Below are positions 1 through 64,000 of a DNA stretch of 64,000 nt, in pieces (within the stretch, counting starts at the first letter, position 1; each line of letters begins with the position of its first letter). Made by a program: the position numbers and the translations under genes. This stretch comes from Branchiostoma floridae (taxonomy: Eukaryota > Chordata > Leptocardii > Amphioxiformes > Branchiostomatidae). The stretch spans positions 26,634,508 through 26,698,507 of the forward strand of contig NC_049980.1 of the NCBI RefSeq assembly GCF_000003815.2, written 5' to 3'. The notes under the pieces were generated by a model that was given only the letters and a program-made list of their open reading frames with translations, searched no databases and was not told the origin of the DNA.

Positions 1-3000
1 GTTGATACCATGATGGCACGTTTCTCAGCCTGCTAATTCTCCCAGGTAATCTCTGTGAAAGCTGAAGAAGTGCAGGAGGTAATCTGCAAACCCAATAGTC
101 ATATGGAGATCTTCAGCACTTAATAAGCATGACATCCCCAGCTGGCTTTTGAAGGCTGTTATTTTCACTTTACATCAAGTGTCATAACTTCCGAGAGGGC
201 AAAATTGAAAACAAAATGCACGATTCCATGTTCTATAATGTATGTCACTGCCACCCCTCAGAAACAGATGGCCTGTGGATGCATCCTATAGCACACATGG
301 GGTATTGTTTATGACCTTGAAAATGTAGTTTTATTCCTTGGTAGCTGAAGCAAAGTTACCCAATGAAGGTTTATGCATAATAAACGTTCATGCACTGAAA
401 GACCCGATCGCCTGAGCGTTACTGTCAGATTGGGAGCCAGCTGGTACAACTCTAGCACATGCAGCATCCCTATGACCCTAGAAAATGGGGTTACAGGACC
501 AGTAAGCTGTACATAATATACATGTGCATGTAATATTGTGAAGGTGTCTCTGCAGACTGAATACTATTTTCAAGGAATCATTTTTTCTTCACTGCTACCA
601 TACTTGCTAGCAATGTCACGGATCAAAATACCATTTGCATAATTGTGAAGGTTAATTAAACCTGTGCGGGTATTTTCTATGCCTAGATGTACCTGCACCC
701 AGCCAACCTCTATCTGTTTGATCCCAAACTCACCTTACACAGCACACTTGATGTATAGCAGGCCTAAGATTTAAGGTGTAGCCAGTAACACCTTGAAATC
801 ATCTTTTTGGCATATCTTATTACCTGGATGTCTAATCATTGTTTTCAACGGACCAAAAAGGACCATCAGTGGTGCAGATAAAGGTAACACATGAAAATAC
901 CTGCACCTGTGTGGGCATGCAGGAAAGTCTCCTGAAGTATTCTTCTCACACTTAATCTGGGCCACTCTTTCTGGAGTTGGACGTTGCAGTCAATATGTCA
1001 TGATTATCCGCCAACGTTCCAAGAACAGATTGCTGTTATGGGGGGCACATCTAAGCCCAGGGGGTATGACCCCACATTGGGGCGGGCACTGGAAGGCTTG
1101 GGAGGGAGGGAAATATGGAGAGCTGTCATAGTGATGGATGGAAGTGACCTGCATGGGGAGGTGAATGAGAAACCTTCCCCAAGGTATCTCCAATCAGAAC
1201 TTGCCTAGTACATAAGTCAGCAGTCTAGTTAAGACCAGGTTGATTTGATTGTATGGATGATATCCTTTGGGATTGCCAAAATTGATGTGAGCCCTCAAAA
1301 AGGGTCCCTAAAATTATCAAGACAAGACAAAGACAGAATACTTTATATTGGCAAACAAAAGTGTATGACTGATTAAGTAAGCTACCTGTGGTCATCAGCG
1401 GGGCACAGCAGTGACAGTGACACTTACTTGGGCAACCCTAGGTAAAAATGTATCAATCAGAGTTAAAGCTAGTGAACAACAACACCTAGTGAACAACAAC
1501 ACAGAACTGTGAGTTCAGTATTTAATACTGCATTAAGTAGGGCTGCAAACAATTTGCAGAAAATTTTCATCTTGTTTGGCAAAAAGAATACCGGGTTGGT
1601 ATTATGACTAAATCTTACAGCAAACAATGTATATCAAGTCCTACAAAGGCTGCTGAATTCTTACTCTCAGACCATGTCTCGATTTTAGTCATCAGCAGCT
1701 CACATTAAAACATCTTACTAACCGTTCCAAGAAATTGGTCTGCACACCCAAAACAGTTATAAGACCCTTTTGGCCAAATTAATGTATTCCTGAGCAATTA
1801 CCGGAAGGTAACAGAAAGCCAAATTGCTGTTTTACTGCTAAGGTGCACCCTAATGTAGGCTGTAAAATTGTTGGGAAGATCCGTTAAATGGCATGAGTCA
1901 TAGCCAGCTCACAATACAGCTTTACCTAAGGTATTGAAGTCATTAACTTCCTTGTCATTCGTCAAAGTAAATGCTGCCAGAAGAAGCAATGGTGCATCAC
2001 ACTAATTTGAGATGTTTCAACAAATACCAAATATAAAGAAAAGACTCTATTGAACACACTGCATATTCAGGACCATATGACTGCTCTGAATTCAACTGGC
2101 TCCGTTGTTACGCCTCATTCGGTACGTAAAACAACTGTAAGAGAGAAAATTTACGTACAGTAAATGTATAGGAATGCCTTTGGCTGTAATTTTAGCATTT
2201 AGCATGTACATTTCTTCATGTTTAGGGTCATAAAGATTTCATTAAAGGCAAAAGAGGTATAAAAGAAAAGACAATGATAAAACCTGTAAGACTTAGTACA
2301 GCAAAGTAAAATGTGGTCATGGTAGCCACACTCGATTATACGCACTGTAACAGGAAACTGTTTTATCCCTGCAGAAACCACATGCACATAAAACCCCGCC
2401 TTGTTACTGTGGGAATGGATGGTTATGAGGTTCTCAGGGGAAACCCTGTAATCCATCACACAATAGGAACAATGGAAGGCTGTAAATAACAACTCAATGC
2501 TGTAGCAGCATGCAATTCGAAGGTATTGAAACAGTTTCAGGCCATGATGCCTGTACAGGTTCCTGACCCAATTCTGTCTAACCCAGTACCACTCTTGACT
2601 TCATTATGCCTTCATCAGACTCCCATTTTATGGCCATCAGTAAATAACTGGAACTTGCTAACAGTGCGAAATAGTATCTACTGATTTCCTGGACTTCCTA
2701 AGGTAAAACTAAAAGTTCATAACACAGAAGGGCGAAATTGCTGTAGCTTTTAAGTATTAGATGATATCCGTTCTTTGTGTTTGGTTAAGGTGGAAATATA
2801 TGCTGACATTAACACTTTCAGCACCAAGGACAGGTAAAGCACTATCATTAAAGCTATTACAAAATCCCTCATATATGCAAATTACAGTGGAGTTACTAGG
2901 TCACATTCTCTCTATTCAGATTACTGTTTCTTTTCACCCTTTAAATCGCCAATAACTGTCTTAGACTTTGAGTTGTTGCACCTGAAAATAGGTATCATTT

Positions 3001-6000
3001 ACTACTCCATTACCTGTAAATACCTGTGTAAAATCCTTAGTCTTGAAGGATATAAGAATGAGTCCACCCACTCCCAGATTCGCATGATAAAGCCGTCATT
3101 TCATACAGACGTTTCTCATCATACATATGTCAGGTAATCCTTTCAACTCAGTGACCTGAATCCTTAAGCTCAATATTGCCAAGTCATTTATATATTTTCT
3201 GTCAATACAGTTTATCTGGGGAGGAAGGCTTGATGACTGTCTGGGGGTTAATGGGTTGAATGTTAGTAGAACAAGTAGGAAAGTGGGATTACGGTTGATA
3301 AAGTCCTGTAAGTCGTCCCCATCTATCTTGTGGCCAGCTGCCCTAGATCTGCCACTGCCCTCTGTTTGAAGAGCCATGCCGTTAAGTTGTGCATGTGATC
3401 ATATGTGAACTCTTGAAGATGCATCTGGGTCCTAGAAGAACGATGCAGCTATGTTTGGGCAAGTACTTGACTGTGTAAAGTTTTATCCCAGGATGGAAAC
3501 TTGTATGGGAAACCAAAATATGATAATATCCATCTTTGTCAACAGAAAATAGACTGAATAGTGGATTAAATACTGTTTGAACTGCATTTTCAACACTTTC
3601 AGTATTTTTTCTGGCATTCTGCCCAGGGACGTTATCCAAATGTGTGTGCCTTGTTGCTAACTGTAGCCTTTACTTAATTGAGTTCACAGATTTCCTCCCG
3701 TCCATGTGCAATTTCCTGGCCATAATGGTGGCCATTACGGGCTGGAATCCCACTCAACAAGTTATCATCTAATGTAGGAATAACAGCACGAAGGGAGTAG
3801 GGAGAAAAATGTCCTCCTTGTCTTAGAAGTCATTAGTAGGTCTAGATTTGGCCTGGCCTGGTTTACTTGTAAAAGCTAAATATATCATAGGGAGAGAAAC
3901 TGTACAGTGATAAGTGGCTGTATGTGAGTTTACGACTGGTCTGGGTCCCGTCATGATGGCAGTGGTGAATGCTAATGGTTCCCATGGATATTGTCATTAA
4001 TTTAATGCATTACTCTGGCTTGATATGAAGGAGGAGCTTCTTTTATGGTCATTTTTTTTTCTTCAATAGACTTTAAGTATGCATGTTCTTTCCAGACCCT
4101 TGATGCTTTAGAAAGCCTTTAGCCATAGCTTTTTGATTTAGCCTTTACGATCCTCAAATATGTCATGCTCTGCCTGTTACATCATGTTAGCCTTCAAACA
4201 CAGTTTATAAATCAATGGAAACAGGTTCATTCAGACATGAAAATGACTCCTTGTTTGTGCTTCTATTTGTACTAAATTTATAACTGTCTATTCACGGTTG
4301 TACAAATCTGGGTTGTACAGGACTGCAAGCTTCTTCCTGATTGTTCAATGTCTGTAGCAGGGGGTGTATAAAGATAATATAGCAGGATGCAACTTGAAGG
4401 GTATAACTGTAGTCCCCACTATCAATCACATGCCTTATTAAAGGTCCTCTCCTAGCAAGTGATGTGAAACTTTTCTTTTATTCCCCAGTGAAAGGATTGT
4501 GATAGGCAAGGACATGTTATAGATTTACTAGCGGCCTCAGTCGTCAGCATCATTATATCTAATCAGACAGTGCTCTGCTCATGGCTGTAGGCAGTGTCAC
4601 ATTATGAGTAGCTACAGTTGGTACATGATTATGTTGGACTTCTGCCCTAGCTGTTGTTTATGTGTGGTGCACATTTATTCATGACAACTGTCATCATCCA
4701 CTAAAGTATACCTCTTGAGTTTGACATTATGACTGTCAGCATCTATGATGATTCGCCAACTTCTCCATTCCACTACATATATTAAAAGAAGTAATGGCCA
4801 CAATAATTGGAAAATTGGTGGATATTGATAAAAGGCTTCATAACATGCACATACTAATTTATAATTGTGCCCCAAAACTTGACTTGCACATCATATTTCT
4901 AGCCATAACTTTCTGATCACCCCGCATATATTAGAAACACTAAGTCTTATCATTGAACACTCTTAAGTTGATATTTTACAAACGTGACAATCCCATTGCA
5001 GTATATTGCAGTACCTGATATACAAATTTGTTGCACGTACCCACATGTACTAAAAACATTTGTCGTAGAATTGCCTCAGGCCAAGAAGGCAATAACAGAT
5101 GGCAGACACATACCCATACTGGCACTGCTTTGCAACCCTTCCTGTCCCATGGGCAATATAGCAGCACTGTGTAAATTATAGATTCATGGGTTACAGCATA
5201 GTTTACTGCAGGTGCAAGACAATGTCCTAGTTACATTTTTTACTGGGTAATAGACGGTATCATTCCCTTCCCTAATAGATTGTACAATCATGTACATTTA
5301 TGTTACTAGTGAGTGTTGATGTTGGTGTTGAAAATGCCATAGTGTTATAGTGATCTTTGAAACTATCAATTGTCATATCACTGCAGAAAATAGTTTATTG
5401 ACTAACACCCATTGAAAAATAGTAACTGTTGTTTTCATAGCCTTTTGAAACAGTTACAATCCAATATGAAACAGTAATCTTAGAAAGAATTGCCAAGAAA
5501 GCCAAGTAAGATTTGTGGTAATATTACACACTTGTGAGACACACCATAAGATTGTGACTATGGCTCCCAAGTGGAAATCTGCTGCACCATGTATTCTTAT
5601 TTTCTATTGCTTAAGCTAAGGTAATTACATCAAAGCTGTAACACGAGGTAGGATCTTCATTTTATGACAAATGTGCTCTCTCTTAAAGTCCCCTGTGGAA
5701 TAGTTTCATCTTGGGGATATCATTTGGGATGAAAAGAACATGTAAAAGATTATTGGGCCATTTCTCATCCATGTTACATGATGTTTTTGATGATGTGTGT
5801 AATAAGGTACTTAGTACCCGGTGGGATACAGAGTGTATGGTTTTGTATAGAGTCATAGAGGCATGACTGTCTTACTAATAGTACCTTGTAAATTACGTGT
5901 GTTATGGAACTTGCAGTTTGACTCCCGTCACTGGTTACTGCGAATCATGAAATATTCCCAGTGGTTTTATGTGGGCAGTGTTTGCATTGATCTTTCGCTC

Positions 6001-6547
6001 ATCATACTATAAACATATGTTCAATAACCAGACTTCTTTCAACTCCTACTGCCAAATTAACTCCCCTGCATTAATTGATTTACAGTAGATACATAGACAA
6101 CCTTCTTGTACTAGTCTATTTGTCTTTTCAGAAGAATAGACTGCTACATTGACTGCTACATTGTGATAATACTACATAATCTTGTTTTGATGTCCAAGTA
6201 TCGTAAGAATAGTGTTAGCCTCACAATCCGTGTCCTGAAGTAGCAGTTAAGCTTGCAGTCACTACAGCTGCAAAATTCAGACTTTGGCATTAGATAGAAT
6301 ACTTGCAGGTATGGACTATCTCTTCTAGGGATTGTCATCATTCTGTATGTAGCTAACTTGCTGTTATTGTAACTACATGTATTATGCCTTTCTTCTACCA
6401 AGAAGGTTACATAACCTCCTTGCATTTACCAAACACTGTTTATCTTTGTTGCAGCCTTTTTTCTGTTACAGTAAGTATACACTGTACAGTATAATACTGC
6501 ACAAATTACCAGTGATCATTTGCCTGTTGTTCCTGTTTGTGCACCAG
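1..6547. other. Presumed SUGP1 intron; no exon seen
   Basis: I found no open frame resembling SUGP1's N-terminus or first SURP module here. The stretch ends in the 3' splice site (CACCAG at 6542-6547) of the first visible exon, so it is most simply intron. It contains a 17-bp direct duplication near 1470-1502 (AGTGAACAACAACACCT-like) and one copy of a short dispersed motif near 1253-1281. Otherwise it is AT-rich with no recognisable gene. Confidence 0.6.
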
Positions 6548-9500
6548 GTTCCTGTACGAGCCCAACAGCCGTGCCTACAAGTACTACCGACAGAAGGTGC
6601 AGGAGCTGGAGGGGCAGGGCAGGAGGGACCTGGACGGGGAGGATGCAGACACCGAGGGAGAAGGTCAGTTACAGTTTACTTGTTGTTGTTTTTTTCCTCA
6701 TTTATCTGTTTGTGACCAGAGCTGTGGCCAAGTTCGAAAGAGTGTTTGCCTTGTATTCTGTAGGTCATTAGTTTGATTCCTGGTCGAGTCATACCAAAGA
6801 GTTACATGTGCATACAAATGTATCTATTGCTTTCTCTGCTTAGCGCTCAGCTTTGGAGAAATGGTGTAGAGGTTGAACTCAGTGTCACCACTACTAGTGG
6901 ACTAGCCCCATGCTGTAGCGATTGCACAGTTGTGTGGCCCAAGGGCTATTGAAATGGAGATGGGTGCTGCCCTATATGGAAATGCCTCGAGGGTGGAGCC
7001 TTTTAAAACATCCTTCAGGATAAGTCTAAACAGACTCTGTTTGAATAAGCATACAAGAAGTATATTAATTTTGCAAAGGAAGATGTTTTGCATTTCTTGC
7101 AGCCAACTTTGATTACAAAATTTTGGAGACACTGTCCGGGTTTTCCATTATCTGTAAATTCAGAATTGTCCTCAACAAAGACAAGATGAAGCTGGATGAC
7201 TGTATCACACTGGATATGATAGGCTGAATAGACTTAATAACTTAAAGTCTATTTTTTTGCAAACTAGTAAAACAGTGATGAGTCTTGTCCTTTTGCTGAA
7301 GACACTGTGTCTGTAGGCATCACTCCACCGTAAAAGAAAGTTGTGTTAAGAACTTAAGTGCCATTCCCAAGGGCACAACGTTGGGGCATAGTGGGTATCA
7401 AACTCGAGACCTCTTTTTCCTGAGCCGAACGTGCTACTAGTTACCAGGGCCACAAGCAATTAGTTAACTTCTTATTGTGTTAGATGCTTTGGTAATCTTT
7501 CACTTACTTCTTTTCAAAAAGTTTGTATTCCCCAGACCGTGATATTCATCACTGTACTCCTTTCATCCTGACCTGTGACACCCACTGTTCCCAGCGGCAG
7601 ACCATGAGTCTGACAGTAATTGCTAATCTTCTTGGATCACAGTTCTGAGACATGATTAGTTAATATGTAATACAAATGTAGTCCAATTATTCTGGCACAA
7701 GCTGGCCTCTGTGGGATAGGCAAAATGACTTTCAAGCTTGCTTCAGATGGAACTTGAGTTGTGCACGTCTCATTGTTTGCCTGCAAAACTCACCTGCTCC
7801 GAAATTGGCTCCCAAGTATCCCAAAGTTTTCATTGCTGTACTTTTGTGTCAGCAGTTTTCTGTAATCAACAGGATACCCTGTCCAGATGCAATGTACTAT
7901 TGTATGCATTTGTGGAGAAAGCCCATGTGTTTCTGTGTTTTAAAATCTAAAATTTGTGACTGTCATATTATATGGCTGGTGGTTGGTAAATGATGCAAAA
8001 TAAAGTCATGAACATCCCAAAAGGTCACATTGGTATAGACCAGATTACTTTAAAACAACTTGTCTCCTTCAGCTTTTTGAAACGGAAAATAAAGATTGAC
8101 CATCTATAGGATACAGTGAACTTGCCTGTCCTTAGTGCTGAAAGCATGACTGTAAAGGTAATTGTAAAAGTAGTCCTATAGCCTTTCCGGACAGGGCCTT
8201 CCTGTCAATTATTGTTTTTCTCTTGCACTTAATGGACAGGAATAACTTTGTTAGGAACCAATTGGAGCATACCTAACAGCCTTTGGTAAATCTTTATGAA
8301 TACCACCTTCTTGTCGTGTGAAAGATCCTAAAAGATGGTGCAAAATTAAGAAGTATTGACATTCCTGAGCAAGACTAATCAACTGTGTATATTGATGTTA
8401 GAAAAAAGGCACCTATGGATTGGGTCTGAACCCTCTGATTGCAAAGCAAACATGCTATCCTCATGGCCATTACATCAGTTCCCAGAATGGGACTATGCCT
8501 ATCCAAAGTTAAGTCCTTTGTTCCATCCTTCTTTGCTGTGACATTTCCTTTGGAAACATTCACAGATAGCCCAAACCACTGTTAACAATTTACATTAATT
8601 TTAAAGCTTCAAGATTCAAGGTAAATGGCATATTATCACATTACATTGTTTGCTTTGTTATAAATCTGACTAGTTAGATCAGATACATCATTACAATACA
8701 ATCATGTAGCTTTTATTCTTCTTATTATGATATTTGATATTCTGATCTCAGGCTGGGATGTCATTGCAGGTACGAAATGCAAACCAGATGGCATGTGTAC
8801 ATGTAGGACGGGATGTATATGCATGTATGCAAGTAGGGTTCCAACTCAGTGGTAGAAATGTATGAAGTTACACTAGACTGTGTGTGTGTACACACCCTAC
8901 TGTCTCTGGAAGTTATATATAGTACATAACCTGACATATTCTGTTGTATTATCACAGTTTATAATGAAACTATATGCATGGTGGAGAAACATACTATGTA
9001 AGATGTGACAAACACAGTAAGGTGACATGTACAAAATGTAATACATCCGACATTAGTAGAGTCAGCTATATTGCCATTGTTCACTACAATAACCAATATT
9101 AATTTTATCTTCTGGCAAGGAATAGTACCAGTACAGCCCAATACTACACAGTGTAGTAGAGAAATTGCTTGCATCCCTAGAGGCATTTCTAATTTGAATG
9201 TACAATAACATCTTACATCTTAAAAATAGGATGTATATAGATTGAATTATCCAATTTTGTGTCTCTTTCTGGTTTGTAATTTCAAGATATCATCATTGAC
9301 TGGAATGGTCATGGATTATTTGAAAGAAGTTGGAAAGCTTTCATCATAGCATTCTTCTGATCTTGACTTTAAAAGCAACCTTTGCCTGGGGCATGAAAGC
9401 CAATTAAGAATATAGTATGAATTTCAAAATTACTTTGTTGATTTCTTAATAAGGATAGGCCAGGAATTAAAAAAAACACAGAACCCTTGAAAATGTTAGG

Positions 9501-12500
9501 TTGAAATACATGTAGAAGCACTGATGAAATGAATACAAGCAAACTGATATAGGACATACAGCTAATAGAGTTATAACTGCTGAGATTTTCATTTTTACAT
9601 GATTTTTTTTCCGTACATGAACAGAGCATAAAAGCAAAACCTAGTTTAGGGAAGAAGCAAGAGAGCTTTATCTAATGTAGGTGAGATGAATATTATTGAA
9701 AAATTCAATTGAGAAGGATAATTCATTCAGCAACAGGAGTAGCTTTTAAAAGTTTTTTCCAGCTCTGACCACAACCACTGATAAGATTAAGTCTTAATTG
9801 CTGCTGATGGGGTTCACACACATGTCCTCAATCTTTCCTTTCACATGTAATAAAGCTCCATTATACCTCCATCTGAGCCCCTCCCCCTGCCCAATCCTGC
9901 ATTGATTTCCTTTATCTGGCTTACCTGTTCTCCTGATTAACGAGACCCTCTCGCTAAATGCCATAGATTTTTCTCACTTTTTTTCATTAGAGCTGGCCAT
10001 GCATGTTATCCGCATGATCTCCAGACTGTCACACCCTGTGCTGTATCCTGGCAGTTTTACATGCCTGTGTGCGAGTGTGGATACCCACCATTACTCATCA
10101 CCTACTCCGACAATGAACTGCCACTTTTTTGTCGATGATAGTTGTTACATCAAACTGACCTTCAAAAGGACTTCCATTTGTGTAGACTGTTTTAATTGTT
10201 GGGCTATAACAAGAAATGCTTGTCATGCTCTTTGTCTTTAATAACCAGCCATGAAATACAAGAAGATTAACTTCCTTAACCTCACACTGGACTGCTTTTA
10301 GACCATTTCTTCTTTTGATGAGTGCACTGGGTTCTTTAACATGCTTGAGGTGTGGCTGTACCATTTCAAGGGGCTGCAACCCCTACCAGTAACATGCAAA
10401 TTATGATATAGAACATAAACTGCTCAGGATCTACCCTTTTTACTGAAGATGTTTTTTTAAGTGGCTACAAGGACAGAATTAAGTCTTTCACATAAACACT
10501 ACAAACATTGTTTTCAATATCAACCCCATCAACCCATTTTCCTAACAATAACAGTAACAGTACTGTTTTCAAATTGTCATGTATGAGATTCAATCAAGAA
10601 AGATCAAAGATAGTTTTTGATTCAAACAGTTGGAAAAAGAAGTTGCTAAGATTTGTTGAAAAACAAGTATCCAGTAACACATGTGTGGCATTCGAACAGC
10701 CAGACCATGAGTCTGTCCTTGGTCCTGAAAGAATTGTAACTTTCATGCATAACTCTTGTGTCACATTTGGTCCAGTGTTCCTGCATACCTGAAGGTAAAT
10801 TAACTGACTTATTCATCTTGCTGTCCTCTTTACTGAGAAATGAATATCTTTTATCATATCAATGTTGTCTTTCTTACATGGATATTTTACTTACTGAAAA
10901 ATGGAGGCTATATATCCTACTGCGAAATCCGCTTATCCTGCTTGCCATGTCTGATTGATTTGCTTGTTAAATGTGTATTAGTTATTCTAGTCAGGAAAGA
11001 GCCACATCAGTAATGATGTCATATTTTTCATTTCTCAACTACATGCCAGTAGATGACTTGTGTATGCTGCTCAGCACCCTCTCTAGTCCCACCCAGCCAG
11101 TACCCCGGCTGTAATTACTCTTGACTCCTTGCCCTTTCAGCTAAAGGTCAGGCCACTGATTACCATGGCCTAGAAGTCCTCTCTTTCTAATGAGCTAAAT
11201 GTCCGTGGAATGAAAAGGCCAGTCCTTTGAGCTGACCCATTAGACCTTCCATAGAATAGGTTTTTCTAACCCGAGGAGGAGCTTATTTTCTCCAATTTTC
11301 TCGCTCTCCCCCAAATGTAATGGAGTGTTACTGCCTGGAATGGCTGCCAGTGCTTTAATGCCCAGGCTTATCAACTCTGGGGCTACGGGCTGGGATATAA
11401 AAACCATGCTTCTGATCAATAGCATAACGACAAAAAGGATTTGCAAGATGGATTTCTAAAAGGACTTACTGGTATAGGCAATCCGCAGGGAGATCACTGA
11501 ATGGCTGTTACTGAATCAGATAAAAGTTGGGCGTGTCAAGGGTTGATGACCCGAGTGACATGCACTGATTTTGTGATAGTTTATGATAGGCAACATCTAT
11601 GACCTTATGTTCATTATGGGCAAAAGGGCAAAATGCTAAAGGAAAAAAGGGCAGTTTTTTTTTCTGTTCAAGGCAAGATCCAAGATGACATTTCTTTGAT
11701 AGACAGTGCATATGCATTTACATGTATAGTTTTGTAGATTGCGATACTATGTACGGCTTTGTATGGAAATATACTAAATTAACCGTAAAATTGCTGAAAC
11801 GTACAAGTTCAACTACAATATATCTTACATGTTTAGAAGTATTACGAAAGTACTTAGACCAACCACTTCAATTTTCTCACAGAGTAGACAGGGTAAAGCT
11901 ATGGCCTACAAAGTCGGTTACTCCAAATTTTCTTCAAGCAATGACTGTTTTTAAAGGTAAGGAACAAACCTCCAAATTTTCGACGGCTGACAGTCCATCT
12001 TGCTCACGGAGAATGACTGATGGACTGGTGTCAGCCGTTGAAAATTTGGCTTTAAAAACAGTCACTGCTTGAAGAAAATTTGGAGTAACTGTTTTCATAC
12101 GTGACTGATGAACCTCTTCAACGGCCTAGAAACCCATTTTCACAACCATGCAGCCTTAATTCTTCATTAACTTTTTCTATATCAGCCCACGGCTGTAATG
12201 GGCTCTAATGACCCAGCTATCAGAGTGTGAACCCGTCACATGGTTGTGTAACTTTCTTAGAAAAGTCCAGATGAATCGGTGTAATTTGTACTAAGGTGAA
12301 GGATGTTTGCATTTAAGCTGGTTATCAGTAATAATAGTGGCATTGACACAGGTGTAATCGTTCAGTGGATTTGACTACACCTATTTTATGAGCTTAATGT
12401 CCTGGCAGCAATTTGTGTAACTGAATGGATCGATTGGATGTAAAAACTGGCTTTTGGCCAAATCATGCAGTTGTAGATCCTACCCTTGACTGTAAGATTA

Positions 12501-15500
12501 CCATCAGTCTAGTTGCCTCTGGCCAAGAATCATGACTAGAATATGCTCGATACATTTAGTAGATCAGTTGATTTATAATCATCACACTTTTCCACTGACT
12601 TCCCTTCTTTGTTTCTTCATTTCAATTCTTTGCACTTTTCAAATGATGAAATCACTACAGCATACAAACTCCTGCATGTAAACTCCTAACACTTTGTAGG
12701 GTATCCGCAGCAAAGACATCATTTAAAAAAACCTGCACAACTCAAATTGGAATCTTTACAAAACTAGTCCAGTCTCTTGAGTTAACTTGTGTATAATTGA
12801 GTATCTCATTACCAAGATGTCTAACATTTATCAGCAAAACTCTAATTATACCTGCACTAACCTTGATATGCTGATGGTATTTTAAGCCCTGAGATTTTTT
12901 TTTCCTATCAACTCAACCCCATTTCTAGCCGATTTGTATGCTTGGTAGCTATCTGTTGAAGTGTTTTCATTGATTTTTCTAAGGTGTTAATATGTATCGT
13001 TCATATACTGCGGCTTATAAGTTATAGAATCTTGAAAAATGATGTGTGCAGTCATAAGCTGAAAACAGATTTTCAGTTTTGATGTTATCAATTCTCCCTA
13101 TTTCCATGTTTGTATGCTTGGCAGCAGGCTGTTGAAGAGTTTTGATTGATTTTTTTGAAGTGGCCGATATTGTACCATCTTCCACTGAGATGCCCCACCC
13201 ACATCACTCAGTGTGCATAAACTGATTCACACCCCGTGATATGTGTGAAATACCATGACAGGGACTGGCCTTTTCACGCTTACATCCCAGTCGAGCTGAC
13301 ATTTCATGCCAACTCCTTCCTTACTTGTTATGAAATAAGTCTTATTTTTATTGCTATAGTCAGTTTTGGCTTCTTAGAACATTGAACATATGTGGGTGTT
13401 ATGTTTTTATCACAAAAATACCCTTTCAAGCTATGCCTTTAGAGCTGAATTAGATACTACATGTACTCTATAAAGGAGTTTGTAAAAAGACTTTAAGTTA
13501 TAATCTATGTATGTTTGACACAAAAAGGCACTGAGATTTACCACACATAGTTTTTGATTACCATGAAGCATTTAGAGCCAAACAACATGCTACAAAGTAC
13601 CTTCAGTATGGATTAAAAAAGGCCAGAAATTTTTTGTAGATTTGTCACAAAAAGCATAGTTTTGATTACAATTAGGCATTTAGAAAGCCCAACAACATTC
13701 TGCATATTAATGTTGAGGATAGATTCATAAAGGCCACCAGATCTTTGTCCAAGTAAATGTTTCCATTTGATTTCTATTTACTTCTGTAGAAACTTGATTT
13801 TGTGAAGTGATTCAGACAACACTGTAACAGCAGCAGTAATACAGTTGAAATCCATGCATGTTTGTGGTGTCATGATTTTTCGGTAGAAAAGTCACTGTAA
13901 TAACAGCAGAAATGACATTTCGAGATTGGTACATGTAATGCCATGAAACGTGATGTTCCTCCATCATACTTAGTTCAGAGGACCTTGACTTCAGTCACCT
14001 TTGTGAGTCCTTGCATGGCATAAAACTTGTAGTTAACTGTTGACTACATGTAACACTAGTGGACATTGGAGAATTCAATTGTTAACAGCAGTTTTATGCT
14101 GCAGAGCAACATTTAACATAGCTGACAATGTCTTGTATGATATCTATATTGTATAATATAAAACGAAAAGTGGACCTTCAGGGTTCTAGCCAGGTCACTT
14201 TTGTCAATGTTGAAATCATTCAAATTTTATTGTCAGCACCAGTAGAATGATACAGGGGAAAGTGTACAATGACAAGTGGCCAACTCATAGCAAAGTCATC
14301 TGTATATACCTTAATTACCAGTAGCCCCAAGCCAAGTAATGTTCCAAGCATTAATAGATGCTGCTGAAGCTGTGCAGTATTGGCGTACTACTAATCCAAT
14401 AATGGCTGAGTAATGGACCATGTTTTAGAGAGAACATGATGCACTCAATTTACTACCATATATGTGATACGGTGATATGTACAGATGTACATCAAATTGT
14501 AGGTGGCAGAGGCCACTAGTTTATTGTTGAATGGCAGAATGAAGCCAAGGGCTGTAAACACTAAGGGGTAAACACTATTGGACCGGTCTAGAAAAACCGG
14601 ACCTGAAAAGATTTGGTGGATTCGATGTTGGACCTACTGGAAACAGATTATATGATCAGGCATTCACACTTTTTGGGGCTTACCGGTCGAAGAAAATAAA
14701 TAAGCGAAGTACATGTAGAGTAAAGTCTATAGTCATTCCTACCAAGTTTTACAGTCAATCGTACAGACTGAGGTAGTTAGTGTTGTAAGATTTCAAAATG
14801 CCAGTGAGAGTCGAATACTCCACAAAACAGATTTCTTTGTAGCAAAATGGACAATTGTTTTGAGTATTGTCCATTCACAAGATTTCACATACTGAATGAG
14901 GTCTGGACCTGGACCTGAACCTCTGGAACTGAACCGGACCTGGATTTTCTGTACTGGTACCCATCCATAGTAAACACTGCTTTCTGTCAGAATTTTAAAC
15001 AAGTATTTCTGTCTCAGAATATTCATGCAGCTGCTACTTGCAGCTGATAACATGTACATGATCATGGTTTGAGATGGATATACAGTTATATAGAGAGAAA
15101 CACTCCATCCCTAATGTAAATGATGTAAATTCTTCCAATCTTCCAGCAAAATTTTGAGGTTGATTCTGTGTCCAAGATTCTGACATTGTCCAATGCATCA
15201 GTGTGTTAAGGAGACATGATTATTAATGTTACAACACTTCTGTTGTTGTTGAGCTTGGATGCTCAAGTGATCTTGATCATGTTCTGATGACATGTACTGT
15301 GTCCTTTCTGCAGGTGGAGACACAGCGCGAGGAGTCAAGAGGAAGAGGAAAAGTCGCTGGGGACCCCAGGAATCAGTCGGTGCAGTCCCCCCACCCTCTG
15401 TGGTTAACATCCCCGCCCCTGGAGTGGTACAGCCTGCTATGCCAGGGGTGAGTGCACCTGGACTGGTCAGCATGCCACAGCTGTCAGCCGCTCAGCAACA

Positions 15501-18500
15501 GGTACATGACTCTATAACTGTTTCAAATGCCAACAAAAAACTTAGCAAGCAAGCAGTTATCATAATCCGTTTATGACATTTGGGTTCCAAGAAACTGGAA
15601 TCAATTGACCAGTGAAATGGAGTTCCACAACCTGATACCTTTACAATGAATGACATTTGACAATTCATAATGACATTTGCATGAATTATATGCTGTTGAT
15701 CATCTTCTTTACTAACATAATACAAGTTGTTCAAAGTATGAAAGTCTTATGTTAAGACTTATGTTTAATGGATTATAAGGCTAGCTGATAGTATTGAGAG
15801 GTCATGGGCTAGATTCCAGGCTTTGACGTTGACAGGAATAGGCACTTAACACCACTTTCCACACTCAACCCATGTATAAATTGATGAAAATGCACCTGAA
15901 TTCAGTTATGGAAGTGAAATATTGCAAGTAATGGAATAAGAGGGAAAGAGCTGTGCCTTCCAATACCCTCCCCAACCCCCAAGGCACAGTGGTTTACTGG
16001 TTACAACCTAAAAAAAAGGCTATCATGGGACCTTTACAGTATTACCATTATGAATATTAATGGCGGTTATATTTTCACAACTGTTACGGCAGCATTTGTG
16101 AGTGTATCAGTGTGTGTCTTTGTGTCTGTCAACAAGATAACTCAAGAATGGTCAGATGGATTGGTTTCATACTCGGTGTGTTGGAGTGTGACAAAAGCTG
16201 AAAATGATTAGATTTTCGACCCCCTATAGTGGCTTCCATTGGTACTGCAGCGGAACTTCCAGTTTTGATATCTCATGTTCTGAACAAGCTATGGTCAGGA
16301 ATTTTGGGTGTTAGATTGTTAACCTTTCTGTTGTTGTTCCTATTGCAGAGTGGAAGTGGTTTAGGAGGAGCCGGCACCACAGCAGGGCCAGCCAAACAGT
16401 GGCCTGGCAGGAGGACAGAAGGCTCCCAGATGTCCACGGCACAGTTTGTGCAGCATCTGGAGGACTACATCCAGGTAAGGCCACCTTGAGAGGGTAGCAC
16501 AGAGGATGGGAAAGCACTGTGTGAGAGACAAATATGGACCTTAATCTGGACAGATGATATCTAAATTGAGAATCTAAATTGGATAGACGGTTTTTTTTTA
16601 GCAGTGGACACTGTTTGGGGTCCATCTATATACTTTTGGCAGATTATAACTGTCAACATTGCCTCAGAACCTCATCAGAAAAAGGCGCTTGTGAATGAGT
16701 TATATAGAAACATTGTACTAATGGGTATATTTCCATGGGTTTGACTTTGAGTCAGAATTTTCTTCTCAAAATGCAGGAAATAGTGTTTCAGAGTGTTAGA
16801 GGAGTGTGTCTGTGACCCCTGGTCTTTTCTTCTTTACTCACCTTCTCCAGCTGCTCCAGGCAGGAGTGCAGATATGTTGTTATAATTTTAGGAAAGGATC
16901 TTTGAAAGACCTTTCCAGTAAATTAGATTTATTTATTTATTCATTTAATCTCAAGACAACTGAGTTGCCCCTTCAACTCATGAAAGTCGATTTCCAACCA
17001 CTGTCACACAACTACACTATCATGGTAATGTTAGCTATGCAGATTGAAAATCAAATTTACCGTGCAGACAGACCACAAACCTTCAGAGACCTCATATCTC
17101 CATGAAATATTTTGATGATGCAAATGACTTCCAAATCAAGATAGTTTCCCATATAAATCATTCAGGATTGTTTTACTTCACCATTACTTTATGATTACTA
17201 AAATCTAGGTAAAAGCCATTAAAAAAAGTGCCTGACATTGACTCATGATGTATCACTGTAAATATGACAATATTCTTTATTTTCCTTTCTAGACTTCTAA
17301 ATATCTGTTTCTGATCAAACGTTAAATTTTTTCTCAGTGGTCCCAGTCCAAGAACTTGTCAGCAGGTGCAACTGCGGCCGCCAACATCAGTGGTGTGAAC
17401 CCTGTAGGACTGAGGGGCACCTCCGAGCTGTCTGCAGAACAGCTGAAGCAACTCAAGGAACAGAAAGAGGTTTGAAAGGATTTTGAAATTTTTTTTTTTT
17501 TTTCTAAATCATGTTCGTAGGGCCTGATCAAGATGATGATGGTGATGAAGAGCGGCCCATAGCGATAACTGTAGCAGCATCTCTTCTCCCTAAGTCAGAA
17601 ACATCAAGCTTAAGCAAGCTTGACTTCACTGACTCAATAGGCGAAGCAGGGGTTACGAGGCTGCTCGGGAAATTCCCTACCCCATTTTGGCCGGAATGGT
17701 TTGATCCGCCACATCGCACTATCGCACATGTGGCGGGTTCTTTTTCGTGCCCGGGGTGTGGCTCTCCCCAAACACGGGACCTTCATTTAACGTCCTATCC
17801 GAGGGACGACTCATTTTCACTTGAGTAAAGTGAGGAAAGTCGTGTAAAGTGCCTTTCCCAAGGGCACAAGACCGGCAACACGGCAGGCGGTTTCGAACCG
17901 GCAACCTCTCGGTCACGGGCCGAATACACTACCACTGTGCTACGTGGCCCCACATGGTTAAATTTTGAAATGTGCCTGTGTTTTACAGAAATAGTGTATA
18001 TTGTAATCATATGATTGAATGTGTACAATGTAAAAAAAGACGTCAAACTCAAAGTAATGGTATTTCGTGATATTGAGTAGGATTTCTTGCATATATCCTG
18101 ATGATAATTGTTTAATCAACAAACAGAATCGTTGATATGTAATTTACAAATGTATATTGACTTCATGTAATCTTACATGTAAATCTGCATTTTACTAATT
18201 GCTAATTTGTCAACAGTACAAAATAATGGAAAGCTGTCTATAGCTTTCTTACTTCATCTGTGGTAACACAGTAGCTGTTGATACATGTATGCTGTGACTC
18301 GGCCAGTTATGTTTGATAGTTATGTTGTACAGATGCAGATGATGTATAGCATGATCACTTCCAAGAGGAAGAAGGCAGCAGAGAACGCAGCCAAGGGGAA
18401 GTTCAAGTACGAGTATGACTCAGATGAGGAGACAGATGGGGGAACATGGGAGCACAAGAGGAGAGCCCAGGAGATGGACAACACTTCTGGTATAGCCATC

Positions 18501-21500
18501 AATACTTAAGTTTACTTCATTCTTTAAAGGTCAAAATATATGTTTTAATAAAGGTTCTTTGTCTACTACTGTACTGTGTCTAGTAATTTGCGATACATAT
18601 GTTTTTATATCTTTTTGCTGTACTTTTATGGGTTTTTTTCACATTGAGCTCCCTGCCGGATAGTTATCCCACTATAAACATTCCTTCAAATTACTCTATA
18701 CCCACTGTTAAAATTCCTTCTTTTCACTTGCCACAAAATTAAGTGCCAGCTGTCCCCCTACTACAAAATTACTTCCTTGTATGAATGTATCTGTTGTTGG
18801 AAGTCTTGTGTTTACTGAGCATTTAAAAACAGACACAGGAAGAGAATTAAGTCTGACTCAGCAGATCTCATTGCATGTAACATTAATTTTGTCCTATTCA
18901 AACTTTCAAACGCCTGTTCAAACCCAGTTACCATGCTGTGGCCAAAGGCTGAGGGACTCGTAGCCAATCATACTCATGCTCTCTCATATATTTGTGAATC
19001 CGAGTTTGATATAAACTTATATTGTTTCTCTAACAGCAGGTGCCAGACTGTCTAACAGAGAAGTAGACTGGAGTTAGAACAGGATACGGCTAATTGTAAC
19101 CTCATATAGGGCACAATTTTTACCTGCTTAGTTTATGTGCATGAACTTGTATAGCCAACATGCTTTTTCTCCATTCCAGAATGGGCTGACAAACTGACCA
19201 ACATGAACAAGGGGAAGCACTTTATCGGTGACTTCCTGCCTCCTGAGGAGCTGGAGAAGTTCATGGAGAAGTTTAAGGCCTTGAAGGAGGGCAGAGACCC
19301 TGACCTGTCCGACTATGCTGAGTTCAAACTTGGGGTGAGTTATGGGAACATTTTGGATATGTCACATTAACTATGTCACATTCAATACACCGTGGGTACG
19401 ACTTGACTTTCATAAGGAAATTGTAACATTTTCAAATTGTATCACTGTATGTAAGGCCATACCAATTCAGTTACGGCTTCAGGGTCCATTAATTTTGTGC
19501 AGAAATCTGTGAACTAAGGAGTTCAATTGCAACTCAAGATGTCAACTTAAGGTTTTTTTAATTGAAGTCAAATCTTGGGCAGTTGAATGTCTCTACAGCA
19601 TAGTAGCACTTGCAATTATGGACAAAGCACTAGCTTCTAAATGACTGACAACAATTTGAGTATTGAGGACCAAAAAAAAATCATTGAAAAGAGAAACCAG
19701 ACACTCTACTAAACAATTTATTTCTTCAGACATTTTACATGTATAATACTCCCTCGTTGTTATCAAGAGGACATATTTGTATTCAGGAGATGTTGCAGTT
19801 GTACATGATATTCACTTCTCTCAGTGAGAGAACTCCAAAGGAGGAAGCAATGTGATCTGTCAAAATACTGCCAAAGGGGGTCTCTGAGGGGCTTACCCAT
19901 CCCCTTAGAGGGTGTGAAACAGACCATTACTTCCAATCAACACGCAGGAAAACAGATCCTTCCGAAGTAGATAACCCCATCTGTTTCAATTTGCCTCAAG
20001 GTTGCCAGTGAGACTGTTATTCGCATGGGATCCTGGCCAGGAATATTGCTAAATTATTGTAAGGTTGCTGTTCTTTCTTCATTTTCACCATTCTTCCTCG
20101 CCAATAGCTGTAATCAGGACGTTCATTTAGAATTTAGGAAATGAAGTGTCTGGCAGGAAGCATATCCCTCAACTATCAATTTCTTACTTGTCTAAGACAG
20201 TAAGGAAGTTTGTAGTAACTGTTGCAGATAGAGATTTGACATCGATAAAGAAGTCTAGTGTTCTTCCTACTTATTATTATAATTACTGTTATATCTCTTT
20301 GACGTTATAATGGTTATACCGGGTAGGTTGTGTTTTCCTGTCCTGCAATGTTAAAGATACATAATATTTTCCAATCCTGTTTCCCAATCCAGAATCTATG
20401 TTCCATATGGAAGAGGTTTTATTTGAAGCTTTCAAGTTGCCGGTAGCATTCTATTAAAAGTGTAAGATGGTGCTACTCCTCAAAGATATTCATTGCAAAC
20501 GACAGGCTGAAGGTGCTCCATTCTGGTTGATATTACCTTGTTGAATCCCTAATTGCCTTGGAGCCTTCTTTGCTGCAGCCTTGCTGGTTTGAAATAGCAT
20601 GAGAGATTAAATGTACCAGAGGTTTCATTATAACTCATTACATGTCAAATTACCTCCAGCACCAGCCACCCATGCACAGCTTTTGGTGGCACAGACACTA
20701 ATAAGGCACTGCTGGTGGGCTCTGTCTACCTTTTGCAACCAGTTGTGACTTTTTTTACCAGTTTGTGCTTTACATCACATTTGGCCTCGTTCTCATTGAA
20801 ATGTGCATTGAAAAAAAGATACACTGAGTTTTTTAGAATTCAACAAAATTCCCAAAGAAAAGAGTTATGTACAATGTAAACATTAGTATTGGACTTTCAT
20901 GTATGCCCTAAGTCCCATACCATGCATGCTCCCAGCAGTCTATTTTAGCTTTGCATAATAATCCATACAAGATATACGCAGGGAGATTTTTAACAGTTTT
21001 TGTAAACCATACATTTACACTACACTACAACAGCTTATTCATAACAACATCTAATGGAAATCATCACAGCAAATTGAATCCATCGCCTCTGTCTATCGCT
21101 CCTCTCTAAGAGTTCATCTAAGGTAATACAAGGAAAAGCTTTTGATCACCTTAATGGTGGTCTTTAAACCTACTTTTAGATAATGGTGTGTGCCCGTGCA
21201 GTAAACCTTAATCCATGTGATCAAGCGGGGTCCAGAAATCTTTTGGAATAAACTTTTAAGAGAAATTGTGTGTCTGGGCAAATTGGTCTGCATTAGTATG
21301 GGGATGCCCAAGGAATGCCAAATTACATTACGACGTGTACTGACACTTTTTGTCAGCAAAGGAAACACACACACTCACACACTCACTCACTCTCCGGTTT
21401 AACGTCTGTTATTCCCCATCCTGTGGGGGTTAGACGTGCTTGCGACGTAGATGAGGGGGCTTGATGGCAGCTCTCCAGCGTCCTCTATCATTTGGGTTGA

Positions 21501-24500
21501 CACTAGCAAAGGAAAGATTATAAAATCTCCGGAACCACAGTTTTATGCCTGCACGATGCATTTTTTGCCGTTACGGCCTTAAAAAAACAATTTGAAAATG
21601 TTCCTTTGCTGGTAGTACTTATACCATGTTGAGTCTTGTTGTCTGCTACATATGTGAGCCATGCTGGTGCACTGCAGTGTTTGACTGCATGCAAGATTGT
21701 ATGTAATGTGTGATATCACATAGAACAAGTTAAAACAAGAATTGAATATATAAATGTATATTACCCAAGTCTTTAGTTGCAATTGCATTATTCAAGTTTG
21801 AACAGTCTGTGTAAACTCTTCAGGTCTGTATAAGAGTTGTAGCACTCCTGGATAATGCTTCGATAAAATTCACTATGATTTTCCATTATACATGAGTGAA
21901 GTGGTATGTAGGAAGCTGTTGCCCCATAGCCCCATACCTCCTGGAATATGCATCAGAGATTGAGAAAAGGCAGACCTTTGACATGCACCCTCTAAGTTAT
22001 ATCCCTTCTTAAAGTCCCCCTACCTAACATGTCTTTCAATGTCCTTCTCCTCGCGTCAATCTTCGTCATGTCGGCCTCTCAGGGCCCACAACACAGCCCT
22101 GTATTCTGGCCATTCATGGCCTACGTTAGCTGGAAGGTCACAAAACAAGATTTAGTGCCCTTCAGTAGTGACTGGTGTTGCCTTGAAGTACCACAGGGGA
22201 AATGGGAACGGTTCCTTTCAATTTCTCCCCTATTGGTTCTTATTTCCCATTACAGGAGGAGGACTTTGAATTAGCTGTTATGTATTCCCTAATCTGGGCT
22301 CCTCGACGGCACTGGCAATGGGATCAATAGCCGAGGGCTCTTTTATTTCATGTGGACCTCCAAAAGCAGTTTTTTTCTTAGAAAGCAATTCATGTTCTCT
22401 TTCTATATGGTACAAGAATTGTCTCCTAAATCAAGTCTTCACTTCAAGCCTTCTGGTGCATGCTGGCTTGTGTCTGAGAAACACTGATAAAATGCCATGA
22501 ATATGTTGAAGAATGTCTTCTTCTGGAGAACTGTCGCCATTTGGGCACCAAGATTCTATATTTCTTCAAACGACACATGCAACTTCTGACCTTGCACATT
22601 GTACTACCCAAGTGAATATTGAGAGGGATCTTGATTTAAGAAAATGACTGTGTGCTGTCCAACAATAGCAATAGGAGCATGCAATAGGAGCATGTAGTCC
22701 TACTTGAAGTTCAATATGTGTATTGGCACACTGACAATCGCTCCCAGTTTAAACTTGTCAAAGTAAAGTTTGACTTCCTTTGATGAATCCTGAATCTGTC
22801 TGTACATTGTAGGCTTGAATATTTTAGGCTTCTAGAACAATCACATTCTAATGGTTGCATTTGATTAGGCAAAGGAAAATGCCTGTCCTTTAGTTAACAC
22901 TCTCTTATGAATAACAATTTAACACAAGGTGTACAAGTCACCACTGGTAGATGTTCCTTCATTCTTGAATTAGAACTGTATTCATTGTAGAAAGGTTCAA
23001 ATGACCTGTATTATCTTGCAGTGTAATTTTCCTACTGTTAGAAAGTCTTGAAATTACTAAATACCTGTGACTTTTACATGTGCACACCTCCACATACGTG
23101 CTAAGGAATATCCAAGTTCTGTATTGAAACTATGTACAGTAACTTCTGAGCCGACATTGAATTGACTTTTGATGTGTTGAAGGACTTATGGACCAAATAT
23201 GGCCTTGCCTGAGAATAAGTCCTGATAACAACTTAAGTCAGATGAATGGGAAGTATTAAGATAAGCAGCTGTGGAGAGAGATCCAGGATGACTGGTCGAT
23301 ACGCCCATTTGAACAGGGAAGACTAAAGGATGTAGCAAGACAGCTTGCAGGAAGACTTTAAGTCTCTCACAACAGCTGGAGCAAGTTTTGCACTTAAGTG
23401 GAATTTTCAACTGGCTTATAAATCAAACTTAAAGGCTGCACAAACTTCTGCAGAAATGTTTTGGGGCATTTGTATCTCTCTCCTTGGTGCTGAAAAGGTG
23501 GCTATTTCACCACAGCCTCCATCAACTATCCTATAGACATATTTAAACAATTTACAAGGCATATGGAACTTTGTGATGGTACTTTTACTTTTCAGACTGT
23601 GATGATATTGATCTTGATCTTTAGACGTTGGTTGTCAGTAAAGTTGCAGGATGATATTCACCCTTAGGTTGTGCATTCTGCTTGCTGTAACAATATGATT
23701 CATTTCATAGCCAACAGGCTTTACTGAAGTCTGTGATGATTTGTTTCTTACATCTGAAGATGACATTAATGATCAAACAGAATTAGATAGGATATAACAA
23801 ACATCTTAAACTTTGTACTTTAATATGAGTATATATTTTTCGGGGGAAAGTCTGGTCTATATTCCCCCATGGGGCAAGTGCAGTTACAGTAATGATACAG
23901 TGCACAATGCTATGCCACATGACAGAAAAATCAAGATGAATACAGTACATCTGCACAGAAGCACTTAAGTAGGCTGGACTTGGCTTTTTATCCATTCTCC
24001 TGGATCCCCTTAAACCCAGAAGGGAGTTCTCACATTGATGTTCAATAGACAGAGGCAGACCCGAATGATGCACACATCCATCTCTGACCCAGAATAGATT
24101 TTATAGCCTGGGGAATATCCCCTCTCACATCAGATAATGACTGAAATGAGAGGAATAAGAAATAACGTCAGCAACAAGTTATGTTGTCATCTTTGGGCTG
24201 TGTCGGGGGGATTTGGTCAGGAGACAGGGCTGAAGTTGTGTACAAATGAAGAACCGATAAGTTACCAATCTGCCAATACTGATATAATGGGAACCCTCAT
24301 TTTGGTCTGTAGTAATATGCTTTGTTCAGAGTGATTACAATAAACATTGTGATGTTGTAATCATGATATATACAGGGCTCGAAATACTGGGTGCATGTGC
24401 ACCCAGGTGCACCCAAAATTGGAGCTGTGCACCCAATTATTTTCTGTGGGTGCACAGGGTGCACCCAAATATTTTCTTAGGTTTATGTACGTAAAGATAT

Positions 24501-26837
24501 CAAAGTACTAGTATACAACATATTCTTGACATCGAAGTTAGAAAGATAATAAAAATGTCTGTCATGGTACTTGTTTAAGAATTTGATAGCTTGTAACTAA
24601 GTTTTATTATTAGGTTATTACTTAAATTTAAGTGGTGCACCCAAAATGTTTTTGGTGCACCCAATTTTTTAAGCTGGGTGCACCAGTGCACCTAATCCCA
24701 AAAATGAATTTCGAGCCCTGTATATATATCTATGAATAAGTGAATACTTTTGTGGGATTGTTAGATGGTTTAAGTTACAACTTTGGCATCATCATCATCA
24801 TCGTTTCTTCTGCCAACCCCTTCCCCCACCCCCCCCCCCACCCCCCATCTTCCACCCACATCTATTATGTCTACATTGGTTGTGAGACAGCCAAACAATC
24901 TCTTTTTTTATTATTCTATTTGTTCTATCGATCAGGGTTCTCCCCAGAATTTTTTAGTATAGTGGAGGGGCTGGCAAAAATTACCTGAACCAACGTGCTG
25001 CGCTTTCATGAAAATTGGGTCATTTTGCAACGACAGAGGGTGTCAAATACTACAAGAATAATGTATTATAGTGATTCCTTTGTTGTAAAGTGGCAAAACG
25101 GCTATTGTTTTGATCATTGCCCATTCACAAGTTTTTGCAGACAATGCAGACTGGAAAAAATTATGCCACTTGGCACAAAATGTGTGAATTTTCATTAATC
25201 TTAGCAAAACTAACCAAGAAAATAGGGAAGAAACACACTAAATTTCAAAAGTAGTATAGTGGAGCTGGGCTAGGAGTATAGTGGAGGGCCTCCCTTATTC
25301 CATCCTCTGGGGAGGACCCTGATCGATGCTCATCTCTTGGTATGCCCACACTGTCAAAATGCCAGTCATGTAAGCTTCAATTGAATTTTATATGCCACAT
25401 TGAACTCTTACCACATATGAGGTAGAGAGATTGATACCAATTCTTTACTTTCAAATTATATACTATGCAGAAGCCTGGGGGTAACTATAGAGTAGCCGTC
25501 TGGTCAACACTGACTTCTTATTCTTCAACTTACCTTAGAGTAGAACTGATTGCTAAGGCAGCCCTTCGTACAGACAGTACTAACCAGTAATCTCTTATGT
25601 ATGAACAGGAGGACAACCTAGGTTACAAGATGCTGCAGGCCATGGGCTGGACAGAAGNNNNNNNNNNNNNNNNNNNNNNNNNNNNNNNNNNNNNNNNNNN
25701 NNNNNNNNNNNNNNNNNNNNNNNNNNNNNNNNNNNNNNNNNNNNNNNNNNNNNNNNNAATATATAGTATGAAGCCTTTTATTGATATTGACAAAATTTCA
25801 AGTCATTGTGGTCATTTCAACATCCTTTAGAAAACCAGTAGATAAATGGTGAAAAAAACAAGGATAAACTTGGAAAAACCCTGCCTACAGGCATGCATGT
25901 AACACAAGGCATTAACAAGAAAGAATATCATGGTCCCCCACCCAGAAATAAGAACTGATCCAAGACTCAAATTTTGGGAAACAATTATATCGCATGACAC
26001 CTTTTATTGAAATTCACCAAATTTCAAATCCTTGTGGTCATTTCAACATCCTTTTGAAAACCAGTAGATGAGTGGTGAAGAAACAAGGATAAACTTGGGC
26101 GTGTAACACAAAGCACTAAAAAAGAAAGAATATGGTAGTTGACCACATCTATCCCACTACCAGTGGACTAGCCTCCTGCTGCAGTGATCTGTGTGGCCCG
26201 AGGGAAATGGAGATTGCCTTAAGCACAATTTTAACCTCAGTTTTCAATTTCAAACAGAGGCCAACAGGCTATCGAGAATGCCGGGTTGGGAGTGGACAAA
26301 CCATCCGAACTCTCTAAAGAAGACGATGAGTATGAAGCCTTCCGCAAACGTATGATGTTAGCCTACAGGTTCAGACCAAACCCTCTGGTGAGTATGGGCA
26401 TCTTTCTTCAGATCTGGAGTTCATTTTTGATATACAGCATTTTCAGGTAACATTGCCACTGTGTCTGCTACCATGTTGGAGCATGCCTTTTTGCATTAAA
26501 TAGAATCATAGCTCAATTGTTTTAGGATATTATTCTATAACAGTATGTGCAAACATTTTGTGCATAGCACTACTAGTATCACAATGATGCTATGGCACAA
26601 AGTACTGGCAAGTGAACTTTACCTCAAGTTAGCTTTTACCAGGATGGGACTAGGTGAGGTGAGGTGAGGTTGATTCTGTAATGGCTGTGTGTGCACCAGA
26701 AAACACCAACAATGTGATCAACAGAAAATGATTTTCTTTCAGGCATGTACATTGTAAATTATGACATTCTCAACCATCAACTAAATTAACTTCTGTGTGT
26801 TTGATTACAGAATAACCCCCGACGGCCGTACTACTGA
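6548..26837 (+). CDS. SUGP1: SUGP1 (SURP and G-patch domain splicing factor), 3' part, nine exons
   Basis: Partial gene; the start is upstream of the window. Exons by splice site and phase: 6548-6663, 15314-15501, 16349-16474, 17338-17469, 18333-18489, 19180-19334, 25609-25657 (cut by the N gap), 26258-26387, 26811-26837 (ends NNPRRPYY-stop). The first exon encodes the C-terminal half of a SURP module ([17 protein letters not shown]). The next carries the basic signal [10 protein letters not shown]. Later exons contain [23 protein letters not shown] and the start of the G-patch ([12 protein letters not shown]), then [20 protein letters not shown]. This order matches vertebrate SUGP1/SF4, a nuclear spliceosome factor that binds branch-point proteins via SURP and activates a DEAH helicase via its G-patch (family knowledge). 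About 20 G-patch residues fall in the gap. The N-terminus and first SURP were not found in 1-6547. The exon ending at 17469 has a weak donor (GTTTGA) with a SINE inserted just after it. Confidence 0.95.
6700..6990 (+). repeat. tRNA-derived SINE-like repeat in SUGP1 intron
   Basis: The stretch begins with a tRNA-like head: an A-box-like TGGCCAAGTTCGAAAG near 6724 and a B-box-like TTTGATTCCTGG near 6771. It is followed by a body containing AGCGCTCAGC, then GTGGACTAGCCCC, GTGTGGCCCAAGGGC and GAAATGGAGA. The body from about 6882 to 6970 recurs, diverged, at 26132-26215, which shows that it is a dispersed repeat. Ends are approximate. Confidence 0.6.
7326..7453 (-). repeat. Degenerate tRNA-derived SINE copy
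   Basis: Read on the minus strand this starts GTGGCCCTGG and carries a worn B-box-like GAGTTTGATACCC. It continues into TTGTGCCCTTGGGAATGGCAC, shared with the full SINE at 17490-17961. It lies in the large SUGP1 intron, antisense to the gene. Confidence 0.5.
11917..12089. mobile_element. 173-bp near-perfect foldback (MITE-like)
   Basis: The left arm begins GTTACTCCAAATTTTC and the right arm ends GAAAATTTGGAGTAAC. The outer 40 bases pair with a single mismatch. Inner arms (CCAAATTTTCGACGGCTGAC and its near-complement) continue the pairing up to a small loop around 12000-12015. No transposase is inside. Target duplication is not clear. Confidence 0.75.
12895..13175. repeat. Diverged direct duplication, two copies of about 100 bp
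   Basis: Both copies contain TTTGTATGCTTGG followed by GTTGAAG and TTTGATTGATTTTT-like text, at about 12935-12985 and 13108-13155. This suggests an old tandem duplication in the intron. Confidence 0.45.
13411..13740. repeat. Diverged tandem repeat, about three units of about 120-130 bp
   Basis: Units share CACAAAAA, CATAGTTTTTGATTAC, GCATTTAGA(G/A)(C/A)(C/G), CAACAACAT or its variants, and a following ATTCATAAAGGCC/ATTAAAAAAGGCC. The two clearest units start near 13517 and 13646, with a weaker one near 13411. Confidence 0.45.
14570..14965. repeat. Degenerate transposon-like relic related to 24933-25321
   Basis: A stretch around 14827-14890 (AGCAAAATGGACAATTGTTT then TTGTCCATTCACAAG) is a diverged copy of 25085-25135. 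It is flanked by GGACCGGTCTAG and ACCGGACCTGGAT sequences of opposite sense. Boundaries are uncertain. Confidence 0.4.
15775..15900 (+). repeat. Worn SINE-like fragment
   Basis: It contains GAGAGGTCATGGGCTAGATT (B-box-like) followed by GGCACTTAACACCACTTTCC, resembling the tRNA-SINE body seen elsewhere in the window. It lies in a SUGP1 intron. Confidence 0.4.
17480..17971 (-). mobile_element. Full-length tRNA-derived SINE with target-site duplications
   Basis: Minus-strand head GGGGCCACGTAGCACAGTGG at 17951 down, with an A box (TAGCACAGTGG) and a B box (GGTTCGAAACC, complement of 17889-17899). The body includes GGGAAAGGCACTTTACACGA. The 3' end is a 15-base A tail (T run at 17489-17503). ATTTTGAAAT occurs at 17480-17489 and at 17962-17971, a 10-bp target duplication. 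It is inserted antisense into the SUGP1 intron only 10 bp past the donor of the exon ending at 17469. The acceptor stem does not close, so it is not a working tRNA gene. Confidence 0.8.
24373..24720. mobile_element. 348-bp hAT-like MITE
   Basis: It begins CAGGGCTCGAAAT and ends ATTTCGAGCCCTG, a perfect 13-bp terminal inverted repeat. Flanking octamers GATATATA and TATATATA differ at one base, compatible with an 8-bp hAT target duplication. The interior has many copies of GTGCACCCA near both ends. No coding capacity. Confidence 0.8.
24933..25321. mobile_element. 389-bp inverted-repeat MITE
   Basis: It starts CAGGGTTCTCCCCAGA and ends TCTGGGGAGGACCCTG, 15 of 16 terminal bases complementary. 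ATCGAT flanks both ends and could be a target duplication or part of the repeat. GTATAGTGGAG occurs near both ends. No open frame for a transposase. Confidence 0.75.
25658..25757. other. Assembly gap (100 N)
   Basis: Exactly 100 N, the usual placeholder for a gap of unknown size. It cuts the SUGP1 G-patch exon after the codons for GWTE. Confidence 0.99.
25761..26133. repeat. Tandem duplication, two units about 226 bp apart, beside the gap
   Basis: Unit 1 (from about 25761) and unit 2 (from about 25987) share CCTTTTATTGA, GTGGTCATTTCAACATCCTT, GAAAACCAGTAGAT, ACAAGGATAAACTTGG and AAGAAAGAATAT. Unit 1 abuts the gap, so further units may lie within it. Confidence 0.8.
26132..26215 (+). repeat. 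SINE body fragment
   Basis: It shares CAGTGGACTAGCC, TGCTG(C/T)AG(T/C)GAT and GTGTGGCCC(G/A)AGGG with 6882-6970. It ends about 40 bp before a SUGP1 3' splice site. Confidence 0.55.
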
Positions 26838-29800
26838 AGCTGAGGAGGAGAAGATGTTGATTTTGGTACATCAAGAAAATGTTTGTATCTGTAAACTCTG
26901 GGGGGAGATGCATGGAACTTACTGCAGGATCTGTATAGGGACTACGTATACACTGATGATAGTTTGGACTAAAATCATATTAAAAATTTTGAATGTGGCA
27001 TATCACAAGACTTAGTCTTTGTCAAAATATGCCAGGATAAAATGTTGGATTCTCTTGATCTCATTCTACATGTACTGTTTATGACAACTTGAATTGATGA
27101 ACTAATGTGAGATTGGCTATAGGTACATGGACAATGTAGCACCTGGGGAACTTAATTCTTAGTGTAAACATTATACAGAATAATATCAAGTGCACATAGA
27201 TGGTTTTCGCCACAAATTTTGTATTGTTGGGAGATGGGAAAGCTATTATTGACGTATAACAGATTTCTGACGTTGTATGCATCTATCTACTGTATCAGAC
27301 ATTATGTACATGTACTGGTAGCAGATCTGGTGGATTGTGTCATTGAGTACTGATTTTAGAAATTTTTTTGTGGTGTAAGAAAGTTATGTAGGAAATGATC
27401 AGCAGCTGATGCATTGTACCCTAGCTACCAGTATGTATTGAGTGTTGTAAAATCTGAGGTCTTAGCCCCCATTTTGTAAGCCTTTTTACTTTAAATCAGA
27501 ACATTTGAATCGTAAAAACGCATCTTTGTAAGGGAAACAGAATGTTTCATTTCATCTGAGTGTGTGTAATACTGTCTCTCAAAATGGGCAGTCTCCATTT
27601 TCCAAAATGTTGCCATATAATGTACATGTAGCTAGTAGTCTAAAACGGCTCAGCATTTTCTGTGACATATCAGATTAACAAAAATTGTGTAGCACTTTTT
27701 TAGCATTACGATGTCATCTCCATTAAACTGTTAACTAAAACAAGTCATAGGACACATGTTAAAGGTAACGGTAAGGCACCGGGTGTAAATGGACATAAAT
27801 GTAGTTCTGTTTGACAATGTATGTATGGTGTAAAGTGCACTTTGTAGACATGTAAACAAGATTTAGGCTGTATGTGTATGAGTATTACATTGTAAAGATT
27901 GACACACATTGTGCTAAGATACCTGAGGCACAGGATTGCTTTCAACTGAATCTGAAACAGAACTGACAGTCTTCATGCCAGTGGTACTGAAATCCATGTA
28001 TACAGTTGAGACAGCTACATCATATAATATAGATTCACTTTACTTAGAATCTACAAGGCTCAAAAAAGGTGTCAGACTCTGTTACAGTAGTAGTCTTACA
28101 TGTACAGTATGTCTTTGGTAGTCCTTTATTCTTGGTGTTTTAATTACCATATTCTCAGTCTATCTCCATGCTTCACACTCGTGCAGAACAGTGTCCTTTC
28201 TGTTTCAATTCTGCTTGATTAGTCAACATTAAATTTAAAACAAACAAGACATCATTATGTGATTGTAAGCAGTTGGCAGCAGAGACAGTGGCATGCAGAT
28301 ATTGGTATCGTACATGTCAGCCACTGTCTTGCGTTTTTGAACATCACAATATACTATTGAATGCTTGTCTAGAAAGACTTGTTGCAGAATACAATGTATA
28401 TGTATATAAGGGGTGCAAAAAATTGTACTGAATCAGACTTCTCTCCAGTGCATGCCATCTACATTGGGTCCAGTCATAAAAGTTAAGGTGGCCTGGGCTG
28501 TACACAAGTTACAAGTGTTGCCTTGCAGGAATGACTTGCCAAATTGCTTTTTTCAAATGTTGAAAGAAACACTAAACTAGACTCTCGTCTACTGCAGCTA
28601 TTTTCTTGAATACTTAATACAGAATACAAACTGAAAGAAAAAGTTGGAATAGGTTGTTTCAATATTTCTTGCTTTTCCAGAAGGAAGACTGAATATACCC
28701 CTTTCCCTTGAATCCTTTTTTTAGTAAATGTAAGATTAATTTTTCATCAAACCCACATTCTTGGTCATACACTGTTTGTCTTATGGCTTGCTACCCTTTC
28801 ATGACCCAATGTATTTTCTTAAAGCCTTGATAAGCCTCCATATGTAAGCTCATTAACTCAATAATTCTTGATTGATTAGATTTTTTAATGTCTCCTCATT
28901 AAGATTGCAAGTTAGCATTTTGTTGACATGTTATAAGAATTTTTACATTTTTGCCTCTTGCTGAAAAATAAATGATACCCATGCATGTCAAACTTTTGTT
29001 AAAGCATTTTGTCTGAAATTTTTGGACTTCAAAATAAAGTTGTTGTGTCAGACCTTTTGTGTCTAGTTTTCACTCATCTGGCAAACTAGCGTGCGCTTTA
29101 CATCAATAAAGGTTAGACATCCAGGTAATAAGATACGCCAAATAGCAATTATTCAGGCAACTTTCAAAATCATATTCAGTTGAGTAGTTGCTATTTGGCA
29201 TAATGTGTTTTTTTAAATCTTCTTAGTAGTTATAAAGGATGAAAATGATGGGGTGTTCCATTTATCAACTGATGATTGATAGATCAAAGATTGGTAAATC
29301 GATGATTGATGATGAGTAAAAAGATGTTTAGTAAATTGAAAGACTCAAAATTACATCATGGCATTATGACTCTCCAACACGACTTGTGGTTAGTTGGGCT
29401 GAGCATGAACCGGGTGCAGAAACAGGTTACTAGTAGTACCTACATGACTGATGTTGACTATGACACATGACATGAGACAGTGACTTCATAATGTCTGCTG
29501 CAAATTTGGCCACATATATAAAGACATTGATCTGATACATGAAATAAGGATGGTTTAATTTTATGGATGACATCCTTTGGACACTCATTCTACACCTGTG
29601 CCAAGCAGATTACCGGTATCAGATATTTGGGGGACCTTTTGAACAGTAAGTTCTTCACCCTGTAGTCTTCAGACTGTAATGCAGAGAGTTCTTTATCAGA
29701 TGGATTAAAGTACCACCCTCTTTTCTAATTTGTCTTCAGCTTTTGTCATTCCTGTATCACCTGCATCATCATGATTCACTTTTAGTTTTTGGTATTCCTC

Positions 29801-30640
29801 ATCTTTCACTAGTTCTCTGGGCAAGTCTCAAGTTTTGAGTCGACCCCAAGTCACCTCCTGGTGAGTTATCCAATGCTCAGGTTAGAGGTCATATGAAAAT
29901 CAGTGCCCTTGGCACAAATTTGATAATTACTTATTCATTAGGGCATACGTTTTCAATATCTATTAAAACTTTGGGCACCATGTTGTTCAAGTTGGTCATG
30001 ATTCAAAGGGAGGCATGTGTGTTTGTCACAGCGCTGGTGCAGCAGGGTATTGCAGGTCACTTTATGGCCATGTAAACGGGTCGCTCTTGAGTCAGACTCC
30101 GGTGGGGTTCACTCCCAGTCGACTTGAGTACCCATGTGTAAACCTAGCCATTGTCATGCTGTGTCTTGCTTATCTGTGCTGTAACGAAACCTGGCAGCGT
30201 AGATCTAACTCTAGGTTCCTATTTACTCCCTACAACTTCCAGAAATCAGTGGCACATGCATAGCCATGACATGTTTTGCTGCTAACATAATTTGATAATG
30301 ATGTTATTTGACCATTTGTTTCATAGTGGCATGTGGTTCGGTTTGACTTGTGGGTTCTGGCTTTTATTCCAAGCATGCCCCCATGCTGGAATTTTTGAGG
30401 AAAGACACTTTTAAATTAGTTTACACCTATGGCAAAAAATGCAAGATAATCAATTAGTAAGGCTTGACATACTTTTTTATTCACACATCATATGTTAGGC
30501 AATGAATGCCATTACATGTTGAACGTGTATGTTCATTGTATGTGCAACACTAATACTCCTGAGATCTAATGTTACATATCTCAAATGTCCATTAAAACAA
30601 CATTGACTTTTGAACAGTAAATATGTATTATCTTACTAAC
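26838..30640. other. SUGP1 3' UTR and intergenic DNA
   Basis: No exon was recognised. The likely long SUGP1 3' UTR runs from 26838; candidate poly(A) signals lie at about 28967 and at 29033-29038. The remainder up to MRPL24's 3' end shows only a short dispersed motif at 29565-29592. Confidence 0.5.
29033..29038 (+). terminator. Candidate SUGP1 poly(A) signal
   Basis: AATAAA followed within 20-30 bases by GTTGTTGTGTC and TTTTGTGTCTAG, GT-rich text as expected downstream of a cleavage site. It lies 2.2 kb after the stop codon, so the assignment is tentative. Confidence 0.4.
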
Positions 30641-30646
30641 TTTATT
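30641..30646 (-). terminator. Candidate MRPL24 poly(A) signal
   Basis: TTTATT on the plus strand reads AATAAA on the minus strand, 298 bases downstream of the MRPL24 stop codon. Another lies at 30475-30480. Confidence 0.4.
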
Positions 30647-30943
30647 ACAAAATGCTTGGCTATTGACAGGCTTTAGTCCACAAATTCTCTATCATTCTCT
30701 TGCATTTTGCTTCAGGGTACATACATGTAACATTCACAATAAGACAGCACTATATATTTGCCAAGATCTTCAAAGCCAGCCCATGACAGAGATGGGTGTT
30801 GTTAATGTGCAGCTCTTAACCTGAAGGCAAAGCTTTGGAATGTCTTGGCTTCAATACTGGAAAAGAAATCTGTCATGCACACTAGAAATGCATGCAACTG
30901 ACGACCTGTGTATCGCAGCTTCCACTTTAACAAAATATATATG

Positions 30944-33024
30944 TCAGTACCAGAAAACTCTAACAGGATTCTTTTCTGGTTTCTCTATTCCTACATGAGT
31001 CAAAATTTCATCCTCGAATGAAGCCAGTGATGGGACATATGTCCTTCGAGTTGCTTCCTCGGAGAGTGTGTCTTTAGCAGTTTCTGAAATTAAAACAAAA
31101 TCTTGTCAAAAACAACACACTTAAGTTTAGAGGTCCCACCATATGGAATAATTCAAGCCAAGTTCAACAATGTTGTTTATCATTACACAGTTTAAAAAAT
31201 CTTATAAAGATAAATTTCATTGAACATCCAACCACAATTTCACCTGATTTGTTTTCCTTGTTTTGTTTGTTCTGTCTCAAGTCTTTCATTCCAGGCCTAA
31301 CAAAGAATATTTGCATCAAATTTGTGTCACAAAGTTCTGATTTTTGGGACAGACAGTGAATTTTTTTTCCTTCCCAACTAGCAAATTTCTGTCCTGGGAC
31401 AGAAGGACAGGTCCTGGAGACAGCCCTGTACCAAACTAAGTAATCATAACCTGGACACACGTTCTTTTGCGCTAAGCGGCTACCTCAATGATGAACACAC
31501 AACAACTCACCTTTGTAGGCCTCGGGTACGATCCCATCCTCTCTAGCGGTTGCCTCAGGTGGGACAGGGATGATGCGTCGCGTCCGTGTGGACACTCTCA
31601 CCTTCTCTCCATCCTCTGTAAACCTCCACTCTACCTCTGCTGGTTCACTAGTGGGGGACACAAAAGATTTCTCGATTTCTCAGTTGTGAGGATGTCCGAA
31701 CAGCTTTTCCAAATCAGATGAACAAAAGTAAAGGTGATCTCTAACCAAGTAATATTCACTAGATAAGGAAAACTTGCAGAAGAAGAGATCTCACTTGTCT
31801 GATGGATCAATCAGTGCGACTTCCCTGTACATGAGTGGAGCTTCACTTCTCACCATCTGCCCTGGGAAGTCTTTAGCTGGGTTCTTCCCAATGTACCTAT
31901 AATGCTGAATACACAGAAATGGTCATGGCTAATGGTCATGGCTGTCCATTCAAGAATGGACTGTACATACATGTATACCCTGAAACTTGTGAAAGCAAAA
32001 TAAAGGCCTACATCATGCTACATGTAAGTGTAACTTGTTTAGGATCCACAGTAAGAGATTTAGTACCAAGTCCCATGTTTCAAAGATAGGGTCTTAGAAT
32101 ATATTTTAAAAATGACAGGTTTCTGCTGATGTCTTTTGTACATTCTTGTCAATGTCATGCATGGAAAAAAGGAGTTACATGTCAAGAAGCACTCACTGAA
32201 CATAAAGGTTACAGAAGTTAAGTCTAGACCACAGACTTACACAGTTGAGTCCTTCCACCACAACCCAGTTCCTTTCCCTGATGATTTGGACAACTTTTCC
32301 CTGTTTCCCTTCGTCACGACCTCTTAGGATCTGGACCTGTGAAAATATGTACAAGAAGATTCTGCAAACACATGATAACCTCTGGAAAATGTGGATAACA
32401 GTGCAGTTCAAAAGCACATCAGTGACAGTGTCAATTTTTCCATGTGACAAAAGAGCCACCTAGAGTCTGCTTGTGAAACTGCATTACAAAGATATTATGA
32501 GACTAGGACAGTTATTTGTAACTAGTACTAACTACTATTAAATTTGTAACTCCATTACCCTTAATATCTGGAATATGGCCTGCTTTGAGATATTCAATAC
32601 CCTGAATTCAACCAATGAACACCGTACCTGTTCCATTCTCCTTCTATGGAACATATGGTGGTATAGTGTTCACATCTGGATTTCAGATGTTCAAACCTTA
32701 AATCATTTTACTCAATCGTGTCATTAGTTCTGGTACAGCTAGGTCTAGAGTACTAGATTGGACCAAAACTACCACTAAATAATTTATAATACAAAGGACA
32801 TTGATAATACTTACAATATCTCCCTTTTTCACCATCCAATTCTCATCCTTGATTGGTTCTACCCACACCCTCTTCCTGGGTTTGTTGGGGTTCAAGTTTG
32901 CCATCTTGTGCCCGAGGGAGCCGGGTTTATTCATGCCGTATCTGATGTATTTTGGGACGTATTCCGCCTCCTCTTTAGTCCAGGTACGGGCCGCCATGGC
33001 CAGCAGTTGGGTCAGGCGTGGCAT
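30944..33024 (-). CDS. MRPL24: Mitochondrial ribosomal protein L24 (uL24m), complete
   Basis: Five exons in minus-strand order: 33024-32815, 32336-32241, 31904-31795, 31647-31511, 31083-30944. All phases agree and give 230 residues. The protein is a large-subunit component of the mitochondrial ribosome. A KOW motif spans the exon 1/2 join: GDI then [18 protein letters not shown], followed by [12 protein letters not shown]. Exon 3 gives HYRYIGK. Exon 4 gives [19 protein letters not shown]. The C-terminus ends in VFWY. The basic, acidic-poor N-terminus ([15 protein letters not shown]) fits a mitochondrial presequence. Length is close to vertebrate MRPL24 (about 216). The start is the first ATG of the frame; MATVL-type alternatives are absent. 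The gene is head-to-head with TM6SF, 758 bp apart. Confidence 0.95.
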
Positions 33025-33782
33025 TTTCCAGAAGAACTGTTATTTTATCCAGATGACCATGCAACAAAAGGGCTCACCGTTAAGTCAAAGATTCTGAAAA
33101 AAACGGAAACAGTAGAATTTATTCCTAGAATTATTGATTAAAAAGGTAATGTGTAGCACCATAAGCCATTGCCTAGTGGACAAATAGACGTAGAGGAAGG
33201 ACAAAATTTTCGAAAACCCTACAGACAAACCATGCCCCCCTCCCCAAGATTTGGTGTAACGTTACCTCGCCTCGAGCGCTACAGTAACTTTACAAGATCC
33301 TCTTCTAAAAAAGTATAATTTCATACGTTCCTTAGGTTCTAGGCTACGTAAGTAACAAAGCCTTCCATACTTTAGCACAAGGAATACCGTAAAAATAGAA
33401 CAAAACCTGTTTTTCTGTGTGTCACAAGGAGGTCGCCATGTCCCTGTCCATGTTTGTAACTGGAACAGTACATTTTATCCACAAATAGGGGGAGTGTACA
33501 TTATATTTCAGAAAAGAAACAGTATAACAGAATATAAACACTTTATCAGACAGTATATTATATTAAAATATCTATATGTATATTCGCCGAATTTTTGACA
33601 GCTTTTCCAACCTTTTATATCTGCTACAAAAAGAATACCAATTATAAATAACCCCCCATACAAAAGTATACTGTTCTAAAGTTCAAAGGTCGCACCAAAG
33701 GTGACATTATCATAGATCAGGGTCCAGATTTGCCCTGGTCTTTGCCTTTTCCCACCGACAGCTCACAGAATCTCCTCCCGCC
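33025..33782. promoter_or_regulatory. Shared MRPL24/TM6SF intergenic promoter region
   Basis: This 758-bp interval separates two divergent start codons. At 33432-33441 the minus strand reads ACATGGCGAC, a YY1-type element often found at promoters of mitochondrial ribosomal genes. On the minus strand a pyrimidine tract ending in CAG near 33100 could be the acceptor of a 5' UTR intron of MRPL24. Start sites cannot be fixed from sequence. Confidence 0.4.
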
Positions 33783-38321
<4,539 letters not shown>

Positions 38322-40210
38322 TGGCCGAAAAGTTGTAGGAAACATGGACACCGTTTGTCCCTAAAGAGGCCTTTTGGTACATACAAGGAGGTTAAAAAAA
38401 CACTTAACCTCCTTGGTACATATTTGCACGAGATCTCCAATGTTTGATAACACTGCTTGATCTTCAAACTTTGTGCTTTTTGGTTAAAAGTGAAGTGACA
38501 CAAATCTGGCAAAGTTCTGGTAATTCACAGGAAAGTACACTTCTGAAATCACTGACAATTGCAATTCCATCTTGTTTATTATAATCTATGATACTTCTAA
38601 TGGCAGAACCTGTTACATAATTAAGTAAGCATCAAATAATAATCATAGAACATACTAGCTGTATCCCACTATGACAAGACATGTAAAGTCACATGAATTT
38701 CTACAACTGTTAGGGATCTTATCTAGTTCTTAATAGCTCATTTTACTTTAGACATTGTTTTAAATCTCAGGAACTGTTAAGTGAGGTAATTTACTTTAAT
38801 TGATTTAATTTACATGCATGTTGTTTAAGATTGTTTGTTGAAAATATGTATAATTATTATGTAGCTGTCTAACTTCTCAACACAATTTGACTGCCAATTA
38901 AGTTACTTGAAATGAGTTTCATTTCATTCTACTAAGTATAAACTATCCATAGCACTGTACGTGTACCAACTGTAAATGTGCGTCAGGCCATACATATTAA
39001 TTTGAGTACATGGATGACATCCTCTGGGCACCCTAAAATTGTTAGACCACACAAGATTTGAATTGCCCTTTGTCTTGTTGTGCTTTTGGGTCTATCACTT
39101 GATTCCTGTTCCTTTTTTTTACCAGCCTGCACCATTCATCCAAAATCTCAGATCAGAAACATTAGATTGATGTGGTCAGTTAAAGATATAATGTTAATAA
39201 GTTATCATCTCTTACATTCTGAAAAAAATGACTTTTAAAAATATGATTTACACAGCTTATATCCAAACTTTTTATGGCAGCTTAGAAAGCAACCTTTATC
39301 TTAGAGCTGTGTGTGCAGTATTATTGAAATATGTGCGTGGTGTGCTGAATATTTTGAACTTACCTAATTCCAGTGATTTTATGGCCTGAAAGTATAATGA
39401 AAGAGATTGAAATTTGATTTGTTTGTCATTGATAACATTGTCACTTGTTCTATGCATACAATCCACTATGAACACATGAGATTACTAGAACCTCTGAGCT
39501 TCTATAGCTAGTATAAAACTAAATTAGCTTTGTTTGCAATGATATCCACTTTAATTTATTTGAAGGTGGCAGGTTGTATATATAACTGTAGGAAGCATTC
39601 ATAATTATTGTGACCCTAGTGAATTTGGGTGTGAAAATGTATATCCAATTTGTTGTACATTTTTTTTCTTAGCATTGGTTTAATAATGAAAAAGCATTCT
39701 AGTATCTTGATCATGTGTAGTGTATTTCATCTACATAAGTACTTGAGTTTGTACATGTTCATGATTTGGTATAGGAAATGTTTGGCTGTGAAACGTAAAA
39801 CAAGAAAGCTGGCCGGTGCATATTTTGGAAAAAGCCTGGATGTTAAACAAAATCACATGAAAAAAGAGTTTTTAAACATCGAATTACAGAATTGGTCTAT
39901 GCACCAGCAAACATGTGTTCAAGGAGTTGTATCTATATATGGGCTATGTGGGTGGAGAGTGTTATATGTCTAACCAAGAAGGTTTAACGTTATATGATAA
40001 CATTTCCTATGTAACGTTACATAGTCCTGTGGCCATGTACATAGTCACACACAAGTCTTTTTTTCGGTTTCTTTTTGGTTCCTTCACCTTGCACTTTATT
40101 TTTTTCCTCACGCCACCGGCCGCACGGACCTGCACCTCACCTGGATATGATGCTCTAATTGAGGGCTTTGTCCAGTGCCCTATTGAGATTGAGATTGAGG
40201 ACATGTAAAG

Positions 40211-40386
40211 TGGACTCATTCCTCAGCTAACTGACATATGTCACACTGCAGTCATCCCTCAGCAAGACAGCTAGAGCCGCACAGTTCTAGTGAGGGCTAT
40301 AGTATATCGCATGACAGCCATCTCTCTATATATACTGAGGGATGACTGTGGTGCGATCGATGGCAGTTAGCTGAGGAATTAGTCCA
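40211..40386. mobile_element. 176-bp MITE-like inverted-repeat element
   Basis: The left end TGGACTCATTCCTCAGCTAA and the right end TTAGCTGAGGAATTAGTCCA are complementary except at one base. Inner arms CAGTCATCCCTCAG and CTGAGGGATGACTG also pair. Confidence 0.75.
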
Positions 40387-40479
40387 CTCTACTATATACT
40401 AATACATGCAATTAGTCCACTCTACTATATACTAATACATGCAATTAGTCCACTCTACTATATACTAATACATGCAATT
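40381..40479. repeat. Three perfect 33-bp tandem repeats at the end of the MITE
   Basis: The unit begins AGTCCACTCTACTATATACT and ends AATACATGCAATT. Copies at 40381-40413, 40414-40446 and 40447-40479 are identical. The first overlaps the right end of the inverted-repeat element. Confidence 0.9.
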
Positions 40480-40759
40480 CGTTTCCCCATTTTACCATGA
40501 ATCGTACAAGCGTGTTGTTTGTCAGCCACCGAGGAAGTAAAATTCATTGCAGCCACGTAACCCCGAAAAATATCTACTCTCCGGCTGTTTCTGGCGTGTT
40601 TTAGGCGTTTTTGTCGGGTTTTTAATTTTGTACCGTTTCTTTGTGTCCACCGGCCAAGTCTCTGCCAGCACTTACGTCGGGGCGGGGCAAACGTAACGTT
40701 ACTACAATTTAATTTCATTGAAGAAAGGTGGCAGAACTCGTCTCCGGGAACCATCAAAC

Positions 40760-40791
40760 CAAGGAGGTTAAAAAATTTTTAAACCTCCTTG
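40760..40791. repeat. Small palindrome CAAGGAGGTT...AACCTCCTTG
   Basis: The hairpin has a poly(A)/poly(T) centre. The same outer arms occur at 38384-38415, so this is a repeated short element rather than chance. Confidence 0.6.
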
Positions 40792-40807
40792 ATCAAACCA
40801 CAAAATT

Positions 40808-40880
40808 AGCCTGGAATCCAGCCGCGTTGTGCTTTGGTCCCCAGAGGTACGCTTCCTGCCAACACGTTGGATTCCAGGCT
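40808..40880. repeat. 73-bp inverted-repeat element
   Basis: AGCCTGGAATCCA at the left is the perfect complement of TGGATTCCAGGCT at the right. It lies next to the preceding palindrome. Confidence 0.6.
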
Positions 40881-41229
40881 CCAAAATAGAACGCCCGACA
40901 AAAACGCGTAAACACCTTTGCTTGGAAAGTATAATAAAGATCGAATCAACGAAATCTGGAACCCAGAATAAAAAACGGCCAGCAAAACTTCCGTTTCAAC
41001 GAGTTATCAACAATTGGTTGTAGCCCACAGCCAAACTCAACCAGCACATTTGCTGATACATGCATTCCCACCGGCTAAAACACTGACTGACCCGTACCTT
41101 GGCGTAATCGACCTAACCTACATTCTGGAACTGCCCAGCTGATGTAAACCAACACCGTTGAGCTAAGTTGGCGTAAACCCATAGATTAGGCCGCTGCCTG
41201 CCGTCTGCTCTTTTTTTGCAAAATAGTCT

Positions 41230-41329
41230 NNNNNNNNNNNNNNNNNNNNNNNNNNNNNNNNNNNNNNNNNNNNNNNNNNNNNNNNNNNNNNNNNNNNNNN
41301 NNNNNNNNNNNNNNNNNNNNNNNNNNNNN
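41230..41329. other. Assembly gap (100 N)
   Basis: Exactly 100 N. It ends 98 bp upstream of the SPAG8-like start codon, so part of that promoter may be missing. Confidence 0.99.
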
Positions 41330-41336
41330 TTACAGT

Positions 41337-41351
41337 GTTGCCCCCTGGAAC
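41337..41351 (+). promoter_or_regulatory. Candidate RFX X-box upstream of SPAG8-like gene
   Basis: GTTGCC-CCC-TGGAAC has a perfect left half-site and a 4/6 right half-site of the GTNRCC/RGYAAC X-box. It lies 77 bp before the start codon of a probable ciliary gene. RFX factors commonly control such genes. Confidence 0.3.
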
Positions 41352-41427
41352 GTTTCGGGAGAGTTTTCTTTGAGAAGTCTTGTCGTTCTTAGCTTTCTAC
41401 ACGCATTTCTTGGCGCTTTTTCTCACC

Positions 41428-44400
41428 ATGGCTACTGTTTTGAACGACGGAAGGAACGTGATTAGGTTTAACAACAGTGAGGGCCAAACGTTGCTGGAAA
41501 ATTGGGTCGAAGAGGTGAGTTGGTGAAATGTTTTGCATAATATTTTCGATTCTCGAACAACATACGGTCAAGTAAAACAAAGAGTGAAGTTGTCTTGATT
41601 CTTGAAGGTTTCTTCGTCCAATTGACAAATGACTTGTTTCTGATGTCCCTGTGGCCGTATCTCTTTACATATGGCACACACTGACAGTCATGATCAACGT
41701 TTCATGTTTTTGCCTTGCCGCCAGGCAAGGCTTTACGCCAGCTTTTTTCCATGGATCAATGGACGGACCTTTTAACCTAGCCCTTCCAAAGCCCCTTCCA
41801 AAGGCCCTTCTTTCCTTGCCGAGTTTCATGGCTTAGTTAGACAATAGTACATTCCAGGCGAGTATTAAAACGCTCTTCTAGACGCATGTTACTGTATGTG
41901 GTCCAGCGTAATAAATCTACGCTTTAACTCACCATGTTTATATAAATATATATCACAAATTGCATCAGAAGGAACTTAGTTTGTAATAAAAAATAATGCA
42001 TATTCATTGTGGGTCAAAAAGTTTTACAAAACCTGTTTAATGTGCCAATAATTTATCTGACATAAATTATGATAATGAGGGGGGGAGGGGGCGACATGTG
42101 GAACTCGGGATTTTTAAGCGTAGAATCTAGTCTATCTTACCAAAATAACATAAAATACGCGGCAAGGCACAGCTTTTTTAAAAAGATTTCTTGTTTAGCA
42201 AATGCGCCGATTTTTTTCTCAATAGTATGAATCTTCATCGCAAATAGTATTTATTTTATAGTAGGGGCACTTTAAGTCACTGTTTAAGTATCGTTACTTA
42301 AGTCACTCTTGACAATAAACTGCCAAAGAGCATGACACGAACCATATGGAATAGTGTGACACTGTGTGTTGGGGGGGGGGGGGGGGTACTGTAATCCCAA
42401 ACCAGTTTCTAGCAACAAGTTGTGGTTTCAAGTGGTCTTGACTGAGACAAATGAATCCATTTCCGCGCCCCGCTGCACTTGGCTGTCCTTTTGTTGTCTG
42501 TGAGTTGGGATAGCTCAAAGGGCTTAGGGATAATAACTGGTTACTAAATTATTCATTCTGGTATGATCATCCCTAACGCGACAGGCTCTCAGACTGGCTT
42601 TACAACTTGACTTTGGTTCGTTTGCCATTTTTTCTTCACCCAGAAAGGATTAACATTACGGTATTGTTCTGTTTATGTGTGTGTCTGTTCGTCTGTGTGT
42701 CTGTGTGTGTTTCCATGCTGTAATTTCTGTGGGTTTTGCCAGAGGGCACTTAAGTAGTTGAGTGCAGGGGAGGCGAAATCTGCTACTAGTATCTCTGATT
42801 GCCCCATTAACTTTTAAGGTTAATAATAATTATGTTTTCATATCAAATGTGTCTCTTCTAATAAGAGTTTGTTTCAAACTTTTTTCAGAGACAAGTTCAA
42901 CATCTAGATGAGTATGTGCCAGAAGAGGGAAGTCCAGAAACTGTAAGTTTTTTATGTTTTCAGATTGTTCACTACATTGTAAAATTCAGATGTCCTAGTG
43001 AGTAGTGTTAGCCTATGTTCATTTCAAAGGCCCTGGTGACAATATTTTTATAATGTGATTGTGGTCTAAGAGTACCGGTAGAATCATGAGAGCTAAACTT
43101 TACTACACACATCTGGATTTTACAAGATTTAGCCAAGTATAAAACATGTAACTTTTGTTTGATATTCTCCTTCAGCTGAGTACAGCTCAGGTACACAGAC
43201 ATGGACACAAGGGTCTCCTGACAACCAACCTGGAGGCACATCCAGAAAACGTCACCACCTTCAGAAACTCTTACACTGCACCTGACAAAAGTGGTGTCCG
43301 AACTGTCGGTAAGTATCCAGCAGCTGGTTTATAGTCTGTGTTACAGAAACTCTGTGTTTTAACATACATGTACATAGACCCCCATTTTCAACATGTGCTG
43401 GCTACGCCATAGCCAAAACTATGACAAAAATGGTGTGCACTGTCTTCATTGTCTTCTACTGTGACTTTTCCAGGCGAGTGCTAATTAGTATAATTTTCAC
43501 CCTAAATATGACCAAATATTAGTAGCCCAGTAGAATTCCATAATCATGGTACTTTCCCAAATCTTCTGTTTGGTCACCCTGTTCCCTTACATTGCCACCA
43601 AACTTAATCTTTCTAGAAAGCCGTCAGAAGTTTGTGGATAATTCATTTCCATCTTCATTCTCTCCTTGATTTCAGGAAAGAGGGAACAGCTCCTGACCCA
43701 GGCCCTGTACCAAAAAGTGAGTGAGGATGTACACCAGGAGTTCAACCCGCCCCCTCCTCCAGTCGAGTACAAGTCTGTTACTGCCAAGGACTTCTGGGAC
43801 GACAACTTCGTCCCCTCCATGCCTGAACCCATCAAGGTGAGTGTACCAGAATTATAATCATAAGTTGGTGGATTTTATTATGTTTTTATTATATATATTT
43901 GGCACTTGGCTACACAGCCATGTAAATATCTTATCTGCTTATCTTTTGGTGATTGTTTATCTGCCTTCCTCGCCGCTTCCTCTACTACACCTTACCCCAG
44001 CGACAACCTTTTTCTAATCCATGTGTGATTTTAAGGAGAGAAATTCTGTGATTTTGCATGCAAATATTCTATTTCTATCAATCGTAAAAACTACACTACA
44101 CGCTACGATAATCTTTACAAGCTTTGGTTGATTTTCTTAAAGTTTCCCTTTTAAGAAATTTGAGTGTGAGGATAAGTCAATGTGTGGATGTTATTGTGTG
44201 AGTATAACAATTTGTTTGTTAATTCACAGGACCATAGTGTGGAAAGGGAACAACCCATGACGTTCTGGTCACAACACAAGGACAAGATCCATGTAAGGAC
44301 CATTTCTTGTCCCACAAGTAAAATGTAGTCTTGCTGTAACTGAAATCAAAGCTAAGAGATAGATAGTTCTGTATGGCATTGCATACCAAAGCAGGCAAGA

Positions 44401-45189
44401 ATACCAACTACAGTCAAACCTGTCTATGGTGGCCACTCAAGGGACCGGACAAATGTGGCCACTATAGACAGGTGGCCTCTGTATAGAGGTGGCAACTTGT
44501 AGATAAAATACCCAAGGGACCGACAAAAAGTGGCCACTATGGACAGGTGGCCCCTCTGTAGAGGTGGCCCCTAATACAGGTTTAACTGTATTATGAAGTG
44601 AGAATTAAAGCAGCACTTTGGTAAGCTTAGGTTAGTCACTAAGTGCATGCTGCCTCTGTGTCCACATTGTATTGCCCTTGTTGCAATTTGAATAAATAGA
44701 TAAATAAATAAATAAACTATAATAATCTAAATTGTTAAATGTATCAAGCAGGCAGGTCCTGACCACCGTGTCTGTGTCCCTAGCTGCATTTCAATGGATA
44801 ATAGATAATTTAGTTTTAGCATATGCAACATTTTTAAACATTCAATAGTAATTATTTCACATTTTAAATGTCCCAATGAGTATGAGTCAATGAAATGTGG
44901 ATAGGGACTCCAAGTTGGCAGTGGAAAGTATCTGAAAAAGCCCTTACATATGCTAGTGTCATCTTCCCAAAAGCTATTTGATTAGGACCACATTTCCCAC
45001 AACTTTTTTTTTTTTATTGTCTGATGGTAGCTCGCATGTGTTTGATGTTGACTGTCTTTCTTGCAGGGAGTCTCACAAGTCAAGACAATGGATACACCCT
45101 TCAGAAAGAATGCAGCATTTAGTACACCAATTGAAGAATACAAGGATCAACCTAAACCATATGAACAGGAACAGTATCCGGATATGTAG
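41428..45189 (+). CDS. SPAG8: SPAG8-like ciliary/axonemal protein, complete
   Basis: Six exons: 41428-41514, 42889-42942, 43176-43308, 43676-43836, 44230-44292, 45067-45189, giving 206 residues with matching phases. The start ATG sits in CACCATGG, a strong context. Recognisable blocks: LLENWVEE, VQHLDEYVP, HKGLLTTNLE, GKREQLLTQALYQKVSEDVH, a Pro run (PPPPP), KDFWDDNF, REQPMTFWSQH, DTPFRKNAAFSTPI and PYEQEQYPDM. I match this from memory to the C-terminal region of SPAG8. The low-complexity N-terminus of mammalian SPAG8 is absent. Mammalian SPAG8 lies inside doublet microtubules of motile cilia (family knowledge). There is no signal peptide or membrane span. Assignment to another microtubule-inner-protein family is the main alternative. 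Confidence 0.8.
44411..44588. mobile_element. 178-bp Tc1/mariner-type MITE with TA duplication
   Basis: It begins CAGTCAAACCTGT and ends ACAGGTTTAACTG, 12 of 13 bases complementary, and is flanked by TA on both sides. Inside is an internal duplication containing GTGGCCACTAT and GACAGGTGGCC. It lies in the last SPAG8-like intron. Confidence 0.8.
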
Positions 45190-46301
45190 ATATATTAAGT
45201 TGTCGACTAGAGAGAGAATTTGTGATAATGTACAGATGTGATGCTGTCAGCTAGTCTTTTGTAGGGAATTCTATATACAATCATTTTTTTTTAAATGCTG
45301 TATCAAGCACTTTTGTAAATATGTTGCGTATTACAACAGTTGTACACTACATTGTGTACATAAAAGACACCAAGATATTTAGAATTGATATGATTTTTTA
45401 AAGTTTTGGTTTCAATCTCCATTCAACCATCCAGCCATTCATTAATCTATTCCTTCCTCCATCCTTCAATTTATTCCTCCATCAACACAAATGTTCATCC
45501 GTCCATTCATTCATTCAAGAAGACAGAGACAACTTTTATTTAAATGTACTTTGCTGCTACATTGTAGCAATAATTCTTGAGGATACAGTGACATTTGCAT
45601 GGACCATAAGAAATGCCTAAATATTTGTACAGAAGCTACTACATATTACATTCATCAGGTCAATAATGTGTCACATTTGGTATAATCAGTCTGTTGTTGG
45701 CAGTGAATATGAGTGTACGACTCATAACTATCTCTTATCACTATTTACTTATTATGTAGACACATGTTGTGTACACTTTAACATTTTGTAATGGAACAAT
45801 TGAAGAAAAATTGTCACAGGTGGTCCCACATTGAATAAAATGACAGCACATGGAATTCTTGCCATTTGTAAACATGTCTTTTTTGTATCTATTAAGTCCA
45901 AGAAGTGCATGGATCTTATGCATGGATGCCCTTTAGCTTTCAGCCTCATTTTAATAGAAAAGCCCTTGAAAGTATTTTTGGCCATTTGAATTTAGTTACA
46001 AAGAAATAAAGCTTTGTTGGAAAACACTAACATTGTGTGTTGCATGAATATGTAACCCTATACAGAAGAAAGCTCACCAGGTTGGCAAGGAACCTAGCTA
46101 TACTTGGTGCATGACGGAACATTCAGTATGTTGAGCTTTAGCAAGATAAGTGTTATCAACCACCTCTTAGATATGCAGGACATTCTCAGAAAACCTTGAT
46201 TGCATCCAGAATACCCAGCAAAAATTCTGAGATTTGACATTACAGTCAGTGAGAATCACCGAGGAAAGGAAAGGGGGTAGACAAAGACGCGTCCCTCTCC
46301 A
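45190..46301. other. Convergent 3' UTR region of SPAG8-like and MAM genes
   Basis: The two genes converge here, 1.1 kb apart. A plus-strand AATAAA is at 46005-46010 and a minus-strand AATAAA is at 45535-45540, so the 3' UTRs could overlap. A degenerate (YCAT)n simple repeat runs from about 45417 to 45520. No exon seen. Confidence 0.5.
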
Positions 46302-49300
46302 TTAGATAACACTATCGAAGTTGTTGTGTGCTGGCGGTGTGACGGGGCTGTCCTGTTCCTGTAGAGTCACGTACTTCCCAAACTCGGGGGCTGACACGTC
46401 TGGTAGGTTACACTTCCCCCGGTAGGAGGGGCCCTGCAGGACAGTGATGTCGGCATCAACAATTAGATACAATCAAATCAATGGCAATCAGAGATGGCAG
46501 ACTTCGAGCAACGCTGAATTTGACCTAATCATCTATGTTGTGATTGTGAACCTATAAACTTGAGACACCATGTAAACCTATGCAACATTGATAATCACAT
46601 CAATATGAATAACATAACGTTAATTTATCTTCGAGTATACCACCACAGGCCTCACTCCTTAGTAGTGTTTTCGTACATTTAATTTCATCTCAAAACTTCC
46701 AATAACGGTGCCATAGACAGGGATGTCCCTAACTCTAATTGTTTCAAATTTCCTAGAAAGTTTCACCTTTGTCCTCTTGGCACTTCCGTTCACGTCGCTC
46801 TGCTCCAACGTGCGCGTCCCCTGCAGTAGGTCTTTCAATTCGCCAGGTGGCCTGTACGTCAGTTCAATGTCTCCTCGTTCACAGTACTTTAGGAGTTGAC
46901 GTTGAATTCGTCTGGAACAACAGTTGTTTTACCGGTCAACGCATACTAAGCACAAAAGCAAAATTTTGTGCATTTGAGATCTTCAAATTGATACAAAACG
47001 TTTGCTATGAACTATTAACGTAACAATGTATATACGCATAGAATGAATAAGAAAAAAGATGAATTCCTTGATTCTTATATTCCTCCTTATCAAAAATAAG
47101 GCACAAATGCAATTCTACTGTTCAATATTGTGTTATGTTCTCTCTTGATCCTCATAACTGCTGCAAATTTCCTATTTTAATCTGTCGAATGAATCACATG
47201 ACCTGTCCTTGGTGCTGAACGCCATCATGTGATGAATCGTGCACTACGGAGAGCACTCGATATGGCAATCCTGTGCCTCTACTCGTTGACGAACATGGCG
47301 TCACTTGTAATAATACTAATACTCACAATCTCTTGTAGGAAATGACCGCCAGGATGATGACCACGACCAGCAGAACGATGACCGGAATAAGGATGGCGAC
47401 GGTGATTCCTGTCTGCATCGTCCATCTACTACCTACAATTAATCATTATCGTAGGTTTAGCATGTTCAAATATGTACCCACAGACTCCACACTAAATCAA
47501 AATTAAAGCTTTCAATCTCACAGGCACTTTTCAGTAGATGTCATAAAAATATCAATGTTATACCAGTATCGTTTTCAGATAATTTACGTCTAAAGCTGTC
47601 CTCGTATAGTGCGTTTCCGTATCAAGAAGCTTGCAGCTGCTTACCTACGCCATCTTGGTGTCCGTAACTTGCGTTTCAAATGTATCGTAGCTCAAGCATA
47701 CACGGTGTTTTCTAATTCTAGTTTTCATATATTTTATTCAAAGTGTCTTCTGTGAATTATACATACTAAATAGAGGCTTTGGAGCATCAGAAGATCTTCA
47801 GATGTTCGAAAACGAGCTATTAAAGGTTTACTGAAATAGCTGCGGCCGGCAGCTTCAATGATGGTGTCCTTATGAATGACATCATGTGAACCACTCTATA
47901 CTATATGTTTACAAAAGATCAAAGAAATGTCGAGGATGTTTTTCTGACTTTGAACATGTATGTTTGATGTCAATTTGAGCTTTAGCTGACCGTGTCTGTG
48001 TCCTGTTGATCCGTCACAAGGACAGGGATGCCGGGACCCTTTAGCATCCGGCAGGCCTTGCGGCTTCCGGTCTGTATTGGCCGGGGACCTTGTCGGAAAA
48101 CTGACGGTTTCCGGTTGTGGTCTTCCCGGAGGTCTGAATGTGAAGTCTGCCAAGAATATATGAAGAAGGTAATGTACATGAGGTTTGCAAAGAAAACGAC
48201 TGAACGATAAGAACAAATGGGGCATCCTTGTAAAGATTTTAGCTTTCAAACGATATATATGATAAAAACAAAAGTGTAGCTTTTCAAGGATCATTAAGGC
48301 GACAGCGTTTCACATCACAGTTTCAGACATTAGACAACTCAACCTACCCGGAGGAATGCCATCCCTGGGTGCTTCAGCCGTAGAGTATTTCTCGCGGGGT
48401 TCTGTTTTCGTTGTCCTCTGCATCGGTGTCGTCGGCTTGGGGTCCGGGACAGGAACTGAATAACAACTCGTATTTTAGTGGCTTTTTTTTGCTCTCAATT
48501 TCAGAACTCAGAACTTTAAGATTCTAAGTAAACAATCCAAACTACAATACCACCATGTTATCCGGTGCAAGAATTCAGGGCTGAGATTTGTAAAGCACTC
48601 ACTGTTTCATGCGCCTAAAATTAAAATTGACGCAAACATAGAGATAGATCTGTCATTGAATGAATGGGTATACTGAGAGCACACGTGACTTAAAAAACCG
48701 TACCCTTTGATGGACAGCGTCCTGCTCGGAACGTGACGTCATCCAGCCCGATCCGTGCTTGGCTGCTCTGCGACTTGTGACCTTCAAATTTGATCTAATG
48801 CCAAGAATATATAAGATAACATCAGGAATATGGGCACAGAAAGGTCGGCAATTCTTACGGAAATGTATGGGGTTTTTTTCTTACCTACACAGCCTAGCCA
48901 TGGATTTTCTCTGTCGACCTTTCCAAGAGTGCCTAAGTCTACATACGAGTTTACGGAATACATACGAGTTTTACGGAATTCATACGATCCACTGCTATGA
49001 AACAACTGGATTTTACAAAAACGTGTAGCCTTTCCGATATGGATCGGCCAAGTGTCTGTTTGATATATGAATATGATACAGTTACATACCTGAAATTTTG
49101 AAGTTGGCCAGATGTCCACCCTGACCGGCGTCCATTGCGCCCCGACTTTGCCCTTGTTGTTCCACAGTTTCCTGACGGCACCCCCCTCCCCAATCGTCTG
49201 GTACACAGTCAGTCCGCTTGATCCGTCAGCCTGGTAGAATCAATAGAAAACAAACGAGAAGCCGTTAAAAAGGTTCTATCTGCATTTCATGGTGACCTCC

Positions 49301-52300
49301 TACACAAGGCCTCATCTTCCCCTTAAAATCAAAAGTTTTATCAACAAAAGGATTGTGTAGTCCTTGCCGAAAACGTTTCAAGTTTGAATCTTGAAATGCG
49401 CAATTCGTTTCATGTGATGTTAGTGTCTGTTCTCAATATCACAACTAACGCCAAATAAGAAACAAATGATGTAAAAGAGACCTACTAACGCAGTATCAGT
49501 AATTTCTAAGGTATGCAAACGTCAGATACCAGTAGTGTTGAAGACATTCTTGAGAAGAATTGATAACAATTCTGGAAAATAGTTTAAGCTTTTTGACGCA
49601 ATGATGTAATTTGTTCCTTAAGCTAGTGACATACCTGTACATAAGCGAAGAACTCCAGGCAGTAGATGCCCTCTGCCGTCATCCAGGGTGTGAGGAGCCA
49701 GGCTAAGTTACTGCGGGTGTCCCCCGGACTGCCCCCGCTGGCGGCTACCTGTACCATCATGAAGCTTCCTACAGTATACACGTACGGCCAGTTACAACAC
49801 AGTCATTACACATGTACCATCATGAAGCTTCCTACAGCACACACACACACGGTCAGTCACAACACAGTCATTACACATGTACCATCATGAAGCTTCCTAC
49901 AGCACACACACACGGTCAGTCACAACACAGTCATTACACATGTACCATCATGAAGCTTCCTACAGCACACACACACACGGCCAGTCACAACACAGTCATT
50001 ACACATGTACTATCATGAAGCTTCCTACAGTATACACATACGGTCAGTCACAACACAGTCATTACACATGTACTATCATGAAGCTTCCTACAGTATACAC
50101 GTAGGATTAATAACAACACAGTCATTACACATGTTAGGCAGTTGTCATGTGTCAAAATGTCAAGTGATGAACGTGTACTTCTGACACGAACACGCAGGAG
50201 AACAAGACTGGAAAATACCGACAAACAGTCAGTTAACCATGTCAGTAGGGCTTGTCTTTTACTACGAAACGTCATGTAACGTTACAGATATGTATGAACG
50301 CAATAAAAATAATAATTAAAAAATCCCTTTGTATCTGAGAGTTTGTGGAATTGAGCTACTTAACATGAACGAGCATGAAAAAAAAACTCCATTCATCCCG
50401 GCGTCGGTAGTTATCCTGTATCAGACAAGTTTCACACCTTTTAACTTAAAGCCTCAGTTATAGCTGCTGGCCCGGGCGCTCCTACAAACTACCTCTTATC
50501 TCCGAGCCTAAAAGGTACGTGTTACTCAAAACTCTTGATCATCACATGTTTCTTAGATATGAGATACCATATACCATATATACCGTTGCAGCGCAATAAA
50601 AATCCACTAGGCCCATAATCGAACTTGTTCTTTGTCGACACCTACACCTACATGTATCAAATATCACACCACACCATCAACATGCGCGCTGTTAAACCAC
50701 GGACAGACCTATGTAACCTACTCAATGTAATAACAACTCACCTTCTCCAGAAGTGTGGTCCTTCAGACTGTCCGTGCTGGCCCACTGCACCCAGGCTAGC
50801 TGGGATCTGGTAGATGCAGCAGTGTACCCACACAGACTGTCGTCAAAACTACACGTCAGGCTGGACGGTGAGACGGGCGCGCGTGTCGTCTGTGCAGGCG
50901 GGGTGCTTATTGTCGTAGAGACCGGTACCAGTGTTGTCGTCATCGCTGATTCTGTTGCCAGAGTGGGCTCCACTGGAATCATTGATTTTGTTTTATGAAA
51001 AAAAATCGCCGGGAATGTGCTATTTAATCATGATGTGTAACGTTTGATACAAGATCTTACCATCATTTTTTCTCAATTCAAACGGTGACGGCAAATCATC
51101 TAATCCGCCATACACTAAATCGGGCGTCTTCAATCTGTAGTTAAGTGGCCATGGCGTCGTAGAAGCGACCGAGTCATCCCTTTTAAGGGATCACTCCTTT
51201 GCTTCTACGGCGTTAGTATGACTCCTCTACGAAATAATGCACACTTTTTCCAGAAGTGTATTGAAACAACGACTCGTGCCGTACATTCGAAATGTCTCAA
51301 TCTTTACGTTCGTAGCTGCAGTTTAAAGATCCTTCTGGTAGTGAAGCAAATGGTGCCCATGTAAGACCCAGTATTACAAAAAAAGCGCAATATGTCAAAC
51401 ATGGCGTCTGTGTTATTGTGTACAATTGCTAACAACTTGTTTGCCTTGTTGTGTTGGGCTGTTTCTGTAATCATCTTACCAGTAACAAAATGAGAGAGGA
51501 AACGGAACTGAGCATCACTCGAAACCTACCAATAGCACACGGACCGTCTTCAAAACTGACGTCATCCAACGCGATGTCTCCCCTGGCTTTCCTACCCCGG
51601 ACTGCCTCAAATACAACCTGTGGGTGGTAAGAAATGTAGGAAAGTGATAAATATTGCATACAAAAAAATCCATGACAAAAAGTAACAATACTCCTTTTTC
51701 ATTATTTACAAATCAATTGCAAACCCCATCGCCAATACCGTATACACCATTGTCGTAGTTTATGCGAATAAATGAAAATTTAAGTACCTTAACGAATGAT
51801 ATGAACGAGTTGAAGTAGACTGTTTGTGTTTCCACAATACTTCTACATTCTACACATTGAAGTAGCACTGCTTTTGCCATCTTACCCTAAGCCAACCCAC
51901 CCCAACCTAAAATCATGTTAGAGAGCGAAGTTTACAAGACCTGGAAAGTATGGTTGGCCTGTATGTTGACCCTCCCCTGGTGCCAGCTGGGGCCTTTGTT
52001 CCCCGCCTGACTCCACACGGGTGCGCCGACGTCGTTCTGAGACAAGCGCAGGTAAATGTTAAACTCCCCCATGAACTGTCCGAACATGTGATACCAGAAC
52101 ACCAGGCATTTAGGCAGTGGGGAAGGGCGGAGGTTGGGGGTCATGATGCGGGCGTGGTGACCTTCCTGTTTACGGGATGCTTCCATGTAGAGGTACTTTC
52201 CTGGGGGAAGGGATGGTAAAATAGAGTCAAGGGCACGTGCTGTATAATCTAATCTTTAAGTTCATCTGTGTTAGTAGGAGACATTCTGGAAAAGTTTAAC

Positions 52301-55300
52301 TCTAATTTCCAACACGAATGAACAATCCACTGCTAATGTGGCGTCACAGAATTGGTTAAGTCTAATTTTCGTGTTGGAAATTACATTTATTGATGAATTT
52401 TTCCAGAATTAATTTATGATCAATTCGCAGCTCAGGATCCCCTATATCCGCCACTATGTAAACCAGTCAGCATAGCCTCCAATACCACGGTAACAGACAT
52501 TTCTCAGTCTACAAATAATTTTTCCATGTTAGCACATATGAAATCAGCAGAATTAAGATGTCCTAATTCTCTTGACTTGGAGGTGTTGGCCTTCAGCCTT
52601 CTACGGGCCTGGTCGTTGGAAGGGATGACAGAAACGTAATTTAAATCAGAGTAAGTTAATAAGGACATGGAAAAGACGGCAATCAACGGCAAATTCGCGA
52701 TTTGACAGCTTCACGCAACATCCATATCCCAATTTTTTAGGATACATATTTCGCGCTGAAACACACCTTTGCCTGATGTGTGGTCCCCCCGTGGTCCCGT
52801 GGCGGTAGTCGGGGTCCTTCCCGCCTTCAGCCGCCAGTCGAACACGTCATCCTTATCCTGCACGTAGTCGCACAGCCCATTGTCGAAGTTGCAGTCAGCC
52901 TTCTCAGGCAACGCTTCTTCGTTGTCGATTACTAGCCCTAATGTAATATTCCGTAAATAACCTCAGCAAGTTGGTGAATCAAAGGAATATATAAGGTTTC
53001 TTGTAACACAACCTCGAGAACATTGACCTACACTCAGCTACCTTCATCAGGGTCTGAACTGACTACACCCTCCCCGCCCACTTGTATCTTTGATACAGAG
53101 TGTGTACTGTGTATTATACTCTGGATATGTACTCGTATCTGTGGCTGTCTTCGGCCGGGTAAATGTTTTTACGAGGCTGTGTTATAAGAACCCTGTATTC
53201 CTGAAGGAACATATAAGTGTTTGACGGGTCATCGCTTATACAACCCACCATACAGAGAAACATACTTCTTTCATGTGAACAGTCAGGCTGAACGCTTTAT
53301 GCAAGCAAAAAGAAAAGAACAGCAATACGACAGTTGTAAGATAACGTCGCACGAGAACAGCACTAGGGCGACAGTTGATGTCCTTCCTGCTGCCTAACCT
53401 CACACTCAATGGGTAGCCAAACGGCCACATCAGAGTGCCAAAATGCGACTGAACCTCACCGTCAGTTACACATGGGCCGTCCGAGAAAGTGATGTCGTCC
53501 AGCGCTATGTCTCCCCTGATCCCGCTTCCACGGGCACCTTCAAATACAACCTGCGGATACGGTGTGAAATTATCTATAGAAAAACAGGACTGTAACAGCG
53601 GAGCAATGATTCTTAGAGACATCCATATACAATAGGAGAAAAACTTGTCGGAGGGGATAGAAACGCATCACTCTCTTGGAACTGCGTTTACAAAGTTCTA
53701 AGAGTCAAGAGTTTGGAGAGTTGGGCTCTGGTCGTATGTTGTTTACAGTCAAACAAATAATATAGGATGAAATAACGTGACATTTCATAGAAATGATAAA
53801 TGCCAATGCTGACTACGGCGAATGTCACGTAACGTTTTTTATCATATTTCATGTTTTTGCTGATCAGTCATCAGACCACAACAAATTTCCTGCTATCCAA
53901 CATACTATGTATGGTGAAAGGACGAACACTTGTTTGATCCCATCTCACCCACCTGATAGTCCATATCTGACTCCACAGTGACCTGACCACGTAACCACTT
54001 GATGCCACGATCACCAGTTGCTGTCCAAATAGGCTCATGCAGATTAACTAATCCAGTCGGCAGCTTGTACACGTTCAGTGCGCCTGCGTGGATGTGACGT
54101 AAGAAATATCGGCCAATCAGAACCCTGTGAGCGCTAGACATGTCTGCTTAAGAAGGGAAGATAGTATGAGATTTGGGTGGAGCGGAGTATGGACAGGCAT
54201 TCGGACAGAGGCGAGGGTGCAGGTGGTCACAAAACACACAAACACAGAGAAAAGGGTGGTGTTAGGACCAGAAAGAACACAGAAATTAAAAACACAATTG
54301 TTATTGACAAACAAATCACAGGAAAACTCAACACTCCAAATTTCGGAAATACAAAATGATTAAGGAGACAGGTTTGATTGAGTGTTCACAAAGAATGGTT
54401 TTCGTTTGCGGGATCAATGGGTAACGTATTCATCAGCTCATTGACATCTATTTTTGGCGAAACTTCCTGAGTGGAGGCCTTTTTGGCTTCTCGGTCTGTT
54501 TTTTTTTTTTCAATTTGTTTTGCTGCCTCCTCAGTTGTGCCCTGTGGCACATTTGAAAGGTAGCATGTGTACTTGTTGTTTGAAACAAGATTTTGGAAGT
54601 ATACGGAAAGGGGCGTGCCGGCCGGGCTTCAAATCCTTCCACTTCTAGGGATCCACTCGTTCCCACTTTAAGAGATGAAGCTGTGTATTTTTCAATCTTC
54701 ATATATCAGGGCGAAGATGTCGCACTCACCTATGTGCGAGCCGAACAGGTGATAGTAGAACTCCAGGCACCTGGCTCCCACCTGTTGCATCATGGGACTG
54801 ATGAGTCGCGCCTTGTCCCCCTCCGTACGCGGACTGGACGCCTCAATGTACATGTACTTCCCTGTGTGTGTGCCGGATCAAAAACAACGTCTTTTCTCTT
54901 TAGTTAACGATGTAATGAATGTAATGAGGTACATAGAACAGGCGATCTGAACTCTACAATGCCGCAGCAAGAATTCTCAATTGCTAATAGCCTGATAGCC
55001 GAATGTTGTGTATGATTATGCAGAACAATAACAGGAAAGGGAGGCGTATTTGACAAAACCTGCATTATATCTAAAAACACAGTTCACGCCCTTCCTCATC
55101 CCCGCATTATACACATGGCTACATTGTGACGGAACTGACGTCACGGATTTGACGACAGTAGCATCAATGATGTGACGTCATGCATAGATAATAAGCTATG
55201 GTTCAGTATCAAAGTTGAAACCTGAGCCGGTGGTGTGGTCACCGTTGGGTCCCGTCATCCCGGTCCCCGTCCTGCCCGACCACTGCCGCCAGTCAAACTC

Positions 55301-58300
55301 ATCTGTGTTGTCCTGCGTGTACCCGCACAAGCCTCGGTCAAAGTCGCAGTCACCGGCCTTAGACTGGCTGTACACACCTGGAGGCAATAAACGGCGGTGT
55401 TATCACCTTGTGATAACGTTAAATATAACGTTAATGTTAATCTTTTTTAATTAACGTACGCATTTATCGGGGTAACCAGGAAATCAGAAGTTACCTCTAA
55501 AAAGAGACTACAAAGTTGTTTCTAAGACTAAAAGATTATGTAAGCACTGGGAGAACTAATGGTAACGGACTAACGGTAACTATCCGAGTGCCAGATTATT
55601 TGTTTCCGATCACATGGCCATATGGGACATCCGTGAATAGTTTATCAGGTAGCAGGGCTAAGCATAACGTTCAGATCAGGCTACACTACGCGAAATAGGG
55701 TAAAGTTGGTCACTGTACACTTAGTGTAACTACATTTTATTAATTCTACTATAACATTGAGGTACCTTTTGCCGAGACTGTCTTTTTAAACCAGCAAAAC
55801 GTGTTCAAAAAGACCCTCTTCATAAACTTAGTTTGTCGTCAGTAGACACGGGCTAGAATTGTCTCTTAGAACTTCATGCCTATATCGGGTGAACCTGACT
55901 GGTAATCTTGTCACGAAGCCTTGGCAGCAACCCACGATCCATCAAACGGACATGCACAATTATACCGTAATGAACCATGCTCCACTCGATCGAGCAAGTA
56001 ATTTCATTACCTTCTTGTAGTGACACGGCGGATTTCCAGCAATTTAGCCATGGCATTTAAGGTGTGGCATGCAACTTTGGCGGAGTGAAGGTTGAGTCTG
56101 TGTGTGTTTTACCTTCGCCAAGAACATCATACTTTCAGTACCATGTGTGTGTGTACTGTCGTACTATGTGTGTGTGTTCGTGTGTGTGTGTGTGTGTGTG
56201 TTTGTTTGTTTGCTTGTTTGTTTATAGCTTGAGAAGCCGCAGATGGATCCGCATGATATTTGGCATGTGGGTAGGACATCTCACCGCTCCCACATATATT
56301 TCATACAGACCAGAAATAACACATGTGTCTACATGTTGTACTGGGAAGGCCCGCCATGGAAACGTGCACCAATGTTATGTCTTCACATTTGCGGTCTGGA
56401 AATATATTCTAATCTATCAGTTTTGTCAGGAACGTGATAACAAAAAGAAAAACAAGACATCATAACATAAAACTTTCACGTCAACATATTAAACTTATTT
56501 ATCATTAAATTGACATTTTATGGAAATTGAATGAGGTGAACAAATTCACCCAAGAAGCAAAATATTTATCTATTGCAACGTTGTATTTGGAAATATGATA
56601 ACCCGCTATTCCCTAGTATGAAAACAAACAGACATGCCAATTTAATGTCTTTGCACCGACAAAACATGCTTCAATCAATCATTGCATCTGTATAATGACG
56701 TAAGTTACTTCTGGTTGCCCAGTGTGTCCCCAGTTCTGGTCACTTTAATACTAGTACATGATTCAGTCTGTTTTCATGCTTGAGAAATGTTGCCTAGTGA
56801 TGTCAGTGACTGCCTGCGTGTTTAGTTGGTTAGCTAAGCGATTGACAGCAAATTGTTTCAGTTCAGTTTCAGTTTCAGTTTATTTATTTATCCAGGAAAA
56901 TACATCGCCTATTGGCGTTTTTCAATACCTCCTGGGGGGCCGGGAGACCCCAACATAAAATAACACAAAATCACAACAACTGAATCAAAATTGAAATCAA
57001 AGATCAAACTTAAATAACTAAACGTCAGGTGTCAACTATTTACAATACAAATAACTCAGGATAACTTAATATAATGATGGTAGTAATAATAACAATAATA
57101 ACACATTCAGGCAGTGGATCAACTTAAAATCAAAGTAACGAAAAGTGGAATTTGCATATCAATGTGTCGCTGGTCGGGCAGTGTTTGTTTCAAAGTCGAT
57201 TTGCAAATGAAAAATAACAGTCAGAAGAGAACATAAATGTCAGTCTTAGCATCAAAAAATAATACAGAAATCAAACAAAAGGATCCACTGTGATATGACA
57301 GGAACTAAAGTTAAAATATATACAATCAGAATCCTTTAGTCCTGGTCATACAATCGTTTAAACTGTGACAGTGTCCTCGCAGATCTTAATTGGGACGACA
57401 GGGAATTCCAGAGCACCGCCCCTGAGTATGAAAAAGCTTTCTTTCTATATTCAGATTTAGCTTTAGGCAGCAGGAGTCCACCTTGTGATCTAAGACGGGT
57501 ATTATGTGTGTGTATTTCTGAGAGTTGGGAGAACAATGCAGTAAGATGGGGAGGGGTCATGCCGTTAAGTGCCTTGAAAACGAGCGTTGCCTTACTTCTT
57601 TTATGTACATCAACTATTTGGACCCATCCAAGACTACGTAAGACGTTTGATGTAGAAGTATGGCGATCGTACCCCATGATCACGCGACCAGCTCTAGTTT
57701 GGAGTTTCTGTAGTTTATCCAGACTTCCTTTACCCCCTTGATCCCAGACAGTGCTGCAATACTGTATGTGTGGGAGAAATAGGGCTTTGTAAATTGTGAG
57801 CAGCGCCTCTCTATCCAGGTAGTGTTTAAGGTACTTCATTATTCCGATTATTTGAGCTAGCTTCTTGTTAAGATGATCACAGTGATCATGCCACTTTAAC
57901 ATGTTGTCAATAATGACTCCAAGATACTTGAATTTATCAACTTGGTCAAGAGTAGTGCCAGCTAAAGTAATATCTAATTCAGTGTTAATGTCGTTTGCTC
58001 TTGACGAACCCACTAACATCGTTTTACATTTCGTGGGGTTTAACGACAATTTGTTAGCCGCAAACCACTGGGAAAGTCTGGCTGAGTCCTTTGACGATAA
58101 GGTATACACGAACAACAACACGTACTTGGTCTCAAATGATAGATCACACATCGCTAATAGAACAGGAGTAGCTGGTTTGAAGAGATAGTTTACAATGGTT
58201 GTGGGGCGATTGGTGGTTTGACCTAACGAGGCCCCAGACCCCGTGCCCGACAATGTAGACAATGCACCCGTCTTTCCAACTATAACATCACAAGAATTCG

Positions 58301-60244
58301 CCATGGTCGTATCGCTATCAACCAAACGGAAACGTACACCGTGTTGATGTAACCCGGCCGAATGAATGCTTGCATCAAGTCGTCACATACATCCTCCTTA
58401 TTATCCTCCCAGTTTTGAATAAGGGTAAGTTCTCACGGTGACTTCACTTTTGCAAATTAACGTTTTATTTTAAAACCACGCCAAAATGAAACTCAGTTCA
58501 TCAATATTCCATTTTTTGTGGTTGATGCGTTTTACTTCTTAATAACCCGTCCAATCGGTAAAGAAAATTACTCCAGCATAGACATAACAAAGAAGTCCTG
58601 AAGCGTTGTTTACGTCTGTGTACATCTGTTCGTTAACCGTTCCTGCTTCCTTGTCGTACCTTGTAAGCAATGTTTAGTTCCTCGAGTAATAGCAGAGCTT
58701 CGCATAATGAAGGCAATGTTGTTAAGGAGAATGTCAACGGCATTCGTCTGTGTCACAAGCCAATCTATCAACCTTGACCCCGCGGTGTATGATGTGTCCG
58801 TATCTCATTGATATCAAAATGCCGGCGGAAGACTAGTCTACCACGGATAGTGTCATTTTTCTTACTCTATCTTAGTCCTCTAAGTCTTGAAAATTCAAGA
58901 TATCAGCTAACTTACTTTCTCTGGTGGTACTAGTTCTGCTTGTAACTTATGATTTTGGTTTTGATATTTAGAAACTCTGAAGAGGATCGACACATTAAAG
59001 ATACTGTAAAATTATATTGTGGAAAACGTATGGCTCAGATTATTAGAATGAACTTATTCAGATAGTGCAAAACATCAGCTGGTCTGTGGTAAAGAAAACA
59101 ACAACATTTCGACAGCAAACATTTATCTTATATACCGGTTTTGTACAGACATGAACTTGATATCCCGCACCACATCCCAGCCGCACCAGCTACACTCTGT
59201 AATCCCCTATGGTTACAATGTCATTACGGTTAAACGACATGTTACAGTCCGGGTGCCAAGTTTCGGCTAGCGCTCGCCACATGCTCCCAAGAATTCGCGC
59301 TGTGCTAGCCTAGAAGCCAGGCTGTTTCCAGGGCACAAGACGCGGTCAGCTCCTCGACTGCAAGGCCACCATTCCCCGGAGACAATTTTGTTACAGCCCC
59401 CTGTGTTGCCAAGGGTCTATCGCGGGGGGCTGTGGTAGTATTTCGTCGTGGGCATGTTGTCCGTGGCTGGAGCCGAGGGGCATGGCTCTGAAAACCCTGG
59501 TAACGGTCTGTTTTTCAGACTAACTCTGCGCGTGCCGCCCTAATCCCAACTGAACCGCCCTATCAGAAATCATATCGCCCATCAAAGGTCGCCTTGTCCC
59601 CAGCCGTTACCGTCCAGCAAAACACTGCCAGCGATCAAAATAACCCCCTCCCCACCCTATACCAGCTGTGGAGTGGGTATATTGTGTATATCATATACTC
59701 ATCAGTATACTATCAGTTTGATGTATTATTTTACTACACGAATGCTCAAGAAGCGCGTAAATGTTACGACGCATTTATTGCATCCAGCCTTTGGAATGCA
59801 CAAACGTTTTCATAAGATCTATTTTCGCGTAGCTGACCAAAAGATTCTTAATCGATGACACAACGGCAAAGACAATTTATGGAGAAGATGATATCATTAG
59901 ATCGCAATATTTGAAGACATGTTTTTGAGGGAGCACAGCCAAACCATTATGAATCACTGTCACTTTTGTTAACGCATGACAGAACTCAATCCCTTGCCGG
60001 TGAAAAGAATGTCAACGTCACATAATCAATAGTGTTGTCAACCACGAAGAAAAAACAAGGAACATCACGCTTTACAATCCTAGTAATTTTACAACATTTG
60101 CAGTTCACAACCTCGTCTTACTTGTAAAAGATCGTAAAACCTTCTCCGTGGACGGTGGTGCTGGCAGAGTTGTAGAAAGATTCAGAACTCACCCTGTGAG
60201 GCTAGTAGGACTAGCACTGCCAGGAGCTGCGGACTGTGTGCCAT
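46302..60244 (-). CDS. Three-MAM-domain single-pass receptor-like protein, complete
   Basis: Seventeen exons (minus order): 60244-60193, 55377-55222, 54861-54730, 54083-53953, 53550-53460, 52937-52767, 52200-51941, 51617-51530, 50972-50742, 49768-49635, 49230-49090, 48794-48704, 48455-48348, 48146-47991, 47432-47327, 46911-46767, 46433-46302. Total 2325 nt, 774 residues, all phases matching. Signal peptide MAHSPQLLAVLVLLASQG; MAM1 about 27-187 (CDFDRGLCGY ... GDIALDDITFSDGPC); MAM2 about 204-360 (CNFDNGLCDY ... GDIALDDVSFEDGPC); Thr-rich linker about 362-396; MAM3 about 397-559 (CSFDDSLCGY ... IGLDDVTFRAGRC); Pro/Thr linker to about 650; membrane helix about 657-679 (ILIPVIVLLVVVIILAVI). The tail has ELKDLL and YVTL sorting-type motifs and ends DSVI. 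MAM domains mediate cell adhesion and dimerisation; there is no catalytic domain. The exact orthologue is not recognised. Confidence 0.88.
49750..50131 (-). repeat. Six-copy minisatellite that multiplies a 3' splice site
   Basis: Units start at 49750, 49813, 49878, 49941, 50006 and 50069 (spacing 63, 65, 63, 65, 63 bp). Each contains, on the plus strand, CATCATGAAGCTTCCTACAG, which on the minus strand is CTGTAG followed by GAAGCTTCATGATG. In the first unit this is the acceptor and first bases of MAM-gene exon 10 (exon starts at 49768). The other five copies lie upstream in the intron. Unit length alternation comes from CA-run differences. Confidence 0.95.
52283..52409. mobile_element. 127-bp foldback element in MAM-gene intron
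   Basis: The outer arms ATTCTGGAAAA and TTTTCCAGAAT and the inner arms TAATTTCCAACACGAA and TTCGTGTTGGAAATTA are complementary. The loop holds GTGGCGTCACAG. Confidence 0.7.
55988..56300. repeat. Repeat-rich block in MAM-gene intron 1
   Basis: Contains (TG)n at about 56180-56200 and (TTTG)n at about 56200-56222. These are followed by CTTGAGAAGCCGCAGATGGA and ATATTTGGCATGTGGGTAGG, which I recall as a common interspersed text in lancelet DNA. Similar (TGTG)-then-AACTCAAGAA text occurs near 16110-16150. Confidence 0.4.
56857..58190 (-). mobile_element. 5'-truncated CR1/jockey-type LINE
   Basis: The minus-strand open frame 58325-57336 (329 residues) encodes, from about residue 85, the C-terminal part of a reverse transcriptase: LSQWFAANKLSLNPTKCKTM, DKFKYLGVIID, LTIYKALFLPHIQYCSTVWD, LQKLQTRAGRVI and SGAVLWNSL. 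The catalytic box is missing, so the copy cannot be active. The 3' end is a GGATAAATAAATAAA stretch followed by (CTGAAA)n at 56880-56857, typical of CR1/L2-like tails. It lies in intron 1 of the MAM gene in the same orientation. Confidence 0.85.
58190..60192. other. Rest of MAM-gene intron 1
   Basis: The upstream part of the LINE-containing open frame (58325-58190) does not look like LINE protein. The rest, to the donor at 60192, shows no exon. The signal-peptide exon joins the first MAM exon in frame, so none is needed. Confidence 0.6.
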
Positions 60245-63200
60245 CCTTATCCCAAACTGTCGTTGCCACTTTCTCTCAAGACTTGGTACTTAAAGTTAGA
60301 GTATGACGAGAATGTACAGAGCCCAGACGTGGAAGCGTAAATCCCGCAGAAGTCTTGTGAAAGCCAGTGGTTGCGTTTGTAACATCCAGAGAACGGATCT
60401 TGTCAGCTTCTCCCTCCTCGCTGTATTTGCGAGGCTGTGCAAGGGGAAGTTGGGGCTTCCTGTTGAGAGGCTGCCACGCAGCTGATAAGAGCTGACGTCC
60501 CTGATCCGGGTACAGCGTGAAACCCCTAAGTCGATATAGGCGGGGTTCGCTGCACTGGGATGACCCAGTCGCTACGGGAGTTCTTTCCACAAAGTCTTCT
60601 CTACAGACTATAGCCAAGTTCTAATAATAAAACCCAGAGTTTTCCTGAAAGCGCCTGCCAGTTGTAGATGACTGTGAAGACAGGATGGGTGACTTGCTGA
60701 AATGACTCCTCGGTAGTAGGAATAATCCCCATCTGTGTCACGCGGAGGAATGCCGTGTGGTTCAGCTTCCTGCGGTGATCTAAGATCTTTTGTAGAGATT
60801 AAGATGTTCTAGATAAGATTCTACTTTTTTTCTGACAGCCGAAAGTTTGACCTTTCGGTACACATTAAACAGCCATTCTGTACAATGTCAATGCATAAAC
60901 CTAGAAATCGGACAATATAGCCTTTTAAGGTGAGAAGGTACATATCATCGAAATAAAACTGCGAATCTAATAGAAGGTTCAGATAACTTGCTTTTCCCTA
61001 GCGACTTGTCTGCCTGTCAGCTTAAATCCAATCGTTTCTTTCCTACTGAGAACATTATTCAAAGACACAAAGACTGACCTCTCCCACTGACACTAGGCTG
61101 AAGCCTTACAATAGGGAGAAAGACAGTTCTAAGAAACGTATTAAAATGATTCTCTCGAAGTGATTCATAAATGTAAGTGCCCTAATCTTTAATCACGGCT
61201 ATTCAATGGTACAAAACAAACGTCTCTAAATAGAACTGGACAGTTGGGGTACTCAGAACTCAGATTAAGACATTTCTAAGAAATAAAAATTGCTTCATCA
61301 CGTCAATATTTCCGAAATATGACTGCACCTTTTTGCCATACAAGCGGATAAGGCCAAATCAGGTAAATTTTATGCATGACATCAGCGCGTGCATCAATTT
61401 TCGTCTGAGTCTGTAGAGGATGTCTGATATAAAACTTACTTGTTGTGGCTTAACGTAAAACCTGGGTGACCATATCATTCCCAATGCGACTGGACAGTGG
61501 TGTTCCAGTGGAGAAAAAGAGCATGTCTGAGAAATTAACTAAAGATAATTCTATTATATCAGTAAATGTTTCGTAAAATGTTTTAGTTTGTCCTACAGCC
61601 AGATAACGCACATAAGCCATGACCAGGGTAATGGCACTTTTATTTCCAAGGTTAGATAAAGGCAAAACAAAACAAAACAAAACAAAACAAAACAAAAGAT
61701 GGACCTTTTCAGTACGAACTGGCGGAATCCTCTATTATCTTAGTATGTTGCTTCCAACGTTCGAATCTTTTCTACTATTTGCAACCCGTAGTTCATGACC
61801 ATGGGGACTTTGCTGATCAGATTATGTCCGCCCCCTATGAACCTCTAGATCTCATTGTCGCTACGTTCCAGTTGATATGCAGTACTTGACATCTTTCACC
61901 CCCACTATGCTACACCATTCCAGCATGTCTTAGTTACCGCTCCCCTTCCATTGATGTTCTCGCGTTTCAAAGAATCGCCAAGGCACAAGAAAAGTTGACC
62001 TATTTTGCTATGACCTTTCTCTACGTGCAGAGCATACGGGTGTCGAAATCGTATTGGTCTGTCAAAATATTGCGGGTATTCCGAAATGTTGCATGTTCAG
62101 TTTGCATACGATATTTCCTAGTCTCTACCAGCAGACTTATTGGCCTGCTAGAAAAATACTAAATGTTTTTTTCCGAAGAGGCTGAAGAAATTACCGGATG
62201 ATTTGGATAGCTACATCCCTCATTGTTACACATTTGCACTAAAAGATCTATGGTCGACCAAGTCCTCTGGCAAATTATGTATGATATAACGTTACCCAGT
62301 AGAAAATCCGTTTTAGGTCGCAGTGAGAGCGCAGTGCGATCGACGTTTAGAGAAAGGGAGCCACACGATTAGCCAAACTATGATTATACTATACTTATAG
62401 ACAATTTTATGTGTTAAGTTTAAGTACTGAATTCTTCATGAACATGATAGAAGTGTTAACTGTCATTTGTAACCCAAGTCGCTCAAGAAAATGTTATAAG
62501 GACTGTAACGTCCATTACGACAACGTTGTTCTTCTCAACCTGATAGCGCCCATGGCCAGTCCCTAAATGTCCGTTCCTACCTCCTCTTACTCCTATATAT
62601 AAGAGATGTTGGAAAAAAATGTAAATCCTCTCAAAGAAAAATATGCACTGTTGTAATGCGTGGTACTCATTAAGCGATCATAAGTTGAGACATTTCCCTA
62701 AATTTAAGCTGTGTATTGAAGAGAAATGAGCTTGACAGTCTATTTTTCGAACCAAAACATCGCTATTTTACACAAATCACTGAAAACGAACCTATGCCAG
62801 GCACTTTATGATGATGTGGCACCTGAAATATTCGACCAGTACAAATGAAAACTTTTTGAGTTAAAAAAAGAGTATCATTTGAACGCTGCGTTATCCAACG
62901 AGCCACTTTTAGCTGCTCTGTTTCAGATGCAACATTGTGTTGAATCTAATGTTACAGACGACAGGAGCGTCTATCGGCGGAAACACCTTGTTTGTCTGAA
63001 TGGAAATCGGCAGGATATCTGACTACTACCGGCGGTATAAAGAGGGTTTAGCTGGGGAGGCCTAACCGGTCACGCCCAGGTCATGATCATGTAAGCTCTC
63101 TAAAACATACCTAGTGCTAAGCTCTTGGATTCCAGCGATTTCAATGAAATGCAAAATATGACTCGCTAGTTGTAAGTTTAATATTTTCTGACCTATCTCC

Positions 63201-64000
63201 CTCAGCTCAATGACAAGTCATAACACCTTTTCGTTCGTTTGTTCTAAATACCCCTGCCTGAATTCACGAATGACATAAAAGTTGAATTTGGATTTTTCGA
63301 TAATCTTTAGTATTAAGTGTCTAAACAGACCACAACTTTGAAGTACTGCGAATGTGGAAAAGATGTAAATAAGTTTCAAAAGAACGCTTAGTCATTGTTT
63401 ACCAGGTGTTCTCATTACTATATATATAAATCCATATGTACCACACGCCAGTCACGTACATGTCGTCAGTGCTTTGCCCAAGACTGTTGACTGGTCTATA
63501 TCCTGTTAACATTCTGCAGACAGTTGTCTACACGGTATTACATGTGCAGACAGTGTCTTACACGCAATCGCACACGCACACAATCAAACATCGTGGAAAT
63601 GAGTGTCCACTTGAATGTTGTGAAAAGTAAAAGTAAAAGAATGGTCTTAAGCATAAGATACTTAAATAATTTTGGTTAAATTTTAGAACTGACAAGGTCT
63701 CACAATAAACTAGATTTCCTAAATGAAGAAAATGCTGTTCTACTGAAAGAGCGGAAATGTATAAAAAATTATAGTTATTAGTATTTCAGAAATACATGTA
63801 ATAAGGGTTTGGAGTCTCTTACCTGTATGAATAAGAGTAAATTACACTGTATTTTGCAAATGGCCTGTTTTATTGCATCTCAGTGATTATGCAAACTATG
63901 CTATGAATGACCCAACAAATGCTTCTAATAGTACATCCATCCCATGCATCAATGACAAAATGTAAAAAAAAAAACTTAAAATCTGGCTGTTCAATATTGC
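60245..64000. other. 5' flank of the MAM gene; no gene recognised
   Basis: The 5' UTR and promoter of the MAM gene should lie just above 60244, but no clear TATA box or start site can be fixed. An (AAAAC)n run spans about 61664-61697. I see no exon, RNA gene or structured element in the remainder. Confidence 0.55.

Follow-up and report, generated by a model that had tools for sequence, protein, structure and literature searches.

When an intron ends in several tandem copies of its own acceptor, each followed by a copy of the start of the next exon, which acceptor is used, and do the spare ones matter? A minisatellite in a 64,000-nucleotide stretch of DNA from the amphioxus Branchiostoma floridae (contig NC_049980.1; this whole stretch is hereafter the window, and positions are counted in it) raises this question. 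The array lies at the end of an intron of a MAM receptor gene.

A minisatellite that repeats a 3' splice site six times

TRF describes the array either as a 63-bp unit repeated 6.0 times (score 587, 92% matches) or, over the same interval, as a 128-bp double unit repeated 3.0 times (score 630). As a control, we resampled the window 20 times under a first-order Markov model, with Ns removed; the top TRF score among these resamples was 64, hence the array is not due to chance. On the minus strand, all six units read CTGTAG/GAAGCTTCATGAT (the slash marks a splice junction here and below), so that the TAG of an acceptor is repeated together with 19 nt from the start of the exon. The first exon bases after the six acceptors fall at 49768, 49831, 49896, 49959, 50024 and 50087, a spacing of 63/65/63/65/63, and unit lengths range from 63 to 65 bp. 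TRF and the unit sequences therefore agree with the original prediction, which described a minisatellite with six copies of an acceptor and of the beginning of its exon. We call U1 the unit that touches the exon and U6 the most distal one:

49750..50134, minus strand: minisatellite of six 63/65-bp units across a 3' intron-exon boundary (TRF and unit alignment)
49769..49770, minus strand: AG of the putative real acceptor, unit U1 (unit sequences)
49832..49833, minus strand: AG of the decoy acceptor in U2, whose use would give a stop at codon 9 (sequence and frame)
49897..49898, minus strand: AG of the decoy acceptor in U3, whose use would give a stop at codon 9 (sequence and frame)
49960..49961, minus strand: AG of the decoy acceptor in U4, whose use would give a stop at codon 9 (sequence and frame)
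50025..50026, minus strand: AG of the decoy acceptor in U5, whose use would give a stop at codon 9 (sequence and frame)
50088..50089, minus strand: AG of the decoy acceptor in U6 (the most divergent unit), whose use would give a stop at codon 9 (sequence and frame)

That such an array meets a boundary is unsurprising by itself, because a random 385-bp stretch placed between 47280 and 55377 crosses a placed exon boundary in at least 66% of positions. For a random 64-bp segment of the same region, the figures are 8.6% for covering one of the 12 placed acceptors and at least 6.3% for covering one of the eight placed donors; this value and the 66% are lower bounds, as only part of the donors were placed.

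The host gene and its frame-keeping acceptor

The minus-strand host gene has exons, placed by homology and reading frame, that encode three MAM domains (at least three in the gene), and a transmembrane-like segment judged by eye. The gene may extend past 55377. The exon that the array touches, exon 10 in the original prediction, is named here exon 2 of MAM domain 3, and the array occupies the 3' end of the 973-nt intron that precedes it:

47280..55377, minus strand: span of the placed exons, with three MAM domains and a transmembrane-like segment (homology and frame)
50742..50972, minus strand: upstream exon of 231 nt encoding a linker and the beginning of MAM domain 3, with donor GAAG/GTGAGT (homology and frame)
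49769..50741, minus strand: intron of 973 nt with the array at its 3' end (donor 50742 to acceptor 49768)
49635..49768, minus strand: putative real exon, 134 nt long and the second of MAM domain 3, with acceptor TAG/GAAGC and donor CAG/GTATGT (frame and Pfam)
49090..49230, minus strand: next exon of MAM domain 3 (homology and frame)

The donor at 50742 agrees with the consensus at eight of eight positions, R being allowed at +3. Joining its exon to the next in frame is achieved by a single acceptor, 49768, in the terminal unit of the array: the 134-nt exon starts in phase 1, the junction falls within a split glycine codon (G/GA), and the product, ...DHTSGEG-SFMMVQVAASGG..., stays open through the exon to CAG/GTATGT. 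The joined exons of MAM 3, with the last one omitted, match the Pfam MAM family at E 1.8e-17, compared with 1.9e-45 for MAM 2 and 1.5e-24 for the first part of MAM 1; by itself, the last exon of MAM 3 gives a weak match below cut-off (E 0.0043). Moreover, the equivalent introns of MAM 1 and MAM 2 share the phase-1 layout (G/GG AAG and G/GA AAG). The frame-keeping join, the Pfam match across it and this common layout identify the exon-proximal copy as the likely real acceptor, as had been anticipated.

Two further repeats lie in introns of this gene: a second small tandem array at 48940-48987 (20 bp repeated 2.5 times, score 82), off the placed boundaries, and, between MAM 2 and MAM 3, a MITE-like inverted repeat at 51155-51212 (28 nt, arms 2 nt apart, 82% complementary).

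Splicing to any of the five upstream acceptors would have a very different outcome. In all five cases the reading runs GSFMMVHV or GSFMIVHV and then meets TAA at codon 9, which bears out the earlier statement that an in-frame stop follows soon after each upstream copy; use of any of them would be expected to truncate the protein, also as proposed. RNA spliced in this way would probably be destroyed by nonsense-mediated decay. The acceptor of U2 lies exactly 63 nt from that of U1 (49831 versus 49768), so a frame read from U2 would reach the real exon in register, and nothing but the TAA TGA within the unit interrupts it.

Other features of the window

Outside the MAM gene, the plus strand carries an open frame resembling SUGP1 (6516-6773), with a fragment of a Surp domain below the Pfam cut-off (E 0.0026), and one resembling TM6SF (33705-34061), with no Pfam match. 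The counterparts of both are neighbours on human 19p13, and the pair possibly represents a conserved chordate linkage. Among the other plus-strand frames searched against Pfam, four had no match and two had weak matches below cut-off; an open frame at 43642-43854 on this strand matches CFAP143 weakly, again below cut-off (E 0.011). A minus-strand frame of 348 aa at 57339-58382 has no Pfam match at E 0.001 and has the look of a C-terminal region from a LINE reverse transcriptase. Further repeats comprise a 33-bp unit repeated 3.1 times with 100% matches at 40205-40479, which adjoins and partly overlaps a 58-nt inverted repeat, possibly a transposon end, and an inverted repeat at 11917-12089 (40 nt, 98% complementary, arms 93 nt apart). 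The Rfam search of the window returned one tRNA only, a minus-strand match at 17881-17949 that scores 30.5 bits against a gathering score of 29 and could be a tRNA-derived repeat.

Real and decoy acceptors look alike

If U1 is the real site, does anything in its sequence set it apart? Pyrimidines occupy 11 of the 20 positions from -3 to -22 in U1, and 11, 11, 11, 11 and 12 in U2 to U6. U6 has a run of 4 pyrimidines, in the other five units no run is longer than 2, and the tract is mostly an alternation of TG and TA; the pyrimidine-bearing tract attributed to each unit is thus not pyrimidine-rich. The 11 other acceptors that we placed in the MAM gene have 8-17 pyrimidines out of 20, with runs of 3-11. 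All six acceptors of the array are therefore on the weak side and TG/TA-rich, and simple counts, which stand here in place of a splice-site model, give U1 no advantage. A CTGAC motif resembling a branch point, picked by eye, is present in U2, U3 and U5 and absent from U1. As real and decoy sites are alike in pyrimidine content, we reject acceptor strength as the sole cause of site choice.

Accessibility was estimated from a single local RNA fold with no control. The predicted mean unpaired probability over -20 to +3 is 0.32 for U1 and 0.22-0.29 for the five decoys; that of the branch region is 0.58 and 0.32-0.50, respectively; and that of the AG itself is 0.83 in U1, 0.90 in U2 and U4, and 0.00-0.36 in U3, U5 and U6. 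The predicted fold, in which U1 is the most open on two of three measures by small margins, leans slightly towards U1, and we do not rely on it. Concealment of the decoys by RNA folding was set aside; in this lone uncontrolled fold, the AG of U2 and U4 is predicted to be no less open than that of U1.

Downstream context does differ clearly: U1 leads into the whole 134-nt exon and its donor, whereas each decoy leads into a 19-nt exon copy.

Comparison with amphioxus mirages

Arrays of this kind have been described in amphioxus as mirages. According to two reports, they occur in Adh3, the globins BflGb6 and BflGb9, PGBD5 and troponin C (PMC3087553, PMC3902484); the second report adds PGBD5, whose repeats are imperfect and whose protein was modelled largely from predicted splice sites, and cites troponin C (PMC3902484). 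Units of the Adh3 mirage measure 10-72 bp and show somatic instability, and many amphioxus mirage units carry splice signals (PMC3087553). In BflGb6 the 3' boundary is duplicated, two haplotypes have 6 and 3 units, and the edges of the cluster are excluded from homogenisation (PMC3087553). From the Adh3 data and RT-PCR of the globins, the authors say that their results suggest no interference with regular splicing (PMC3087553).

The likeness to the MAM array is close: tandem units cross an exon-intron boundary, the real site is at the end of the array, and cryptic signals are present in many units. Units of 63/65 bp are within the Adh3 range and shorter than the 150-160 bp of the two globins. 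What differs is the host, here a MAM receptor gene, and the type of evidence, here one DNA sequence. We conclude that the structure is of a type already known in amphioxus, to which the sequence of this gene appears to add another host. Among the matches listed for literature on amphioxus minisatellites, mirages and tandem repeats at splice sites, no title concerned an array in a MAM gene, which is no proof of absence given that MAM was not a query term.

A parallel lies outside amphioxus, in the minisatellite of the human 6-16 gene (IFI6/G1P3), described in Nucleic Acids Res in 1995. This is also a genic minisatellite that multiplies a splice signal, and its copies are reportedly used; the signals there are donors, unlike the acceptors of the MAM array.

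Which acceptor would be chosen?

In our view the array is very probably an amphioxus-type mirage that originated by duplication of the boundary, and splicing most likely proceeds through the exon-proximal acceptor only. We infer that the spliceosome would select 49768 alone, because it is the one acceptor followed by a full 134-nt exon and a good donor, the decoys being followed by 19 nt and then a stop. The five spare copies are probably ignored, and the array would then have no strong effect. A point against this reading is that the decoys are not visibly weaker: they have 11-12 pyrimidines out of 20 against 11 in U1, the same TAG and, in three of them, the branch-point-like CTGAC that U1 lacks, and the AG of U2 and U4 is predicted to be as open as that of U1.

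The best analogy is provided by beta-globin substrates in which the 3' splice site is duplicated. In nuclear extract, these were spliced exclusively at the distal site, and very inefficiently, whether the exon stretch after the upstream site measured 14, 55 or 205 nt (PMC5389562). By analogy, this suggests a correct choice with a possible cost in efficiency rather than mis-splicing. Since all three lengths gave the distal site, the shortness of the exon copy is not proven to be what disfavours a decoy (PMC5389562).

A cost in efficiency could also be regulatory. Decoys might bind U2AF and U2 snRNP unproductively, more units giving slower splicing and less receptor. This recasts the earlier idea that copy number tunes splicing, in terms of efficiency instead of isoform choice, with or without some mis-spliced and decayed RNA, and it is compatible with a mirage. 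The six sites are alike, and each decoy product has an early stop; moreover, two strong duplicated 3' splice sites are described as sometimes co-occupied and as splicing less well than one, surplus bound complexes being suggested to delay remodelling (PMC5389562). This extract work, however, used beta-globin constructs, and the Adh3 and globin data suggest to their authors that regular splicing is undisturbed (PMC3087553). We regard such a role for copy number as unlikely. Quite unlikely in our estimate is its inherited form, in which the five decoys would sequester 3'-splice-site factors, copy number would set the rate, and the inner TG runs would possibly add a second layer of silencing. If true, mirages would make up a cephalochordate class of elements that vary splicing efficiency.

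The decoys could instead silence themselves, through binding of UG-binding repressors such as TDP-43 to TG runs. These have 6, 5 and 6 repeats in U4, U3 and U2, versus 1, 2 and 1 in U1, U5 and U6, and human CFTR exon 9 is indeed described as repressed by TDP-43 on a UG-rich sequence upstream of its 3' splice site (PMC12171016). We nevertheless find this highly improbable, as two decoys, U5 and U6, lack such runs, slippage makes them by default anyway, and the human CFTR minigene carries TG11 (PMC12171016).

Could the units supply microexons?

The original prediction also saw in each unit a donor, ATG/GTAC, making each copy a potential 14-nt microexon. The motif is present in four of six units (three of the five upstream ones), while the two distal units read ATAGTAC, so the claim of a donor motif in every unit stands for four units and fails for two. 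The GT does sit 14 nt into each exon copy. As a candidate donor, GTAC agrees with 4-5 of 8 consensus positions, which decides nothing alone, because three of the eight donors that we placed in the MAM gene score equally low.

A precedent exists in potato, where an RdRp intron arose when a segment crossing a 3' boundary was duplicated in tandem. As here, that segment held a branch site, a tract, an AG and the beginning of the exon; the new donor came from a small, formerly exonic segment, and RNA-seq reads support splicing of the extra copy (PMC4974935). In potato this copy serves as an exon plus an intron; in the MAM array the implied introns would be very short, namely 49-51 nt between units against a minimum of 295 nt among seven measured introns of the gene. 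In addition, inclusion of one to six microexons of the U1-U4 type always leads to a stop. The microexon proposal is thus weak, and we give almost no credence to microexons or a nascent intron of the potato type using GTAC as donor.

Origin and turnover of the array

U2, U3 and U4 differ from one another in 1-3 aligned columns; relative to them, U1 differs in 6-8 columns, U5 in 4-7 and U6 in 10-13. The three inner units carry (TG)5-6, whereas in U1, U5 and U6 the tract has stayed of the GTATAC type and TG runs measure 1-2. Inner units are homogenised and edge units diverged, U5 being intermediate, which is a usual sign of tandem turnover. The BflGb6 array shows the same arrangement (PMC3087553).

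This pattern also bears on whether the array is an assembly artefact with a lower true number of units. The window contains two 100-N gaps and hence is not finished sequence, and one of the mirages in the globin paper appeared aberrantly assembled (PMC3087553). The units, however, are distinct variants of two lengths, unlike a simple duplication of reads, and we consider an artefact very unlikely.

Under the preferred reading, a mirage with regular splicing, we infer that a segment of about 65 bp crossing the 3' intron-exon boundary was duplicated in tandem. Towards the exon, unit and exon sequence agree up to GGTACA, beyond which the exon reads GGTAGCC; at the intron end of the unit, the single-copy flank reads CCTA-ACATGTG. 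The unit, at its exon end (GGT-ACA-GGT), thus shares an ACA with the 5' flank (CTA-ACA-TGT). This 3-bp microhomology is suggestive of a duplication joint, although close to chance, and the first duplication may perhaps have occurred at this match. Growth to six units would have followed by slippage or unequal exchange. The array may then persist because duplications of an acceptor leave the exon-touching copy intact, the extra copies landing in the intron.

Six near-identical acceptors in one intron, a single one of which keeps the frame, make a clean natural case. Copy-number variants, if they exist, could measure how the spliceosome chooses among equal 3' splice sites, and could also show whether boundary duplications seed new introns.
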